A stretch of 64,000 nt of DNA from contig NZ_CP121699.1 of NCBI RefSeq assembly GCF_029761935.1, positions 2,728,001-2,792,000 of the forward strand, given 5' to 3'. Every line of letters starts with the position of its first letter. The first letter of the stretch is position 1. The notes under the pieces were generated by a model. It was not told the DNA's origin. It did no database searches and worked only from the letters and a program-made list of their open reading frames with translations. Below are positions 1-64,000 of this stretch, piece after piece. Source of the DNA: Microbacterium testaceum (GTDB lineage: Bacteria > Actinomycetota > Actinomycetes > Actinomycetales > Microbacteriaceae). Position numbers and translations under genes: made by a program.

Positions 1-2535
1 TTCGGCCGCATCGACGTGCTCGACGGTGGCCGACGCGTGCGCTCGCAGCCCGGAGCCACCGTGCGTCAGGTCAACGCGCGACTCGCGCGGCACGGTCATC
101 GCCTCGGCCCCGATCCCGCGAGCGAGGCCGCGTGCACCATCGGTGGGGTCGTCGCGAACAACTCCAGCGGCATGGCCTGCGGAACGGCCGAGAACTCGTA
201 CCGCACCCTCGAATCGCTCGTGGTGGTGCTGGCATCCGGAACCGTCGTCGACACCGCGGACCCCGATGCCGATCGGTTACTCGCCCAGCGCGAACCCGCC
301 CTCGTCGACGAGCTGATGCGGCTGCGCTCCCGCGTGATCGGCGACCCCGCGAGCGTCGCTCTCATCGAGCGGCAATTCGCGATGAAGAACACCATGGGGT
401 ACGCCCTCAACGCCTTCGTCGACTTCGACACCCCCGCGGCCCTGCTGGCCCACCTGGTCGTCGGCTCGGAGGGGACGCTCGCCTTCGTCGCCGAGGCGAC
501 CTTCCGCACCGTGCCGATCCGGCCCGCGATCGCGACGACCCTCGCGGTGTTCCCGACGCTCGACGCCGCCACGCGGTCGCTTCCAGCGCTGGTGGCGACC
601 GGCGCGGCGACGCTCGAGCTGATGGATGCCACCTCGCTCCGCGTCGGACAGCGCCTGCAGGGGACTCCCACCGCGATCCATGGCTTCGAGGCGACGACCC
701 AGGCGGCTCTTCTCGTGGAGTATCACGCGGACGACCCCGAGGCCCTGCGCGCGCTCGCCGAGGCCGGCTCGCGCGTGCTGGGGGAGCAGGACCTGCGCGA
801 CCCCGCGCTGTTCTCGAGCGACGCCGCCGACCGCGCGGCCGCGTGGAAATTCCGCAAGGGCCTCTACGCCTCGGTGGCCGGCGCCCGACCGAGCGGCACC
901 ACGGCCCTGCTCGAGGACGTCGTCGTGCCCGTCGACCGCCTCGCCGACACCTGCGGGGGGCTCCAGGAGCTGTTCGCGCGCTACGGCTACGCCGACAGCG
1001 TGATCTTCGGTCACGCCAAGGACGGCAACATCCACTTCATGCTCACCGACCGGTTCGAGGGCGCGAAGGCCCTCGGCCGTTTCGAGGGCTTCACCGACGC
1101 GATGGTCGACCTCGTGCTCGACGCGGGCGGCAACCTCAAGGCCGAGCACGGCACGGGTCGCGCGATGGCGCCGTACGTGCGCCGCCAGTACGGCGACGAG
1201 CTGTACGACGTGATGGTGCGGCTCAAGCGCCTGCTCGACCCCAGCGGCATCCTGAATCCGGGTGTCATCATCGACGACGACCCGACCGCGCACATGCGGA
1301 ACCTCAAGACGCCCGTGTCGATCGAGCCCGAGGCCGACCGGTGCGTGGAATGCGGATACTGCGAGCCGGTGTGCCCGAGTCGCTCGCTCACGCTCACCCC
1401 GCGCCAGCGCATCGTCGTGCGGCGCGCCTCGACCGCCGCCCGCGAGCGCGGCGACGGGGCGCTCGTCGCGGAGCTCGAGAAGGACTACGACTACGACGCG
1501 GTGCAGACCTGCGCGGTCGACGGCATGTGCCAGACGGCGTGCCCTGTGCTCATCAACACGGGCTCGCTCATGAAGCGCTTCCGCCGTGAGGACGCGAACC
1601 CCGCGCTCGCCGCCGGCTGGGCGGCCGCGGCGACGGGATGGGGCGCGGTGACGCGCGCCGGATCCGCGGCCCTGTCGGTCGCATCCGTACTGCCCACACC
1701 GGCGGTGCGGGCGATGACGGATGCCGCGCGCGCGGTGCTCGGGACTGACACGGTGCCCCGCTACGCGGCCGAGCTGCCGGGCGGCGGAGCCTCGCGCAAG
1801 ACCCTGGGCCGGGTCGTCGGGGCCGCCGGCGTCGAGCCGAGCGCGGTGTTCCTGCCCGCGTGCGTGGGCAGCATGTTCGGACCGGCTTCTTCCGACGGCA
1901 TCGGCGCGACCGAAGCGTTCACGCGGCTGCTCGAGCGAGCGGGGGTCTCGGCGATCGTCCCCGAGGGCATCGATGCTCTCTGCTGCGGCACGCCCTGGTC
2001 ATCGAAGGGATACGCGAAGGGGCACGCGACGATGTCGGCTCGCGTTCGCGCGGCGGTGTCCGCGGCGTCGCGCGGGGGAGAGCTCCCCGTCGTCTGCGAT
2101 GCGTCCAGCTGCACCGAGGGCTTCGCGGCGACCCTGCGCGACGAGGGAGTGAAGGTGGTGGATGCCGTGGCCTTCGCGGCATCCGCTCTGCTTCCGCTCC
2201 TCGAGCCCACGCCGGTGGCCGAGCTGCTAGCCCTGCACCCCACGTGCTCGTCGACGCAGTTGGGCATCGACCCGGCGCTGCGGGCCGTGGGCGAGGCCGT
2301 CGCCGCGGAGGTGCGCGTGCCCGACGCCTGGGGGTGCTGCGCCTACGCGGGGGACCGGGGCATGCTGCACCCCGAACTCACCGAGGCCGCGACCGCTCCC
2401 GAAGCGGCCGAGGTCGCCGGGCTCGGCGCCGATGCCTTCGCGTCGTGCAACCGTACCTGTGAGTTGGGCATGACGAAGGCGACGGGCGAGACGTACGTGC
2501 ACGTGCTGGAGCTGCTGGAGCGCGCGACGCGGTAG
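1..2535 (+). CDS. FAD-binding and Fe-S oxidoreductase (GlcD-GlcF fusion, D-lactate/glycolate type), 5' partial
   Basis: The frame is open from base 1, so the true start lies upstream; about 845 residues are visible. The N-terminal part is an FAD-binding type 4 / FAD-oxidase C domain (IGGVVANNSSGMACG near residue 50, FGHAKDGNIHF near 340, KAEHGTGRAMAPYVR near 380). It continues without a break into a ferredoxin-like part with two cluster motifs, CVECGYCEPVCP and CAVDGMCQTACP, and two CCG-type motifs (LCCGTPWSSKG, WGCCAYAGDRGM). This is the layout of single-chain D-lactate or glycolate dehydrogenases that pass electrons to the membrane quinone pool. The exact 2-hydroxyacid cannot be told from sequence. 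It converges on katG across a strong terminator. Confidence 0.9.
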   Translation, partial: FGRIDVLDGGRRVRSQPGATVRQVNARLARHGHRLGPDPASEAACTIGGVVANNSSGMACGTAENSYRTLESLVVVLASGTVVDTADPDADRLLAQREPALVDELMRLRSRVIGDPASVALIERQFAMKNTMGYALNAFVDFDTPAALLAHLVVGSEGTLAFVAEATFRTVPIRPAIATTLAVFPTLDAATRSLPALVATGAATLELMDATSLRVGQRLQGTPTAIHGFEATTQAALLVEYHADDPEALRALAEAGSRVLGEQDLRDPALFSSDAADRAAAWKFRKGLYASVAGARPSGTTALLEDVVVPVDRLADTCGGLQELFARYGYADSVIFGHAKDGNIHFMLTDRFEGAKALGRFEGFTDAMVDLVLDAGGNLKAEHGTGRAMAPYVRRQYGDELYDVMVRLKRLLDPSGILNPGVIIDDDPTAHMRNLKTPVSIEPEADRCVECGYCEPVCPSRSLTLTPRQRIVVRRASTAARERGDGALVAELEKDYDYDAVQTCAVDGMCQTACPVLINTGSLMKRFRREDANPALAAGWAAAATGWGAVTRAGSAALSVASVLPTPAVRAMTDAARAVLGTDTVPRYAAELPGGGASRKTLGRVVGAAGVEPSAVFLPACVGSMFGPASSDGIGATEAFTRLLERAGVSAIVPEGIDALCCGTPWSSKGYAKGHATMSARVRAAVSAASRGGELPVVCDASSCTEGFAATLRDEGVKVVDAVAFAASALLPLLEPTPVAELLALHPTCSSTQLGIDPALRAVGEAVAAEVRVPDAWGCCAYAGDRGMLHPELTEAATAPEAAEVAGLGADAFASCNRTCELGMTKATGETYVHVLELLERATR

Positions 2536-2557
2536 CAGTGCAGCGGGTCCGAAAAAT

Positions 2558-2590
2558 GGTCACCCCCTCTCCGTGTGAGAGGGGGTGACC
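2558..2590. terminator. bidirectional intrinsic terminator
   Basis: A perfect 14-bp stem (GGTCACCCCCTCTC, 2558-2571, with its complement 2577-2590) encloses a 5-nt loop in the 77-bp gap between two convergent genes. On the minus strand it is followed by ATTTTTC, a classic U-tract, so it should end katG transcription efficiently; for the plus-strand gene the tail is weaker. Confidence 0.85.
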
Positions 2591-2612
2591 ACCTGAAGGG
2601 GTGTTGCGCCGG

Positions 2613-4925
2613 TCAGGCGGCCATCACGCCGTAGCGCTTGTGGCCCTTCACGTCGTAGCGGTCCAGCATCATGACCTTCGACCACACCTGGGCGAAGTCG
2701 CGGACGAACCTCTCCTGTCCGTCGGTGCCGGCGTAGGCATCGGCGATCGAGCGGAGCTGCGCGTTCGAGCCGAACACGAGGTCGTTCCTCGATGCCCGCC
2801 AGCGCGCCTCGCCGGTCGCCTGGACGCGGCCGGTGAAGGTCGACGCGGTGTCGTCGTCTTTCGTCCAGACCAGATCGGTGTCGGTCAGGTTGACGAAGAA
2901 GTCCGTCGTCAGGACGCCGACGCGTTCCGTGAAGACACCTGTATCGGATCCGTCCCAGTTCGCGCCGAGGACGCGCAGGCCCGCGGTGAGGACGGTCCAC
3001 TCGGGCGCGGTGAGCGTGAAGAGGTTCGCCTTGTCGAGGAACGCCGCCTCGGGGGCGACTCCGGGCGCGAACTGGTCGAATCGCTCCGACACGAAGTTGC
3101 GGAATCCATCCGCTACGGGCCGGAGCCACTCGAACATCTCGATGTCGGTGAGCTCCTGCGTCGTGTCGACGCGACCCGGGGTGAACGGGACGTCGACGTC
3201 GGAGCCCGCCGCCCGCGCCGCGCGCTCCACGGCGGCCGTGCCGGCGAGCACGATCAGGTCGGCAAGCGACACCTGCCGCCCGCCCGACGACGCGGCGAAC
3301 TCCGCTTGCACCGACCGCAACGCGTCGATCACCGGGATGGTGCGGCGGTTGATCGCCCAGTCCTTCTGGGGCGACAGGGCCAGGCGGCCACCGTTCGCGC
3401 CGCCGCGTTTGTCGCTGTCACGGTAGGTGGACGCCGCGGAGTAGGCCGTGTAGACGAGGTCGGACACAGACAAGCCCGTCGCGATGACGGCCTCTTTGAG
3501 GGTCGCCACCTCCGCCTCGTCGAGGGCGGTTCCCTCCGCATCGGGCAGGGGGTCCTGCCAGAGCAGGTCGTCGGCGATGGTGACCTCGGGCCCGAGGTAG
3601 CGGTGCTTCGGACCCATGTCACGATGCGTGAGCTTGTACCAGGCCTTCGAGAACGCCAGCGTGAAGAGGTCGAAGTCGGCCAGGAAGCGCTCGCACACGG
3701 CCCGGTACTCCGGGTCGACCTTCAGGGCGATGTCCGAGGTCATCATCATCAGCGGGTTCATCTGCCCGGGCACGTGCGCGTCGGGGGTTTTCGGCGCGTC
3801 CGGGTCGGTGGGAGTCCACTGCAGGGCGCCGGCCGGGCTCTTCGTCTGCTCCCAGTCGAACGCGAACAGGTTCTCGAGATAGGTGTTGTCCCACTGGATC
3901 GGGTTCGGGGTCCAGCTGCCCTCGATGCCGTTGGTCGAGGTGTTCTCGGCGTTGCCGCTGCCGACGGGGTTGTGCCATCCGAGCCCCATCGACTCGATCG
4001 GTGCCAACTCGGGCGAGGGGCCGATCTTCGACGCGGGTACCTGGCCGTGGCTCTTGCCGAAGGCGTGGCCGCCGGCGATCAGCGCGACGGTCTCCTCATC
4101 GTTCATCGCCATGCGGGTGAAGGTGATGCGGATGTCGCGCGCCGAGCCCATCGGGTCGCCGTTGGCGTACGGTCCCTCGGGGTTGACGTAGATCAGGGCC
4201 TGGTGCGATGCGGCCAGGGGGCTCTGCAGGTCGTAGTCCGCGTCGCCGTTCTCGCCGTGCCAGCGTTCGTCACGACTGACCATCTCGTCGGGGCTCTGGA
4301 CGTTGTGCGGGTTCCAGACCTCGGGGCCCCACCAGGTGCCGTCGTCGGGCTCCCACGCGTCGAGTCGTCCCCCGGCGAAGCCGTAGGTCGGCAGTCCCAT
4401 CAGCTCCAGCGAGCAGTTGCCGGTCAGCACCATCAGGTCGGCCCACGACAGCGCGTTGCCGTACTTGTGCTTGATCGGCTGCAGCAGGCGTCGGGACTTG
4501 TCGGTGTTGCCGTTGTCCCACCAGCTGCCGATCGGCGCGAATCGCTGCATCGCGGTTCCCGCTCCGCCGCGTCCGTCGGCGATGCGGTACGTGCCGGCGG
4601 CGTGCCACGCCATGCGGATCATCTGCGGGCCGTAGTTGCCGTAGTCCGCCGGCCACCAGTCGACCGAGGTGGTGAGCAGTTGCTTGATGTCGGCCTTGAG
4701 CGCGTCGAGATCGATCGTGGCGAACGCCGCCGCGTAGTCGAAGTCGGCACCGAGCGGGTCGGCGGCGACGCCGTTGCGATGCAGCAGCTCGACCTTCAAC
4801 CGCTGCGGGTACCACCCGTCGAGGCTCGGCGCCTGGCCGAAGGTGCCGCCGAGGTGGTCGCCGCCGGCCGGGAGATCACCGGCCATGTGGTAGCTGCAGG
4901 TATCGGTCTTGTCATCCGAGCTCAT
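2613..4925 (-). CDS. katG: catalase-peroxidase KatG
   Basis: A 770-residue bifunctional haem catalase-peroxidase that breaks down hydrogen peroxide. The distal haem triad is visible as R104, W107 and H108 in [11 protein letters not shown]. The covalent-adduct tyrosine lies in YVNPEGPY and the proximal haem histidine in [14 protein letters not shown]. Length is normal for the family and both the N-terminal and the degenerate C-terminal halves are present. The ATG at 4925 is chosen because [16 protein letters not shown] matches usual KatG starts; an upstream in-frame extension to 5012 looks spurious. No furA regulator gene is next to it, although one often is in actinobacteria. The 242-bp upstream gap is shared with the convergent end of the next gene and shows no clear operator. 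Confidence 0.97.
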
Positions 4926-5167
4926 GGGTGCTCTTTTCGTTCTCGAGGGGGGAGCACCTTCGTCGAGTTCGGGTGCGACACGAGGCGGCGGCCGCTCACT
5001 CTGTCCGATCAAGAGCCTGAAGATGCGCGATTGAGCCCAGGGTAGGCAGCGACCGGTTGGCGCGCTACGGGCGAGAGCGAACGCCCAGCCGATGCGTCGA
5101 TGGTCCTAAACTGTGCGGCTGACGTCCCTTCACAACCGGATCGGGCCTCGTCGTGGCGGTCGCGTGA

Positions 5168-6385
5168 TCAGGCCGGGAACAGCCGGAGCGTCCCGGATGC
5201 CGTGACCTCGAGCCGCACGGCATCCAGCCCGTCGACGACGAGGTCGGCGGTCAACTCCTCTTCGGCGGTCGTGCCGGTGAGGGCGATCACGGCGCAGCCG
5301 GCGGCGCGGGCGGCGGCGATGCCGGCGGGGGCGTCTTCGACGACGAGGCAGCGTGACGGATCGACGCCGAGACGTTCGGCCGCCAGCAGGAACGGCTCGG
5401 GGTCCGGCTTTCCGTTGACCACGTCGTCCACGGTGACGAACACCGCGGGTCGCTCGTAGCCGGCGGCCGCCAGACGCGCGGTCGCGATCGGAACGGACCC
5501 CGACGTGACGATGGCCCGATGCTCCGCCGGGACGGATGCGAAGAAGTCCGCGGCTCCGCGGATGGGGGACAGGCCCACGGCATCCGCCACCTCGAGAGCG
5601 GTGACGTGCGCGATGGCCTCGGCCCCGCGCTCGGCGGGCAGGAGCAGGCTGACGAGGGTGCGCGCGGGTTGCCCATGGTTGGCGTGCAGGGCCTCCATCG
5701 ACACGTCGAAGTGCTCCGCGAAGCGCCGCCACGACCGGACGACGGATGCCGTGGAGTCCACGAGTGTCCCGTCGAGGTCGAAGAGCACCGCGTCGAACTC
5801 GCGTCGGAAGATCTCGGCGTCTGCGTCGACCGCCCGGCGAATCCCCAGCGCGGGGAGCACTCGGGCGAGTTGTTGTGCGGTCGAGAGTTCGGCGTCGACG
5901 GCGATCACCGGGATCGCCGGCGCCACGGGAGCGACGTCGGGGCGGTGCGCGTCGCGGGATGCTCCCCTCGCCGCGCGGCGGGACGCCAGGACGGCGGGGT
6001 CTCCGTCGACGTGCACGACGTGCGGCTCGGCGGGGGCGAGCGCGGCGACCAGCGCCTGCCACTCCTCGCCGCCGGAGAGCTCGGAGGTGAAGGGGGCGAC
6101 GATCACCACCCGGCCCGCTGTCGCAAGGGCATCTGCGGCGGTCGCGAGCAGGGCCGCGTAACGCCCGGCACGGATCGCCGGGGCGTGGGGGGAGGTGAGC
6201 CAGTGGCCGCCGCCGAAAGCGTCCGCGGGCAGGGCGTCGAGCAGGGGAGTGGTGACGCTGTCGAGGTCGACGAGGGGTGCTCGAAGGGTCTCGGCGATCG
6301 CGCGGCCGAGCGTGCTCTTGCCGCTCCCGGCCGTCCCGGCGACGACGACGGCGAGCGGATCGGGTATTTGACACGACGACGGCAT
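5168..6385 (-). CDS. P-loop sugar kinase-like domain fused to HAD phosphatase
   Basis: A 405-residue, two-domain cytosolic protein. Residues 10-185 form a small P-loop kinase resembling gluconate or shikimate kinases, with Walker A GTAGSGKST at 17-25. Residues 197-405 form a beta-phosphoglucomutase/sugar-phosphatase type HAD domain, with DLDGTLVDS (nucleophile D203), the motif II serine in VTSGS, and NGKPDPEPFLLAAERLG followed by VVEDAPAG. Kinase and phosphatase fused in one chain suggests a sugar or polyol phosphate substrate, but the substrate is unknown. The start at 6385 is preceded by TATGGT and 6 nt, which fits a leaderless message. It is divergent from the FGGY kinase gene and shares an operator-bearing promoter region with it. 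Confidence 0.8.
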   Translation of the reverse strand: MPSSCQIPDPLAVVVAGTAGSGKSTLGRAIAETLRAPLVDLDSVTTPLLDALPADAFGGGHWLTSPHAPAIRAGRYAALLATAADALATAGRVVIVAPFTSELSGGEEWQALVAALAPAEPHVVHVDGDPAVLASRRAARGASRDAHRPDVAPVAPAIPVIAVDAELSTAQQLARVLPALGIRRAVDADAEIFRREFDAVLFDLDGTLVDSTASVVRSWRRFAEHFDVSMEALHANHGQPARTLVSLLLPAERGAEAIAHVTALEVADAVGLSPIRGAADFFASVPAEHRAIVTSGSVPIATARLAAAGYERPAVFVTVDDVVNGKPDPEPFLLAAERLGVDPSRCLVVEDAPAGIAAARAAGCAVIALTGTTAEEELTADLVVDGLDAVRLEVTASGTLRLFPA

Positions 6386-6391
6386 ACCCCC

Positions 6392-6421
6392 ACCATAGAC
6401 GTAGCAAGTCACCGGTGTCAT
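6392..6421 (-). promoter_or_regulatory. promoter of the kinase-HAD gene
   Basis: Read on the minus strand, ATGACA (5 of 6 to TTGACA) is followed by an 18-nt spacer and TATGGT, then 6 nt and the ATG at 6385. The -35 element is embedded in the operator at 6407-6420, so a bound regulator would block polymerase. Confidence 0.5.
6407..6420. promoter_or_regulatory. operator-like site, TGACACCGGTGTCA family
   Basis: AGTCACCGGTGTCA matches 11 of 14 positions of the perfect palindrome seen at 18722-18735, including one complete half-site. It lies over the -35 of the minus-strand gene and within the likely leader of the plus-strand kinase gene. Confidence 0.5.
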
Positions 6422-6468
6422 GCTTGTAATTCCGGGACTCGACGAAGTTCCGGAAAGGACGGCCGCCC

Positions 6469-7839
6469 ATGCGAGACACCGGTGACATGGTTTCGGGGCC
6501 CGCGCGACTGCACGGCGGGCTCGACCTCGGCAGCACCGCGATCAAGATGCTCGTCATCGACGACGACGGCGCCGAGATCGCCGGTGCGCAGGTGTCGACG
6601 CCCTGGCGCGTCGGCGAGGGCGGAACGACCGACATCGACGCCGACGATCTGCTGCGCGCCATCCGCTCGCTCATCGAACTCATCGACGAGCAACTGATGC
6701 CGATCACCGCCGGTTCGCTGACCTCGCTCGCCGTGGCCGGCATGGGAGAGACCGGAATCCTCGTCGATGCTGAGGGGGCCGCTGCCGCGCCCGGCTTCGC
6801 GTGGTTCGACCCGCGCGGGCTCGAGCAGATCGCCGCCTTCCCGAGCGTGGTGCGCGAGGAGTTCGCCGGCCGCACGGGTCTCCCGCTCGGCGCGCAGGTG
6901 AGCGTCGCGAAGCTCGCGTGGTTGCGCGACCAGGGCACCTCGCTCGCGGGCCTGCGCTGGCTCGACCTGCCCGAGTTCGTGGTCGCCTCGCTCGGTGGCG
7001 ACATCGCCCTCGAGCTCTCGCTCGCGTCGCGCACCGGCCTCATCGACCAGGACTCCGGTGCCGCCTGGCCCGCGATGCTCGACGCTCTCGGCGTCGACGC
7101 CGACCTGCTCCCGCCGCTGCGCGGAGGGGGACTGCCCTGGGGGGAGGCATCCGGAGCCTTCGGCTCGCGCGTGGCGGGCGCGGCACTCACCGTCGCCGGT
7201 CACGACCACCTCGTCGCCGCTCAAGCGAACGGGACCCTGGACGCGGACGGATACCACGTGTCGCTCGGCACCGCCGAGGTGCTGCTGCGCGTGCTCGATG
7301 AGCCGCTCGGCTTCGCGGCTCGACAGCGGTTGGCTGACGCGCTCATCAACGAGGTGCGCCACGTCGTGCCCGGCAAGCACGTGCTGGTCGCCGGGGTGAA
7401 GACCGGGCTGCTGCTGCGTCGCGCTCTTCACGCCGCCGGCATCAGCGACCGCGCCGGGCGGGACGCCCTCGACGAAGCGGTCATGGCCCTCCCCGTCGAG
7501 GGCGAGCTGCCCGCAGGGGCCATCGAGGTCACCGGCGCGCGCAACGACGACGGCGTGCTGCGCCTCACCCTGCACACCGAGGCGTCGCCCGCCGAGATCT
7601 TCGGCGCCGTGCTGCGGCACAGCAACGACGAGGTCGCCGCCCTCATCGCGGCGATGGACCGCGAGGTCGCCCCGGCCACCCGCTCCACCCTCACCGGCGG
7701 TTGGGCGGGCATGGCGAGCGTCCGCCGCGCCCGCGCCGAAGTGCTCCCCGATCCGTCCCTGTCCACCCGCGAGCAGGACGTCGCGTGGGGAGCCGCCGAC
7801 ATGGCGCGGCGCCTCGTCTCGGCATCCGTCCCCTCCTGA
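6469..7839 (+). CDS. FGGY-family carbohydrate kinase
   Basis: A 456-residue ATP-dependent sugar kinase of the FGGY fold. The N-terminal phosphate-binding motif GLDLGSTAIKMLVIDDDG is near residue 15, a metal-binding GHDHLVAA segment near 245, SLGTAEVL near 265 and a C-terminal ATP-site glycine turn TGGWAGMASV near 410. The substrate is not assignable; the family includes xylulokinases and polyol kinases. An AAGGAC ribosome site precedes the ATG at 6469. A second ATG at 6487 lacks one. An operator-like repeat (6474-6487) overlaps the first codons. It heads a likely operon with an aldolase and a LacI regulator, so its product is probably cleaved by that aldolase. Confidence 0.85.
   Translation: MRDTGDMVSGPARLHGGLDLGSTAIKMLVIDDDGAEIAGAQVSTPWRVGEGGTTDIDADDLLRAIRSLIELIDEQLMPITAGSLTSLAVAGMGETGILVDAEGAAAAPGFAWFDPRGLEQIAAFPSVVREEFAGRTGLPLGAQVSVAKLAWLRDQGTSLAGLRWLDLPEFVVASLGGDIALELSLASRTGLIDQDSGAAWPAMLDALGVDADLLPPLRGGGLPWGEASGAFGSRVAGAALTVAGHDHLVAAQANGTLDADGYHVSLGTAEVLLRVLDEPLGFAARQRLADALINEVRHVVPGKHVLVAGVKTGLLLRRALHAAGISDRAGRDALDEAVMALPVEGELPAGAIEVTGARNDDGVLRLTLHTEASPAEIFGAVLRHSNDEVAALIAAMDREVAPATRSTLTGGWAGMASVRRARAEVLPDPSLSTREQDVAWGAADMARRLVSASVPS
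6474..6487. promoter_or_regulatory. second operator-like site in the kinase start region
   Basis: AGACACCGGTGACA matches 12 of 14 positions of TGACACCGGTGTCA. It is placed within the first codons of the kinase gene, 67 bp from the 6407 site, a distance that could allow looping between two bound dimers. Confidence 0.4.
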
Positions 7840-7915
7840 AGATCCTCGCGCCGACCCGCGCGCGAACAGACCACCCGCGCCGACCGGCGCGAACAGACCC
7901 CAGAGAAGAGAGATC

Positions 7916-8803
7916 ATGAACGCACTCACCACGATCGAGCGCCGCGCGCTTCAGTCGATCAGCACCCCTGACGGCCACATGCTCATCGTCGCCGCCGACC
8001 AGCGCAACGGCATGAAGGCCGCTATCAAGGACGCGCCCAACGGCTCCGATGCGATCTCGCGCGACGAGCTCGCCGAGGTGAAGGCCGACCTCGTGCGCCA
8101 CCTCGCCAACCACGCGCCGGCGATCCTGCTCGACCCCGAGGTCGCGCTGCCGCAGATCGTCGACGACGGTGTGCTCGCTCGTGACACCGCCCTCGTCGTC
8201 GGTCTCGACGCCTCGGGCGCCGAGACCGTCGACGGCCTGAAGTACACGCGCTTCGTCCCCGGAGCCACGCCGCACTCCATCCGCGAGCAGGGCGCGGACG
8301 TCGCCAAGATGCTCTGGTACACCCGCCCCGACAAACAGGACGCCGACTCCCGCGTCGCGCACGAGATCCGCGACCTTGTGCAGGCGTGCGAGGACGAGGG
8401 CCTGCTCCTCATCGTCGAGCTGCTGACCTACCAGCTCGAAGACGAGAGCGACGAAGAGTACACGGCGACCTTCGCCGACCTCGTCGTCGACGGAGCCGCC
8501 CTCGCCGTCGCCTGCGGTGCCAAGATCCTGAAGCTGCAGTACCCCGGCTCCGCCGAGGCGAGCGCCCGCGTGACCGAGGCCGCCCAGGGCGTGCCGTGGG
8601 CGGTGCTCTCGGCCGGCGTCGACCACGAGACGTTCATCGAGCAGGTGCGCACGGCCGTCGCCAACGGTGCCTCGGGCGCCATGGCCGGCCGGTCGCTGTG
8701 GAAGGACAGCCTCTCGATCGACGCCGACCGCCGCGAGGAGCTGCTCTCGGGCCGCGCCCTGCCGCGCCTGCGCGAGCTCGCCGACGCCGTCGACGGTCAC
8801 TGA
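7916..8803 (+). CDS. class I aldolase, LacD / tagatose-bisphosphate type
   Basis: A 295-residue TIM-barrel aldolase of the DeoC/LacD superfamily, close in layout to LacD and to the sulfofructose-phosphate aldolase YihT. The predicted Schiff-base lysine is K206 in KILKLQYPG; other family segments are LIVAADQRNGMK near residue 25 and GLKYTRFVPG near 108. It should split a ketose phosphate into dihydroxyacetone phosphate plus an aldehyde. The ATG follows a GAAGAGAG ribosome site. It stands 76 bp after the FGGY kinase and before a LacI regulator, which suggests sugar phosphorylation followed by cleavage. The true substrate is unknown. Confidence 0.8.
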   Translation: MNALTTIERRALQSISTPDGHMLIVAADQRNGMKAAIKDAPNGSDAISRDELAEVKADLVRHLANHAPAILLDPEVALPQIVDDGVLARDTALVVGLDASGAETVDGLKYTRFVPGATPHSIREQGADVAKMLWYTRPDKQDADSRVAHEIRDLVQACEDEGLLLIVELLTYQLEDESDEEYTATFADLVVDGAALAVACGAKILKLQYPGSAEASARVTEAAQGVPWAVLSAGVDHETFIEQVRTAVANGASGAMAGRSLWKDSLSIDADRREELLSGRALPRLRELADAVDGH

Positions 8804-8956
8804 GATGACCACGCCCGCCCGGGTCGGGGCGCGCTCACCGCGGGTGCACGCGGGGGAGCGTCGCTGCGGCCCCGGGCGGGCGGGTCCGACCCGTCGCCAG
8901 ATAGGGTGGGCTGTCGGAGCAGCCCCCCGCCCGATCCGCTGCCTCGGAGGTGTCTC

Positions 8957-9937
8957 GTGACCACCATGCGCGATGTCGCCCTGCGAGCCGGGGTGAGCAC
9001 CAAGACCGTGTCGCGCGTCTTCAACGACGACCCGCACGTGCTGCCCGACACCCGCGCCCTCGTCGAGGCCGCGATGCGCGAACTCAACTACGTCCCCAAC
9101 GCCCTGGCGACGACCTTCCGCGCCGGTCGCGCCTCGGTCATCGGGGTCGCTGTTCCCGACGTCGTCGACCCGTTCTTCGCCGCGATCGCGCGGTCGGTCG
9201 AAGACGCCGCCCGACGGCGCGGGCTCTCCACCCTCGTCACCAGCCTCGGCGAGGATCCTGCCGACGAACGTCCCGCTCTGGAGTCTCTCCTGGGGCGTCA
9301 ACTCACCGGCCTGGTGATCGCCCCCGTCGGGACCGACCACTCGTGGCTCGAGCGCTGGCGCGGCCACACCCCGATCGTCTTCGTCGACCGCGCCCCGGTG
9401 GGTCTGCTCACCGACACGTTCACCGAGAACGACGAAGCGGGCGCCCATCTCGCGACCGCCCATCTGCTCTCGCACGGCCACCGTCGCATCGCCTACGTGG
9501 GCGACATGGTGCACCTGTCGACCGAGACGAAGCGCGTCGAGGGCTGGCGACGAGCGCTCCGCGAAGCCGGGGTCGACGTCGACGAACAGCTGATCGCCTC
9601 GCAGGTGTCGGATCGCGAGTCCGCGGCATCCGCCCTCGAACGCCTGCGCGCGCTCGCCGACCCGCCCACCGCCGTCTTCTCGGCCAACGCACGCTCGTCG
9701 ATGGCTCTCGCCCACGTGCTGCGCGGGCAGTCGCTACCGTTCGTCGGATTCGGCGACTTCCCGATGGCCGACACCCTGACCCCCTCGGTCACGGTCGTCG
9801 ACCAGGATCCGCGCCGCATCGGAGCGCTCGCGGCTGAACGCGTCTTCGCGCGCCTGCAGCCCGACGCCGGTCTCGGCCTCGACGAGCTGACGGTCATCGA
9901 CGTGTCGCTCGTCGAGCGGGAGTCCTGCGGCCTCTGA
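8957..9937 (+). CDS. LacI-family transcriptional regulator
   Basis: A 326-residue repressor with the LacI helix-turn-helix and hinge (MRDVALRAGVSTKTVSRVFN) followed by a periplasmic-binding-protein-like sugar sensor. I chose the GTG at 8957 because CGGAGG lies 6 nt upstream; ATG 8966 is the alternative. It ends the kinase-aldolase cluster. It is the only LacI protein within the two blocks that carry TGACACCGGTGTCA sites, so it is the best candidate to bind them. That link is inference. Confidence 0.9.
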   Translation: MTTMRDVALRAGVSTKTVSRVFNDDPHVLPDTRALVEAAMRELNYVPNALATTFRAGRASVIGVAVPDVVDPFFAAIARSVEDAARRRGLSTLVTSLGEDPADERPALESLLGRQLTGLVIAPVGTDHSWLERWRGHTPIVFVDRAPVGLLTDTFTENDEAGAHLATAHLLSHGHRRIAYVGDMVHLSTETKRVEGWRRALREAGVDVDEQLIASQVSDRESAASALERLRALADPPTAVFSANARSSMALAHVLRGQSLPFVGFGDFPMADTLTPSVTVVDQDPRRIGALAAERVFARLQPDAGLGLDELTVIDVSLVERESCGL

Positions 9938-9983
9938 TCGGCGCTTCGGGGTCCGGGAGGCCCGCGTGATCGATCCGCCGAAG

Positions 9984-10022
9984 CGACGGGCACGGCACCC
10001 CCCAATGGTGCCGTGCCCGTCG
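9984..10022. terminator. hairpin terminator after the LacI gene
   Basis: A perfect 16-bp stem (CGACGGGCACGGCACC at 9984-9999 with 10007-10022) and a 7-nt loop. There is no T-tract, as is common in high-GC actinobacteria. Confidence 0.65.
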
Positions 10023-10176
10023 CCGACGGACCGGGAAGCCTCTCCCGGTCGCTCGCGCGCGGGGTTTCCCCCACGGACGCCCGCGCGCGGTCGTCATCCA
10101 TACAAGCACAGCGTCTCGTAAATAGCACCCGCGCTGGGATTGTAAATACGATCATCCTTGCGTCGTCGTGGGCGTC

Positions 10177-10182
10177 TACGAT
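10177..10182 (+). promoter_or_regulatory. -10 box of a leaderless start
   Basis: TACGAT ends 6 nt before the GTG at 10189. The region just upstream is unusually AT-rich for this genome and carries two similar GTAAATA words (near 10117 and 10142) that could be an operator. Confidence 0.45.
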
Positions 10183-10188
10183 CGGAAT

Positions 10189-10833
10189 GTGGGTCGCGGC
10201 GCTGTCGGACCGCCCTCGCGGTACTCCCGCCGAGTGGTGGCGAATGTGGACCGCCTGCGTCGGGCGAAAGGTCTGACCGTGGGCGAGCTGCTCAGCCGCG
10301 CCGGAATGACGAAGAGCTACTACCAGTCGCGCGCGGGCTTCTCTCTGCCGTACAACACGAACGACATCGAGGCGCTCGCCGCCGCCCTCGGAGTGGCCCC
10401 CGAAGAAGCCGCGAACCCCGACTCCGCGCCCCGGGTCGAGATGCGCGTCCCCGCGGCCCCCCTCGCCGCCCGCGTCCGTCGACTCGTCCACAGCCAGGGG
10501 GCGACGGAGAACGACCTCGTCGATCACCTCGATGAGATCGACCCCGCCGCCGCCGAGAGCGCGCGTGCCCTCCTCGCCGCCGCGACCAACACCGTCGTGC
10601 TCGACGAAGAGGTCCTGCGCCTGATCACGCACTGGGCCGACGTGCCGACCGAGTACCTCACCGACTACACCGACGACGCGGTGACCGACCGGACCGACGC
10701 CGAGCTCGAACTGCGCGACGCGATGCGCGAGGCGGGAGCGAGCAGCATCCAATTCCGCGCCCTCGGCGAGATGTCGCCCGACGCCCTCCGCGCCATCGCG
10801 CACTCCCTGCGAAGCAGGCCGCCCGCGACATGA
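10189..10833 (+). CDS. XRE-type helix-turn-helix regulator
   Basis: A 214-residue protein with an N-terminal XRE-like DNA-binding region (VDRLRRAKGLTVGELLSRAG, then YNTNDIEALAAALGV) at about residues 18-75. An all-helical C-terminal part of about 130 residues matches nothing I recognise. No ribosome site precedes any candidate start; the GTG at 10189 is favoured because TACGAT lies 6 nt upstream, giving a leaderless message. It is followed 22 bp later by an ImmA/IrrE-type protease gene. In established examples that pairing means the protease inactivates the adjacent HTH repressor in response to stress. Confidence 0.75.
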   Translation: MGRGAVGPPSRYSRRVVANVDRLRRAKGLTVGELLSRAGMTKSYYQSRAGFSLPYNTNDIEALAAALGVAPEEAANPDSAPRVEMRVPAAPLAARVRRLVHSQGATENDLVDHLDEIDPAAAESARALLAAATNTVVLDEEVLRLITHWADVPTEYLTDYTDDAVTDRTDAELELRDAMREAGASSIQFRALGEMSPDALRAIAHSLRSRPPAT

Positions 10834-10855
10834 TCAGCCGTGAGGGGGGACGGTG

Positions 10856-11317
10856 GTGACGGAAGCGGACGAGATGCTCGCCCGCGTGCAGGCGCGCGCC
10901 GACCGCGCGATCCAGCACGCCGGTCTCGCCGCCGGCATGACCTTCGACCAGGTCGTCCACGCGGTCGAGCAGGCGCTCGAGATCCGCTTGCGCATCGTCC
11001 CCGAGACCGACACGGCGGGGTGGGGCACGTTGACCGGTTTCCTCACCTACTTCGCCGATCGACGCGAGGGCAGCATCCACGTCCGCGCCTCGGATGCCGC
11101 GATCTACAGCCAGTTCGCCGCCTCCCACGAACTGGGGCACCTCCTCGACGACGCCCACTGCTCCGGCGCTCTGCACGAGCGTTCCTCGGTCTCACCCCAT
11201 GACAATCCCCTATTGACCACGCCGGAGTACGAGGCGGAACTCGTCGCCGAGCACATCGCGCACCGGATCGCGCGCCTGCTGTACACCTCACCGAGGGTGG
11301 CCGAGTCGTCGTGGTGA
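10856..11317 (+). CDS. ImmA/IrrE-family metallopeptidase
   Basis: A 153-residue small zinc metallopeptidase with the HExxH helix at H91-E92-L93-G94-H95 (SHELGHLL) and a downstream YEAELVAEHIAHRIA helix that would supply the third ligand glutamate. The start at the second GTG (10856) has GAGGGGGGA 5 nt upstream. Family members such as ImmA and IrrE cleave or inactivate a partner HTH repressor; the regulator immediately upstream is the obvious partner. The stop codon overlaps the start of the membrane-protein gene, so the two are translationally coupled. Confidence 0.82.
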   Translation: MTEADEMLARVQARADRAIQHAGLAAGMTFDQVVHAVEQALEIRLRIVPETDTAGWGTLTGFLTYFADRREGSIHVRASDAAIYSQFAASHELGHLLDDAHCSGALHERSSVSPHDNPLLTTPEYEAELVAEHIAHRIARLLYTSPRVAESSW

Positions 11318-12237
11318 CCGTCCTTCTGATCGACGCGGCGCTGGCGGGGCTGCTTCTCGTCGTCGTGCTCCGGGCCCGCGTCGCCTGGCGCCAGCCGCGG
11401 GCGCGCATCGCGTGGCTCGCCGCTCTCATCGGCTGCATCGCCCTGCTCACGCAGGGCACCGTCATCCGCCTCGAGATCCTCGACGGGTTTCTCGGCGGAA
11501 CGAACGTCCTCAAGCTCGTGCAGAACGTGCTCACCATGGTGGCGCTGTGGCTCGGCATCCAGGCGGGTACCGCTCCGGTGACCGCGCGGATCCGCACCCT
11601 GCGGTGGTGGTTCCCCGGCCTGCTCGGCGCGCTGTTCGCGGTGGTCTTCTTCGCCGCCCTCCCCGAGCGGGGGACGTCGTCGTTCCGGTTCCTCGAGGAT
11701 GCGGCGATGACCTCGACCGGCGCGTGGGCGTACGGCGTGCTGCACATGGCGGGTATCGCGCTCGTCGGCCTGCTGCTGTTCCGCTCGGCCCGCGGATCGC
11801 TGCCGAAAACACGCGTCTTCTTCCGCGTCGGGGCGGTGGGGATCGTTCTCGGGTGCCTCAGTGAGATCCTCGACCTGACGCTGTCGCGGTTCTTCGAGCC
11901 CAACGCGCTGGTCAGTGCGCTGTTCGATCCGCTCTTCTACCTCGGGGTCGTCTCGTTCGTGATCGGGATCTTCGTGGCATCCCGCACGACGACGCGCATC
12001 CGCCGCCGCGGCGATGAGCTGCTGGCGCGGCTCGAGCCGGTCGCCCGGGAGCGTGGAGTGGACTCGTTCCCCGGGCTCCCGGCCGATGCCGTCGCCGACA
12101 CGCGCCTCCACGCCCTGCGGGTCGCCGTCGAAGACGACGCGATCGCCACCTCGACGCCGCTCAGCCCTCCTCAGCGCGCTCTGCTCGATGACATCGACGC
12201 CCACCTGACTCGACGAACCACGGGAGTCCACCCATGA
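11314..12237 (+). CDS. seven-helix membrane protein of the MAB_1171c-like type
   Basis: A 307-residue integral membrane protein. Seven hydrophobic segments fill residues 1-235 (the first LLIDAALAGLLLVVVLRA, the last YLGVVSFVIGIFVA), and a charged cytosolic tail of about 75 residues follows. The arrangement recalls actinobacterial MAB_1171c-like putative transporters or sensors that occur beside ImmA/IrrE genes; this is recollection, not a search result. The GTG at 11314 gives a GTGA overlap with the protease gene, and its own stop overlaps the next ATG (ATGA). It could sense or transport the signal that triggers the protease. Confidence 0.65.
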   Translation: MTVLLIDAALAGLLLVVVLRARVAWRQPRARIAWLAALIGCIALLTQGTVIRLEILDGFLGGTNVLKLVQNVLTMVALWLGIQAGTAPVTARIRTLRWWFPGLLGALFAVVFFAALPERGTSSFRFLEDAAMTSTGAWAYGVLHMAGIALVGLLLFRSARGSLPKTRVFFRVGAVGIVLGCLSEILDLTLSRFFEPNALVSALFDPLFYLGVVSFVIGIFVASRTTTRIRRRGDELLARLEPVARERGVDSFPGLPADAVADTRLHALRVAVEDDAIATSTPLSPPQRALLDDIDAHLTRRTTGVHP

Positions 12238-13370
12238 TCCGATCCCTCGCCGTCGGCACCGGAGTCGCCGCCGCGACTCTCGCCCTGGCTCACACGGCCG
12301 TCGCCGGATACGTCGCCCGCCGTCTCATCGCGCCGCGCGCTCCGAAGGTGTACGCCCCGATCACGGTCGCGGGCGACACCGTCTCGGTGCCGGCCACGCT
12401 GGAGAGCCGCGAGCCGGGCACGTACGGCCTGTGGCTCGACGACGGTCGGCACCTGGTCGTCGGCGAGCCGCTGCGCATCGGGAAGGACCGGGTCGTGCGC
12501 GCGCTGGCGGCGCGACCGGAGGGCCTCGAAGACGGGGATGCCGTGGCCACCTGGACCTCGCAGAGCATCGGTGCCCCCGAGGAGGTCGGGCCCACTCGAC
12601 ACGTCTCGGTGCCGCTTCGACGCGGCGGAGTCGCGGAGGCCTGGGAGATCGGCGACCGCGACACCGCGGACGGACGGTGGACGATCCACGTCCACGGCCT
12701 GCGCTCCAGCCGCAACGGTGCTTTGCGCTCCACCCCGGCCGCCGCCGCCGCGGGGTGGATGTCGCTCGTCGTCTCGTACGCGGGCGATGAGGAGTGCGCC
12801 CCCGCCGATTCCCTCCCCTCGACGCTCGGGACGCGCGAGTGGAGAGACGTCGACGACGCGATCTCGTACGCCGTCGACCAGGGGGCGCGCGAGATCGTGC
12901 TCGTCGCCTGGTCGATGGGGGGAACGATCGCGATGCTCGCGCTCGAGCAATCGGCACACCGCGACCGCGTCACCGCCCTCGTGCTCGTCGCGCCGGCCCT
13001 CGACTGGACGCGCGTGGTCGAGAACGCCGTCGCGGGCGCCCACCTTCCGCGCTCGGTGGCGGGAGCATCGATGCGCATCCTGGGCAGCGCCCTCGGCGCG
13101 CGGGCACTCGGACTCATCGAGGGCGTGAACGCCCCGGCGCTCAACTGGGTCGACGGTCCCCGGCCCGCGCCTCGCGTCCCCACCCTGATCGTGCACAGCC
13201 TGCGCGACCCCGTGGTGCCGGTGAGCGGGTCGCTCGCGTACGTGAAACGGCATCCCGAGGCCGAGCTCGTCGCGTTCGACGCGACCGGTCACTGCAACGA
13301 GGCGAACCAGGACCCGACGCGGTTCCACGACGCCATCGCGGGGTTCCTGCGGAGCCGACCGCGCACCTGA
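12234..13370 (+). CDS. membrane-anchored alpha/beta hydrolase
   Basis: A 378-residue protein with an uncleaved-looking N-terminal hydrophobic helix (residues 4-27), a beta-rich region of about 110 residues, then an alpha/beta-hydrolase domain. The predicted triad is S227 in AWSMGG, D325 in HSLRDPVVPV and H353 in ATGHCNE. It is the fourth gene of the HTH-protease-membrane-protein operon, overlapping the previous gene by 4 bp. The substrate is unknown; an ester, amide or lipid-like signal is possible. It ends 13 bp from the convergent mannitol-type dehydrogenase. Confidence 0.78.
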   Translation: MIRSLAVGTGVAAATLALAHTAVAGYVARRLIAPRAPKVYAPITVAGDTVSVPATLESREPGTYGLWLDDGRHLVVGEPLRIGKDRVVRALAARPEGLEDGDAVATWTSQSIGAPEEVGPTRHVSVPLRRGGVAEAWEIGDRDTADGRWTIHVHGLRSSRNGALRSTPAAAAAGWMSLVVSYAGDEECAPADSLPSTLGTREWRDVDDAISYAVDQGAREIVLVAWSMGGTIAMLALEQSAHRDRVTALVLVAPALDWTRVVENAVAGAHLPRSVAGASMRILGSALGARALGLIEGVNAPALNWVDGPRPAPRVPTLIVHSLRDPVVPVSGSLAYVKRHPEAELVAFDATGHCNEANQDPTRFHDAIAGFLRSRPRT

Positions 13371-13383
13371 CCCGCCCGGGCCG

Positions 13384-14844
13384 TCAGTCGGCGAGGGCGG
13401 CGATCGCTCCGCGCGCCCCGCGCTCGGCCAGCGACGCCCGCGCCGCGAGGTAGGCCTCGCGCAGGCGGGGGTTCTGCCCGAGGTCGCCGAAGACGGGTGC
13501 GTAGTCGAGGAGCGACGCAGGGTCGTCGGCGACGATCGCCCGCAGTTCGTCGAGACGGCTGTCGACCGCGGGCGTCTCTTCGCCCGACTCGGTGCGCCCC
13601 TCGAGGAAGACGCTCCACCCCGCGAGCACGAGCGCGGCGCGGTCGATGCGGCCGCCCGAGGCGAGCTGCTCACGCACGACCGGCAGCAGGAACTTCGGCA
13701 GGCGGTCCGAGCCGTCGACGACCTGGCGCGCAAGGGTGTCGCGGATTGCCTCACTGCCGAAACGGGCGATGAGCTGGTCGCAGTAGGCGTCGAGGTCGAT
13801 CCCCGGGACCGCGCGGAGCGTCGGGATCGCCTCGTCGTGCATGTATCCCTGCAGGAAGTCGACGAACAGCGGGTCGGTGCACACCTCGTGCACGTAGTGC
13901 GCGCCCGAGAGGATGCCGAGGTAGCTCATGGCCTGGTGCGAGGCGTTGAGCAGGCGCAGTTTCATCAGCTCGTAGGGCTCGACGTCGTCGACCAGCTGCA
14001 CGCCGACCTCGTCGAACGGTGGGCGGCCGGCGGGGAAGGCGTCTTCGAGCACCCACTGCTCGAACGACTCGCTGCGCACCGGCCAGCGGTCGCGGATGCC
14101 GAACTCCGAGGCGATCGCGTCGCGCGTCTCGTCGGTGGTCACGGGCGTGATGCGGTCGACCATCGAGTTCGGGAACGACACGTTCTCGGCGATCCAGCTC
14201 GACAGCTCGGCGTCGCGCCGCTCGGCGAAACCGAGCAGGGCCGCACGGGCGACGTGTCCGTTGCCCTGGATGTTGTCGCACGACATGACGGTGAAGGCCG
14301 GGATGCCGGCATCCCGGCGTCGGCGAAGAGCTTCGGTGAGCAGACCCATGACGCTGCGCGGCGGGGTCGCACCGTCGAGGTCGGCGAGCGTTGCCTCGTC
14401 GCGCGGGGCGTAGGCGCCGGTGGCGTCGTCGATGCCGTACCCGCCCTCGGTGATGGTGAGAGAGGCGATCGCGGTGTCGGGGGCGGCGAGCTTCGCGACC
14501 ACGGCCTCGGGGTCATCGGGCACGAAGAGGTACTCGACGATGGAGCCGACGACGCGGGCGGTGGAGGTCCCGTCGGGCGCGGTCGTGACGAGCGTGTAGA
14601 GGTCGTCTTGAGCGGCGAGGGCGTCGCGCATGGACGCGTCGAACGACAGGACCCCGACTCCGCACAGGCCCCACTCGGTGTGGCCGGCTTCGAGCAGGCG
14701 GTCGAGGTACATGGCCTCGTGCGCCCGGTGGAAGCCGCCCACGCCGAAGTGCACGATGCGCGCGCGCACGGCCGACCTGTCGTACGTCGGAACGGAGACG
14801 TTCGCCGCGAGGGAGGGGAGGGAGGCGGCGGTGAGGTCGGTCAT
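13384..14844 (-). CDS. mannitol/fructuronate-type polyol dehydrogenase
   Basis: A 486-residue NAD(P)-dependent long-chain polyol dehydrogenase of the mannitol 2-dehydrogenase / fructuronate reductase family. It has the nucleotide-binding region IVHFGVGGFHRAHEA near residue 30, a SNxxG-like MSCDNIQGNG segment near 190 and the catalytic KxxxxNxxH pattern in KLRLLNASH. It interconverts a polyol such as mannitol, arabitol or sorbitol with its ketose. The ATG at 14844 has a GGAG site. It is the last gene of the transporter operon, separated by a 160-bp gap that holds a long hairpin and a G-run. Confidence 0.88.
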   Translation of the reverse strand: MTDLTAASLPSLAANVSVPTYDRSAVRARIVHFGVGGFHRAHEAMYLDRLLEAGHTEWGLCGVGVLSFDASMRDALAAQDDLYTLVTTAPDGTSTARVVGSIVEYLFVPDDPEAVVAKLAAPDTAIASLTITEGGYGIDDATGAYAPRDEATLADLDGATPPRSVMGLLTEALRRRRDAGIPAFTVMSCDNIQGNGHVARAALLGFAERRDAELSSWIAENVSFPNSMVDRITPVTTDETRDAIASEFGIRDRWPVRSESFEQWVLEDAFPAGRPPFDEVGVQLVDDVEPYELMKLRLLNASHQAMSYLGILSGAHYVHEVCTDPLFVDFLQGYMHDEAIPTLRAVPGIDLDAYCDQLIARFGSEAIRDTLARQVVDGSDRLPKFLLPVVREQLASGGRIDRAALVLAGWSVFLEGRTESGEETPAVDSRLDELRAIVADDPASLLDYAPVFGDLGQNPRLREAYLAARASLAERGARGAIAALAD

Positions 14845-14865
14845 GCGGGGCTCCGTGGTCGATGT

Positions 14866-14929
14866 GCGTGAGTCGCCAGATTCTGTCGCTTCAGGGGTGT
14901 CGGAAGCGACAGACCATGGCGACTCACGC
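14866..14929. repeat. long imperfect inverted repeat (27-bp arms)
   Basis: Arms 14866-14892 and 14903-14929 pair except for 3 central bases, with a 10-nt loop; the outer half is GCGTGAGTCGCCA and the inner half TCTGTCGCTTC. It sits between the binding-protein gene and the dehydrogenase gene of one operon. It could attenuate or stabilise the message there. Confidence 0.75.
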
Positions 14930-14931
14930 GC

Positions 14932-14958
14932 GGGGAGGGGGGGAGGGGGGAGGGGGGG
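14932..14958 (+). other. G-quadruplex-like run
   Basis: Runs of 4, 7, 6 and 7 guanines are separated by single adenines on the plus strand, directly beside the long hairpin. The neighbouring genes run on the minus strand, so the G-rich strand is the template strand. It could slow polymerase between the binding-protein and dehydrogenase genes. Confidence 0.6.
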
Positions 14959-15004
14959 ATGCCGGGACGCCGCGTGAGCGCGAGATCCCGGCATCCGGAA
15001 TCGA

Positions 15005-15994
15005 TCAGCAGGAGGACTTGTAGACCGCGTCCTTGCCGTCGGTGGTGATGTTGTCCTTCGTCAGGATGGTGAAGCCGGTCTGGATCTTGGCTTCGGTGCT
15101 CTCGCCCTTCAGCGCGGCGATGGCCTGCTTGACGCCGTCTTCGCCGATGGTGGCGGGTTCCTGCGCGACGAGGGCCTGGACGGTGCCGGCCTCGAGGGCT
15201 TTGACCTGCGCGGGGCCGGCGTCGAAGCCGACGATGGTGACCTGGCCCTGCTTGCCGGCCTGCTGGACGCCGGTGGCGGAGCCTTCGGCGGCGAACAGGT
15301 TGGCGGCGAAGATGCCGACGATGTCGGGGTCCTTCTGCAGCGCCGCCGTCACGATCTCCGCAGCCGTGGAGGGTTCGTTGTGGGAGTACTGCACGCCCAC
15401 CGACTCGAACTTGGAGTCCTTCTTGACGGCGTCTTCGAAGCCCTGGGCGCGGGCGTCGGTGGTGGACACACCCGGGTCGGTGGAGACGACGAGGACCTTG
15501 CCGCCGCCCGGGTTGGCCTTCTGGATCGCCTCGAACGCCGCGGCTCCGCCGCCGTTGTTGTCGGAGGAGATCTGCGAGACCGCGCCGGAGGGGTCTTCGA
15601 GCGTCGTGTCGACGAGCACGACCTTGATGCCGGCTGCCTCGGCGGCCGCGATGGGCGCCTGCATGGCCGAGACGTCGGTGGGGGCGATCAGCAGCGCGTC
15701 GGGCTTGGAGGCCACGACCGCGTCGACGATCGGCTTCTGAAGCGTCGGGTCGAACTTCTCGGGACCCTGGGTGGTGACGGTCGCACCCTCCTTCTCGGCC
15801 TCGGCCTGGATGCCGCACTGCATCGAGATGTAGAACTCATCTCCCGCGACGCCCTGCACGAACGCGATCTTGTACCCGCCGTCGGCGCCGCCGGACGCGC
15901 CGCCCGAGGACGCACCGCCCGAGCACCCCGCGAGGGTCAGCGTCGCCGCCATGCCGAAGACCGTCAGGGCGGTCGCCTTCTTGTTCCACTTCAT
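15005..15994 (-). CDS. sugar ABC transporter substrate-binding lipoprotein (RbsB/FrcB type)
   Basis: A 329-residue exported lipoprotein. The signal peptide MKWNKKATALTVFGMAATLT is followed by the lipobox LAGC, with the cysteine at about residue 23, and a Gly/Ser linker. The mature part is a periplasmic-binding-protein type I fold (KPDALLIAPTDVSAMQAPIA, GIFAANLFAAEG, VTIVGFDAGPAQVKAL). ATG 15994 gives a normal signal peptide; GTG 16003 is also possible. It delivers a monosaccharide or polyol to the RbsC-type permease encoded upstream. Both flanking gaps carry G-quadruplex-like runs. Confidence 0.92.
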   Translation of the reverse strand: MKWNKKATALTVFGMAATLTLAGCSGGASSGGASGGADGGYKIAFVQGVAGDEFYISMQCGIQAEAEKEGATVTTQGPEKFDPTLQKPIVDAVVASKPDALLIAPTDVSAMQAPIAAAEAAGIKVVLVDTTLEDPSGAVSQISSDNNGGGAAAFEAIQKANPGGGKVLVVSTDPGVSTTDARAQGFEDAVKKDSKFESVGVQYSHNEPSTAAEIVTAALQKDPDIVGIFAANLFAAEGSATGVQQAGKQGQVTIVGFDAGPAQVKALEAGTVQALVAQEPATIGEDGVKQAIAALKGESTEAKIQTGFTILTKDNITTDGKDAVYKSSC

Positions 15995-16038
15995 TGTGAT
16001 CACCGTTCTTTTCTGGAGTACTGCTGTCGGGTTGGTAA

Positions 16039-16056
16039 GGGGTGGGGAGGGAGGGG
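16039..16056 (+). other. second G-quadruplex-like run
   Basis: GGGG-T-GGGG-A-GGG-A-GGGG on the plus strand in the 75-bp gap between the permease and binding-protein genes. Like the run at 14932 it lies on the template strand of the operon. Confidence 0.55.
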
Positions 16057-16069
16057 ATGCCGCCGCGGA

Positions 16070-17155
16070 TCAGCCGCGTCGACCTCCGCTGAGGAACTTG
16101 CGCCAGAGGCCCTGCGAGGTACCGCGGGTCGCGGCGGTGCGGCGCACCTGGTCGACGTAGACCGCCGCGATCAGCACCGCGCCGACGGCGACCTGCTGCC
16201 AGAAGGGCTGCACGCCGGTGATGACGAAGCCGTTCTGCAGCACCGCGGGGATGAACAGGCCCACGACGGTGCCCATGATCGTGCCGACCCCGCCGAAGAG
16301 CGAGGTGCCGCCGATGACGACGGCCGCGATGACGTTCAGGTTGGTCTGGGACTGGCCGGCGATGGCGGTCGTGGAGAACTGGGAGAGAGACAGGATGCCG
16401 CCGAGCCCGGCCAGGGCGCCGGAGATCGTGTAGATCTTGATCAGCTGTGCGTCGACCTTCACACCGACGCGGCGGGCGGCGATCTCGCTCGAGCCCACGG
16501 CCAACGTGTAGAGGCCGAAGCGCGTGAAGTGCAGGACGACAGCGCCGATCAGCACCACGACGAGCGCGATGACGCTGATGATCGGGACGGATCCGAATAC
16601 GTTGCCGTAGCCGATCGAGACGGTCAGCACGGTGGGCACGTCGCGGATGTCGACGCCGCCGGTGAGGATCTGCGCGAGACCGAGCGCCATTCCCAGCGAG
16701 CCGAGGGTGACGATGAGCGGCGGGATCTTCGCCTTCGCGATGAGGAAGCCGTTGAACAGCCCCCAGCACACGCCGCTCAGGACCGCGACGATGATGCCGA
16801 CCGTGGCGACGCCCCACCCCTCGCCGCCCATCGCTCGCATAACGAGGGCCGACACGACCCCCGAGAAGACGAGGACGGACCCGACCGACAGGTCGATGCC
16901 GGCGGTGATGATGACGTAGGTCATGCCGACGGCGAGCACCGCGAGGATCGAGGCGTTCTGGATGATGAGGCGGAAGTTCGACCACTGGGCGAACGAGTCG
17001 GGCGCGATGATGCTGAAGACGATGATGATCGCCAGCAGAACCAGGAGGATCTGGAACGCCTGCGTGCGCAGGACCGCGGCGACCGGGTTGGTCTTCTTGT
17101 TGTCGTCGAACGTGCCGATCGCGACGGTCTCGGTCGGGGGAGTCTTGAGGCTCAC
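16070..17155 (-). CDS. sugar ABC transporter permease (RbsC/FrcC type)
   Basis: A 361-residue inner-membrane permease of the ribose/fructose family, with about eight to ten hydrophobic helices from residue 33 on. The family loop ITAGIDLSVGSVLVFSGVV and the VVIGGTSLFGGVGTIMGT motif are present. It starts at a GTG (17155) inside the stop of the ATPase gene (GTGA overlap), so the two are coupled. It forms the channel of the importer with the ATPase and binding protein. Confidence 0.92.
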   Translation of the reverse strand: MSLKTPPTETVAIGTFDDNKKTNPVAAVLRTQAFQILLVLLAIIIVFSIIAPDSFAQWSNFRLIIQNASILAVLAVGMTYVIITAGIDLSVGSVLVFSGVVSALVMRAMGGEGWGVATVGIIVAVLSGVCWGLFNGFLIAKAKIPPLIVTLGSLGMALGLAQILTGGVDIRDVPTVLTVSIGYGNVFGSVPIISVIALVVVLIGAVVLHFTRFGLYTLAVGSSEIAARRVGVKVDAQLIKIYTISGALAGLGGILSLSQFSTTAIAGQSQTNLNVIAAVVIGGTSLFGGVGTIMGTVVGLFIPAVLQNGFVITGVQPFWQQVAVGAVLIAAVYVDQVRRTAATRGTSQGLWRKFLSGGRRG

Positions 17156-17928
17156 TTCTGGTCGTCCTTCGTGACGGCGCCGGTCATGAGTCCGACGAGC
17201 TCTTCCATGGAGGTGTCCTTGGCGTTGATGTTGGCGACGCGGGTCCCGAGGCGCAGGACCTGGATGCGGTCGCTAACGTCGATGACGTGCGGCATCGAGT
17301 GCGAGATGAAGACCACGGCGATGCCCTTGTCACGCACGCGCCGGATGGTCTCGAGCACGTTCTTGGTCTGACGCACACCGAGGGCGGCGGTCGGCTCGTC
17401 CAGGAACACGACTCGCGAGGCCCAGTGCACGGCGCGGGCGATCGCGATGGCCTGACGCTGACCGCCCGACATCTCGCCGACGGGCGAGGTGAGCGAGCGG
17501 ACGGTGGCGCCGAGTTCGTCGAATGCGTCGCGGGAGGCCTTCGCCATGTCCTTGGTCTTCATGAAGCCGAGCGCTCCCGCGAGGCCGGGGCGGCGGATCT
17601 CGCGGCCCAGGTACATGTTCTGCACCGGGTCGAGGTGGGGGGCGAGAGCGAGGTCCTGGTAGACGGTCTCGATGCCGAGGCCGGAGGCGATCTGCGGGTT
17701 CGACATGTCGATGGGCTTGCCGTCGAAGAGGATCTCGCCCTCGTCGACCGCGAGGTTGCCCGAGAGGGCCTTCACGAGTGTCGACTTGCCGGCGCCGTTG
17801 TCGCCGATCAGGGCAGTGACCTCACCCGGGTAGACCTCGAAGTCCACGTTGTTGAGGGCGCGGACGGATCCGAACTGACGCGACAGGCCTCGCGCCTGCA
17901 GCACGGGCGTGGCCGTGGTGGTGCTCAT
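17152..17928 (-). CDS. sugar ABC transporter ATPase (FrcA type)
   Basis: A 258-residue single-domain ATPase, half the length of RbsA/XylG proteins, as in the fructose (FrcA) systems. Walker A is GDNGAGKST near residue 40, the signature is MSGGQRQAIAIARA near 145, Walker B is VVFLDEPTAALG, and the switch histidine is in FISHSMPHV. ATG 17928 follows GAAGGAG. It overlaps the kinase gene upstream and the permease gene downstream by 4 bp each, so all three are translationally coupled. Confidence 0.93.
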   Translation of the reverse strand: MSTTTATPVLQARGLSRQFGSVRALNNVDFEVYPGEVTALIGDNGAGKSTLVKALSGNLAVDEGEILFDGKPIDMSNPQIASGLGIETVYQDLALAPHLDPVQNMYLGREIRRPGLAGALGFMKTKDMAKASRDAFDELGATVRSLTSPVGEMSGGQRQAIAIARAVHWASRVVFLDEPTAALGVRQTKNVLETIRRVRDKGIAVVFISHSMPHVIDVSDRIQVLRLGTRVANINAKDTSMEELVGLMTGAVTKDDQK

Positions 17929-18614
17929 GAGGAAGCTCCTTCGTGGGGACCGACGGGGGCATCGGAGACGGTGACGACGAGGTCGGCGCGGTCGCGCCCG
18001 CGTTCGACGACGAGGGCATTGCGCTCGTCGACCTCGCGGACCCAGGCGACGGCTTCGTCGTAGGGGTGGTCGTGGGAGAGGCGCCGCGCGACAAGGCGCT
18101 CGCGGCGCGCGGGGGAGTCGATGTCGAGGAACCACACCTCGTCGAGGCGCGAGGCGACGGCATCCCACCCGAACTCGTCGTGCAGCAGGTAGTTGCCCTC
18201 GGTGATGACGAGAGGAACGCGGGCGGGCACGAGCACCGCCGAGCCGATCGACTCCTCGAGGGCGCGGTTGAAGCGCGGGGCATAGACCTCGTGCCCGGCG
18301 CGGATGCGATCGAGCAGGGCGACGTAGCCCTCGACGTCGAAGGTGTCGGGGGCGCCCTTGCGGTCGCGCCGGCCGAGGCGTACGAGCTCCTCGTTGGCGA
18401 GGTGGAAGCCGTCCATGCCGACGAGCACCGCGTCGTCGCCGAGGGCGGCGAGCAGGGCGTCGCTGACGGTCGACTTGCCCGCGCCGGGGGTGCCGGCCAC
18501 GCCCAGGATGCGCCGCTCGCCCGACGTCGCGAGCTGCCGGGCACGGGCGACGAGGTCGTCGAGGTGCACGGTCGCGGCGGCGGTCGTCGCGTCGTTCTCC
18601 GAGGTGTGGGTCAC
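17925..18614 (-). CDS. FrcK-like nucleoside/sugar kinase
   Basis: A 229-residue P-loop kinase of the uridine kinase / pantothenate kinase-like group, with Walker A GVAGTPGAGKST near residue 40, the conserved MDGFHLANEEL near 70 and a VPLVITEGNYLLHD segment near 135. Proteins of this type sit beside FrcBCA fructose transporters (FrcK) and are thought to phosphorylate the imported sugar or help transport; that role is by analogy. It starts at GTG 18614 and is the first gene of the transporter operon, directly downstream of the operator cluster. Confidence 0.82.
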   Translation of the reverse strand: MTHTSENDATTAAATVHLDDLVARARQLATSGERRILGVAGTPGAGKSTVSDALLAALGDDAVLVGMDGFHLANEELVRLGRRDRKGAPDTFDVEGYVALLDRIRAGHEVYAPRFNRALEESIGSAVLVPARVPLVITEGNYLLHDEFGWDAVASRLDEVWFLDIDSPARRERLVARRLSHDHPYDEAVAWVREVDERNALVVERGRDRADLVVTVSDAPVGPHEGASS

Positions 18615-18706
18615 AGCGGTGTGGTCCTTCCGGGCGACGCACCACGGCGGAGTGCTGCGTCGATGAAGCGGGTCCGGCGGGGGTGTCCACCGGTCGAACT
18701 CCGGTT

Positions 18707-18736
18707 ACGGTAAGCCCACCGTGACACCGGTGTCAA
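18707..18736 (-). promoter_or_regulatory. promoter of the ABC transporter operon
   Basis: On the minus strand a perfect TTGACA (plus-strand 18731-18736) is followed by an 18-nt spacer and TACCGT (18707-18712). The -35 hexamer lies within the palindromic operator at 18722-18735, so regulator binding would block initiation. Confidence 0.6.
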
Positions 18737-18770
18737 CACCCGTGACCAATTCGTCATGACACCGAAGTCA
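18722..18770. promoter_or_regulatory. cluster of three TGAC-N6-GTCA operators
   Basis: Three sites share the TGAC-6-GTCA pattern: TGACACCGGTGTCA (18722-18735, a perfect palindrome), TGACCAATTCGTCA (18743-18756) and TGACACCGAAGTCA (18757-18770). They fill the gap between the divergent transporter operon and SDR gene. The first covers the -35 of the operon and the last lies at the -35 position for the SDR promoter. Related sites occur at 6407 and 6474. Confidence 0.65.
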
Positions 18771-18788
18771 TCCGCGTGATTCTGTGGT

Positions 18789-18794
18789 TATCAT
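18789..18794 (+). promoter_or_regulatory. -10 box of the SDR gene
   Basis: TATCAT, 57 nt before the ATG at 18852, with the TGACACCGAAGTCA operator about 18 nt upstream where a -35 element would fall. Confidence 0.4.
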
Positions 18795-18851
18795 GGGCCG
18801 CGACGACACTGCCGTCGTCCTCGACTCCCGGACCCGCGAAAGAGCCCACCC

Positions 18852-19580
18852 ATGACCGAATTCACCGACCGCACCATTCTCGTCACCGGAGCCGGTGGCG
18901 GCATCGGAGGCGCGACCGTGCGCCACCTCGTGGCCGCCGGCGCGACGGTCCTCGCCGCGGGTCGCGACGCCGACAGCGTCGCCGCGATCAGCGCCGAAAC
19001 CGGTGCCGAGCCCGTCGTGTTCGACCTCGAATCCGAAGACGAGATCCGCGCGGCCATCGAGGGCCGCGACATCTACGGCGTCGTCAACTGCGGCGGCTGG
19101 GGCGGCGAGATCGCGACCCCGATGGACACCGACATCGACGTGTTCGACAAGGTCATGCGCATCAACGCGCGCGGCTCGCTGCTGGTCACCAAGTACGCCT
19201 CGCGCGAGATGATCCGCGTCGGCAAGGGCGGCGCGATCGTGAACGTCTCCAGCCAGGCGAGCCTCGTCGCCCTCACCGGTCACATCTCTTACGGATCGTC
19301 GAAGGCCGCCCTCGACAACATCACCCGGGTCTCGGCCCTCGAGCTCGGTGGCTACGGCATCCGCGTCAACAGCGTGAACCCCACGGTCGTCATGACCCCG
19401 ATGTCGGCTTGGTACTGGGGTCGTCCCGACATCGAGGGTCCCTTCCTCGAGGCCATGCCGCTGCACAAGTGGGCCACCGAAGACGACATCGCGGCGCCGA
19501 TCGTGTTCCTCCTCGGCGACGGCGCCGGCATGATCTCGGGCGTCTCGCTTCCCATCGACGGCGGCTACTCCAGCCGCTGA
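18852..19580 (+). CDS. short-chain dehydrogenase, L-xylulose reductase (DCXR)-like
   Basis: A 242-residue SDR. The dinucleotide motif TGAGGGIGG is near residue 12, VNCGG near 79, catalytic serine in NVSSQAS near 136 and YGSSK near 149. The segment VNPTVVMTPM and the tail AGMISGVSLPIDGG closely follow the pattern of dicarbonyl/L-xylulose reductases, which interconvert a ketose and a polyol with NAD(P). It is divergent from the sugar ABC operon across the operator cluster. It therefore likely oxidises or reduces the imported polyol or sugar. Confidence 0.85.
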   Translation: MTEFTDRTILVTGAGGGIGGATVRHLVAAGATVLAAGRDADSVAAISAETGAEPVVFDLESEDEIRAAIEGRDIYGVVNCGGWGGEIATPMDTDIDVFDKVMRINARGSLLVTKYASREMIRVGKGGAIVNVSSQASLVALTGHISYGSSKAALDNITRVSALELGGYGIRVNSVNPTVVMTPMSAWYWGRPDIEGPFLEAMPLHKWATEDDIAAPIVFLLGDGAGMISGVSLPIDGGYSSR

Positions 19581-19593
19581 TCCCGGATGCCGT

Positions 19594-19624
19594 GAGGCGG
19601 CGTCGCGGTGGGCGGCGCCGTCTC
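19594..19624. terminator. weak terminator-like hairpin
   Basis: GAGGCGGCGTCG pairs with CGGCGCCGTCTC with two imperfect positions and a 7-nt loop, in the gap between the convergent SDR and alditol oxidase genes. There is no T-tract. Confidence 0.35.
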
Positions 19625-19684
19625 GTGGTGACGCGTGCGTTGGTACCGGTCCTTCGACAGGCTCAGGGGCCTGGGTCGGGCTGA

Positions 19685-20932
19685 TCAGCCCCCGAAAACG
19701 CGGTGCAGGAACGCGTTGCGGAAGACACCGCGCGGGTCCGCCTCGCGCGCGACCGCATCGAAGTCGTGGGCACGCGGCAGGGTCGCCAGGATCCGCTCAC
19801 CGGGCATGGTAAACGCCTTGCCCCAGTGCGGTCGCGCATCGAACGGCGCGAGAGCGGCCTCGATGTGCGGCAGCGCTGAGAGCACTCCCTCGGTGTCGTT
19901 GCGCCAGGTGAAGTGGATGGCGAGCACGTCGCGCTCGTACGCGGGGCTCAGCCACAGCCGATCGGCGGCGACCGTGCGCAGCTCGGTCACCAGCAAGTGC
20001 TCCGCGAAGGCCGGGGCGATCTCGCGCACCGCGGCGAGAGCCTCGGCCGCCGAGGCCAGCGGCACGAAGTACTCCGACTGGATCTCGTCGCCGTCGCTGG
20101 GCAGCGCGTCGGCGCGGAAGTGCGGAAGGCGCGTGTGCCACGGCCCCGAGGTGCCCCGCGGCGTCGTGTTGTCGACGGTGCGGATGCGGCCGAGATGGAT
20201 GTCGTCGCCGACGGCGATCCCGCCGAGTTCTTCGACCCACGACGGCGAGCCCGTGTCGCTCTTGGCCCAGACCAGGTCGTGCGCGGGGTCTCCCCAGGTC
20301 GTGAAGATGCTGACGCTGCGCGAGCCACCGAGCACCGCGATCGGATCCGCCACGATGTCGGCCCACGCGACTCCGGTGTACGCCTGCTGCGTGACGGAGT
20401 AGGTCGGTTCGGTGCGCAGCTCGACCGCGGTGACCACGCCCAGGGCGCCGATGCTGAGGGCTGCCGCGCCGAACCATGGGTGGTCCTCGTCGATGCGGTG
20501 CGTGCGGCCGTCGGCATCCATCAGCTCGACGCCCGTCACGGCACTCGAGAGATTGCCGTTGCGCACGCCCGAGCCGTGCGTGCCGGTCGCCGTCGCACCC
20601 GCCACCGAGATGTGGGGGAGCGAGCCGAGGTTGTGCAGCGCCCGGCCCTCGGCCTCGAGCACGGGCGCCAGCTGGGCGAAGGTCACGAGCCCTTCGACGC
20701 GCACCCGGCTGCCTGCGATGTCGATGCGCGTGGGCATCCTCTCGAGCGAGACGAGTGCGCCCTCGCTGTCGGCGACGTCGTTGAAGGTGTGGCGGGTCGC
20801 TTGCACGCGCAGATGATCCGCGGATGCCACGACCTCGGCCAGTTCGTCGGGCCCGGTGGGCAGCAGCACCTCGGTGGCGCGGTACTGGTGGTTGCCCGAC
20901 CAGGTGGCTCCGGCGGAACGTGTCTCGATCAT
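19685..20932 (-). CDS. aldO: alditol (xylitol) oxidase, FAD-linked
   Basis: A 415-residue flavoprotein oxidase matching Streptomyces AldO in length and motifs. ATRHTFNDVADS carries H48, at the place of the histidine that holds FAD covalently in AldO. GSLPHISVAGATATGTHGSG is the flavin-binding region, and HFTW sits near the C-terminus. The reaction is polyol plus oxygen to aldose plus hydrogen peroxide. ATG 20932 follows a strong GAGGAGAA site; a longer in-frame extension upstream looks spurious. It lies beside the polyol transporter and a ROK regulator. The peroxide produced may explain katG and the glutathione peroxidase nearby. Confidence 0.85.
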   Translation of the reverse strand: MIETRSAGATWSGNHQYRATEVLLPTGPDELAEVVASADHLRVQATRHTFNDVADSEGALVSLERMPTRIDIAGSRVRVEGLVTFAQLAPVLEAEGRALHNLGSLPHISVAGATATGTHGSGVRNGNLSSAVTGVELMDADGRTHRIDEDHPWFGAAALSIGALGVVTAVELRTEPTYSVTQQAYTGVAWADIVADPIAVLGGSRSVSIFTTWGDPAHDLVWAKSDTGSPSWVEELGGIAVGDDIHLGRIRTVDNTTPRGTSGPWHTRLPHFRADALPSDGDEIQSEYFVPLASAAEALAAVREIAPAFAEHLLVTELRTVAADRLWLSPAYERDVLAIHFTWRNDTEGVLSALPHIEAALAPFDARPHWGKAFTMPGERILATLPRAHDFDAVAREADPRGVFRNAFLHRVFGG

Positions 20933-21018
20933 GGTTCTCCTCGCGTCGTCGCTCACCCATCCTGCCCCGGACCGCCGACCTCGGGGCCGGGCGCGAGGTT
21001 TCGAGGAGAGTTTCGCGC

Positions 21019-22179
21019 TCAGCGCGCGGGGAAGAGCGCGGCCTCGAACACGGCCTCGGCCGCGCCGACCAGCAGGCGGTTCTCGCCGAGCTCGGCGGCG
21101 GCCAGGCGCAGCCCCTCCGCGCACGCGGGGATCGTCTGCGCGCGCACCGCGGCGTCGAGACCGGCCAGATCGAGCTCGCCGAGGATCGCGAGGAACCCGC
21201 CGAGCACGATCACCGCGGGATTCATCACGTTCGCGGCGTTGGCGAGGGCCGTGGCGAGAATGCGGCGTTGCCGATCGGTCTCCGCCCGCACCGTCGGGTC
21301 GGTGCTGCGGGTGAGCGCCGCCGCGAGGGCCGCGTCGTCGGCGGCGTCGATGCCGAGCGCGCGCAGCAGAAGCGATCGGCTGACCTCGTCTTCGAGTACG
21401 CCCTCGGGTGCGCGCCGATCGTCGGGGTCGGCGATGCCGGGTCTGTTCTGACCGAACTCCCCGGCGTAGCCGCCCGCCCCGCCCAGCGGCATCCCGCCGA
21501 CGATGACCGCCCCACCGATGCCGCTCGCGCCGCCGTTGAGGTACACGACGTCGTGTACGCCGCGCGCGGCTCCGAACAGGTGCTCGGCCACCGCACCCAG
21601 GGCGGCGTCGTTGGCGACGTGGGCGGTCAGGCCCGTGGCATCCGTCATCAGGCCGGCGAGGGCGGCGTCGGTCCAGCCGAGGTGCGGGGCTTCGCGCACG
21701 AGCCCGTCGGAGGCGCGCACCGGACCGGGGACGGCGACGCCCACGCCGGTGAGGCGGGAGTCGGCGAGGGGCCCGCCGCGCCAGGCGTCGAGGCGGATGC
21801 CGACGAGCTCGGCGGTGCGCTCGGGCGTGATCAGTGCCGACTGCTCGAGGCGTTCGCGCACGACGATCGACCCGTCGAGGGCGATCGCTGCGATGTCGAG
21901 GGCGTCGACCTCGGGATTCACGGCGATGGCGACGACCCGCGGGTCGGGCTCGACGATGGGGGAGGGGCGGCCGACGCGCCCCTGTGCGTCCGACGCCCGC
22001 TCGACCACGAGTCCCGCGCGCTGCAGTTCTCCCACGAGGTCGGCGATGGTCGAGCGGTTCAGGCCCGTCGCCTCGGTCAGAGCGGCGCGCGAGCGCGGTC
22101 CTTCACGGTGCACGGTGCGCAGCACGAGGGCCAGATTGGCGCGGCGTATGCCGTCGCCCCGGCTTCCCGCGGTGACCAT
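21019..22179 (-). CDS. ROK-family transcriptional regulator (XylR-like)
   Basis: A 386-residue repressor with an N-terminal winged helix (RANLALVLRTVHREGPRSRA, then LTEATGLNRSTIADLVGELQ) and a ROK sugar-kinase-like domain from about residue 85 (VAVPGPVRASDG, NDAALGAVAEHLFGAARG, GGAGGYAGEFGQ). The zinc-binding cysteine cluster normal for ROK proteins is absent: the segment after GEFGQ has no cysteine. ATG 22179 lacks a good ribosome site. The family senses sugars such as xylose; xylA lies about 2.4 kb away, and the alditol oxidase is immediately downstream. Which of them it controls is unknown. Confidence 0.85.
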   Translation of the reverse strand: MVTAGSRGDGIRRANLALVLRTVHREGPRSRAALTEATGLNRSTIADLVGELQRAGLVVERASDAQGRVGRPSPIVEPDPRVVAIAVNPEVDALDIAAIALDGSIVVRERLEQSALITPERTAELVGIRLDAWRGGPLADSRLTGVGVAVPGPVRASDGLVREAPHLGWTDAALAGLMTDATGLTAHVANDAALGAVAEHLFGAARGVHDVVYLNGGASGIGGAVIVGGMPLGGAGGYAGEFGQNRPGIADPDDRRAPEGVLEDEVSRSLLLRALGIDAADDAALAAALTRSTDPTVRAETDRQRRILATALANAANVMNPAVIVLGGFLAILGELDLAGLDAAVRAQTIPACAEGLRLAAAELGENRLLVGAAEAVFEAALFPAR

Positions 22180-22248
22180 CCGACCACTGTGCCACGGGCG
22201 GGGTCGATTCCCACCCCGACCACAACAACGCGGTGCCAGGATCGGAAC

Positions 22249-22734
22249 ATGGACCTTTCCGGCATCCCCATCACGACCATCCGCGGCGAGCAGACGACCT
22301 TCGGCGAGCTGACCGACGGCAAGGCGGCCCTCGTGGTGAACGTCGCGTCGCGGTGCGGGCTCGCGCCGCAGTACGAGGCGCTCGAGGCGCTGCACAAGAA
22401 GTACGCCGACCGCGGCTTCACGGTGATCGGCTTCCCCAGCAACCAGTTCCTGCAGGAGCTCGGCGACGAGGACAAGATCGCCGAGTACTGCTCCGCGACG
22501 TGGGGCGTGACCTTCCCGATGTCGGAGAAGGTCAAGATCAACGGGCGCAGCGCGCACCCCCTGTACAAGGAGCTCACGACGACTCCGGATGCCGAGGGCA
22601 AGACCGGCCGCATCTCGTGGAACTTCGAGAAGTTCGTCGTCGCCCCCGACGGTCGGGTGACCCGCTTCAGCCCCCGGACGCTGCCCGACGCCCCCGAGGT
22701 CGTCGCCGCGATCGAGGACGCGTTGCCGAACTGA
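22249..22734 (+). CDS. glutathione peroxidase family protein
   Basis: A 161-residue thiol peroxidase. The catalytic Cys36 is in VASRCGLAPQYEAL, the Gln in FPSNQFLQEL (about residue 66) and the Trp in SWNFEKF. Cysteine instead of selenocysteine and the short length are typical of bacterial enzymes, which usually use thioredoxin or mycothiol-type reductants. ATG 22249 is preceded by AGGATCGG. It is divergent from the ROK regulator across about 70 bp. Confidence 0.92.
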   Translation: MDLSGIPITTIRGEQTTFGELTDGKAALVVNVASRCGLAPQYEALEALHKKYADRGFTVIGFPSNQFLQELGDEDKIAEYCSATWGVTFPMSEKVKINGRSAHPLYKELTTTPDAEGKTGRISWNFEKFVVAPDGRVTRFSPRTLPDAPEVVAAIEDALPN

Positions 22735-22779
22735 CGCGGGGCGCCGCGACCCGGCGCCTGAGGCCGCGCGCCGGCCGGG

Positions 22780-22803
22780 ACCCGCTCCGTCGCGCGAGCG
22801 GGT
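22780..22803. terminator. terminator-like hairpin after the peroxidase gene
   Basis: ACCCGCTC and GAGCGGGT form a perfect 8-bp stem around an 8-nt loop, 46 bp after the stop; no T-tract. Confidence 0.45.
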
Positions 22804-22891
22804 TCGGCGGCGTGTCGGACACTCCCCGGGGTCCGCCGAGGTGCGCGACCTGCCCTATCCTGACCGGGACCCGACCTGCGAAGGAGTCGCC

Positions 22892-23788
22892 ATGGCTGAC
22901 GCCGTCGTCCTCGTCTCCGGGGGAGCCGCCGTGACCCCGTACACCGCCCCGGAGCACGCCGCCGCATCGGGCCTCGCGGCGGGCAACACGATGACCGCGC
23001 TCCGTTCGTCCTTCCTCGATCGCGGCGTCCGGGTCTTCACCGCTCCCGCCCGCATCGGGCCGGGTCAGGTGCGGGCGGATGCCGGGTGGCAGGGCTTCGA
23101 CGACGTGCCGGTCGTGCTTTCGGCCGAGGTGACGATCAACGCGGTCGGCCGTGTCGACGATGCGGGCGCCGCGCTCGCCGGATTCCTCCGCTGGCTCGCC
23201 GCCGAGGAGGGGATCGCCGATGTCGACCTGGTCGGCCACTCGATGGGCGGGCTGTTCTCCCGCGCCGCGATCCGCGAGCTCGGCGACAGTGGCCCGCGCG
23301 TGGAGCGTCTCGTGACCCTCGGCACCCCGTGGGACGGCTCAGTGCTCGGCGATCTGCTCGACGGCGAGATCGGCGAGGTCGACGCGCACGGCGACCCCGC
23401 CACGCTGCAGATCTTCGCCGAGGCGCGCCCTTATGCCGACGCGAACTCGCAAGGGGCAGCGGCCGAGGTGTCGCGCCGGTTCCTCCGCGGGTGGAACGAC
23501 GCTCAGGCGGGGGTGCTCGACCGCATCGCGGTGACCGCGATCGGCGCGGGGTACTTCGCCGCCGCGACCGAGCCGGCGCAGCTCTGGCCGCACGACGGCC
23601 TGGTGTCGCTCACGAGCGGCCGGGCCGACGAGGTCCCTGCGGCGGTGTTGCCGGAGGTGACGCGCCACTCGTTCCCCGATCACGTGCACAGCATCTTCTT
23701 CGCCGAGGCGTGCGGGCTGGCGTGGGAGCGCGCGCTGACCTGGGACCCCATGGTTTTCGCGGTGGTGGACGACGCACTCGGGCGCTGA
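22892..23788 (+). CDS. lipase-like alpha/beta hydrolase
   Basis: A 298-residue hydrolase with the nucleophile elbow GHSMGG near residue 120, followed by VTLGTPWDGS, a pattern of triacylglycerol-lipase and PGAP1-like esterases. A candidate Asp is in WPHDGLV near 233 and the His in DHVHSIFF near 267. ATG 22892 follows AAGGAG with ideal spacing. No signal peptide is seen, so it is probably cytosolic. The substrate is unknown. Confidence 0.8.
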   Translation: MADAVVLVSGGAAVTPYTAPEHAAASGLAAGNTMTALRSSFLDRGVRVFTAPARIGPGQVRADAGWQGFDDVPVVLSAEVTINAVGRVDDAGAALAGFLRWLAAEEGIADVDLVGHSMGGLFSRAAIRELGDSGPRVERLVTLGTPWDGSVLGDLLDGEIGEVDAHGDPATLQIFAEARPYADANSQGAAAEVSRRFLRGWNDAQAGVLDRIAVTAIGAGYFAAATEPAQLWPHDGLVSLTSGRADEVPAAVLPEVTRHSFPDHVHSIFFAEACGLAWERALTWDPMVFAVVDDALGR

Positions 23789-23798
23789 CGAGGCCGGG

Positions 23799-24212
23799 TC
23801 AGAGTGTCGGCGCGACGTACTCGTGAGCGAGGTCGGTCACGGCGGCGATGTGATCGAAGTCGTGGTCCGCGCTGAGGATCGTCGCGTCGTTCGCGATCGC
23901 GTAAGCCGCGATCAGAATGTCGATCGCGCCCGCCGCTCGCACGAGCCCGGCTCCCCACAGGGCGGACTGGATGCCGACGGCGAGGGACTCGTCGGGCGCC
24001 CGCTCGAGGGGGAAACCCAAGGAGATCTGCTCCAGGTAGAGCGCGTGCTCCTCAGCGGAACGGGCCCTGTGGCAGAACTCCAGCACCTGGGGCGGGCACG
24101 TGACGAACAAGTCGGAGGGAGACCGGGCGATCCGTTCGAGCCGCGTCCGGATGACGGAATCCCCGGAGGCCAACCGTGCCCAGACGGAGTTGTCGACCAG
24201 GTAGTCGGTCAC
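23799..24212 (-). CDS. PIN-domain ribonuclease toxin, VapC-like
   Basis: A 137-residue PIN-domain protein with the acidic active-site set D7 (YLVDNSVW), E45 (VLEFCHR), D98 ([11 protein letters not shown]) and D116/D118 (SADHDFDHI). VapC toxins cut RNA, often initiator or other tRNAs. It starts at GTG 24212, inside the stop of the antitoxin gene (4-bp overlap), giving coupled synthesis. It ends only 10 bp from the convergent hydrolase gene. Confidence 0.88.
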
Positions 24213-24415
24213 GACGTCGGGGCGACCACGGGCGAATCGAGGTGCTCTTCGAGATCGGTGAGCGACGCGATCCCGGCGATCATCGCGTCCTTCTGCTTCG
24301 ACGCGATCAGGCGGCGAAGGGCGAGGTCGAGAACCGCACGGTTGGACGGCTCTCCGGTGAGAATGCGCGCGCGTTCGATGAGACGCGGATCGAGGTCGAC
24401 GCTCGTCAAGGCCAT
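24209..24415 (-). CDS. VapB-like antitoxin
   Basis: A 68-residue protein: a short N-terminal ribbon-helix-helix type segment ([19 protein letters not shown], then [16 protein letters not shown]), and an acidic C-terminal tail that would wrap the toxin. The order antitoxin-toxin with 4-bp overlap is standard for vapBC. AGGGAG precedes the ATG. An AT-rich promoter lies just upstream. Such antitoxins usually autoregulate their promoter with the toxin. Confidence 0.85.
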
Positions 24416-24441
24416 GAGTGTCTCCCTTCGTTATATAGGCG

Positions 24442-24447
24442 ATTATA
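24442..24447 (-). promoter_or_regulatory. -10 box of the vapBC operon
   Basis: On the minus strand TATAAT lies within ATATAATCGCCTATATAA, a nearly symmetric AT-rich stretch unlike the surroundings. It sits about 27 nt before the antitoxin ATG and is a plausible autoregulatory operator; no clear -35 is visible. Confidence 0.5.
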
Positions 24448-24500
24448 TGCGCCGGATTGCCATCCGTGGGGGCTGGACGTCGTGGCATCCGGGATATATG

Positions 24501-24516
24501 TTGTGAGCACCAACAA
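24501..24516 (+). promoter_or_regulatory. possible XylR-type operator upstream of xylA
   Basis: TTGTGAGCACCAACAA is an imperfect palindrome (TTGT...ACAA) just after an AT-rich GATATATG box and 50 nt before the xylA start. It resembles the TTTGTT...CAACAAA style of ROK XylR operators; the match is weak. Confidence 0.3.
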
Positions 24517-24565
24517 ACCCGTGGCGCGCCACCGCGCGCTCGTGCGTCCATGCGAAGGAGCAGGA

Positions 24566-25753
24566 ATGCCCACCCCCACCCGCGACGACAAGTTCTCGTT
24601 CGGTCTCTGGACCGTCGGCTACAACGGCACCGACCCCTTCGGCGGCCCCACGCGTGAGCCCCTCGACGTCGTGCACGTCGTCGAGAAGCTCGCCGAGCTC
24701 GGCGCCTACGGCCTGACCTTCCACGACGACGACCTCTTCGCGTTCGGCTCCACCGACGCCGAGCGTCAGAAGCAGATCGACCGCCTCAAGGGCGCGATGA
24801 GCGACACCGGCATCGTCACGCCGATGGTGACCACCAACCTCTTCTCGGCCCCCGTCTTCAAGGACGGCGGATTCACCTCGAACGACCGCCAGGTGCGTCG
24901 TTTCGCGCTGCGCAAGGTGCTGCGCAACCTCGACCTCGCCGCCGAGCTCGGCGCGAAGACTTTCGTCATGTGGGGCGGCCGCGAGGGCGCCGAGTACGAC
25001 TCCGCGAAGGACATCCGCCAGGCGCTCGAGCGCTACCGCGAGGCTGTGAACCTGCTCGGCGACTACGTCACCGACAAGGGTTACGACATCCGCTTCGCCA
25101 TCGAGCCCAAGCCCAACGAGCCCCGCGGCGACATCCTGCTGCCCACGCTCGGCCACGCGATCGCCTTCATCGACTCGCTCGAGCGTCCCGAGCTGGTGGG
25201 CCTGAACCCCGAGGTCGGCCACGAGCAGATGGCGGGCCTGAACTTCGCCGCCGGCATCGCTCAGGCGCTGTACCACGGCAAGCTCTTCCACATCGACCTC
25301 AACGGTCAGCGCGGCATCAAGTACGACCAGGACCTCGTGTTCGGTCACGGCGACCTGCACAACGCGTTCGCGCTCGTGGACCTGCTCGAGAACGGCGGCC
25401 CCGGCGGCGTGCCCGCCTACGACGGCCCCCGTCACTTCGACTACAAGCCCTCGCGCACCGAGGACGAGACCGGTGTCTGGGACTCCGTGTCGGCCAACAT
25501 GAACACCTACCTGCTGCTCAAGGAGCGCGCCGCGGCCTTCCGCGCCGACCCCGAGGTGCAGGAGGCGCTCGAGGCCGCGAAGGTCGCCGAGCTCGCCCAG
25601 CCCACGCTGAACGAGGGCGAGACCTACGACGACTTCCTCGCCGACCGCTCGGCCTACGAGGACTTCGACACCGACGCCTACCTCGGCGGCAAGGGCTTCG
25701 GCTTCGTCCGCCTGCAGCAGCTCGCCACCGAGCACCTGCTCGGCGCGCGCTGA
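24566..25753 (+). CDS. xylA: xylose isomerase
   Basis: A 395-residue group I xylose isomerase that converts D-xylose to D-xylulose in a TIM barrel with two divalent metals. Active-site stretches visible are [12 protein letters not shown] (catalytic His), [24 protein letters not shown] (metal Glu), [19 protein letters not shown] and [14 protein letters not shown] 24566 follows GAAGGAG; an upstream in-frame extension is not credible. It precedes xylB by 145 bp, a gap that contains a terminator-like and a longer hairpin. Confidence 0.97.
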
Positions 25754-25761
25754 GTCGGATG

Positions 25762-25789
25762 GGGTCCGGATGCCACGGCATCCGGGCCC
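25762..25789. terminator. terminator-like hairpin after xylA
   Basis: CCGGATGCC and GGCATCCGG form a 9-bp stem extended by GGG/CCC across one mismatch. Its core GGATGCC-AC-GGCATCC is the same as in the terminator at 33976, and similar to the one at 32731. Confidence 0.55.
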
Positions 25790-25800
25790 TCTGTCCGTCG

Positions 25801-25854
25801 AGTGTCCACGACATGCCGCATCGCGCTCGTGCGAGACGGCATGTCGTGGACACT
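25801..25854. repeat. perfect 18-bp inverted repeat between xylA and xylB
   Basis: AGTGTCCACGACATGCCG (25801-25818) and its exact complement (25837-25854) flank an 18-nt spacer. It lies 44 bp before xylB, so in a xylA-xylB transcript it would be a strong hairpin that could set their relative expression. Confidence 0.75.
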
Positions 25855-25898
25855 GAACGGGATGCCGCACTGTTGCGGCGAGGACAAGAGGAGTGAGC

Positions 25899-27293
25899 AT
25901 GGCGCTCGTCATGGGAGTCGACTCGTCGACGCAGTCGTGCAAGGTCGTCGTCGTCGACGCCGAGACCGGGAAGGTCGTGCGCGAGGGGCGCGCGTCGCAC
26001 CCCGCCGGCACGTCGGTCGACCCCGAGGCCTGGTGGAAGGCGCTGCAGGATGCCATCGCCCAGGCCGGCGGTCTCGACGACGTCTCCGCGGTGTCGATCG
26101 CGGGCCAGCAGCACGGCATGGTCGTGCTCGACGCCGAGGGTGCCGTCATCCGCGACGCTCTGCTGTGGAACGACACCCGGTCGGCGCAGGCCGCGCGCGA
26201 CCTCATCGAGGAGGTGGGCTCCCAGGCGTTCGCCGAGCGCACGGGAGCCGTGCCGGTCGCCTCGTTCACCGGCACCAAGCTCCGCTGGTTGCGCGATGCC
26301 GAGCCCGACAACGCCGCGCGCGTCGCCGCCGTGGCCCTGCCGCACGACTGGCTGACCTGGCGTCTGCGCGGGTTCGGCCCGGGCAACGCCGTTCTCGAGG
26401 AGCTCGTCACCGACCGGTCCGACGCCTCGGGCACCGCCTATTGGGGTGCCGACGGCTACGACCTCGACCTGTTCCGCCGTGCCCTGGGACGCGACGCCGT
26501 GCTGCCGCGCGTGCTCGGCCCATGGGAGAGCGCGGGGGCTCTGCCCGGGGGCGCGCTCGTCGGCCCCGGCGCGGGAGACAATGCCGGCGCGGCCCTCGGC
26601 CTCGGCGCGGGCGTGGGCGACGTGGTCGTCTCGCTCGGCACCTCGGGCACCGTGTTCGCCGTCACCGACACCCCGGCCCGTGACGCGACGGGCGCGGTGG
26701 CCGGCTTCGCCGACGCCACGGGGCGCTTCCTGCCGCTCGTGGCCACCCTCAACGCCGCCCGGGTCCTCGACGCCTTCGCGGGACTCCTCGGCGTCTCCCA
26801 CGACGAGCTCGGGGCCCTGGCCCTCGAGGCCGAGCCCGCTGCCGGCGGCGTGGTGCTCGTGCCGTGGTTCGAGGGAGAGCGCACGCCCAACCTGCCGCAC
26901 GCGCAGGCCTCGCTGACCGGCCTGACCCTGGCATCCACGAACCGCCCGAATTTCGCGCGCGCCGCGATCGAGGGCATGCTGAGCGGCTTGGCCGTCGGGC
27001 TCGAGGCGATCCAGGCGCAGGGTGTCGAGGTGCACCGCGTGCTGCTCATCGGCGGAGCAGCGGCGAACGAGGGAGTGGCGCGCATCGCCGCGCAGGTGTT
27101 CGACGCCGAGATCGTCGTCCCCGCTGCGGGGGAGTACGTCGCGCTCGGCGCGGCCCGCCAGGCGGCGGGGGTGCTCGCGGGCGGGCCCGTCGACTGGGCC
27201 GTCGCGATGACCCGCACGGTCGAACCCGACCACCGACCCGAGATCCGCGAGCGCTACGACGTGATCGCCGCACTCCGCGCCTCGGAACAGTAG
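25899..27293 (+). CDS. xylB: xylulokinase
   Basis: A 464-residue FGGY kinase converting D-xylulose to xylulose 5-phosphate. [16 protein letters not shown] is the N-terminal phosphate motif, [13 protein letters not shown] and LLWNDTRS are xylulokinase signatures, [11 protein letters not shown] carries the catalytic Asp, and [15 protein letters not shown] is the C-terminal ATP motif. ATG 25899 follows GAGGAG at 5 nt; GTG 25893 is less well placed. With xylA it completes the isomerase route for xylose and also for xylitol-derived xylulose. Confidence 0.95.
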
Positions 27294-27372
27294 ATTTCTC
27301 GCCCGCGAGCGGGCCAGAGTAGGACCGGGTCCGTCGACGTCTTGTAAGGGGGGCGTCGGCGGACTCTCGTCT

Positions 27373-27388
27373 GCGGGAGCGCTCCCGC
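27373..27388. promoter_or_regulatory. LacI-type palindrome upstream of the regulator gene
   Basis: GCGGGAGCGCTCCCGC is a perfect 16-bp palindrome centred on CG, close to the TGGGAGCGCTCCCA class of actinobacterial LacI operators. It lies 48 bp before the LacI-family gene and could serve autoregulation or another LacI protein. A short hairpin is the alternative reading. Confidence 0.5.
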
Positions 27389-27435
27389 GCCGTGCGGTCG
27401 GCCGAGGGGGTTGCGCGCCGCTACTGTGAGGGACC

Positions 27436-28404
27436 ATGAGCGGCGAGGTCGGGGGCAAGCGCATCGGCGTGCGCGAGGTCGCCGCCGCCGCGGGGGTCTC
27501 GACGCAGACCGTCTCGCGCGTGCTCAACGGCTACGCGGGCATCCGCGAGAGCACGCGCGAGCGCGTGCTCGCCGCGGTCGCCGAGCTGGACTACCGCGTC
27601 AACAACGCCGCGCGAGCGCTGGGCACGAGCTTGACGCGCACGGTCGGGGTCGTGGCATCCGATGCCGTGCTCCACGGGCCCTCGGCCGGCATCGCCGCTC
27701 TGGAGCGGGCGGCGCGGACGCGCGGGCGGTGGATCTCGACGGCGTACACCGACTCCGACGACCCCGCCGACATCGACGCCGCGGTGCGGCACCTGCTCGA
27801 TCAGGGCGTCGACGGGATCGTGCTGGTCGCGGCGCACGGGGCCACTCCGCTCGAGGGATACGACGTTCCCATCGTGCCGCTGTACGGCGAGTCCGGGGCC
27901 CGCCAGCGCGACGCCGCCGCCCTCGTCGTGACCCACCTCGCCGAGCTCGGGCACCGCCGGGTCGTCGAGGTCGCAGGCCCCTCCGACTGGCGCGAAGCCC
28001 TCGCCCGAACGGCGGGGGTGGCGGACGCCGTGGCCCGCCTCGACCTCGCCCTCGTCGGTCGCGCGGAGGGGGATTGGAGCGCGGCGTCCGGCTTCGCCCT
28101 CGCCGGGGCTGTCGCCGACCTCGTACGAGACGGGGCCACGGCCGTCGCCGTCGCGAACGATCAGATGGCCCTCGGGCTCATCGCGGGGCTCACCGCCCGA
28201 GGGCTCGCGGTGCCGGCCGATGTGTCGATCGCGGGATTCGACGACAATCCGGATGCCGCGTTCTACACCCCCGCGCTCACGACCGTCCGCCTCGACGTCG
28301 AGGGCGAAGCCGCGCATGCGGTCGCCGCCGTGCTCGGCGACGCCTCGGCGTCTCCTTCGGAACCGGTGCTGGTGATGCGCGACTCGACGGCCCCGCCGCG
28401 CTGA
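27436..28404 (+). CDS. LacI-family regulator, probable arabinose repressor
   Basis: A 322-residue repressor with the LacI HTH (VREVAAAAGVSTQTVSRVLN at about residues 12-31) and a sugar-binding domain ending SIAGFDDNPDAAFYTPALTT. A TACTGT box lies 8 nt before the ATG, so the leader may be nearly absent; GAGGGA overlaps as a weak ribosome site. It is immediately upstream of araDBA, whose promoter region carries a perfect 20-bp palindrome, so control of arabinose use is the natural guess. Confidence 0.88.
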   Translation: MSGEVGGKRIGVREVAAAAGVSTQTVSRVLNGYAGIRESTRERVLAAVAELDYRVNNAARALGTSLTRTVGVVASDAVLHGPSAGIAALERAARTRGRWISTAYTDSDDPADIDAAVRHLLDQGVDGIVLVAAHGATPLEGYDVPIVPLYGESGARQRDAAALVVTHLAELGHRRVVEVAGPSDWREALARTAGVADAVARLDLALVGRAEGDWSAASGFALAGAVADLVRDGATAVAVANDQMALGLIAGLTARGLAVPADVSIAGFDDNPDAAFYTPALTTVRLDVEGEAAHAVAAVLGDASASPSEPVLVMRDSTAPPR

Positions 28405-28431
28405 GGGTCTCCCCGTCGAGGTGACCGTCTG

Positions 28432-28479
28432 TCGTCGAGATGACCGGCCTTTCGCGCCCATCGTGGGTCATCTCGGCGA
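28432..28479. repeat. inverted repeat downstream of the regulator
   Basis: CGAGATGACC (28436-28445) pairs perfectly with GGTCATCTCG (28466-28475); TCG/CGA extends the stem past one wobble pair. Variant copies of the arm (GTCGAGGTGACC at 28415, GTGATCTCGGCG at 28487) lie on either side. It may be the terminator of the regulator gene. Confidence 0.5.
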
Positions 28480-28538
28480 TTGCGCGTGATCTCGGCGCGG
28501 GTCAGCCCGGCCGCCTGCATCCGCCCCTCGCGAAGCGG

Positions 28539-28558
28539 CGATGTTACCGGTAACATCG
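28539..28558. promoter_or_regulatory. operator of the araDBA operon
   Basis: CGATGTTACCGGTAACATCG is a perfect 20-bp palindrome 37 bp before the araD start. Its form and position fit a LacI-family repressor site; the regulator encoded just upstream is the likely partner. Confidence 0.7.
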
Positions 28559-28594
28559 AACCGGCCCCACCCGACCCCGTCGAAGGAGACACGC

Positions 28595-29311
28595 GTGTCC
28601 GATGCCGCCACGTTCGCGCCCGAGGTGCAGGAGGCGATCGACGCCGTCCGCGCCGACGTCGCGAAACTGCACGCCGAGCTCGTGCGCTACAACCTCATCG
28701 TCTGGACCGGCGGCAACGTCTCGGGTCGCGTGCCCGGCGCCGACCTGTTCGTCATCAAGCCCTCCGGCGTCTCGTACGACGACCTGGCTCCCGAGAACAT
28801 GATCCTCTGCGACCTCGACGGCAACGCGATCCCCGGCACGCCCGGCTCCGAGCGCAGCCCCTCGAGCGACACCGCGGCGCACGCCTACGTGTACCGGAAC
28901 ATGCCCGAGGTCGGCGGGGTCGTGCACACGCACTCCACCTACGGCGTCGCCTGGGCAGCCCGCGGCGAAGATATCCCCTGCGTCATCACCGCGATGGCCG
29001 ACGAGTTCGGCGGACCCATCCCGGTCGGCCCGTTCGCGATCATCGGCGACGACTCGATCGGCCGCGGCATCGTCGAGACCCTGCGCGGACACCGCTCGCG
29101 CGGCGTGATCATGCAGAACCACGGTCCCTTCACGATCGGCACGAACGCGAAGGATGCCGTCAAGGCCGCCGTCATGCTCGAAGACGTCGCCCGCACCGTG
29201 CACATCGCGCGTGAGGCGGGCCCGCTCATCCCGATCCCGCAGGACAAGATCGACGCCCTCTACAACCGCTACCAGAACGTCTACGGACAGAGCACGGACG
29301 ACCGCCGATGA
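28595..29311 (+). CDS. araD: L-ribulose-5-phosphate 4-epimerase
   Basis: A 238-residue class II aldolase-fold epimerase converting L-ribulose 5-phosphate to D-xylulose 5-phosphate. Visible are the phosphate-binding TGGNVSGR (near residue 41) and KPSGVSYDDL, the zinc ligands in VVHTHSTYG (near 110) and a third His in MQNHGPFTIG. GTG 28595 is chosen because AAGGAG lies 6 nt upstream. It is the first gene of araD-araB-araA; its stop overlaps the araB ATG by 4 bp. Confidence 0.94.
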   Translation: MSDAATFAPEVQEAIDAVRADVAKLHAELVRYNLIVWTGGNVSGRVPGADLFVIKPSGVSYDDLAPENMILCDLDGNAIPGTPGSERSPSSDTAAHAYVYRNMPEVGGVVHTHSTYGVAWAARGEDIPCVITAMADEFGGPIPVGPFAIIGDDSIGRGIVETLRGHRSRGVIMQNHGPFTIGTNAKDAVKAAVMLEDVARTVHIAREAGPLIPIPQDKIDALYNRYQNVYGQSTDDRR

Positions 29312-30891
29312 CCGCCCACACCACCGCACTGCTCGAAGAGGGCCGCGCCAGCCTCGGCATCGAGCTCGGCTCCACCCGCATCAAGGCGTGCCTCATCGGC
29401 CCCGACGCCGAAGTGCTCGCCACCGGCTCCCACGAGTGGGAGAACGTTTACGCCGACAAGCTCTGGACGTATTCGCTGGATGCCGTGTGGTCGGGCCTGC
29501 AGGCCGCCTACGCCGCACTGGTCGCCGACGTGCAGCAGCGCTTCGGCGTCACCCCCGAGCGCTACGCCGCGATGGGTGTGTCGGCGATGATGCACGGCTA
29601 CCTCGCGTTCGACGCCGACGGTGAGCTGCTCGCGCCCTTCCGCACGTGGCGCAACACCAACACCGGTGTCGCGGCGGCCGAGCTGACCGAGCTGCTGGGC
29701 GTGAACATCCCGCTCCGGTGGTCGATCGCGCACCTGCACCAGGCGGTCGTGGATGCCGAGCCGCACGTGCCCGAGATCCGCTTCCTCACCACCCTCGCGG
29801 GATACGTGCACTGGAAGCTCACCGGCGAGAAGGTGCTCGGCGTCGGGGATGCCTCGGGCATGTTCCCGATCGACTCCGCCACCCGCGACTACGACGCCGA
29901 GCTCGTCGCGCGCTACGACGCGCTCGCCGCGGGCCGGGTGCCCGCGCTGAACGACCTGCTGCCGCGCGTGCTCGTGGCGGGCACCGCCGCCGGCGCGCTC
30001 ACCGATGCCGGGGCGACGCTGCTCGACCCGAGCGGGACCCTGCGCCCCGGCATCCCGTTCGCTCCTCCCGAGGGCGACGCGGGCACCGGCATGGTCGCGA
30101 CCTGCGCCGTGGCTCCCCGCACCGGAAACGTCAGCGCCGGCACGAGCATCTTCGCGATGGTCGTGCTCGAGCGCCCGCTCAGCGAGGTGCACCACGAGCT
30201 CGACCTCGTCACGACCCCCTCGGGAGACGCGGTCGCGATGGTGCACTGCAACAACGGCGCGAGCGAGCTGGCCGCGTGGGCGAACATGTTCACCGCGTTC
30301 GCCGCCGCCGCCGGCACCCCGGTGACCCCGGATGCCACCTACGCGGCGCTCTTCGAGGCGGCGCTGAACGGCGAGGCCGACGCCGGCGGACTGCTCGCCT
30401 ACAACCACCTCGCCGGCGAGCCCATCGCGGGTCTCGACGAGGGCCGACCGCTGGTCGTGCGCACCCCCGACAGCCGTCTGACGCTGCCGAACTTCATGCG
30501 CGCGCAGCTGTACGGCGTGTTCGGCACGCTCGCGCTCGGCATGGATGTTCTCCACGGCGAGGGCGTGCAGCTCGACAAGATGTACGCGCACGGCGGCATG
30601 TTCCGCACGGCGGGCGTCGCCCAGCGCTTCCTCGCCGCCGCCCTCGACGCACCCGTCGCGGTCGCCGAGACCGCGTCCGAGGGTGGGGCGTGGGGTATGG
30701 CCGTGCTCGCGGCGTACGTCGCCGATGACTCCGGCCGCGACCTCGACCGGTGGCTGCGCGAGACGGTGTTCGCCACCGCCCCGATCGTCACCGCCGACCC
30801 CGAGCCCGCCGACGTGGCCGGGTTCTCGTCCTACCTCGACCGTTACCGCGCCGGCCTCGCCGTCGAGGCCGCCGCCGTGGCATCCCTCTGA
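29308..30891 (+). CDS. araB: ribulokinase-type FGGY kinase of the arabinose operon
   Basis: A 527-residue FGGY kinase between araD and araA, so its job is very likely phosphorylation of L-ribulose. It has [17 protein letters not shown] at the N-terminus, [14 protein letters not shown] near residue 93, [15 protein letters not shown] near 275 and a C-terminal [16 protein letters not shown]. It belongs to the longer actinobacterial kinase type, not the classical enterobacterial AraB. ATGA overlap with araD couples translation; araA follows after 20 bp. Confidence 0.88.
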
Positions 30892-30911
30892 TCACCCGAA
30901 AAGGAACAGTC

Positions 30912-32423
30912 ATGACTCGCACCCCCCTCAAGAACGACCTCGACGGCTACGAGGTCTGGTTCGTCACCGGCAGCCAGAACCTCTACGGCGAAGAGACGCT
31001 GAAGCAGGTCGCCGAGCAGTCGCAGGCCGTCGTCGAGGGCTTGAACGGTCTGCCGGTGAAGGTCGTCTGGAAGCCCGTGCTGAAGGATTCCGACAGCATC
31101 CGCCGCATGGCGCTCGAGATCAACGGCCGCGACGACGTCATCGGCGTCATCGCGTGGATGCACACGTTCAGCCCCGCCAAGATGTGGATCTCGGGCCTGG
31201 ACGCGCTGCAGAAGCCGCTGCTGCACCTGCACACGCAGGCCAACGTCGAGCTGCCGTGGAACGACATCGACTTCGACTTCATGAACCTCAACCAGGCCGC
31301 CCACGGCGACCGCGAGTTCGGGTACATCCAGACGCGCCTCGGCGTCTCGCGCAAGACGGTCGTCGGCCACGTGTCGAACCCCGCCGTGCGCCAGCAGATC
31401 GAGGACTGGGAGCGCGCCGCAGCCGGCTGGACCGCCGCCCGCACCCTCAAGCTCGCGCGCTTCGGCGACAACATGCGCTTCGTCGCCGTCACCGAGGGCG
31501 ACAAGACCGAGGCCGAGCTGCGCTTCGGCGTGCAGGTCAACACGTGGGGCGTCAACGAGCTCGTCGAGGCCGTCGAAGCGGCATCGGATGCCGACATCGA
31601 CGCGCTCGTGCAGGAGTACGTCGACAGCTACGACGTCGTCGACGAACTGCTCCCCGGTGGCGCGCGTCACCAGTCGCTGCGCGACGGCGCGGCGATCGAG
31701 CTGGGCCTGCGCTCGTTCCTCGAGGAGGGCGGCTTCGGCGCCTTCACCACCTCGTTCGAAGACCTCGGCGCGCTGAAGCAGCTGCCCGGTCTCGCGGTGC
31801 AGCGCCTCATGGCCGAGGGCTACGGCTTCGGCGCCGAGGGCGACTGGAAGACCGCGATCCTCGTGCGCGTCGCCAACGTCATGGGCGCGGGCCTGCCCGG
31901 TGGCGCCTCGCTCATGGAGGACTACACCTACGACCTCGTCCCCGGCTCCGAGCGCATCCTCGGAGCGCACATGCTCGAGGTCTCGCCCTCGCTGACCACG
32001 AAGAAGCCCCGCCTCGAGATCCACGAGCTGGGCATCGGCGGCAAGGACGACCCGGTGCGCCTGGTCTTCACCGCCGACGCGGGCCCCGCGCTGGTCGTCG
32101 CGATGAGCGACATGCGCGACCGCTTCCGTCTGGTGGCGAACGTCGTCGAGAACGTCGACGCGCCCGACCTGCCGAAGCTCCCCGTGGGCCGCGCGGTGTG
32201 GAAGCCCGCCCCCGACTTCGCGACCTCGGCCGGCTGCTGGCTCGCCGCCGGCGCCGCCCACCACACCGTCATGACGACGGCCGTGGGCATCGAGGTGTTC
32301 CGCGACTTCGCCGAGATCGCCAAGACCGAGCTCGTCGTGATCGACGACGACACCACGGTCCGCGGTTTCCAGAGCGAGCTGCGCTGGAACCAGGCGTACT
32401 ACCGCCTGGCCCAGGGCCTGTAA
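30912..32423 (+). CDS. araA: L-arabinose isomerase
   Basis: A 503-residue metal-dependent isomerase converting L-arabinose to L-ribulose. The N-terminus [18 protein letters not shown] is diagnostic, followed by [44 protein letters not shown] and [12 protein letters not shown]. The metal-site region MEDYTYDL is near residue 336. Length is normal. ATG 30912 follows AAGGAA. It is the last gene of the operon and is followed by a strong hairpin. Confidence 0.96.
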
Positions 32424-32428
32424 GACCC

Positions 32429-32461
32429 GTCACCCCGGGTGCCGCACTGCCCCGGGGTGAC
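32429..32461 (+). terminator. terminator of araDBA
   Basis: GTCACCCCGGG and its complement form an 11-bp GC-rich stem with an 11-nt loop, starting 5 bp after the araA stop; no T-tract. Confidence 0.65.
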
Positions 32462-32498
32462 GCGGCGCGTGCGCCTCCCGTTCGCTCGGGACGCGCCC

Positions 32499-32757
32499 CG
32501 CTCGCCGAGGTGCCCCTTACCGCCTCGGCGAGCGGACCGTGCCCCGGATCCGTGGTGGCGGTGGGCCGCCACGGATCCGGGGCACTTTCTCGTGTGCACC
32601 GCGCTGCCCGCATTTTGTTGGGACATGGATGCCGCGCATCCGGTGCGGAGGGGGCATGTCCCTATTTCGGTGGGGGTGTGTCCCAGATTGTGCGGCGTGC
32701 GCGGTGTCCAGCCAGCGCTTTTTGGGACATGGATGCCGTGGCATCCGGGGCGCGGAG
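32499..32757. repeat. cluster of intergenic hairpins and direct repeats
   Basis: This fills most of the 417-bp gap after araA, in which I see no gene. It contains a 12-bp perfect stem (32499-32510/32523-32534), a 17-bp perfect stem (GTGCCCCGGATCCGTGG, 32539-32555/32569-32585), and two direct copies of TTGGGACATGGATGCCG (32618 and 32722), each followed by a CATCCG arm. GGGACATG (32620) also pairs with CATGTCCC (32655). It could be several terminators, a structured RNA or decayed palindromic repeats. Confidence 0.6.
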
Positions 32758-32840
32758 GAATCTGTTGTCGACGCCGGGCCGGAACCCGGCCGAGGAATAC
32801 CCCTCGACCCCGCACGGTTTCCGTTCGTTCACCTCGACCG

Positions 32841-33923
32841 ATGGGAACCCCCGTTTTGACTCAATCCGCGCACGCCCTCGTGGTCGGCGCCACCGGTATC
32901 GCCGGCGGCGCCCTGATCGACCGACTCTCCGACGAGGGATGGGCGGTGACCGGCCTTTCCCGTCGGCCGGGTGCGGAGCGTCCGGGTGTCGGATGGCGTT
33001 CCGCCGACCTGCGCTCGCTCGAGTCGCTGCGCGCGGCGCTGGGCGACCTGTCCGTCACCCACGTCTTCTTCACCGCGTGGTCGCGGCAGGACACCGAGGC
33101 CGAGAACATCGCCGTCAACGGCGGCATGGTCCGCGACATGCTCGCGGCGCTCTCAGACGCTCCGGTGCGTCATGTCGCCCTGATGACCGGGCTCAAGCAC
33201 TACCTCGGGCCCTTCGAGGCGTACGGCCAGGGCGAGATGCCCGACACCCCGTTCCACGAGGACGAGCCGCGACTCGACGTCGACAACTTCTACTACGCGC
33301 AGGAGGACGAGCTGTTCGCCGCCGCCCGCCGTCAGGGCTTCACGTGGTCGGTCCACCGTTCGCACACGGTTCTCGGCCATGCCGTCGGCAACGCGATGAA
33401 CATGGGGCTCACGATCGCCGCCGCCGCCGCGATCAGCCGGCACGCGGGTCGACCGCTCGTCTTCCCGGGTAGCGAGACCCAGTGGAACGGCCTCACCGAT
33501 GTGACCGACGCCGACCTGCTCGCGAGCCAGATGGTCTGGGCGGCCACGCACCCCGAGGGCGCTGACGAGGCCTTCAACACCGCGAACGGCGACGTCTTCC
33601 GGTGGCGCTGGATGTGGCCGCGCATCGCGGCCGACCTCGGTGTCGAGGCGGAGGGATTCGACACCGCTCCGCGCCCGTTCGAGCAGCAGATGGCCGATGC
33701 GGCGCCGGTGTGGGCCGAGATCGTCGAGCAGCACGGACTCGTCGAACCCGACATCACGCGCGTCGCCTCGTGGTGGCACACCGATGCCGATCTCGGGCGC
33801 GACATCGAGGTCATGACCGACATGTCGAAGAGCCGCCTCGCGGGCTTCACCGAGCATCACCGCACGCGCGACTCGTTCACGAAGCTCTTCCAGCGGTACC
33901 GCGCGGCGCGGCTCATCCCCTGA
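32841..33923 (+). CDS. PRISE-type SDR oxidoreductase
   Basis: A 360-residue extended SDR resembling progesterone 5-beta-reductase / iridoid synthase (PRISE) proteins. The nucleotide motif VVGATGIAGGAL is near residue 14, MTGLKHYLGPF near 116, the family tyrosine region DNFYYAQEDEL near 150, and HRSHTVLGHAVGNAMN near 170. The bacterial members probably reduce activated C=C bonds of enones; the substrate is unknown. ATG 32841 has no strong ribosome site. A terminator follows. Confidence 0.82.
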   Translation: MGTPVLTQSAHALVVGATGIAGGALIDRLSDEGWAVTGLSRRPGAERPGVGWRSADLRSLESLRAALGDLSVTHVFFTAWSRQDTEAENIAVNGGMVRDMLAALSDAPVRHVALMTGLKHYLGPFEAYGQGEMPDTPFHEDEPRLDVDNFYYAQEDELFAAARRQGFTWSVHRSHTVLGHAVGNAMNMGLTIAAAAAISRHAGRPLVFPGSETQWNGLTDVTDADLLASQMVWAATHPEGADEAFNTANGDVFRWRWMWPRIAADLGVEAEGFDTAPRPFEQQMADAAPVWAEIVEQHGLVEPDITRVASWWHTDADLGRDIEVMTDMSKSRLAGFTEHHRTRDSFTKLFQRYRAARLIP

Positions 33924-33975
33924 GGAGGAGCGACGGGGCGACCCATCCGTCGGCGGCGACGCGGGGTCGCGCCCT

Positions 33976-34007
33976 GCGGTTCCGGATGCCACGGCATCCG
34001 GAACCGC
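33976..34007. terminator. bidirectional terminator
   Basis: GCGGTTCCGGATGCC and GGCATCCGGAACCGC form a perfect 15-bp stem around AC (effective loop larger) between convergent genes. The core is again the GGATGCC/GGCATCC pair. Confidence 0.7.
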
Positions 34008-34013
34008 GGTCTC

Positions 34014-34367
34014 TTACTGCGGTGCGAACGACGCCAGTGCCGCCCGGTACGCCCCCGATTCATCGCGGACCTCGGTCGTGACCAAGAGGGCGCTCGACCT
34101 GAGAGTCCGCACGTACGGACCGCGGCAGGCGAGGACGACGATGCGCTCGAGCCCGCGTCGCCAAGCAGGGACGAGGGCTTCGAGGTCGCGGCGCTCCGGC
34201 TGCTCGTCGAGCGGTCTCGGGGCGGCCGATCGGCCGGCTTCGAACGAGCGTTCCTGCCACTCGCGGTACGAGGGGTCCGCGAACACGGCGTCGCCGAACT
34301 CGTCGCGCCACGACGGGCCCATGACCTGCGAGAGCAGAGTCTTCCGCTGCTGGCGCGAATCGTCCAC
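34014..34367 (-). CDS. small hypothetical protein
   Basis: A 117-residue hydrophilic protein that I do not recognise. It is rich in Arg and Glu, has no membrane segment or signal peptide, and its middle reads WQERSFEAGRSAAPRPLDEQ, followed by a helical VPAWRRGLERIVVLACRG. It starts at GTG 34367 with a poor ribosome site, 30 bp after the dGTPase stop on the same strand, so it is probably cotranscribed. Codon use is like its neighbours. Confidence 0.55.
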   Translation of the reverse strand: MDDSRQQRKTLLSQVMGPSWRDEFGDAVFADPSYREWQERSFEAGRSAAPRPLDEQPERRDLEALVPAWRRGLERIVVLACRGPYVRTLRSSALLVTTEVRDESGAYRAALASFAPQ

Positions 34368-34397
34368 CTCGAACGGACGAACGCGCCCCGAACCGGA

Positions 34398-35954
34398 CTA
34401 GAGCCGCTGCCCCAGTGCCCAGAGCCGGTCGGCGCGACCCGAGATCGCCTCCGACAGGGCGAACGCCTGCGAATCGGTGAGGGAGGCCACGTAGTCCACG
34501 ATTCCGCGGGATCGCGCGAGCTTCTCGGCCTCGGCGTCCGAGGGGCGACGCTCGGCGGGAAGGGACGCGTACTGCTCGCGGGCCAGCGCGATGAGCTCGC
34601 GCAGCCGCCGAGGGGTGCGGGCGCGGTCGAGGTCGTCGTCGAGCCACTCGCCGAGCGCGCGCACCGACCGGGCCAGGATGCGGCTCATTCCGCGCTGCTG
34701 GATGGCGAGGTCGGGGCGGCTGAGCACGAACCTCTTGTGCACGAACTTCAGCACTTCGACGTGGTGCCACGCCCAGGGTGACAGCACGACGGGCCCCGCG
34801 CGCGGGGTGTCGAGGGGACGGAGGTCCGCCGACTCCTGGAACCGGCGGATCCAGCGATCGGTGAAGGCGGCGAGACGACGCTCCGCCGTCAGCGACCCGT
34901 CGAACGGGCGCGCCAGCAGGTCGGTCACCATCTCGGCATCCACGTCGCTGACGGCGGCGAGGAAGGCCTCGTCGTCGGCGATCCAGGGGTCGTCGCGGCG
35001 CATCTTGCGGCGCAGTCGCTCGAGGCCGGCGCCGGGCATGAGCTCGGCGCGGACCTCGGCGTCATCGCGATCGCGCCACTCGAGGACGTCATCCAGCCAC
35101 CCGCGGAACTCGGCGGCGATGGGAGCGTGGTCGAGGATCCCCGCTCGGTAGAAGTCGTCCACGTCGTGCACCGAGTAGGCGATGTCGTCGGCGAGGTCCA
35201 TCACCGCGCCTTCGACGCTCTGGCGGAGGGGCTCGGCATCCACTCCCTGCCGCGCTTCGACGAGATCGGCGAGGTCGAGGTCGTAGGCCGAGTACTTGTG
35301 CACGCGGTACGCGCCGTCGGGGGAGCGACGGATGCCGCGGGGCGGGCCGATCCGTTCGACGTCGGCGGCGTCGACCGACGGTGCCCACGGGTACTTCGCC
35401 GAGGCCGCGCGCACGGCGGCGGTGAGATTGAGCCCGCGCGGGGCGTTCTCGATCACGTCGAGCGCGGTGAGGATGCGATACGTCTGGGCGTTGCCCTCGA
35501 AGCCGTCGGCCAGGCCCAGCTCGTCGCGGGCGAGGCGGTCGAGGGTGGACTCGCCGAGGTGTCCGAAGGGCGGGTGGCCGAGATCGTGCGCATAGGCGGC
35601 CGCCTCGACGACGGTGGCGTTGCAGACGTCGCCGTCGCCGGCCTGGCGCGAGCGGGTGTTCAGCTGCAGGGCGACCACACGCGCGATCGCGCTGACCTTG
35701 AGGGTGTGCGTCAGGCGGTTGTGCACCGGCGCGCCGCCGATCGAGGGGGAGACCACCTGCGTGACCGCCGACAGGCGCGAGAAGTACGGCGAGAACTGGA
35801 TGCGCTCGAGGTCGATCGACCAGGGGTCGGCGTGCACGTCGTCGCGGTCAGGGTGGATCCGGGATGCCGCGTTGCCGATGACGGCATCGTGCTCTGCGTT
35901 TCCGTGCTCCCGGCGCGCGGTGGCTGCCGGGGGAGTGATCTGATCGGGGAGCAA
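34398..35954 (-). CDS. dgt: deoxyguanosinetriphosphate triphosphohydrolase-like protein
   Basis: A 518-residue HD-domain dNTPase that would remove triphosphate from dGTP and so influence nucleotide pools. HNRLTHTLKV and AHDLGHPPFGHLGE supply the metal-binding HD signature near residues 85-125, and a further Asp is in DLADDIAYSVHD. I prefer TTG 35954, since GAGAGGA lies at good spacing before it; GTG 35990 is in frame but has no ribosome site. It is divergent from an alpha/beta hydrolase gene. Confidence 0.88.
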   Translation of the reverse strand: MLPDQITPPAATARREHGNAEHDAVIGNAASRIHPDRDDVHADPWSIDLERIQFSPYFSRLSAVTQVVSPSIGGAPVHNRLTHTLKVSAIARVVALQLNTRSRQAGDGDVCNATVVEAAAYAHDLGHPPFGHLGESTLDRLARDELGLADGFEGNAQTYRILTALDVIENAPRGLNLTAAVRAASAKYPWAPSVDAADVERIGPPRGIRRSPDGAYRVHKYSAYDLDLADLVEARQGVDAEPLRQSVEGAVMDLADDIAYSVHDVDDFYRAGILDHAPIAAEFRGWLDDVLEWRDRDDAEVRAELMPGAGLERLRRKMRRDDPWIADDEAFLAAVSDVDAEMVTDLLARPFDGSLTAERRLAAFTDRWIRRFQESADLRPLDTPRAGPVVLSPWAWHHVEVLKFVHKRFVLSRPDLAIQQRGMSRILARSVRALGEWLDDDLDRARTPRRLRELIALAREQYASLPAERRPSDAEAEKLARSRGIVDYVASLTDSQAFALSEAISGRADRLWALGQRL

Positions 35955-36296
35955 GGCGGTCCTCTCGGGGCGTCGGCGACGTGTGACCACGCTAACGTGC
36001 GGTTTCCGTCCGGGCGTCGTTGTTCCCCGCCGACGGCCCGGGTGGGGCGCGGGCAGGCGCGGCGACGACGCGGAGACGCGGGCCTGCGCCGTCGGGAGCG
36101 ATAGGTCGCGATGGCCGCCAGGACGGGCGAGGCGCAGCGGGCTCAGGTCGGTCGCCGGATCCGTCGCGGAAAAGATAGCGGAGTGGGAGACCTCGTCGCC
36201 CGGTGCGGCGCATCGAGGTCGCGCGCCCGGTTATACGCCTCTGTTCCGGCCGAAGCAATCGTCGGAGCCCGCCGCGCGTTCGAAGGGTGCCCGGGT
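35955..36296. other. 342-bp intergenic stretch, nothing recognised
   Basis: The divergent gap between dgt and a hydrolase gene. It contains several short open frames with implausible Arg/Ala-rich composition and one mildly AT-rich patch (GGTTATACG near 36228). No tRNA, riboswitch or long hairpin was seen. Confidence 0.5.
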
Positions 36297-36302
36297 TAGC
36301 GT
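36297..36302 (+). promoter_or_regulatory. -10 box of a leaderless start
   Basis: TAGCGT ends 7 nt before the GTG at 36310. Confidence 0.35.
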
Positions 36303-36309
36303 GGCGCGT

Positions 36310-37092
36310 GTGACGCTGAACCACATCCGACGCGGGGAGGGCAGCCCCCTGCTGCTCGTACACGGCTTGGGCGCGGGCTGGCAGTCCTGGGCTCCGATCC
36401 TCGACGACTTGGCCCGGCACCGAGAGGTCATCGCCGTCGACCTGCCGGGGTTCGGTGAGACGCCGCCGCTGTCCGGCGACGTCTCCATCGCCACGCTGAC
36501 CGACTCCGTCGCGGATTTCATCCGCGAGCAGGGACTGGACGACGTGTCCACCGTCGGCCAGTCGATGGGTGGCCGAATCGTGCTCGAGCTCGCGCGGAGG
36601 GGAGTCGGCGGAGACACCGTGGCGTTGGACCCCGGCGGCTTCTGGAGTCGACGCGAGCGCGCTGTCTTCGCCGCCACGCTGCGCCCGTCGATCGTGCTGG
36701 TCCGCGCGTTGCGGGCCGCGATGCCGGCCTTGCTCGGCAACCCCGTCGGGCGGACGCTGCTTCTGGCGCAGTTGTCGGCGCGCCCCTGGGCCCTCGCGCG
36801 CGAGACCGTACTGCCGGACGTGCGCGGACTGGCCGATTCCCCCTCGGTCGGAGTTGCCCTGGACGCCCTCACCAAAGGCCCCCTGCAAGAGGGTGCCCCC
36901 GCGGGCACGGTACCCGGCCGGGTCACCATCGGATGGGGCCGGCGCGATCTGGTGACCGTGCCGAAACAAGCTGATCGCGCCGCGCGACTCTTCCCGGACG
37001 CCTCGCTCCACTGGTTCGAACGATGCGGCCACTTCCCGCAATGGGACGCTCCCCGCGAAGCGACACGTCTCATCCTCGACCGCACCAGCTGA
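36310..37092 (+). CDS. alpha/beta hydrolase
   Basis: A 260-residue cytosolic alpha/beta-hydrolase. The oxyanion loop LLLVHGLGAGWQSW is near residue 15, GFGETPP near 50, the nucleophile elbow is GQSMGGR with serine near 83, and the His is in ERCGHFPQWD near 240. It could be an esterase, lactonase or C-C hydrolase. Start is uncertain between GTG 36301 and GTG 36310; the latter sits at leaderless distance from TAGCGT. It uses TTG and other uncommon codons slightly more than its neighbours. It converges on the GH3 gene. Confidence 0.78.
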   Translation: MTLNHIRRGEGSPLLLVHGLGAGWQSWAPILDDLARHREVIAVDLPGFGETPPLSGDVSIATLTDSVADFIREQGLDDVSTVGQSMGGRIVLELARRGVGGDTVALDPGGFWSRRERAVFAATLRPSIVLVRALRAAMPALLGNPVGRTLLLAQLSARPWALARETVLPDVRGLADSPSVGVALDALTKGPLQEGAPAGTVPGRVTIGWGRRDLVTVPKQADRAARLFPDASLHWFERCGHFPQWDAPREATRLILDRTS

Positions 37093-37137
37093 CGCGGCGG
37101 GCTGCGCAACCGTCGCCAGCAGTCACGCTCCGAGGGT

Positions 37138-37167
37138 GGCGCGAAACGTTGTGCTCCGTTTCGCGCC
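37138..37167. terminator. bidirectional terminator
   Basis: GGCGCGAAACG and CGTTTCGCGCC form a perfect 11-bp stem around an 8-nt loop between two convergent genes. Confidence 0.65.
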
Positions 37168-37178
37168 GCGCCGGTGCC

Positions 37179-39533
37179 TCACTCCCTCCGCACCTCCACC
37201 TCGACGATCCGCGCGTCGTCGACGCCCAGCTCGTACGTCGGCCCGGTGATCCGCAGAGCAATCGCCTCGTCGACCGCCGCGCACGACGGTCCCAGCCGCA
37301 GCTCCACCTCGCCCGCCTCGACGACGCGTCGCAGCGCACGATCGCTGTACGCCAAACGCGACGCGGGCACGGTGAAGCGCGCTTCGGCGCTCTCGCCGGG
37401 ATCGAGCTCGACCCGCGCGTACGCCACGAGCTGCGCGAGCGGTCGCGTGACGCTGGCCACCGCGCGGTGCGCGTACACCTGAACGACGTCCGCCCCGCGC
37501 CGGGCTCCGGTGTTCGTCACGCGAGCCGAGACGGTGAATGCATCACCGGCCCGAACCTCGGCAGCGTCTCCGGATGCCGACACACCGGCGTCGCCGCGAG
37601 AGGGGGCCGCCGCGACCCCGTCCACCCGCAGCTCCCCCCGCTCGAACGAGGTATACGACAACCCGAACCCGAACGGCCGCACGGGCGTCGGGTCGGTGCT
37701 CGTGACCCCCGAGGGACCACCGAGCAGGGGGTGCAGGTACGAGTACGGCTGTGCCCCGGCGGACCGGGGGAGCGAGACGGGCAGGCGCCCCGAGGGGGTG
37801 GCATCCCCCGCCAGCAGAGCGGCGAGCGCGGGCGCCCCCTCTTCGCCGGGGAAGAACGCCTGCAGCACCGCCGCGGGGCCGCCCGCGGTGTCGAGCGCCC
37901 AGTCGAGTGCGTACGGGCGGCCGGTCAACAGCACCAGCACGACGGGGGTCCCGGTCGCGACGATCGCCTCGACGAGCTGACGCTGCACGCCGGGCAGGTC
38001 GAGGGAGTCGGCGTCGTTGCCTTCGCCCACGGTGCCGCGGCCGAACAGCCCGGCGCGGTCGCCGACGACGACGATCGCGACCTCGGCGTCGCGGGCGAGG
38101 GCGGCCGCGGCATCCAGGCCCGAGAGGTCGGTGCCCTCAACCGCGCATCCCTCGGCATAGGCGACGTCGCCGAAGCGCTCGGCGAGCGCCTCCCTGATGG
38201 TGGGCAGCGCGAAGCCGAGCGGGAAGCTCGGGTGGTGCGCGAGCACGTGGTTCGCGAACGAGTAGCAGCCCATGAGCGCCTCGGCGCTGTCGGCGTTCGG
38301 GCCGATCAGGGCGATCCGGCCCGGGGCGGTGAGGGGCAGGACGCCCTCGTTGCGCAGGAGGACGACCGACTCCTCGGCCAGGCGGCGGGCCAGTGCGCGA
38401 TGCTCGGCGTCGTCGAGGTCCACCGTGGCCGGGGCCTCGGAGAAGTCGGCATCCAGCAGCCCGAGATCTTCCTTCTCGGCGAGCACGCGCGCGACCGCCC
38501 GGTCGACCACGGACTCGGGAAGGGCGCCGGATGCCACCCGCTCGGCCAGATACGGGTAGGCGTCGGGCCCCGGAAGCTCGACGTCGATCCCGGCCTCGAG
38601 GGCGAGCTGTGCGGCCTCGCCGCGGTCGGCGGCGATCCCGTGCATCGAGCGCAGGAACTCCACGGCGAAGTAATCGGAGACGACCGTGCCGTCGAAACCC
38701 CACCGGCGGCGGAGGAGGTCGGTCAGCAGCTCGGGGCTCGATGCGACGGGCACCCCGTCGATCTCGGTGTAGGAGTTCATGACGCTGCGCACGCCGCCGT
38801 CGCGCACGGCCATCTCGAACGGGGGGAGGAAGACGTCCTGCAGTTCGCGCTGCCCGGCCGACACGGGGGCGTGATTGCGCCCGGCGCGCGAGGCCGAGTA
38901 ACCGACGAAGTGCTTCAGTGTCGCGTGCACGCCCGCCTCCTGGAGCCCGCGGACGTACGCCGTGCCGATCGTGCCCACGACGTACGGATCCTCGGCGATG
39001 CACTCGTCGACGCGCCCCCACCGGGCATCGCGCACGACGTCGAGCACCGGAGCGAGCCCCTGATGCACACCGACCTCGCGCATCGAGCGACCGATCGCGG
39101 ATGCCATGAGCCCGACGGCATCCGGATCGAAGGATGCGCCCCAGGCCAGGGGCGTGGGGAAGGTCGCGGCCTTCCACGCCGCGAATCCGGTGAGGCATTC
39201 TTCGTGCACGAGCGCGGGGATGCCGAGGCGCGTCTCGGTCTGCAGGCGACGCTGTTCGCCCCACAGCCACTGGGCGCGCGCGACCGGGTCGACCGGTCGC
39301 GTGCCGTACACACGGGTCAGGTGGCCGAGCCCGTGCACGGTGGCATCGGCGTAGGCCGTGGTGGTGACCTTCTCGCCCGAGAGCGGAGCGACGACCTCGT
39401 CGCCCTGGTCGACCCAGTACCCGACGAGCTGCGCGAGCTTCTCGTCGAGGGTCATCTCGGCCACGAGCGCTCGCACGCGGGGGGACGTTCCGGATACCCG
39501 GGCAGCACCGACGTCGGTGTTCTGGATGGTCAT
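37179..39533 (-). CDS. glycoside hydrolase family 3 beta-glycosidase
   Basis: A 784-residue GH3 enzyme without signal peptide, so it acts on imported oligosaccharides. The nucleophile is D287 in GTVVSDYFAVEF; KHFVGYSASRAGRNHAP and VRDARWGRVDE are GH3 active-site loops. The (alpha/beta)6 domain follows from about residue 390 and a fibronectin-type III-like domain forms the C-terminus. Beta-glucosidase and beta-xylosidase are both possible; a xyloside role would suit the pentose genes nearby. It is the last gene of an operon with two permeases and a binding protein, 7 bp after the permease stop. Confidence 0.93.
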   Translation of the reverse strand: MTIQNTDVGAARVSGTSPRVRALVAEMTLDEKLAQLVGYWVDQGDEVVAPLSGEKVTTTAYADATVHGLGHLTRVYGTRPVDPVARAQWLWGEQRRLQTETRLGIPALVHEECLTGFAAWKAATFPTPLAWGASFDPDAVGLMASAIGRSMREVGVHQGLAPVLDVVRDARWGRVDECIAEDPYVVGTIGTAYVRGLQEAGVHATLKHFVGYSASRAGRNHAPVSAGQRELQDVFLPPFEMAVRDGGVRSVMNSYTEIDGVPVASSPELLTDLLRRRWGFDGTVVSDYFAVEFLRSMHGIAADRGEAAQLALEAGIDVELPGPDAYPYLAERVASGALPESVVDRAVARVLAEKEDLGLLDADFSEAPATVDLDDAEHRALARRLAEESVVLLRNEGVLPLTAPGRIALIGPNADSAEALMGCYSFANHVLAHHPSFPLGFALPTIREALAERFGDVAYAEGCAVEGTDLSGLDAAAALARDAEVAIVVVGDRAGLFGRGTVGEGNDADSLDLPGVQRQLVEAIVATGTPVVLVLLTGRPYALDWALDTAGGPAAVLQAFFPGEEGAPALAALLAGDATPSGRLPVSLPRSAGAQPYSYLHPLLGGPSGVTSTDPTPVRPFGFGLSYTSFERGELRVDGVAAAPSRGDAGVSASGDAAEVRAGDAFTVSARVTNTGARRGADVVQVYAHRAVASVTRPLAQLVAYARVELDPGESAEARFTVPASRLAYSDRALRRVVEAGEVELRLGPSCAAVDEAIALRITGPTYELGVDDARIVEVEVRRE

Positions 39534-39540
39534 GGTGGGG

Positions 39541-40425
39541 TCAGCCCTTCACGGCGCCGGTGAGGCCGCCGACGATCCGACGCTCGAAGACACTGAAGAA
39601 CAGCAGAGCGGGGATCATCGACAGCGAAGTGAATGCCAGTACCCGCGCGGTGTCGACGGAGTACTGCGAGGCGAAGGCCTGTGTGCCGAGAGGCAGCGTG
39701 AAGGCGGCCTCGTTGTTGAGGATGAACAGCGGCAGCATGTACGAGTTCCAGCTGTTGACGAAGGCCAGGATGCCGACGGTCACGACCGCGGGAACGGCGA
39801 GGGGCAGCACCATGCGCCAGAAGAAGCCGAGCCGGCCGAGCCCGTCGATCGAGGCGGCCTCCTGCAGCTCGCTCGGGATCGCCGCGAGGAACGGCGACAG
39901 GATGATGATCGTCAGCGGCAGGGCGAACGCGATCTGCGGAACGATGACGCCCGCGAGCGAGTTCATCAGGCCGAGGTTGCGAACGAGGATGTACAGCGGC
40001 GTGATGGCCACGGTCATCGGGAACATCAGGCCCGCGGTGAACAGCGCGAACACCGCGCCGCGACCGCGGAAACGGTAGCGCGCCAGGGCGTAGGCCGCCA
40101 TCAGACCCAGCGCGACGACGAAGACCGTCGTGGCGATCGCCGCGATGGCGGAGTTGCCGACCTGGCCCCAGAAGATGGGGCTGCCGAGCACGTCGGCGTA
40201 GTTCTGCCAGTTCCAGGTGGTCGGGAAGCCCGCCGGGTCGACGGTGATCTCGGCGTTCGAGCGGAAGCCGCCGAGGATGATGTAGACCACGGGGGCCAGC
40301 ATCATGCCGATCAGCAGCAGGGCGACGAAGCCGACGAGCACCGAGGTGGAGCGCTTCGCCCCGGCGGGGGAGCGCAGCGACGAGCGCGGGGCCTTGGGGG
40401 CCACGAGGGTGGCGGTGGCGGTCAT
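39541..40425 (-). CDS. ABC transporter permease, MalG type
   Basis: A 294-residue inner-membrane permease with about six transmembrane helices and the EAA-loop motif ELQEAASIDGLGRLGFFWRMVLPLAVPA near residue 190, through which it contacts the ATPase. It starts at ATG 40425 with a 4-bp overlap with the partner permease. No ATPase is encoded in this cluster, so a shared MsmK-type ATPase elsewhere must energise it, as is usual for actinobacterial CUT1 sugar importers. Confidence 0.92.
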   Translation of the reverse strand: MTATATLVAPKAPRSSLRSPAGAKRSTSVLVGFVALLLIGMMLAPVVYIILGGFRSNAEITVDPAGFPTTWNWQNYADVLGSPIFWGQVGNSAIAAIATTVFVVALGLMAAYALARYRFRGRGAVFALFTAGLMFPMTVAITPLYILVRNLGLMNSLAGVIVPQIAFALPLTIIILSPFLAAIPSELQEAASIDGLGRLGFFWRMVLPLAVPAVVTVGILAFVNSWNSYMLPLFILNNEAAFTLPLGTQAFASQYSVDTARVLAFTSLSMIPALLFFSVFERRIVGGLTGAVKG

Positions 40426-41435
40426 TTGATGCCTCCGGTGAGGGCGCCGGCGGTGTCGCGCCGCAGCACGAAGCGCTGGTAGATGAGGGCGACGGCGAGC
40501 GAGATGAGGAACATGACCACGGCCACGGCGCTGCCGTAGCCGAAGCTGCCCGCGTTGCGGCCGTTGGCGACCATGTAGGTGGCCATGGTCGAGGTGCCGG
40601 CGGTCGAGGCGACGTACTGGCCCCAGATGATCCAGACGAGGTCGAACAGTTGCAGCGAGCCGATGATCGACAGGAACGCCCAGATGCGGATGGTCGGACC
40701 CATCAGCGGCAGGACGATGTGGCGCTGGATCTGCCAGTACGAGGCACCGTCGATGGCCGCGGCCTCGCTGAGCTCTTCGGGAATGCCCTGGAGGCCGGCG
40801 AGGAAGAGGATCACCGCGAAGCCGATGTACTTCCACGTGATGATGATCAGCAGCGTCCAGATGGCGAGCGCCGGGTCGGAGATCCAGTCGGCGCGCAGGG
40901 CGCCGAGCCCGATCTTCTCAAGAGCCCCGTTCAGCGCCCCGCCCGACTGCAGCATGAGGCCCCAGCCGAGACCGACGACGACCTCGGAGATGACGTAGGG
41001 CACGAAGATCAGCACGCGGATGAGCGACTGCGCCCGCATCTTGCGGTTCAGCAGCAGCGCGAGTCCGAGGGCGAGGGGCCCCTGCAGGACGAGAGAGCCG
41101 ACCACGATGAACGCGTTGTGGCCGAGGGCCTCGTGGAACGCGGGGTCGGTGAGGATCGTGACGTAGTTGCGGATGCCGACGAAGTCGACCGGAGTGCCGA
41201 AGCCCGACCACTTGTAGAAGCCGTAGTACGCGGCCAGGGCGACGGGGAGGATGACGAACGACACGAAGACCACCAGGGCGGGCCCCAGGAGGATCGCGAG
41301 TTCGCCACGGATGCGCCAGTTCTCGAGCCGTCGCCGCGCGGGCGGCCGCCCGGCCGAGGGGGTGCGCTGCGCACCCTCCCCGGCCGGGCGGCGAGACCCG
41401 GCGTCGGTCGCCGAGGCGGCGAGCTGCGTCGTCAT
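40422..41435 (-). CDS. ABC transporter permease, MalF type
   Basis: A 337-residue permease. A basic, proline-rich cytosolic N-terminus (about 45 residues) is followed by six predicted helices and the EAA loop ELSEAAAIDGASYWQIQRHIVLPLM near residue 235. It forms a heterodimer with the following gene product. ATG 41435 lies 11 bp after the binding-protein stop; the stop overlaps the next start (ATGA). Confidence 0.92.
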   Translation of the reverse strand: MTTQLAASATDAGSRRPAGEGAQRTPSAGRPPARRRLENWRIRGELAILLGPALVVFVSFVILPVALAAYYGFYKWSGFGTPVDFVGIRNYVTILTDPAFHEALGHNAFIVVGSLVLQGPLALGLALLLNRKMRAQSLIRVLIFVPYVISEVVVGLGWGLMLQSGGALNGALEKIGLGALRADWISDPALAIWTLLIIITWKYIGFAVILFLAGLQGIPEELSEAAAIDGASYWQIQRHIVLPLMGPTIRIWAFLSIIGSLQLFDLVWIIWGQYVASTAGTSTMATYMVANGRNAGSFGYGSAVAVVMFLISLAVALIYQRFVLRRDTAGALTGGIK

Positions 41436-41446
41436 GAGCGGTGTCC

Positions 41447-42733
41447 TCAGCGGGAGGCGGCGGCGTTGACGGCGTCGACGATGCCCTGCGGCGAACCCTT
41501 GCCGGCGAACATGTCGACGACGGCGACGTTCAGCGCGTTGCCGACGTTCTGGCCGTAGAGGGTGTCGAGCCACACCGAGACGTAGGGCGCCTTCGAGTAG
41601 GCCTCGAGCACCGACTTCAGCGCGGGCGTCGTCACCGCTCCCTCGGCCTCGCTCGAGGCGGGGAGGGTCTGGAACGCCTTCGCGTAGGCCTCCTGGTTCT
41701 CCTTGTTCACGAGGAAGTTCAAGAAGTCGGTGCACTGCGCGGGAGCGTTGACCCAGCACGAGTAGCCGTCGACGCCGCCCATCATGGCGCCCGGCTCGCC
41801 GTCGCCGCCCGAGACCTCGGGGAAGGGGAACCAGCCAAGGTCGGCCAGGGGCTGCTCGTCGGGGGTCAGTGAGGCGATCACGCCCGGGTCCCACGCGCCC
41901 ATGAGCTCCATGGCGGCCTGGTGGTTGGCCAGCAGACCCGCCGACGAACCGGCGCCCTGCTGGGCGGCGGTGGTGAGGAAGCCGTCGTTGAAGGGCTGGG
42001 TGGCGAGGAACGACTGCAGGTCTTCGCCGGCCTTCAGCCAGCACGGGTCGTCGAAGCTGCGGCTCGCGGCGGCCGAGTCGAGCACGTCCTTCGAGCAGGC
42101 GCGCAGCGCGAAGTTGTAGTACCAGTGGGCGGCGGGCCAGGCGTCCTTCGCGCCGACGGCGATCGGGGCGACACCGGTCGCCCTGATCTTGGCGTTGGCC
42201 GCCTCGAGCTCGTCGATGGTCTTCGGCGCCGCGGTGACGCCGGCGGCGGTGAGCAGGTCTTGAGAGGTGAAGATGCCGGAGGGGAGCACGGCGACGGGCA
42301 TGCCGTAGTTCTTGCCGTCGATCTCGAACGCCGACAGCGAGGAGCCCAGCGCGGTCTTGGCGTCGGCCGAGATCTTGTCGGTCAGGTCCATGGCCTGGCC
42401 GGCGGTGACGATGTCGGCGAGCTTGCCGCCGCCGCGGGCCATGAACAGGTCGGGGGCGTCGCCCGAGTTGAGGGCGGTCTGGAGCTTGCCGTCCATCTCT
42501 TCGTTCTGCACGGCCTGGATCTCGATGGTGACGCCCGGGTTCGCCGCTTCGAAGGCGGCGGCGGTGTCTTCCCAGTACTTCTTGCCGTCGCCGGTGGTGG
42601 AGTTGTGCCAGAGCGTCAGGGTGACGCTGCCGTCGGCGTTCTGGCCGCTGCCGCCGCCTGCGGCGCACCCGCCGAGAGCGAGGGTGCCGGCCACGGCGAG
42701 GGCCGCTCCGGCGAGGATCTTGCGCGTGTTCAT
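41447..42733 (-). CDS. extracellular sugar-binding lipoprotein (CUT1 type)
   Basis: A 428-residue solute-binding protein. The signal peptide MNTRKILAGAALAVAGTLA ends in the lipobox LGGC (cysteine near 23). The mature part is a family 1 binding protein: VTLTLWHNSTTGDGKKYWED, AAAFEAANPGVTIEIQ, then a C-terminal segment with GGVDGYSCWVNA. It captures an oligosaccharide, probably a beta-linked gluco- or xylo-oligomer given the GH3 enzyme in the same operon. It is the first gene of the operon, divergent from the LacI gene. Confidence 0.92.
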   Translation of the reverse strand: MNTRKILAGAALAVAGTLALGGCAAGGGSGQNADGSVTLTLWHNSTTGDGKKYWEDTAAAFEAANPGVTIEIQAVQNEEMDGKLQTALNSGDAPDLFMARGGGKLADIVTAGQAMDLTDKISADAKTALGSSLSAFEIDGKNYGMPVAVLPSGIFTSQDLLTAAGVTAAPKTIDELEAANAKIRATGVAPIAVGAKDAWPAAHWYYNFALRACSKDVLDSAAASRSFDDPCWLKAGEDLQSFLATQPFNDGFLTTAAQQGAGSSAGLLANHQAAMELMGAWDPGVIASLTPDEQPLADLGWFPFPEVSGGDGEPGAMMGGVDGYSCWVNAPAQCTDFLNFLVNKENQEAYAKAFQTLPASSEAEGAVTTPALKSVLEAYSKAPYVSVWLDTLYGQNVGNALNVAVVDMFAGKGSPQGIVDAVNAAASR

Positions 42734-42866
42734 GTGATTCCCGTTTCTCTTCGTCGAGGTGCGCCGTGGGACGCGTCGGTGTTCGGCTGCTCCGCCGTTC
42801 ATGCGCTTCTCGGGGTCTGCTGCCCCCGAGGTGTCAGCAGTGTCGCCCGCGGGCGGAGGGGTCGTC

Positions 42867-42887
42867 AAACGTTTTCGAAAATGATTT
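42867..42887. promoter_or_regulatory. LacI-type operator with TTTTCGAAAA core
   Basis: A near-palindrome around TTTTCGAAAA (42872-42881), 8 of 10 outward positions symmetric, lies between the divergent LacI gene and binding-protein operon. It overlaps the -35 position for the LacI promoter (-10 TAGGGT at 42894-42899), suggesting autoregulation and control of the operon. Confidence 0.6.
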
Positions 42888-42907
42888 CCACGCTAGGGTC
42901 GAATGCC

Positions 42908-43909
42908 ATGACGAGGCGCCCGACCATTCACGACGTCGCCGCGGCGGCCGGGGTCTCGGTGGCCACGGTGTCGAAAGCGGTGAACGGCCGCTACGGCGTC
43001 TCGCCCGAGACGGTGAGCCGCGTGCTCGACGCGGTGAAGACCCTCGGCTACGAATCCAGCCTCGTCGCGAGCAGCATGCGCTCGCGTCGCACCGGCGTGA
43101 TCGGCGTACTCGTGGCCGACATCGAGCCGTTCTCGGCGGAGATCCTCAAGGGCGTCGGGGGAGCCCTGTCCGACACCGGATACGACCTGCTCGCGTACAC
43201 CGGTGCCCGTCGCGACGGCGAAGGGTGGGAGCGTCGCTCGCTCAGCCGCCTGAGCGGAACGCTCATCGATGCGGCGATCATCGTCACCCCCACGGTCGTC
43301 AACGTCTCGGGCGAGGTGCCGATCGTCGCGATCGACCCGCACACGGGCCGAGGTGATGTGCCGACCGTCGAGTCCGACAGCTACACCGGTGCGCAGCAGG
43401 CCGTGCACTACCTCGCCCAGCTCGGACACCGCCGCATCGGTTTCATCGCGGGACGCCCGGATCTGCGGTCGGCGGTGGCCCGCGCGTCGGGGTATCGGGC
43501 CGGGCTCTCGGCCGCCGGCATCGCCTTCGACCCCGCTCTCGTCGGCGTCGGCCGCTACGCCCAGGACGTCGCCCGCGAGGCCGCCGAGGCCATGCTCTCG
43601 CTCGACGATCCGCCTACGGCGGTGTTCGCGGCGAACGACCTGTCCGCGTTGTCCATCATCGAGGTCGCCGGCGCGCGCGGACTGACCGTCCCCGACGACC
43701 TGTCGGTGGTCGGTTTCGACGACGTCCCCGAGGCCGCTCGCGCCCAACCGGCCCTGACCACTGTCCGCCAACCGATGAAGCGTCTCGGCGCCGAGGCCGT
43801 GCGGATGGTGCTGACGCTCCTCGCCGGTGACACTCTGCCCGAGACGCACATAGAACTGCCGACCCGCCTCGTCGCGCGCGGGACGACGGCGCCCCCGCGC
43901 GTGCGCTGA
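42908..43909 (+). CDS. LacI-family regulator of the oligosaccharide operon
   Basis: A 333-residue LacI repressor (HTH TIHDVAAAAGVSVATVSKAVN; effector domain ending VVGFDDVPEAARAQPALTTVRQP). ATG 42908 lies 8 nt after TAGGGT, so the message has almost no leader. It is divergent from the binding protein-permease-GH3 operon across a TTTTCGAAAA operator and very likely represses that operon until the sugar is present. Confidence 0.92.
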   Translation: MTRRPTIHDVAAAAGVSVATVSKAVNGRYGVSPETVSRVLDAVKTLGYESSLVASSMRSRRTGVIGVLVADIEPFSAEILKGVGGALSDTGYDLLAYTGARRDGEGWERRSLSRLSGTLIDAAIIVTPTVVNVSGEVPIVAIDPHTGRGDVPTVESDSYTGAQQAVHYLAQLGHRRIGFIAGRPDLRSAVARASGYRAGLSAAGIAFDPALVGVGRYAQDVAREAAEAMLSLDDPPTAVFAANDLSALSIIEVAGARGLTVPDDLSVVGFDDVPEAARAQPALTTVRQPMKRLGAEAVRMVLTLLAGDTLPETHIELPTRLVARGTTAPPRVR

Positions 43910-43924
43910 AGCGGGCGGGGCGGG

Positions 43925-43938
43925 GGATGCCGGCATCC
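43925..43938. terminator. short GGATGCC palindrome after the LacI gene
   Basis: GGATGCCGGCATCC is a perfect 14-bp palindrome 15 bp after the stop. It is too tight to be a strong hairpin alone, but it matches the core word of the other terminators in this window. Confidence 0.3.
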
Positions 43939-44055
43939 GGCGCCCCACCCGGCGCGCACGGACATGCCTCGAACCGTTCGGACCCACCGACCACTCGACG
44001 CTCGTTCGCCGCGTCCGCACCGCCCGTCGCGCGCCGCGACACCCCGCGGCTCCGG

Positions 44056-44061
44056 TACCGT
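44056..44061 (+). promoter_or_regulatory. -10 box of a leaderless start
   Basis: TACCGT ends 6 nt before the ATG of the MarR gene at 44068; no ribosome site is present. Confidence 0.45.
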
Positions 44062-44067
44062 CGAAGA

Positions 44068-44574
44068 ATGCCTACCGCGAGCAGTAAAGACGACGAGGTC
44101 GACCTCCTCATCGACGCCTGGTCGCAACTGCTGCCCGAGGTCGACCTGACACCCCTCGACGTGATGTCGCGCCTGCGTCGCGCGGCCTTCCACCTGTCGA
44201 AGCTCCGCGCGAAAGCCTTCGCGAGTGCCGACATCGCCGTGTGGGAGTTCGACGTGCTCGCGGTGCTCCGGCGCGCGGGCACCGAGCTCAGCGCCACGCG
44301 CCTGATCACGGCGACCATGATCGGCAGCGCCGCCATGACCAACCGTCTCGACAAGCTCGCCGAGCGCGGCCTCGTGAACCGACGCCCCAACCCCTCCGAC
44401 GGCCGTGCGATCCTCGTCGCGATCACCGCCGAGGGTATCGAGCGGGTGGATGCCGCGATGACCGAGCTCGTCCGCCTCGAGGCCGAAGCCCTGCGCGATG
44501 TCAGCCGACAGGACCAGGCCCTGCTCGCGAGTGCCCTGCGCGTCCTCGCCGCCGGCGAGACGCACGAGGCGTGA
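44068..44574 (+). CDS. MarR-family regulator
   Basis: A 168-residue winged-helix regulator. The core VWEFDVLAVLRRAG, ATRLITATMIGSAAMTNRLDKL (recognition helix) and ERGLVNRRPNPSDGRAILVAIT (wing) span residues 55-125. ATG 44068 follows TACCGT and 6 nt, a leaderless arrangement. The stop overlaps the next gene's GTG (GTGA), so it is cotranscribed with a homocysteine methyltransferase and may respond to a thiol or sulfur compound; that last point is a guess. Confidence 0.9.
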   Translation: MPTASSKDDEVDLLIDAWSQLLPEVDLTPLDVMSRLRRAAFHLSKLRAKAFASADIAVWEFDVLAVLRRAGTELSATRLITATMIGSAAMTNRLDKLAERGLVNRRPNPSDGRAILVAITAEGIERVDAAMTELVRLEAEALRDVSRQDQALLASALRVLAAGETHEA

Positions 44575-45425
44575 TCGACCTCGCCACCGCTCTGACCGAG
44601 CGCCCCGTCATCCTCGACGGCGGCCTGGGTACGCTGCTCGAGGCGCGCGGCAACGACGTCACGAGCGACCTCTGGTCGGCGCGAGTGCTGCGTGACGACC
44701 CCGACGAGGTGCGCGCCGCCCACGCCGAGTTCGTCGCCGCGGGCGCCGAGGTCGTGATCACCGCGTCATACCAGATCGGTTTCGCCGGACGGATTCCGGA
44801 TGCCGAGGTCGAGGCGCTGCTGCGCCGTTCGGTGGCCGTGGCGCGCGAGGCCGGCGCGGCGGTGGTCGCGGCATCCGTCGGTCCGGTCGGAGCGCTCCGC
44901 GCCGACGGCAGCGAGTACACCGGCGCGTACGGGCTCTCGCTCGCCGAGCTGCGCGAGGCTCACCGCCGACGCCTGCACGTGCTCGCGGATGCCGGAGCCG
45001 ACGTCCTCGCGATCGAGACGATCCCCTCGCCGCTCGAGGTGGAGGCCCTCGCGCTCGAGCTCGCCGCGCTCGACATGCCCGCTTTCGTCAGCCTCTCGGC
45101 CGACAGCACCGGTTTCGCGGGGCGCGGGGCGCTCGCCGCGGCACTGCGCGAAGCGGCATCCGCTTCCGGTGTCGTCGCCGTGGGCGTCAACTGCTGCGCC
45201 CCCGGCTCGGTGTTGCCCGCGCTCGAAGACGCCCCGGGCCTGCCGCTGGTGGTCTACCCGAATACGGGCGAGACCTGGGATGCCGCGACCCGCACCTGGC
45301 ATGGCGGCGCCGCCCCGCTCGCCGACGAGGCGCCCGCGTGGGTCGCCGCCGGCGCGCGTCTGGTCGGCGGTTGCTGCCGGTCGACGCCCGCCGACATCGC
45401 CGCGATCGCGGCCGCGGTGCGCTGA
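44571..45425 (+). CDS. mmuM: homocysteine S-methyltransferase
   Basis: A 284-residue zinc-dependent methyltransferase that makes methionine from homocysteine and a methyl donor such as S-methylmethionine. The N-terminus VILDGGLGTLLEARG is typical, and the zinc cysteines are in VGVNCCAPGS (near 205) and LVGGCCRSTP (near 265). It starts at GTG 44571 within the stop of the MarR gene. No methionine or S-methylmethionine permease gene is adjacent. Confidence 0.9.
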   Translation: MIDLATALTERPVILDGGLGTLLEARGNDVTSDLWSARVLRDDPDEVRAAHAEFVAAGAEVVITASYQIGFAGRIPDAEVEALLRRSVAVAREAGAAVVAASVGPVGALRADGSEYTGAYGLSLAELREAHRRRLHVLADAGADVLAIETIPSPLEVEALALELAALDMPAFVSLSADSTGFAGRGALAAALREAASASGVVAVGVNCCAPGSVLPALEDAPGLPLVVYPNTGETWDAATRTWHGGAAPLADEAPAWVAAGARLVGGCCRSTPADIAAIAAAVR

Positions 45426-45458
45426 GATCCGCTCGCGCCGCCCGTTCCCGACGTCGCG

Positions 45459-46181
45459 TCAGTGACTGTCGATGACTCGGTCGAGCCATTCGGCGAGCAG
45501 GGCGCGCTCGGGAGCTGAGAGGGCGGTCAGGTCGTCGGTGACCGCGCGCAGGGTGATGGCGGCGGCGCGATGCGCGGCGGGCATCTCGTCTGCCGTGGAC
45601 TCTTCCTCTTCGATGAGAATGCGATCGAGGACGGCGTCGAGCAGAGCGGTCGCGAGCTCGGGGTCGCGCTCGCCGATCGGCTGTTCGAGGAGCGACAGAA
45701 TGGCGCCCGTACCGGCGGCGTGGATCAGTGCGACGGCGCGAGCCTCGGCGACGCGCAGGCGCCCCGCCGCGGCCACGCGGCGCACTCGCTCCGCGAGCGC
45801 GCGGACGCCGTTCGCGAGGGCGGGGGAATCCCGGCCGCGGCGCGGGTCGCTGAGGATGACGTAGAGGTCCCCGTTGTCCAGGCCGAACCGCACCGTCTCG
45901 CCCCACGCTTCGCGGAGTTCGCCCACCGGATCCTTCGAGGCGGGGGCAGACGTCAGGGCGGAGGTCTTCGACGCGCTGAAGAGGGCCATCGCGTGCTCGG
46001 CGACCGCGTCGAGCAGGCCGTCCTTGTCGCCGAACAGGCGGTAGATCGTCGGAGCCTGAACGCCCGCGCGTTCGGCTACCGCCCGCGTCGTGACGCCCGC
46101 CGACCCTTCGGTGCGGAGGATCTCCGCCGCGGCTCCCACGATCCGCTCACGCACGTCGTCTCGGGGCGCCGCAGGAGTCAT
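45459..46181 (-). CDS. TetR-family regulator
   Basis: A 240-residue repressor with the TetR HTH at residues 10-55 (IVGAAAEILRTEGSAGVTTRAVAERAG, then APTIYRLFGDKDGLLDAV) and a variable ligand domain. ATG 46181 lies 6 nt after TATCGT, so the transcript is probably leaderless. A perfect inverted repeat at 46190-46209 overlaps that -10 box. It is divergent from an NmrA-like reductase gene, its probable target. Confidence 0.9.
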   Translation of the reverse strand: MTPAAPRDDVRERIVGAAAEILRTEGSAGVTTRAVAERAGVQAPTIYRLFGDKDGLLDAVAEHAMALFSASKTSALTSAPASKDPVGELREAWGETVRFGLDNGDLYVILSDPRRGRDSPALANGVRALAERVRRVAAAGRLRVAEARAVALIHAAGTGAILSLLEQPIGERDPELATALLDAVLDRILIEEEESTADEMPAAHRAAAITLRAVTDDLTALSAPERALLAEWLDRVIDSH

Positions 46182-46187
46182 GGTTCG

Positions 46188-46193
46188 ACGATA
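46188..46193 (-). promoter_or_regulatory. -10 box of the TetR gene
   Basis: TATCGT on the minus strand, 6 nt before the ATG at 46181, partly inside the TetR operator. Confidence 0.45.
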
Positions 46194-46209
46194 ACAAAGA
46201 GTTGTTATC
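46190..46209. promoter_or_regulatory. TetR operator
   Basis: GATAACAAAGAGTTGTTATC: two perfect 8-bp half-sites, 4 bp apart, between the divergent TetR and reductase genes. A third GATAACA half-site lies at 46246, next to the reductase ribosome site. Confidence 0.7.
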
Positions 46210-46266
46210 AGCGGTAATCGCTGTTAGCTTCTCACTGTTTCCATCGATAACAGAAGGAGCATGACG

Positions 46267-47133
46267 ATGATCACCATGACCGGCGCAACGGGCGCCCTGA
46301 ACGGCCGGACGGTCGACCACCTGCTGCAGACCGTCGGCCCCGCGAACCTCACTCTCGTCGTCCGCGATCCCTCTCGCGCCGGGCGATTCGCCGAGCGCGG
46401 AGTCGCGGTTCGTCGCGGCGACTACGCGGACCCGACGAGTCTCCCGTCGTCGTTCGAGGGTGCCGATCGGTTGCTCCTCGTCTCGTCGAACGATCGGGGC
46501 GCCGACGCCGTCGCCCTGCATGCCGCGGCCGTCGACGCCGCGCGGATCGCCGAGGTCGGTCACGTGCTGTACACGAGTCACCAGGGTGCCCACTCGGCCT
46601 CCCCCTTCGGTCCCGCGCGCGACCACGCGGCGACCGAGGCGCTGCTCGCCGACTCGGGCCTGCGGTGGACGGCGCTGCGCAACGGGTTCTACGCCCACGC
46701 GCTCGAGTGGATGCTCGGACCGTGGCGCGAGTCGGGCGTCGTGGCGGTCCCCGCCGACGGGCCGGTGTCATGGACCTCCCGCGAAGACGCAGCCGAGGCT
46801 GCTGCGGTTCTCCTCCTGAGCGACGAACTGCCTCAGGGGCCCGTGACGCTCACGGCGGCCGACGCACCCCGTTTCGCCGACCTCGCGCGCTGGGCGGGAG
46901 AGGCGGCCCACCGCGACGTGGGCTTCGAGGTGGTCGACGAGGACGAGTGGGCGCGCAGGGCGATCGCAGCCGGCCAACCCGAGGGTGCGGTCCACTTCAC
47001 TCTGGAGTTCTTCCGCGCGGCGTCCGGTGGCTTCTTCGCCGGAACCGCCCCGACGCTCCCGGACCTCCTCGGGCGTGAGCCCGTCACGGCGAGGAGCGTC
47101 GTGGAGTCGTTCGTAGGCTCGCCGTCCGAGTGA
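46267..47133 (+). CDS. NmrA-like NAD(P)-binding oxidoreductase
   Basis: A 288-residue atypical SDR of the NmrA / QorB quinone reductase group. The nucleotide motif MTGATGALNGR is at the N-terminus, VVRDPSRAGRFAERGV near residue 32, LLLVSSNDRGADAVALH near 70 and LRNGFYAHALEW near 138. It may reduce quinones or act as a redox sensor. ATG 46267 is chosen over 46261 because AAGGAG then has 7-nt spacing. The TetR-type operator upstream suggests induction by a toxic compound. Confidence 0.82.
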   Translation: MITMTGATGALNGRTVDHLLQTVGPANLTLVVRDPSRAGRFAERGVAVRRGDYADPTSLPSSFEGADRLLLVSSNDRGADAVALHAAAVDAARIAEVGHVLYTSHQGAHSASPFGPARDHAATEALLADSGLRWTALRNGFYAHALEWMLGPWRESGVVAVPADGPVSWTSREDAAEAAAVLLLSDELPQGPVTLTAADAPRFADLARWAGEAAHRDVGFEVVDEDEWARRAIAAGQPEGAVHFTLEFFRAASGGFFAGTAPTLPDLLGREPVTARSVVESFVGSPSE

Positions 47134-47184
47134 GGGGTCAGACGTTGTCGCCTGAAGTGCCTCGAAGCGACGATTCCTGACCCC
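47134..47184. terminator. imperfect hairpin after the reductase gene
   Basis: GGGGTCAG (47134-47141) pairs with CTGACCCC (47177-47184), and inside it GTCGC with GCGAC, separated by a 5-nt mismatched bulge on each side; the loop is 15 nt. It begins at the stop codon and precedes a convergent gene. Confidence 0.5.
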
Positions 47185-47200
47185 CCACGCGAGGGTGCGC

Positions 47201-47674
47201 TCAGTCGAAGTCCGCCGCGAGGGCGTTGCGGTGGTACTCGAAGATGATGCTCGTGCGCGTCGAGGCGACGCTGTGCCGAGCGGAGAGGTGGTCGACGACG
47301 AAGCGGCGCACGGCAGACGAATCGTCGACGGCGATGTGCACGAGGAAGTCGTCGGCGCCCCCGAGGAAGAACAGCTGGATCACGTCGGGGTGGCGGCGGA
47401 TCTCGTGCGCGAACGCGCGGATGCTCTCCTGCCGCTGCCCCGGGCGCAGGGTCACCCCGACGATCGCCTGCAGTCCGCGGCCGAGGCGACTCTGGTCGAC
47501 GGCGGCGTGGAACCCGGTGATGAGCCCGCGGTCGACGAGGCCTCGCAGGCGGGCATGGGCGGTGGATGCCGCGACCCCGAGCTCGTCGGCGAGGGCGGTG
47601 TTCGTCATCCGCGCGTCGGCCGACAGCAGCTCGATGATGCGCGCGTCGAGGGGGTGCAGGTCGTCGTCGGCCAC
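47201..47674 (-). CDS. Lrp/AsnC-family regulator (AldR-like)
   Basis: A 157-residue feast/famine regulator with N-terminal HTH (LDARIIELLSADARMTNTAL, then AASTAHARLRGLVDRGLI) and a C-terminal RAM ligand domain (VGVTLRPGQ, DVIQLFFLGGADDFLVHIAV). GTG 47674 has AAGGA 6 nt upstream. It is divergent from alanine dehydrogenase across 155 bp. In actinobacteria this neighbourhood is AldR, which activates or represses ald in response to alanine. Confidence 0.92.
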   Translation of the reverse strand: MADDDLHPLDARIIELLSADARMTNTALADELGVAASTAHARLRGLVDRGLITGFHAAVDQSRLGRGLQAIVGVTLRPGQRQESIRAFAHEIRRHPDVIQLFFLGGADDFLVHIAVDDSSAVRRFVVDHLSARHSVASTRTSIIFEYHRNALAADFD

Positions 47675-47829
47675 CGTAGATCCTTCGCGTCGTCGAGCCC
47701 GGTGGGGGTCGTTCAGCCGATGATATCGCCAGGTAAGCCGCAAGAATCGAAGAATCTGCGCGGAAACACCACGGAAACACTCTTTTCTGCGATCCTCTCG
47801 GCAACGCTCATCCGCTCGAGGAGGAACCC

Positions 47830-48915
47830 ATGCGCGTGTCCGTGCCGACCGAGATCAAGAACAACGAGAACCGCGTCGCCATGACGCCCGCGGGGGTCGA
47901 TTCGCTCGTCCATCGTGGTCACGAGGTCTTCGTGCAGGCGGGCGCGGGTGAGGGTAGCGGCTTCTCCGACGAGCAGTACCGCGCGGCCGGGGCCGAGATC
48001 GTCGACACCCCCGAAGAGACCTGGGCACGCGCCGAACTGCTGGTGAAGGTGAAGGAGCCCATTGCATCCGAGTACGGATTCCTGCGCCGCGACCTCACGC
48101 TCTTCACATACCTGCACCTCGCGGCCGACCGGCCGCTGACCGACGCCCTCATGGCCGCCGGCACCACGGCTGTGGCCTACGAGACGGTGCAGACCGCCGA
48201 CCGCGCGCTGCCGCTCCTGGCGCCGATGAGCGAGGTCGCCGGTCGGCTGTCGATCATCGAGGGCGCCCATCACCTGCTGCGCGCCTCGGGCGGGCGCGGG
48301 CTGCTCCCCGGCGGCGTCCCCGGCACCCCACGGGCGAAGGTCGTCGTGATCGGCGGCGGCGTCGCGGGCGAGCACGCCGCGGCCAACGCCCTCGGACTCG
48401 GTGCCCGCGTCACGGTGGTCGACATCTCGCTGCCCAAGCTCCGCCAGCTCGAGGAGCGCTTCGGCGGCGCGATCGAGACCCGCGCGTCCACCCGTCTCGA
48501 GATCGCCGAGCAGCTCGCCGACGCCGACCTCGTGATCGGCTCGGTGCTCATCCCCGGCGCCGCGGCTCCCAAGCTCGTCACCGACGACATGGTGGCCGCG
48601 ATGAAGCCGGGCTCGGTGCTCGTCGACATCGCGATCGACCAGGGCGGCTGCTTCGAGGGCTCCCGCCCGACCACCCACGACGCGCCCACGTTCCGCGTGC
48701 ACGAGGCGCTGTACTACTGCGTCGCGAACATGCCCGGCGCGGTGCCGCACACCTCGACCCGCGCGCTGTCGAACGCCACCCTGCCCTACATCACCCGCAT
48801 CGCGGATCAGGGCTGGGAGGCCGCGGCATCCGCCGATCCCGCCCTCGCCAAGGGCCTGAACGTGCGCGCCGGCGTGGTCGTGAACGAGGGCGTCCGCGCC
48901 GCGTTCGACCTCTGA
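47830..48915 (+). CDS. ald: alanine dehydrogenase
   Basis: A 361-residue NAD-dependent L-alanine dehydrogenase (alanine to pyruvate and ammonia, reversible). K75 in [12 protein letters not shown] and H96 in TYLHLAAD match the catalytic residues; the Rossmann motif [13 protein letters not shown] is near residue 175. The C-terminus [16 protein letters not shown] is diagnostic. ATG 47830 follows GAGGAGG. Divergent transcription from an AsnC-type gene indicates alanine-responsive control. Confidence 0.96.
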
Positions 48916-48942
48916 GTCGGTGGGCGTGCGGACGCCGGACCG

Positions 48943-49626
48943 TCAGCCGCGCACCCAGGCGTAGGTGATCTCGGGGCGGCCCTGTCCGCCGTAGCGCGGC
49001 ACACGGCGGACCCGACCCACGTCGGCGAGGTGCTCGAGATAGCGGCGGGCGGTCACGCGCGACATGCCCTCGCTCTCACCGACCTCGGTCGACGACACCG
49101 CGCCCGCGGCGGTGCGCACCCGCTCGGCGACGGCCTGCAGCGTCTCGTCGCTGAGGCCCTTCGGCAGCCCCGGAGCGGTCACGGTGCGCAGCGACCCGAG
49201 CAGGGCGTCGACCTCCGACTGGGTCGCGTCACCCGCCGCGCGGTCCAGACCCTCGACGTAGGAACGGTACGCTTCCAGCCGCTCCCGGAACGCCGCGAAC
49301 GCGAACGGCTTGATCAGGTACTGCACGACCCCGATCGACACGGCCGCCCGCACGGTCGCGGCGTCGCGCACGGCCGTCACGGCGATGATGTCGACGCGCG
49401 ACCCGGTGGCGCGCAGCCGGCGTGCCACGTCGAGACCCGAGCCGTCCGGCATCGTCATGTCGAGCAGGACGAGATCGATCCGCCGGTCGGGATCGGCCAG
49501 CGCGGTGACCGCGGCGCGCGCCCCCGCGGCCTGCCCCGCGACCTCGAAGCCCGGCACCCGCTCGACATACGCGCTGTGGAGCTCGAGGGCGAGGGCGTCG
49601 TCGTCGACGACCAGCACGCGGATCAC
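48943..49626 (-). CDS. CitB/DcuR-type response regulator
   Basis: A 227-residue response regulator. The receiver domain has the acidic pocket D8-D10, phospho-acceptor D56 in LVLLDMTMPDGSG and K in YLIKPFAF. The C-terminal HTH (STEVGESEGMSRVTARRYLEHL) is of the CitB/DcuR sort. GTG 49626 overlaps the kinase stop by 4 bp. With its kinase it probably activates the divergent dicarboxylate symporter and lyase genes. Confidence 0.92.
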   Translation of the reverse strand: MIRVLVVDDDALALELHSAYVERVPGFEVAGQAAGARAAVTALADPDRRIDLVLLDMTMPDGSGLDVARRLRATGSRVDIIAVTAVRDAATVRAAVSIGVVQYLIKPFAFAAFRERLEAYRSYVEGLDRAAGDATQSEVDALLGSLRTVTAPGLPKGLSDETLQAVAERVRTAAGAVSSTEVGESEGMSRVTARRYLEHLADVGRVRRVPRYGGQGRPEITYAWVRG

Positions 49627-51227
49627 GAGACCACCGCCTGGGCGACGGCGGGAAGGAAGACGCGGACGGTCGTGGGGTCCGCCACGACCTGCAGGGTTCC
49701 GCCGTGGGCGGCGACGATATCGCGCACGAGGGCGAGGCCCACGCCCCGGCCACCGGGGGCGTGCGCCGGCTTGGTCGACGCCCCGAAGGCGAACGGGTCG
49801 GGCAGCGACGGGTCGAAACCGGCCCCGCTGTCCGAGACGTCGAGCACCACGTCGCCACCGCCTTCGCGGAGGGTCGCGCGCACCCATCGGGGTTCGGCGC
49901 CGGCCGCTGCGGCATCCAGAGCGTTGTCGACGAGGTTTCCCACCACGGTGACCGCCTCGGCCGCGGCGAGGGGGAGTGCGGGCGTGGGCTCGGCGACGTC
50001 GAGGTCGAGGCGCACTCCGCGTTCGGACGCCTCGTCGAGCTTGCCGAGCAGGAGGGCGACGACCACGGCGTCGTCATCGTCCGAGACGAGGCGATCGGCG
50101 AGCTCCTGCCGTTCGCCGGTCGAGGCCACGATCAGACGGCGGGCCTCTTCGATGCGTCCGAGTTCGAGCAGCGCCAGCAGGGCGTGCAGCCGGTTGCCGT
50201 GCTCGTGGGTCTGGGAACGGAGGGTGTCGCTGAGGGTCCGGACGCCCTCGAGTTCGCCGAGCAGGGCCTGCAACTCCGAGCGGTCGCGCAGCGTCATGAC
50301 CCGGCCGCGCTCGGGCGCTCGACGCCCCGCGAGATCACGCGCTTCCTCCTGGTTGACCAGCAGCACCCGCTCTCCATTCACGACGGTCTCCTCGACCATG
50401 CGCCGACCGCTCGCGATGGCCTCGGCGAGGCCGGCATCCATGTCGACCTCGCGCGGATCGAGTGAGACCTGCCCGCTGGACGCGGGTGGAAGGCCCAGAA
50501 GGTCAGCGGCTTCGTCGTTGTACAGCACGATGCGTCCGGAGCGATCGGTGACCACGAGACCCTCGCGGAGGGAGTGCAGCACCGTCTCGTAGCTCTCGAC
50601 GAGGCGCGACAGTTCGGCGGGCGTGTACGACCCGGTGACGCGTCGGGCACTGCGGCGGACGTAGAGGGCGCCGAGCACCCCCATCCCGACGATGGCGGCG
50701 GATGCCAGCACGATCAGCGGTGCGCGAGCGGCGAGGTCCTGCTGCACGGCGCCGAGCGTGACGCCGACGGCGACGAGGCCCACGATGTCGCCGTTCTCGT
50801 CGCCGCCGTCGAGGATGGGGACGATGGTGCGCACCGAGGGACCGAGAGTGCCCTCGTAGACCTCGGTGAAGGTCTGGCCGGCGAGGGCCTCGGCCCGCGA
50901 ACCGATGTACTGCTCGCCGATCTCGGACCGGTTGCGGTGGGTGAGGCGGATGCCGTCGGGGGTCATGATCGTGACGAACGACAGGTCGGCGTCGGGGAGG
51001 ATCTGCTCGACCATCGGCTGCAGCGCACCGGAGTCGCGCTGCACCACGAGAGCGGCCACGTCGGGCTCGTGCGCCAACGTCTCGGCCACCGAACGCGTGA
51101 CCTTCTCGGCCTCGCGCTGGCCGGAGTCGCTCAGCTGCACCGACAACAAGGCCGCCAGGACGCCGGCGACCAGGATCACGACACCGAGGGACACCAACGC
51201 CAGGCGTCCACCCACGCTCAGTCTCAT
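49623..51227 (-). CDS. CitA/DcuS-type sensor histidine kinase
   Basis: A 534-residue membrane sensor. TM1 is about residues 8-30, an extracytoplasmic PAS-like sensor spans 35-165 (FVTIMTPDGIRLTHRN and a VGVTLGAVQQDL segment), TM2 is near 170-192, then comes a cytosolic PAS (VTDRSGRIVLYNDEA). The phospho-acceptor region SQTHEHGNRLHALLALLELG is of the SpoOB-like CitA type, and the HATPase domain shows NLVDNALDAA and GRGVGLALV. It detects extracellular citrate or C4-dicarboxylates. ATG 51227 is taken over longer in-frame starts. Confidence 0.92.
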   Translation of the reverse strand: MRLSVGGRLALVSLGVVILVAGVLAALLSVQLSDSGQREAEKVTRSVAETLAHEPDVAALVVQRDSGALQPMVEQILPDADLSFVTIMTPDGIRLTHRNRSEIGEQYIGSRAEALAGQTFTEVYEGTLGPSVRTIVPILDGGDENGDIVGLVAVGVTLGAVQQDLAARAPLIVLASAAIVGMGVLGALYVRRSARRVTGSYTPAELSRLVESYETVLHSLREGLVVTDRSGRIVLYNDEAADLLGLPPASSGQVSLDPREVDMDAGLAEAIASGRRMVEETVVNGERVLLVNQEEARDLAGRRAPERGRVMTLRDRSELQALLGELEGVRTLSDTLRSQTHEHGNRLHALLALLELGRIEEARRLIVASTGERQELADRLVSDDDDAVVVALLLGKLDEASERGVRLDLDVAEPTPALPLAAAEAVTVVGNLVDNALDAAAAGAEPRWVRATLREGGGDVVLDVSDSGAGFDPSLPDPFAFGASTKPAHAPGGRGVGLALVRDIVAAHGGTLQVVADPTTVRVFLPAVAQAVVS

Positions 51228-51363
51228 CACCCCGCCCTTCGTCGCGCTTGCCGTGAACAATACGACCACAAATCGCCCGCACGTCCCGCGTCGATCAAAG
51301 TCATGACATCAACCGGCGCCCCCGCCGGACTCAACGAAGGCGTTAGAAAAGGGGAAGTCGCTC

Positions 51364-52818
51364 ATGGCACTCTCACTCCGCACCACACGCGACGGCCGGC
51401 CTCGCAAGAAGATCGACCGCAATCACTGGCTCTACATCTCCGTCATCGTCGCGGTCGTCGCCGGTGTCATCGTGGGCCTCGTCGCCCCGCAGTTCGCCAC
51501 GGCCCTCGAGCCGATCGGGAAGGGCTTCGTCAGCCTCATCAAGATGATGATCGCCCCGGTCATCTTCTGCACGATCGTCGTGGGCATCGGCTCGATCGCG
51601 AAGGCCTCCACGGTCGGCAAGATCGGTGGCCTGGCGATGGTCTACTTCCTGGTCATGTCGTCGTTCGCCCTGATCATCGGCCTCGTGGTCGGCAACATCA
51701 TCCACCCGGGCGAGGGCCTGAACATCGCCGGCGCTCAGTACGACGCACCCGCCGCCGAGGCGACCTCGACCCAGGAGTTCATCCTGGGCATCATCCCCAC
51801 CACGTTCTTCTCGGCGTTCACCGGCGGCAGCATCCTCCAGGTGCTGTTCATCGCCCTTCTCGTCGGCTTCGCGCTGCAGGGCATGGGCGAGCGCGGGGCG
51901 CGCATGGTCGAGGGCATCCGCAACTTCCAGGTGCTCGTCTTCCGCATCCTCGGCATGATCCTCTGGCTCGCGCCGATCGGTGCTTTCGGCGCCATCGCCG
52001 CGGTCGTCGGCAAGACCGGTTTCCAGGCCGTGATCAGCCTCGGCATCCTGATGGGCGCCTTCTACATCACCTGCTTCCTCTTCATCGCGGTGGTGCTCGG
52101 CACGCTCCTGTACGTCGTGACGCGCGTCAACATCTTCACGCTGATGAAGTACCTGGGCCGCGAGTACCTGCTGATCGTGGGCACCTCGTCGTCCGAGGCC
52201 GCTCTTCCCCGCCTCATCGCCAAGATGGAGCACCTGGGTGTCTCGAAGCCGGTCGTCGGCATCACGGTCCCGACGGGCTACTCGTTCAACCTCGACGGCA
52301 CCGCGATCTACCTGACGATGGCCTCGCTCTTCATCGCCACCGCGATGGGCTCGCCCATGTCGATCGGTGAGCAGATCGGCCTCATGATCTTCATGATCAT
52401 CGCGTCGAAGGGCGCCGCCGGTGTCACCGGTGCCGGCCTCGCCACCCTCGCCGGTGGTCTGTCGGCCTACCGCCCCGACCTGGTCGACGGTGTCGGTGTG
52501 ATCGTCGGCATCGACCGCTTCATGTCCGAGGCCCGCGCCGTCACCAACTTCACGGGCAACGCGGTGGCCACGATGCTCATCGGCGTCTGGACCAAGGAGT
52601 ACGACGGTCAGCGCGTCCGCGAGGTGCTCGCCGGCAACATCCCGTTCGACGAGACGATCCTCACCGGTCACGACCACTCGGCGACTCCCGCGGCGGATGC
52701 CAAGGAGCAGGCGTCCGCCGAGGTCGGCGCGGGCCCCGCGGCCACCGTCGACACGCAGTCGCTCGACGCCTTCCGCGCTCAGGCCGAGGCGGAGGCCGCG
52801 GCGCGGGGTCGCTCGTGA
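51364..52818 (+). CDS. dctA: dicarboxylate/amino acid:cation symporter (DctA family)
   Basis: A 484-residue DAACS-family transporter with eight or so helices and the re-entrant loop motif GTSSSEAALPRL near residue 280, TGYSFNLDGTAIYLTMASLFIA near 305 and VDRFMSEAR-type GIDRFMSEARAVTNFTGN near 385. It imports C4-dicarboxylates with protons or sodium; glutamate or aspartate are alternatives. It is divergent from the CitAB-type pair, which fits dicarboxylate-induced expression. A GGGGAAG ribosome site precedes the ATG; the stop overlaps the next start (GTGA). Confidence 0.92.
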   Translation: MALSLRTTRDGRPRKKIDRNHWLYISVIVAVVAGVIVGLVAPQFATALEPIGKGFVSLIKMMIAPVIFCTIVVGIGSIAKASTVGKIGGLAMVYFLVMSSFALIIGLVVGNIIHPGEGLNIAGAQYDAPAAEATSTQEFILGIIPTTFFSAFTGGSILQVLFIALLVGFALQGMGERGARMVEGIRNFQVLVFRILGMILWLAPIGAFGAIAAVVGKTGFQAVISLGILMGAFYITCFLFIAVVLGTLLYVVTRVNIFTLMKYLGREYLLIVGTSSSEAALPRLIAKMEHLGVSKPVVGITVPTGYSFNLDGTAIYLTMASLFIATAMGSPMSIGEQIGLMIFMIIASKGAAGVTGAGLATLAGGLSAYRPDLVDGVGVIVGIDRFMSEARAVTNFTGNAVATMLIGVWTKEYDGQRVREVLAGNIPFDETILTGHDHSATPAADAKEQASAEVGAGPAATVDTQSLDAFRAQAEAEAAARGRS

Positions 52819-53648
52819 CTCTGACGCACCACACCTCGGCGGGGGCGGCTTCGGCCGCCCCCGCCCCGGCGCGTGTCGACCTCGCGCGCACCTGGATGCT
52901 GCGCTCGCCGCTGGCGGGCGGGCTCGAGACCGCGGCCGACGTGCTCGTGCTCGACCTCGAGGACGGGCTCCCCGCCGGCCGGAAGGACGAGGGCCGCGAG
53001 CGGGTGCGCCGCGCGGCAGCCGAGGCGCCGGTCTGGATGCGTATCAGCGCGGCGGGAACCCACGACGGAGAGGCCGACCTCGCCCTCGGCCGAGAGCTCG
53101 ACGATCGCCTCGCCGGTGTCGTGCTGGCCATGTGCGACGGTCCCGACGACGTGGCCCATGTCGCGGCATCCCTCCCCTCCGGCACCTCGATCGTCGCGAT
53201 GGTCGAGTCGGCCGCGGCGCTCCTGGCCGCGCCCGCCATCGCCGCCCACCCCGCGACTCGTCGCCTGGCCTTCGGAACCGGCGACTTCCGGCGCGACACG
53301 GGCATGGCGGCCGACCGCATCGCGTTGTCGTGGCCGCGGGCGCAACTCGTGGTGGCGTCGGCCGCGGCGGGGATCGCCGGGCCGATCGACGGCCCGTGCG
53401 GGCCGATCGAGCAGGCGAAGGATGCCGCGGTGCACGCGGTCGCGATGGGGTTCACCGGCACGCTCGCTCTTCGGGATGCCGCCGTCCCCGGCGCTCACGC
53501 GGGTTTCACCCCCGCTCCCGCCGATGTCGAAGCCGCCCGGGTGCTGCTCTCCACGACGCCCGAGGGGCCGGTCGACGGGTCGTACGCCCCCACGTTGGCC
53601 CGGGCGCGGGCGCTCATCCAGCGCGCCGAGGCGCTCGCGGCTCTCTGA
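52815..53648 (+). CDS. CitE-like (HpcH/HpaI) aldolase/lyase
   Basis: A 277-residue TIM-barrel protein of the citrate lyase beta-subunit-like group: LVLDLEDGLPAGRKDEGRER near residue 45, the acidic metal site in VAMVESAAALLAAPAI near 135 and LAFGTGDFRRDTG near 155. CitE-like proteins act on citramalyl-, malyl- or similar CoA esters. No CitD or CitF subunits are encoded here, so it is not a classical citrate lyase. Translational coupling to the dicarboxylate symporter suggests it processes the imported acid or its CoA derivative. Confidence 0.82.
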   Translation: MTLTHHTSAGAASAAPAPARVDLARTWMLRSPLAGGLETAADVLVLDLEDGLPAGRKDEGRERVRRAAAEAPVWMRISAAGTHDGEADLALGRELDDRLAGVVLAMCDGPDDVAHVAASLPSGTSIVAMVESAAALLAAPAIAAHPATRRLAFGTGDFRRDTGMAADRIALSWPRAQLVVASAAAGIAGPIDGPCGPIEQAKDAAVHAVAMGFTGTLALRDAAVPGAHAGFTPAPADVEAARVLLSTTPEGPVDGSYAPTLARARALIQRAEALAAL

Positions 53649-53672
53649 CGGACATGCGGGACACTCCCGCGG

Positions 53673-54230
53673 TCAGCCCCGACGGAACCACCGCCGACGC
53701 CGCGCCGGCGCGGCCACCGCGGCCGCTTCCAGACGTGCCCTCCGCCGCTCGATCCACGCCGCCACCTGGGCATCCACGCCGACCGTCGGGGTCACGACGG
53801 GCGGGCCGCCCTGGAGCTGCCGCCGCGCTTCGATCACGCGGCGGTTGAAGTCTTCGACCGCCTCGCGCACCTCGGGTTCGTGTGCGATGGCATCCAGCCG
53901 CTCGGCCATCTCGGCGTGCTCGACCCGCAGGGTCAGAGCGGGTGGTCCCAGGCCGGTCAGCTGCTCGGTCTCGATCTTGCGACGGATCCACCAGTCCGGG
54001 TCGTGCGAACCGCCCAGATCGGGGAGAGGCTTGCCCGCGCCCGGAAGGTTGTCGAACTCGCCACGTCGGATGGCCTGCTGGATCGAGGTCTCGACGAAAG
54101 CGGCACGCTCCGCGGCGGTCGAGCCCCGCGCGGGAGCCTTGTGCTCGGCGGGTTCCGGCTCGAGGCCGGCGTCGCGGAGCTGTCGGTCCAGGCGGTAGCG
54201 CTCGGCGGCCTGGCGGGCGTCGTCGCTCAC
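53673..54230 (-). CDS. DUF1992 (DnaJ-C28-like) protein
   Basis: A 185-residue protein with the conserved DUF1992 core VETSIQQAIRRGEFDNLPGAG followed by KPLPDLGG at about residues 46-75 and a basic, Arg-rich C-terminus (RRRRWFRRG). The family is widespread but its function is not established. It starts at GTG 54230, overlapping the stop of the upstream MpaB-type gene by 4 bp. Confidence 0.88.
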   Translation of the reverse strand: MSDDARQAAERYRLDRQLRDAGLEPEPAEHKAPARGSTAAERAAFVETSIQQAIRRGEFDNLPGAGKPLPDLGGSHDPDWWIRRKIETEQLTGLGPPALTLRVEHAEMAERLDAIAHEPEVREAVEDFNRRVIEARRQLQGGPPVVTPTVGVDAQVAAWIERRRARLEAAAVAAPARRRRWFRRG

Positions 54231-55159
54231 GCCGCCTCCCGCCCCTCACGCTCCAACCGCGCCAGTCGCTGCCGCGCCATGTCCTGGGCCCGCGGGCCGG
54301 AGCCGAGGGCCCGTTCCGTCACCCGCAGGATCACGCGCGTCAGGGTCAGGACGGGGAGGGGCCAGCGCCGCACGCCGAGCATCTTCCGATACCGGCGGGG
54401 GATGGTCGCCACCGCCGCGGCGAACAGCACGCGGTACGACAGGCCCATGAGGCCGGGGAACGGCGGCTTGCGCAGGAAGCGCACGACGTCGGCGACGCGC
54501 TCGTCGCCGCGCAACTCGCCACGGTCGGCGAAGCCGTCGATCTCGGCGCGCAGGGCGGCACGGGTCAGGGGCGGATCCACGACCCGCATGAGGCGGCCGG
54601 CCGTCGCCCAGTCGGCGACGTACGCGTCGGGCCCGCCGGGGATGGGCAGGCGCGACACCTCGTGCCCCGCCAAGAACGCGTCGGTGAAGGCGAGGTGCAC
54701 CCATCGCACGAGATCCGCCGCCTCAGCGGTGTAGGCGCGTTCCGAACCGTCGCCGGCCCGGTACTCGCCCTTCACGCGTCGGTGGAATCGGCCGACGCGC
54801 GCCGTTTCGGCATCCGCCTGCGCCTTCGACCCGTACGTCAGGGTGATGACCCACCGGACGGTTCCGGTGAGGCGCCCGATCGGATCCTCGCGATACCGCG
54901 ACCAGTCGTGCACGCCCGCTAGGGCGCCGGGGTGCAGTGCCTGCAGAAGCAGGGCCCGGATGCCGGCTACCAGGGTCCCCATTCCGGCGTGCACGGTCCA
55001 CGCGGGGCCGTTCTCGACGAAGTATCCGGTGTCGTCGCCGTCGGCGATGGCGCGCACGTAGGGCGCCATGCCGGTGGGGTCTCCCGCCAGGGCGACGAGG
55101 ATCTTCCCGCGCAGCGACTGGATCCAGCCGGGCACGGGTCTCGAAGCGTCGATCGTCAC
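54227..55159 (-). CDS. MpaB-type oxygenase (DUF2236) family protein
   Basis: A 310-residue protein of the MpaB / latex-clearing oxygenase family: LLQALHPGALAGVHDWSRYR near residue 72, TGTVRWVITLTYGSKAQA near 97, and VRWVHLAFTDAFLAGHE near 150, giving conserved His residues that could bind haem. Known members cleave polyisoprene or terpenoid side chains with oxygen; the substrate here is unknown. It starts at GTG 55159 and is coupled to the DUF1992 gene. Confidence 0.85.
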   Translation of the reverse strand: MTIDASRPVPGWIQSLRGKILVALAGDPTGMAPYVRAIADGDDTGYFVENGPAWTVHAGMGTLVAGIRALLLQALHPGALAGVHDWSRYREDPIGRLTGTVRWVITLTYGSKAQADAETARVGRFHRRVKGEYRAGDGSERAYTAEAADLVRWVHLAFTDAFLAGHEVSRLPIPGGPDAYVADWATAGRLMRVVDPPLTRAALRAEIDGFADRGELRGDERVADVVRFLRKPPFPGLMGLSYRVLFAAAVATIPRRYRKMLGVRRWPLPVLTLTRVILRVTERALGSGPRAQDMARQRLARLEREGREAA

Positions 55160-55205
55160 CCTTCCAGCGTGCCACCGTCCGAGCGGGCGGGCTCCGCTGG
55201 CGGGA

Positions 55206-55736
55206 TCAGTGTCCCTCGTGCGAGATGACGGGGACCGTTCCGTCGTCGCGGAGGAGGACGGCGTTCTGCGTCGCTCCCAGAGCGGGGGTGACCACGACGG
55301 CGATGACGGCGGCCGCCACCAGCAGGCCGACGACGCTCATCGGTTGAGCGGTGCGCGGCGCACTCGCATCCCGGGCGGTGCGGCGCAGGTGCAGGGCCGC
55401 CGAGGCGCCCACGACGACGAGCAGGAGGGATGCCGCGGCGACGCCGACGACGCTCGTGTGAGCGGGCGCGGCGAACATCAGGGCTGCCGTAAGGGCGAGG
55501 GCGCCGAGCGCTCCCGCGAGGGCCGTCCGCGGAACGACGAGTCGTCCCGTAGACAGGGTGGCCGCGCCCCACGCGAGTGAGGCGAGACCGAGGATCACCA
55601 TCCCGATCCCGAGGCCGCTCGCGACGGCCCCGGAATCGGGACGGATGATCGCACCCGCGCCGAGGGCGGCGGTGGTGAGGCCGGCCCCCCAGGCGGATAC
55701 GGAGGGCCACGACCGCACGAAGGTCGCGGCGGTCAT
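55206..55736 (-). CDS. small membrane protein, function unknown
   Basis: A 176-residue protein with about five hydrophobic helices (for example GAGLTTAALGAGAII, GALGALALTAALMFAA, VVGVAAASLLLVVVGASAAL, VVGLLVAAAVIAVVV) and a short polar tail ending VPVISHEGH. I do not recognise the family. It follows the DUF4383 gene after 2 bp on the same strand, so the two are one operon and may form a membrane pair. Confidence 0.72.
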   Translation of the reverse strand: MTAATFVRSWPSVSAWGAGLTTAALGAGAIIRPDSGAVASGLGIGMVILGLASLAWGAATLSTGRLVVPRTALAGALGALALTAALMFAAPAHTSVVGVAAASLLLVVVGASAALHLRRTARDASAPRTAQPMSVVGLLVAAAVIAVVVTPALGATQNAVLLRDDGTVPVISHEGH

Positions 55737-55738
55737 CG

Positions 55739-56149
55739 TCAGACCGCCGCGGTGCGGGGGACGTTGCGCTCGGTGCCGAGACCGACACCCAGCAGCACGA
55801 CGGCGCTGGCGAGGTGCAGGAAGTGGTCGGGCGTGTTCAGCGCGAGGATGTTGGCCCCCGTGCCGACGAGGAAGAAGCCCACGATGCCGAGGAGCAGGTA
55901 GACGGCTCCGACTGTCGTGTTGACGCCCTTGGCGGCACGCGCGTTGGCGAGACCCGAGACGAGCAGCGCGGCGCCGATCAGGAGGTGCGCGATGTTGTGG
56001 AGCGGGTTGACCTCGAAGATGCCGAGGAGCAGACCGCCCTGCGTGGCGATGAAACCGACGCCGCCGGTGACGGCGAAGCCGAGCAGACCGACCAGAAGGT
56101 AGACAGCGCCGAAGACGGTGGCCACGAGACGGTTGGGTGACGAGCTCAT
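55739..56149 (-). CDS. DUF4383 membrane protein
   Basis: A 136-residue four-helix membrane protein. The DUF4383 pattern is visible in GAVYLLVGLLGFAVTG, FEVNPLHNIAHLLIGAALL, the second GAVYLLLGIVGFFL and LALNTPDHFLHLASAVVLLG, which form two related halves. ATG 56149 has GGGAGG 6 nt upstream. The function of the family is not known; conserved histidines facing the membrane might bind a metal or proton. Confidence 0.88.
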   Translation of the reverse strand: MSSSPNRLVATVFGAVYLLVGLLGFAVTGGVGFIATQGGLLLGIFEVNPLHNIAHLLIGAALLVSGLANARAAKGVNTTVGAVYLLLGIVGFFLVGTGANILALNTPDHFLHLASAVVLLGVGLGTERNVPRTAAV

Positions 56150-56401
56150 GATGAACCTCCCAGATTGTTGGCAGCGACCGTCCGGTCGCTTCACCACATC
56201 TTCGGAGACAATGCTCGATTCGGATTGGGCTTTGCGCTCGCCGGTGTTTTTCCGGTATGCATCCGGAAACGACAGAAGGCCCCCGAGTACTCTCCGAGGC
56301 CCTCCGCAACGGATCCGACCATACGGATCGCGGGCAGAGGGTGTGAGGGGATTGCATTTCCCGCGCTGTTCACCTATCCCCGCATCTGCCACACTCTCGC
56401 C

Positions 56402-56830
56402 ATGCGTTTCGATACGACCCTGTCGCAGATGGGCAACAACACCGGGATCGAGGTCCCTGCCGAGGTGCTCGACGCCCTCGGGGGCGGAAAGCGCGCCGCG
56501 GTGGTCGTCGAGGTGAACGGCTTCACATACCGCAGCACGATCGGCTCGATGGGCGGTAAGTCGCTGATCCCCTTCTCGTCCGACAAACGGGCGAGCACCG
56601 GTTTGTCCGGAGGGGATGCCATCTCCGTTGACCTCACCCTCGACACCGCGCCCCGCCCGGTCGAGGTGCCCGAGGACCTTGCCGCAGCCCTCGCCGCGGC
56701 CGGTGCGCGCGATGCCTTCGACGCCCTCTCGCCGAGCGCGCGCAAGGCGCACGTGACCAACGTCGACGCGGCGAAGGCGACCGACACTCGATCACGCCGT
56801 ATCGACGCGATCGTCGCGAAGCTGTCCTGA
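56402..56830 (+). CDS. YdeI/OmpD-associated (DUF1905) family protein
   Basis: A 142-residue protein. The N-terminal DUF1905 half has VPAEVLDALGGGKRAAVVVEVNG, YRSTIGSMGGKSLIPFS and GDAISVDLTLDTAPR. The C-terminal half is the bacteriocin-protection-like helical part (LAAALAAAGARDAFDALSPSARK). Function is poorly known. There is no clear ribosome site before ATG 56402. The 252-bp gap upstream contains an inverted GATCC...GGATC pair near 56310 but no gene. Confidence 0.82.
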   Translation: MRFDTTLSQMGNNTGIEVPAEVLDALGGGKRAAVVVEVNGFTYRSTIGSMGGKSLIPFSSDKRASTGLSGGDAISVDLTLDTAPRPVEVPEDLAAALAAAGARDAFDALSPSARKAHVTNVDAAKATDTRSRRIDAIVAKLS

Positions 56831-56873
56831 GCGATTGACGCTCCCCGGGAGATAGCCTGGACGGGGAGGTCAC

Positions 56874-57506
56874 GTGGGGCGCACGAAAGAGGCCATCGCC
56901 GAGGGACTGTCGATCGCGACAGCCGCGGCGCGGCTCGCCGTGCGCAACCGCATCCTCGTCGACACGATCGCCCGCGGCGGCCAGTTCGATGGCGAGGTCT
57001 TCGCCGAGCTGGCGCGCGAGACGCTGCGCTCCCTCGCCGACGAGCAGGACCAGGCGGCCGAGCGCGTGACGCACCAGCGCAAACGCGCGTGGGGGCGGTT
57101 CTCGGATTCGTCCGGCACCCACGACTACCGCGACCGCGACACGCGCAACCTCCGCCGTCGCGCGAAGCAGTCCCGCGGCGTCGCGAAGGAATTGCGCGCG
57201 CTCGCCGACGACCCCGAGCGGGTCAAGGTGCTGGTCGGCGATGCGCGGATCGCGGCGTGGGGCGATGTCGAGGCGAACCTCAGCCAACGACTCGACGTCG
57301 AGGGCATGACGGCGGATGCCGATCCCGAGTACGCCCAGATGCGCAAGGCGCGGATGGACGCCCTGCGCATGGTCGATCTGGCCCGCCTCGCCTCGCAGGC
57401 GAAGCGTCGGGCGAAGGAACGGGCCGCCGCCGACGAAGCGGAGGAGCCGAGCGACGCACCGGATGCGGGCAAGAGCGGAAAAAAGAAGAAGTCCGCCGCG
57501 CGCTGA
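56874..57506 (+). CDS. conserved actinobacterial protein, unknown function
   Basis: A 210-residue, strongly charged, mostly helical protein. It starts RTKEAIAEGLSIATAAARL, has a basic middle (RDRDTRNLRRRAKQSRG, near residues 84-100) and ends in a lysine tail (GKSGKKKKSAAR). There is no membrane segment or catalytic motif that I recognise; the charge pattern could suit nucleic-acid binding. GTG 56874 follows GGGGAGG at 4 nt, a strong site. A perfect terminator follows. Confidence 0.68.
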   Translation: MGRTKEAIAEGLSIATAAARLAVRNRILVDTIARGGQFDGEVFAELARETLRSLADEQDQAAERVTHQRKRAWGRFSDSSGTHDYRDRDTRNLRRRAKQSRGVAKELRALADDPERVKVLVGDARIAAWGDVEANLSQRLDVEGMTADADPEYAQMRKARMDALRMVDLARLASQAKRRAKERAAADEAEEPSDAPDAGKSGKKKKSAAR

Positions 57507-57573
57507 GCCTCGACTATCGCGTGCATCGTCTTCCGAGCCGGTTGCGGCTGCGATCACCGGCACTCGGGCAGAG

Positions 57574-57610
57574 AAAAGCCCCGGCGGAGTTTCCTCACGC
57601 CGGGGCTTTT
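57574..57610. terminator. strong bidirectional terminator
   Basis: AAAAGCCCCGGCG and CGCCGGGGCTTTT form a 13-bp stem around an 11-nt loop with A- and T-tracts at the ends. It serves the plus-strand gene before it and the minus-strand tRNA after it. Confidence 0.88.
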
Positions 57611-57630
57611 CTTACTGTCTCAACACAGTG

Positions 57631-57703
57631 TGCGCCCGAAGGGACTCGAACCCCTAACCTTCTGATCCGTAGTCAGATGCTCTATCCATTGAGCTACGGG
57701 CGC
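57631..57703 (-). tRNA. tRNA-Arg, anticodon ACG
   Basis: On the minus strand the 7-bp acceptor stem GCGCCCG/CGGGCGC, D-arm GCTCAATGGATAGAGC, anticodon stem-loop TCTGACTACGGATCAGA (anticodon ACG after CT) and T-arm GGGGTTCGAGTCCC fold as a canonical 73-nt tRNA with discriminator A. CCA is not encoded. The ACG anticodon, edited to ICG, reads CGU, CGC and CGA. Confidence 0.97.
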
Positions 57704-57842
57704 AGGGCCTCCGCGCGAAACGGCGCGCAGGCCGTGGTCCAGCATAGCCGGGACGATGGGAGACGTCTAATCGGCTCGGAACGGCGTGCATCCCGGGCGT
57801 GGCGCGTCGGTGACGGGAGGGTGTCGCGTCGGGGTGGGGACG

Positions 57843-57848
57843 TACGCT
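57843..57848 (+). promoter_or_regulatory. -10 box of a leaderless start
   Basis: TACGCT ends 6 nt before the ATG of the serine ammonia-lyase gene at 57855; no ribosome site lies between. Confidence 0.45.
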
Positions 57849-57854
57849 GGCGGG

Positions 57855-59351
57855 ATGAGCGCATACACCTCCGCGTTCGAGCTGTTCTCCATCGGGATCG
57901 GACCCTCGAGCTCCCACACCGTCGGCCCCATGAAGGCCGCCCTTCAGTTCGTCGCGCGACTCGAGGACGACGGTGTCCTCGAGCGGGTGGCATCCGTTTC
58001 GTGCGCCCTGTACGGCTCCCTCGGAGCGACCGGCATCGGCCACGGCACCCCCGACGCGGTCGTGGCGGGCCTGCAGGGCCTCGACCCCGAGACCGTGGAT
58101 CCGGATGCCGTGCGGCGGGCGTGGTCCGACTGGCCCGAGGGGCGGAGCCTCGCTCTCGCGGGGCGACACGAGATCCCGTTCGCGAAGGCCGACATCGCGC
58201 TCGAGCCGCGCACGCGCCTGCCCGGACACCCGAACGCGATGACGCTCGTCGCGCGCGACGACGAGGGGTCCGTGATCGCGGAGGACACGTTCTACTCGAT
58301 CGGCGGGGGATTCATCCGCCGAGAGGGCGAGCCCGCGCGCGTGGCGGCGGCGCCGGTTCCTCTCGACTTCGATGACGCCGCGACCTTGATCGAGCTGTGC
58401 GACGAGCGCGGCATCACGATCGCCGAGGCGGCACGCGTGAACGAGGCGGCCCTGCGCTCCGACGAAGAGATCGCGGCGGGCTTGGATCGCATCTGGGATG
58501 CCATGGCCGCGTGCGTGAACGCCGGACTCGAGAACGACGGCGTGCTGCCCGGCATCCTGAAGGTGAAGCGACGGGCCGCGGTCATCCGCGGGCAGCTGGA
58601 TGCCATCGAGGCCGAGGGGCACCGCGAGCTCCCGGGTGAGTGGCTCGGGGCGTTCGCGCTCGCCGTCAACGAGGAGAACGCCGCCGGCGGTCGTGTCGTC
58701 ACCGCTCCCACCAACGGTGCAGCGGGGATCCTCCCCGCCGTCGCCATGTACTGGTGGCGCTTCCTGGCCGACTCGGGTCTCGGAGCCGGCAACGCCGTCA
58801 CGCCCTACGGCGAGCTCGTCGGAAGCGCCCTGCTCGGCTACGACGGTCACGCGGTGACGCGCGGCGAGGTCGCGGAGTGGGACGACGGCGACGTGGCCGA
58901 GGCGAACCGCCGACGCGGCATCCGCCGATTCCTCCTCACCGCGACGGCTCTCGGCTCGCTCTTCAAGGCGAATGCATCGATCTCCGGCGCCGAGGGCGGT
59001 TGCCAGGCAGAGGTCGGGTCCGCGTGCGCGATGGCGGCGGGCGGCCTGACCGCGGTCATGGGCGGGACCAATCGGCAGATCGAGAACGCCGCCGAAATCG
59101 CCATGGAACACCACCTCGGTCTCACGTGCGACCCCGTCGGTGGGCTCGTTCAGATCCCCTGCATCGAGCGGAACGCGATCGCGGCATCGACCGCGGTGAC
59201 GGCGGCCCGGCTCGCTCTCCGCGGCGACGGGTCCCACTACGTCTCGCTGGACGCCGTCGTCGAGACGATGCGTCAGACGGGGATCGACATGTCGACGAAG
59301 TACAAGGAGACCAGCGAGGGCGGTCTCGCGGTGAACGTCATCGAGTGCTGA
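57855..59351 (+). CDS. sdaA: L-serine ammonia-lyase, single chain
   Basis: A 498-residue iron-sulfur enzyme that turns L-serine into pyruvate and ammonia. The N-terminal beta domain begins ELFSIGIGPSSSHTVGPMKA. The catalytic alpha domain has VNEENAAGGRVVTAPTNGAAG, and cluster cysteines lie in ISGAEGGCQAEVGSACAMAA and LTCDPVGG...IPCIERN. The usual length is about 455-460; an extra stretch of roughly 40 residues (about 310-355, acidic and basic mixed) lies just before RFLLTATALGSLFK. ATG 57855 follows TACGCT and 6 nt, a leaderless start. Confidence 0.94.
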   Translation: MSAYTSAFELFSIGIGPSSSHTVGPMKAALQFVARLEDDGVLERVASVSCALYGSLGATGIGHGTPDAVVAGLQGLDPETVDPDAVRRAWSDWPEGRSLALAGRHEIPFAKADIALEPRTRLPGHPNAMTLVARDDEGSVIAEDTFYSIGGGFIRREGEPARVAAAPVPLDFDDAATLIELCDERGITIAEAARVNEAALRSDEEIAAGLDRIWDAMAACVNAGLENDGVLPGILKVKRRAAVIRGQLDAIEAEGHRELPGEWLGAFALAVNEENAAGGRVVTAPTNGAAGILPAVAMYWWRFLADSGLGAGNAVTPYGELVGSALLGYDGHAVTRGEVAEWDDGDVAEANRRRGIRRFLLTATALGSLFKANASISGAEGGCQAEVGSACAMAAGGLTAVMGGTNRQIENAAEIAMEHHLGLTCDPVGGLVQIPCIERNAIAASTAVTAARLALRGDGSHYVSLDAVVETMRQTGIDMSTKYKETSEGGLAVNVIEC

Positions 59352-59365
59352 GGGGCACCCGACGA

Positions 59366-59797
59366 TCAGTCCTGCGCGCGCAGCTTCGCGGTGAGGGAGT
59401 GCAGCTGAGCGAGTTCGTCGTCGTCGAGCCGGGCCATGCGCTCGGCGATCGACCGGCCGTGCGCCGCGGCGATACGGCGGAACGTCACGGCGCCGTTCTC
59501 GGTGGCCGTGACGAGGGAGCCGCGGCCGTCTTCGGGGTCGGCGCATTTGGTCAGCAGCCCCCGTGACACCATGCGCTCGACCAGGCGCGACACGCTCGGC
59601 TGGCTGATGAGCATGTTGCCCGTGACGTCGCGCAGGCGGGCCGTCATGCGCGGGCCGCGCGTGACGGTGAGCAGCACGTCGTACTCCGCCTGGGTCAGCT
59701 CGGTGCTGTCGAAATCCGACCGGATGTCTTCGAAGACCTCGTGCTGGGCCCGGAAGAGGCTCTCCCAGGCCTGCACGGCGAGACGGCGATCGGTCAT
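59366..59797 (-). CDS. MarR-family regulator
   Basis: A 143-residue winged-helix regulator: LTQAEYDVLLTVTRGPRM, LRDVTGNMLISQPSVSRLVERM (recognition helix) and SRGLLTKCADPEDGRGSLVTAT (wing). A single cysteine next to the wing could act as a redox switch. ATG 59797 lies 6 nt after TACGCT on the minus strand, so it is probably leaderless. It is convergent with the serine lyase gene and divergent from the large secreted phosphoesterase gene. Confidence 0.9.
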   Translation of the reverse strand: MTDRRLAVQAWESLFRAQHEVFEDIRSDFDSTELTQAEYDVLLTVTRGPRMTARLRDVTGNMLISQPSVSRLVERMVSRGLLTKCADPEDGRGSLVTATENGAVTFRRIAAAHGRSIAERMARLDDDELAQLHSLTAKLRAQD

Positions 59798-59803
59798 AGG
59801 TTC

Positions 59804-59809
59804 AGCGTA
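59804..59809 (-). promoter_or_regulatory. -10 box of a leaderless start
   Basis: TACGCT on the minus strand ends 6 nt before the MarR ATG at 59797. Confidence 0.45.
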
Positions 59810-59965
59810 GGGCCGACAGCGTCCCTCGCGCCCCGCGCGCGGGTAGCACACGCGGGTGGACGGACGAGTCACCTGCCGGTCATCTTCGTTCCCTTCGCCG
59901 TTCATGTGAGCGGACGGTGAGCTTCCTATGGTCGGAGCGTCCCCCCAGACGAAGGTGGCTCCGCC

Positions 59966-62900
59966 ATGCGTTCTCCGCATACCCGTTTCCTTTCCGTAAC
60001 GCTGTCGACGATGCTCGTCGCCGGCACGGTCCCGATCCTCGCCGTCCCGGCCGCGCACGCCGCGCCCGGACCGGCCGAGATCGTGGTCACCGAGATCCTC
60101 GCCGACAACACCGGTGCCGATGACTTCGAATACGTCGAGATTCACAACGTCTCGAACGCGCCCGTCGACCTGGCGGCATCCGGGATCTCCTTCGCGTACT
60201 CGTACGCCGATTCGGCCGACCGCTCGCGCGACATCTCCCTCACCGCCGAGCCGCTCACGCTCGCGAAGGGCGAGACGGCGCTGCTGTGGGTGAGCTACGC
60301 CTCGGGTGCTGTCGACACCTCCGCTCGGACGGTCGAGGAGTTCCGCGCGCGTCACGGCGTCGACGAGGGCGTGCAGGTGGCCCGTCTCACCGGTCAAGCC
60401 GGGCTCGCGAACGGGGGCAACCGCGGGATCCGCGTCCTCGACCACGGCGAGCTCTCGTCATGGTCGCACGCCCCGACGGGGGCGTTCGGCGTCGACCTCG
60501 CCGCGCACTTCCGGCTGCCGTCGGACCCCGCCGCGCAGCGGATGGACGTGCTCGCCGTGAACGCGGCTCCCTCGCCCGGGACAGTGCTGCCCGAGGCCGT
60601 CACGCGCCCCGGGGGTGATCCGTCGCCCGAGCCGAGCCCCGAGCCGACCTCGCCCGGCGAGACGCTTCCCGCGGGGGCGCCCCTGCAGGTGACCGAGTTG
60701 CTCCCCGACTCCGCGAACGTAGGCGGGTCCGATGGCTACGAGTTCGTCGAGGTCTTCAACGCCACCGACGCCCCCATCGACTTCTCCGACTACGCGATCG
60801 ACTACCTCTACCCGGTCGAGGGCACGGTCAGCCGGTGGCCGGCCGTTCCCTCCGACGTCGTCATCCCGGGGCGCGGGTCCCTCGTGTTCTGGATCAAGAA
60901 CGGCGCGAACGACGCCTTGACCGCGGCCGACTTCAACCGCCAGTTCGGCACCGACCTGGTCGCCGGGCGGTCCCTGGTCGAGATCTCGTCTGCGGGAATG
61001 GCGAACAGCAGTCCTCGCGGCATCCAGGTGTCCACCAACACCGGCCACCCGGTCAGCGCCGCCTTCTACAACCTCGACGGGCGCGACGACACCCAGGCCG
61101 ACAAGGGGATCCGCTACGCGGCGACCGAAGACGCGACCCGGCAGCGCCTCGTCGATCTGGCCCCGGCCACCCCCGGTACCGTCCAGCCCGATCAGGTGGG
61201 TTCGGCCCCCGTCGCCACCCCCGTCGACACGACGGCGCCCACGATCACCGATCGAACGGCGGCGCAGATCGCCCCCGGCGACGACTTCGTCATCGACCTC
61301 GCTATCAGCGACGACCACGAGGTCCGCACGGCGACGCTCGAACTGCGCAACGACGTCGACACCACCGCACTGCGGGTGAACCTCACCGACGCGGGCGACG
61401 GCGTCTTCCGGCACACGGTGAAGGCCGTCGACCTCACCGGAAAGCACTGGTACGCCTATACGGTCACGGCGACCGACGGCACGAACGCCCAGACCTCGAC
61501 GGAGCGCCGCGTCGACGTCGCCGGCACCTCCGACGACCCCGTGCGCCTCAATGTGGACGACGGTCGCTTCGCCAGCGGAACGACCGAGATCGTGGCATCC
61601 GGGAACGCGTATCCGAGTCCGCTGAGTCTGAGCATCGACGGGGCGACGGTCGCGACGACACCCAGCCTCGAGGGGCGACCCACTTTCGTCTTCGAGGCGA
61701 CGAACGTCAACTACTACTTCAAGAACGGCGTGCGCATCGCGGACGACGTGCTGACGATCTTCGACAAGGGCACCGAAGGGTGGGAGACCATCTCGACCCC
61801 CGTGCCGCTGAGCTACCTGTCGGAGGCCGACGACCTCACCGTGAGCGTGTGGGCCGGAACGAAGAAGGCCCCCGAGATCGACCCCGACGAGAACAACGAC
61901 GACTTCGAGATCCGGGGGCTGCGTCTCGTGCTCCCCGACGGTCGAACCCTGACCCCGGCGGGTTACGACGACCCGGCCGCGGTGCTGAGGATGGGCGACA
62001 GCGCCGGGAAGCTCGACTTCTTCGACGCACGCTTCGCGATCCCCGACGACGCGTACTCGGCGGTGTCGCACACCTGGGACACCACCTCCCGCGCTGACGG
62101 CGACGTGGTCGTCTCGGCCACCGACGGCGACGAGACGGTCACGCGCACCGTGCGCGTCGACAACACCGCGCCCGTGGTGACCTCGCGCATCGTCGACGGC
62201 ACCGCCTACCGCGGCCCGATCGACATCGACGCGCAGATCGTCGACGCCGGGTCGGGGGTCGCCTCGACCGTCGCTCGACTCGACGGCCGCGAGATCACCC
62301 TTCCCCTGAAGACGTCGTCGCTCGACCTCGAGGCCGGCGACCACCGGCTCGAGATCGTCGCGACCGACGGAGTCGGCAACACCACCACCTGGTCGGCCGT
62401 CTTCGAAACCTACGCGGAGCAGCCGGCCGCGGGGCTGCTCACTCCCGCCGACGGCGCCGAGGTCTCGGCCGGCGAGGTCACCCTGCAGGCGAAGGTCGAG
62501 GACCCGCAGGGGGACGCGCTCGATGTCGCCTTCCTCGAAGGTCGCCGACTCGATCTGGCCGACGGCGATGTGGCGGTGCGATCGGGCACGGTGGCCGACG
62601 CCGCCTCGGTGGACCGCTCGGAGCCGCAGACGCTGTCGCGCGCTCAGGTCGAGACCTTCGCCGCCGTCGACGGTCTGAGCGACGACGTCTCGAGCACCGA
62701 GGCGTTCCCGTACCAGCTCTTCGAGGTGGGAGTGGATGCCGCGGACGCGGGCGCCGACGTGCGATCGACGTGGTCGGGACGAGCGAACGCCGGGGCGACG
62801 GTCGTGCTGTCGGTGCAGCGTCGCGACGGGTCGGGCTGGGATGAAGTCGACCGACACGTCACCCGGAACGCCGACGAGGCCTTCGAGCTCGACGGAGTCG

Positions 62901-64000
62901 TTCCGGTCGACGAGTACGCGGTCGACGGTGTCGTGCGCATGCTCGTCCAGCACTCCGAGGGTTTCGCGGCACCCGATCAGAGCACGCGCGACACCGCGGT
63001 CACCCCGCACAATGCCGCCGACGTGCCGCGTTCGGACTACGACTTCACCCTCGGGTGGGAGTCGGACACGCAGTACTACAACGAGAACGAGATGGCGGGG
63101 AACCCCTACAAGCACCAGGAGGCCATCCACTCCTACTTCCTCGACCGTCGAGAAGAACTGAACCTGCAGTACGTGTTCCACACCGGCGACATCGTGGACG
63201 ACTACGACGTCATCCCGCAGTGGGACCGGGCGGCGGTGCAGTACGACCGCCTCGACGCGGCGGGTCTGCCGTACGGGGTGCTCGCTGGCAATCACGACGT
63301 CGGCCATGACGTGGGCGACTACACGAACTACGGCCGCTACTTCGGAGAGGACCGTTTCGCCGCCAACCCCTGGTACGGCGGCAGCTACGAGAACAATCGC
63401 GGCCACTACGACCTCGTGTCGGCGGGCGGCATCGACTTCCTCATGCTGTACACCGGGTGGCTACCGGACGATGCGTCGATCGCGTGGATGAACGACGTCT
63501 TGAAGCGCTACCCCGATCGCGTCGCGATCGTGGCGCAGCACGAGTTCATCCTCACCACGGGAGGGCTCGGGGCCATCCCGCAGCGGGTGCTCGACGAGGT
63601 GGTGGCTCCCAATCCGAACGTGCGGATGGTGATGTCGGGGCACTATCACGACGCCTTCCTCCGGACGGATGCCTTCGACGACGATGGAGACGGCGTCGAC
63701 GACCGCACCGTGTATTCGATGCTGTTCGACTACCAGGGCCTGCCCGAGGGAGGGCTCGGGTTCTTGCGCCTGATGCACTTCGACAACGAGGGCGAGCGCA
63801 TGATGGTGCGCACCTATTCGCCGTCGCTCGACCAGTACAACTCCGACGAGCCGAGCCTGCTCGGTCCGGCCGACGACCCGTACGCGCAGCAGGACTTCGA
63901 GCTGACATACGACCAGCTCGGCATCGAGCCGCGTGAGCGCACGCTCGGCACGGACGCGTTCTCGGCCGAGGTGCTCGGCACGAACGAGATCGCCTCGTTC
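59966..64000 (+). CDS. large secreted lamin-tail / metallophosphoesterase protein, 3' partial
   Basis: The frame from ATG 59966 stays open to the last base, giving at least 1345 residues. A signal peptide (MRSPHTRFLSVTLSTMLVAG, then VPAAHAAPG) is followed by two lamin-tail-like domains (IVVTEILADNTGADDFEYVE near 40; LQVTELLPDSANVGGSDGYE near 235), joined by a Pro/Glu/Ser linker. Ig-like and bacterial surface repeats follow (about 430-830). A calcineurin-type phosphoesterase begins near 1035 (WESDTQYYNE), with HTGDIVDDYD (D1075), LAGNHDVGHD near 1107, VAQHEF and MSGHYHDAF near 1225. It should be exported and may act on extracellular nucleotides or phosphodiesters; a C-terminal anchor would lie beyond the window. 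Confidence 0.88.
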   Translation, partial: MRSPHTRFLSVTLSTMLVAGTVPILAVPAAHAAPGPAEIVVTEILADNTGADDFEYVEIHNVSNAPVDLAASGISFAYSYADSADRSRDISLTAEPLTLAKGETALLWVSYASGAVDTSARTVEEFRARHGVDEGVQVARLTGQAGLANGGNRGIRVLDHGELSSWSHAPTGAFGVDLAAHFRLPSDPAAQRMDVLAVNAAPSPGTVLPEAVTRPGGDPSPEPSPEPTSPGETLPAGAPLQVTELLPDSANVGGSDGYEFVEVFNATDAPIDFSDYAIDYLYPVEGTVSRWPAVPSDVVIPGRGSLVFWIKNGANDALTAADFNRQFGTDLVAGRSLVEISSAGMANSSPRGIQVSTNTGHPVSAAFYNLDGRDDTQADKGIRYAATEDATRQRLVDLAPATPGTVQPDQVGSAPVATPVDTTAPTITDRTAAQIAPGDDFVIDLAISDDHEVRTATLELRNDVDTTALRVNLTDAGDGVFRHTVKAVDLTGKHWYAYTVTATDGTNAQTSTERRVDVAGTSDDPVRLNVDDGRFASGTTEIVASGNAYPSPLSLSIDGATVATTPSLEGRPTFVFEATNVNYYFKNGVRIADDVLTIFDKGTEGWETISTPVPLSYLSEADDLTVSVWAGTKKAPEIDPDENNDDFEIRGLRLVLPDGRTLTPAGYDDPAAVLRMGDSAGKLDFFDARFAIPDDAYSAVSHTWDTTSRADGDVVVSATDGDETVTRTVRVDNTAPVVTSRIVDGTAYRGPIDIDAQIVDAGSGVASTVARLDGREITLPLKTSSLDLEAGDHRLEIVATDGVGNTTTWSAVFETYAEQPAAGLLTPADGAEVSAGEVTLQAKVEDPQGDALDVAFLEGRRLDLADGDVAVRSGTVADAASVDRSEPQTLSRAQVETFAAVDGLSDDVSSTEAFPYQLFEVGVDAADAGADVRSTWSGRANAGATVVLSVQRRDGSGWDEVDRHVTRNADEAFELDGVVPVDEYAVDGVVRMLVQHSEGFAAPDQSTRDTAVTPHNAADVPRSDYDFTLGWESDTQYYNENEMAGNPYKHQEAIHSYFLDRREELNLQYVFHTGDIVDDYDVIPQWDRAAVQYDRLDAAGLPYGVLAGNHDVGHDVGDYTNYGRYFGEDRFAANPWYGGSYENNRGHYDLVSAGGIDFLMLYTGWLPDDASIAWMNDVLKRYPDRVAIVAQHEFILTTGGLGAIPQRVLDEVVAPNPNVRMVMSGHYHDAFLRTDAFDDDGDGVDDRTVYSMLFDYQGLPEGGLGFLRLMHFDNEGERMMVRTYSPSLDQYNSDEPSLLGPADDPYAQQDFELTYDQLGIEPRERTLGTDAFSAEVLGTNEIASF

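Follow-up and report, generated by a model that had tools for sequence, protein, structure and literature searches.

In this study, we asked whether one operator places two separate blocks of carbohydrate genes in Microbacterium testaceum under a single regulator. The window analysed is a stretch of 64,000 nt (GCF_029761935.1, contig NZ_CP121699.1, positions 2,728,001-2,792,000 of the forward strand), and an earlier note on this DNA had proposed that related palindromes in two promoter regions define one regulon. We find that the motif is real, specific and conserved, and that it recurs before equivalent genes in many other actinobacteria. One local LacI repressor, encoded at 8957, very probably controls both blocks through TGWCAYCGRTGWCA palindromes.

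Results

What the sequence itself establishes is the motif, its conservation, its co-occurrence with the regulator and the families to which the genes belong. The first block begins on the minus strand with a P-loop kinase (Pfam AAA_33) fused to a HAD sugar-phosphatase-like domain (Hydrolase, HAD_2) at 5168..6385. Searched as 5168-6421, its best NCBIfam match was the sugar phosphatase PRK11587 (158 bits, under the cut-off of 282); its relatives were recognised by clustering, and the cluster was found in 31 loci. The more likely start of this gene is at 6385 (MPSSCQ...), just below the -10, so that in our reading the transcript would be leaderless. On the plus strand follow an FGGY-family carbohydrate kinase (6469..7839, Pfam FGGY_N), for which none of seven NCBIfam matches was at or above its cut-off, a class I aldolase of the DeoC/LacD family (7916..8803, Pfam DeoC, 82.8 bits) and the LacI-family regulator (8957..9937). 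Like the tagatose-bisphosphate (LacD) and sulfofructosephosphate (YihT) aldolases, which are among its nearest solved relatives, the aldolase belongs to the DeoC/LacD superfamily; unlike LacD, it scores 52.8 against the equivalog cut-off of 432.2 of the tagatose-bisphosphate aldolase model TIGR01232, and against PRK12858 it reaches 153.8, under the cut-off of 184.

The second block runs on the minus strand from an FrcK-like kinase of the PRK09270 family (17925..18614) through a single-domain ABC ATPase (17152..17928, Pfam ABC_tran), an ABC permease (16070..17155, BPD_transp_2) and a CUT2-type sugar-binding protein (15005..16003, Peripla_BP_4) to a polyol dehydrogenase of the mannitol dehydrogenase family (13384..14859, Mannitol_dh), whose best solved relative is mannitol dehydrogenase 1lj8 (436 bits). 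On the plus strand lies an L-xylulose-reductase-like short-chain dehydrogenase (SDR; 18852..19580, adh_short_C2), whose top match among solved structures is L-xylulose reductase 1pr9 (151 bits). The FrcK-like kinase, whose best solved relative is 3c8u, labelled 'Fructokinase', scores 278 bits against the curated cut-off of 227 for NF006743, a family match from which its catalysis is predicted; among the NCBIfam matches listed for the enzymes of both blocks, this broadly named family is the only one whose equivalog cut-off was reached. The sugar-binding protein has 5dkv as its best solved relative (203 bits), a structure reportedly solved with D-tagatose. A literature search for 5DKV found no paper. 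Solved structures of this kind point weakly to a substrate name, and we did not adopt one from them.

Four predicted operator sites lie in the two promoter regions. The site at 18722-18735, TGACACCGGTGTCA (O3), is the perfect 14-bp palindrome that the earlier note had described, and it overlaps the putative -35 of the FrcK operon, where the minus-strand TTGACA is the complement of 18731-18736 and TACCGT lies 18 nt further on. O1 (AGTCACCGGTGTCA, 6407..6420) overlaps the putative -35 of the kinase-HAD gene in the same manner, with ATGACA as the complement of 6416-6421 and TATGGT 18 nt further on. Both of the -35 overlaps and 18-nt spacers proposed earlier are therefore present, each on the minus strand, an arrangement that fits repression. 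O2 (AGACACCGGTGACA, 6474..6487) falls within the first codons of the FGGY gene and O4 (TGACACCGAAGTCA, 18757..18770) is 35 bp from O3. The sites at 6407 and 6474 both exist as had been claimed, and the match of 12/14 given for 6474 is correct; 6407 also matches at 12/14, so that the earlier score of 11/14 was one too low.

Three places in the window fit the pattern TGAC-N6-GTCA: 18722, 18743 and 18757. Both of the variants that had been noted beside the palindrome are thus present, and that at 18757 stands as O4, but we rejected 18743 as a third operator: it matches at 8/14, lacks the central CG that O1-O4 all carry as even palindromes, and keeps its TGAC half in 2/10 close relatives. O1, O2 and O3 have the core ACCGGT in common. 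At O1, GTCACCGGTGTCA is retained in all 18 of the loci L101-L118, and at O2 ACACCGGTG[AT]CA is retained in 16 of these 18, while the codons beyond diverge. L101 belongs to Microbacterium testaceum StLB037, and the aldolase encoded there has 99% identity to that of the window. O3 has its equivalent position upstream of SDR orthologues within the genus, and O4 and O3 are retained at constant spacing in close relatives.

The genome of 3.38 Mb contains TGACACCGGTGTCA exactly once. At two or fewer mismatches there are 12 positions, against one for the reversed control, and we therefore rejected the motif as a chance event or a genome-wide repeat. Four of the 12 fall in the two promoter regions; the remaining eight comprise seven within predicted ORFs and one, C1:1315941, that is intergenic and upstream of a small gene, in our reading WhiB-like. 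The genome-wide scan suggested earlier thus finds no spread over random promoters, with seven of eight outside matches intragenic. Within the window, sites with three or fewer mismatches number 11, compared with a mean of 3.15 and a maximum of 8 in 100 shuffles.

Conservation was followed in three samples. Among 80 loci chosen by the presence of an aldolase orthologue, TGWCAYCGRTGWCA (one mismatch or fewer) reaches between genes (220 sites in 246 kb) about 32 times the density that it has within them (37 in 1343 kb). A site precedes a predicted operon of the pathway in 72 of these loci, a count that is approximate because genes were called there by a simple in-house caller; an intergenic site is absent in four of the 80. 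The operon rule gave no operon at L157, L158, L159 and L163, though sites are listed ahead of their genes. In the family sample (199 genomes), at least three sites occur in 9 of 11 carriers of an orthologue of the 8957 LacI and in 2 of 188 genomes without one (p=2.6e-12), and at least two sites in 10/11 against 10/188, counts that were transcribed by hand from site tables before testing. The genus sample (149 genomes) gave the exact 14-mer in 8 of 14 carriers and 3 of 135 others, and in seven of those eight carriers it occupies the SDR-FrcK intergenic position. All 15 SDR orthologues in the genus sample have a LacI-type palindrome upstream, with the core ACCGGT in 12, ATCGAT in two and AACGTT in one. 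The prediction that the motif would track the 8957 orthologue in relatives is thus borne out in the family sample, and its place upstream of matching genes in LacI-carrying relatives is conserved in the aldolase loci and ahead of the SDR orthologues of the genus.

The regulator itself (searched as 8906-9937) combines a LacI helix-turn-helix (PF00356, 69.1 bits) with a periplasmic-binding-protein-like sugar sensor (PF00532, PF13377) and is predicted to bind O1-O4. Of the 19 LacI-type matches that the genome yields, no other falls in its clade, which upholds the earlier choice of this protein as the best candidate; one own-genome match, L088, is absent from the tree and was separately found to be 30% identical to the 8957 protein. 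The GntR and IdnR operators of E. coli have an ACCGGT core, as do O1, O2 and O3, yet the 8957 protein is far below both equivalog cut-offs (78.1 against 433 for GntR, 73 against 500 for IdnR).

Discussion

We infer binding, repression, inducer, order of reactions and substrate as follows. The 8957-9937 protein would bind the TGWCAYCGRTGWCA palindromes O1/O2 and O3/O4 and, without inducer, would cover the -35 regions and shut off four transcripts, namely kinase-HAD, FGGY-aldolase-LacI, FrcK-ABC-mannitol-type dehydrogenase and SDR; since its own gene lies in one of these, it would repress itself. Release would be brought about by a ketose, a polyol or a phosphorylated intermediate. A ketohexose or hexitol, our best guess for the substrate, would be imported, polyol would be oxidised to ketose by the MtlD-type enzyme and the SDR, the FGGY kinase, together with FrcK, the P-loop kinase or both, would phosphorylate the ketose, and the LacD-type aldolase would cleave the product into two C3 units. 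A literature search for a matching pathway brought up no named one that we recognised.

That one regulator serves both blocks, as the earlier note had it, is supported in the window, but in four family genomes (G011, G050, G120 and G175) a separate LacI paralogue lies beside each block and the operators differ. The 8957 protein might accordingly act on its own operon only and another LacI on the FrcK/SDR block, for example that at C1:2719.2 kb, which belongs to a sister regulon adjoining this one with an importer nearly identical to the window's. G281 is in line with such a division: it has a LacI orthologue, its SDR site is of the sister-type AACGTT, and its exact motif is inside another gene. 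We nevertheless consider two regulators unlikely here, since the genome has a single clade member, the sister LacI is 41% identical to it and sits by AACGTT-core sites, and O1, O2 and O3 share ACCGGT. Support for a single regulator comes from G069, whose two blocks are gathered in one cluster that has only one LacI (62% identical to 8957); three promoters there carry the exact motif, and a site with two mismatches stands immediately ahead of the LacI gene. Against it, G224 has an SDR with a site and no LacI at an E-value of 1e-90.

The motif could instead belong to a broader regulator, of LacI type or other, with an incidental link between the blocks. Even palindromes with a central CG are general in the LacI family (1173/1303 TFs, as given in PMC4052901), the site at C1:1315941 falls in an intergenic stretch ahead of an unrelated gene, and seven loci with an exact 14-mer were inspected in genomes without the LacI or aldolase orthologue, in four of which it sits between genes without a known link. 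These four are G124 and G148 of the family, where no pathway orthologue adjoins, and G245 and G329 of the genus, where the flanking genes are of unknown kind; in G161 and G057 of the family and in G217 of the genus, the 14-mer is inside a predicted gene. Against this, the genome offers no other well-matching promoter sites and the motif co-occurs with the 8957 clade across genomes, and we regard a broader regulator as very improbable. Activation, or a dual role at some promoters, would be compatible with paired sites and divergent promoters, and a part of PMC2329647 discusses activation by CcpA; the overlap of O1 and O3 with putative -35 hexamers speaks against it, and we hold it to be quite improbable. 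Repression of both blocks by the 8957 protein is thus the reading that we retain.

In its even central-CG palindrome, promoter sites, positional self-regulation and one-pathway gene content, the system resembles the RegPrecise-type LacI local regulons of PMC4052901; its own orthologue group and motif go unmentioned in the passages of that paper that were consulted, and the words tagatose, mannitol, Rhodococcus and Microbacteri- are absent from its main text. A literature search with four 14-mer forms of the operator found no paper. The frcBCAK genes of Sinorhizobium meliloti, as described in part of PMC10433430, likewise join an ABC importer to an FrcK kinase gene with a link to polyols, although here the likeness is one of family matches only; in the window, unlike in frcBCAK, one LacI-type operator also joins these genes to dehydrogenases, an FGGY kinase and an aldolase. 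The S. meliloti authors leave the substrate of FrcK open, and the window associates FrcK with an FGGY kinase and an aldolase. The result is a well-supported, testable regulon for genes that match only broad families, present in many actinobacterial genera, leaf isolates included.

A wider reading, which we put forward as doubtful, is that a regulon widespread in actinobacteria serves an undescribed route through a ketose bisphosphate, that a sister regulon runs the same route and that a hinge residue of the LacI protein sets the operator core. If so, the FGGY kinase would act at C6 and a PRK-like enzyme, either FrcK or the P-loop kinase, at C1 before cleavage by the LacD-type class I aldolase; the sister regulon would follow the same route via FGGY, PfkB, a class II aldolase and the near-identical importer. 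The base beside the central CG would be set by a single hinge residue, Thr or Arg, and paralogues would then keep the two halves of the pathway insulated from each other.

The literature consulted on the hinge, including parts of PMC2329647 and PMC4052901, held nothing that decides this question. In the 8957 repressor the hinge residue is Thr at position 52. The comparison covered loci that have exactly one LacI orthologue and a usable site; the core of 17 proteins (own, family and genus) was set by hand from adjacency, and the hinge residue was not obtained at L191. On the tree, the core (C-CG-G or T-CG-A) follows the hinge residue (Thr or Arg) with only two switches; the covariation tree has two hinge changes and three core changes. 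Positions 5, 9 and 49 of the window's own protein covary too, and we do not claim the hinge as sole determinant of the core. Taken together, these proteins and their sites give a naturally occurring set of repressor/operator pairs whose hinge residue and operator core vary together.

Distribution of the operator

In this analysis, we sought the sites and the regulator that join two gene blocks into a predicted regulon. The first block contains a gene for a kinase-HAD fusion and, divergent from it, genes for an FGGY kinase, a DeoC/LacD aldolase and a LacI-family regulator (8957..9937, plus strand; 8957 LacI). The second contains genes for a FrcK-like kinase, an ABC ATPase, permease and binding protein, and a mannitol-dehydrogenase-type enzyme, with an SDR gene divergent from them. 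The palindrome between the SDR and FrcK genes (O3, 18722..18735), described as perfect in the earlier note, is exact. Both related sites at the divergent genes of the first block are present (O1, 6407..6420; O2, 6474..6487) and each scores 12/14, for O1 not 11/14 as first given; O4 (18757..18770) is likewise a 12/14 match. At up to three mismatches the window holds 11 sites, where 3.15 were expected and the largest shuffle gave 8. The exact 14-bp site occurs once in the whole 3.38-Mb genome, and 12 positions match at up to two mismatches (reversed control, 1): four in the window and eight elsewhere, seven of the latter in predicted ORFs. The motif is therefore not scattered at random promoters, since matches outside the window fall nearly all in predicted genes. 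The relaxed form TGWCAYCGRTGWCA, at up to one mismatch, finds 10 positions (control, 1), namely the same four window sites and six within predicted genes; one of the six (C1:2719045) falls in the last part of a DUF4432 gene, some 110 bp ahead of a LacI gene of the neighbouring sister cluster.

That the motif tracks orthologues of 8957 LacI, as anticipated, is borne out in relatives. Among 199 genomes of the family, 11 carry an orthologue with no less than 52% identity; exact matches to TGWCAYCGRTGWCA number one or more in 11/11 carriers versus 55/188 others, two or more in 10/11 versus 10/188, and three or more in 9/11 versus 2/188. Lone sites are frequent in non-carriers, as expected of a relaxed pattern. 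The exact 14-mer is present in four of nine family genomes with an aldolase orthologue at 66% identity or more (own genome included) versus 4/190 others and, across 149 genus genomes, in 8/14 LacI carriers versus 3/135 others. In seven of these eight genus carriers it lies between SDR and FrcK, and in the eighth (G281) within another gene. Seven exact copies inspected in non-carriers were intragenic (three) or intergenic without an adjoining orthologue of the pathway (four).

Conservation extends to individual sites. After its first base, O1 reads GTCACCGGTGTCA in all 18 aldolase loci L101-L118 (Microbacterium, Agromyces, Leucobacter), and O2, which lies inside the first FGGY codons, is kept in 16 of them while the codons directly after it diverge. 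The 35-bp spacing of O3 and O4 upstream of SDR is held in the 10 closest genus relatives, in four of which O3 reads TGTCACCGGTGTCA. A LacI-type palindrome precedes 15/15 SDR orthologues found in the 149 genus genomes (own included), with core ACCGGT in 12, ATCGAT in two and AACGTT in one.

A contig scan with a seven-aldolase alignment gave 106 loci, the best 80 of which came from Microbacterium, Agromyces, Leucobacter, Rhodococcus, Actinoplanes-like genera, Prauserella, Streptomyces, Cellulomonas, Arthrobacter, Demequina and others. Sites with up to one mismatch numbered 220 per 246 kb of intergenic versus 37 per 1343 kb of intragenic sequence. At least one was intergenic in 76/80 loci; at this threshold none was found between genes in L136, L151, L164 and L175, of which L175 comes from a metagenome-assembled genome with the label Pseudomonadota. 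By the operon rule, a site preceded FGGY or aldolase in 47 loci, SDR, ABC, FrcK or dehydrogenase in 45, both groups in 20 and either in 72, counts that bear the mark of 10-kb flanks clipping many clusters. Clustering of the predicted regulon genes returned LacI (54 loci), FGGY (44), aldolase (43), SDR and binding protein (34 each), permease and ATPase (33 each), kinase(-HAD) (31), mannitol-type dehydrogenase (18) and FrcK (17). Smaller sets, of three to six loci, contained zinc-type dehydrogenases, a sugar-porter MFS transporter, a mannose-isomerase-like epimerase and an apparent second ABC type. These counts indicate that transporter and dehydrogenase are variable and that LacI, FGGY and aldolase are mostly constant.

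Regulator and proposed mechanism

The genome encodes 19 LacI HTH matches, and 8957 LacI, already proposed as the regulator, stands as the best candidate: in the tree it groups with relatives' cluster LacI proteins, and its nearest own paralogues (41% and 39% identical) fall outside its clade. One of the 19, 30% identical to it, was absent from the tree. In G069 both blocks form one cluster with a single LacI gene; three promoters there bear the exact motif, and a site with two mismatches adjoins the LacI gene. G011, G050, G120 and G175 each have two LacI proteins, one adjoining each block, and their operators differ: TGTCATCGATGTCA before FGGY and TG[A/T]CACCGGTGTCA before SDR. G176 has TGACATCGATGTCA on its aldolase contig and the exact motif on its SDR contig.

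O1 and O3 overlie putative -35 hexamers of minus-strand operons, an overlap given in the earlier note, so that steric-block repression is the simplest reading; bound there, 8957 LacI would prevent transcription of both operons. Its gene is third in the O1/O2 operon, which predicts that it would also repress itself. The putative -10 (6392-6397) lies about 7 bases above the kinase-HAD start codon (6385), proximity that suggests a leaderless transcript. Local LacI regulons are a well-known kind (PMC4052901); the four exact 14-mer operator forms were not found in the literature searched.

Pathway and sister cluster

Literature searches yielded no recognised pathway matching these genes. Among the NCBIfam matches listed, only the FrcK-like kinase among the enzymes reached an equivalog cut-off, for a model named in general terms only. 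The best solved relatives are 5dkv (binding protein), mannitol dehydrogenase 1lj8 (mannitol-dehydrogenase-type enzyme), L-xylulose reductase 1pr9 (SDR) and 3c8u 'Fructokinase' (FrcK-like kinase); the S. meliloti frcK study does not settle the FrcK substrate (PMC10433430). Inducer and substrate can only be inferred, with the balance tipping somewhat towards a ketohexose or hexitol rather than pentoses or pentitols.

Some 0.3 to 13 kb upstream of the window, the sister cluster (G000:C1:2714.8-2727.7 kb; L097) contains LacI proteins of its own together with AACGTT-core palindromes, FGGY and PfkB kinases and two aldolase types, class II among them. A route from ketose through ketose-6-phosphate and 1,6-bisphosphate to trioses would suit its FGGY kinase, PfkB kinase and class II aldolase; by analogy, in the window the LacD-type aldolase would act together with either FrcK or the P-loop kinase of the HAD fusion. 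Alternatively, a ketose-1-phosphate could be cleaved, with a kinase then acting on the freed aldehyde.

The sister cluster also holds a second importer copy, its ATPase 92.6%, permease 85.9% and binding protein 96.7% identical to the window's. Within L115 the two binding proteins are 94.2% identical, and in L110 they agree at 100% along a fragment of 106 residues; such likeness may reflect recent duplication or gene conversion. Asymmetric sites TGACAACGGTGTCA and TGACAACGATGACA precede ABC operons, most including FGGY and aldolase genes, in L132, L141, L142, L149, L153, L167, L169, L172, L173 and L179. They appear as if they combined both operator types, and a sister-type LacI (37-42% identical) was called adjoining them in 7/10 loci.

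Hinge residue and operator core

Own position 52 is Arg in 18/74 LacI proteins, and T is the majority base beside the central CG in 18/18 of these; for the 56 without Arg, it is C in 47, T in two and tied in seven. A count of half-sites, taken over single-LacI loci, softens the rule (Thr: 181 C, 54 T, 9 others; Arg: 47 T, 11 C, 2 others). The tree has two hinge changes and three core changes, both together no more than three, and positions 5, 9 and 49 likewise covary. In G338, one of the 74, the TCGA SDR site was noticed first and the Arg hinge found afterwards. That the hinge residue may set the core is a lead, not proof. For CcpA, the conserved Leu is described as intercalating at the central CG (PMC2329647). 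In the hinge helix, residue 54 of 8957 LacI is Phe where aligned RbsR has Leu, and this Phe is common to the clade members inspected.
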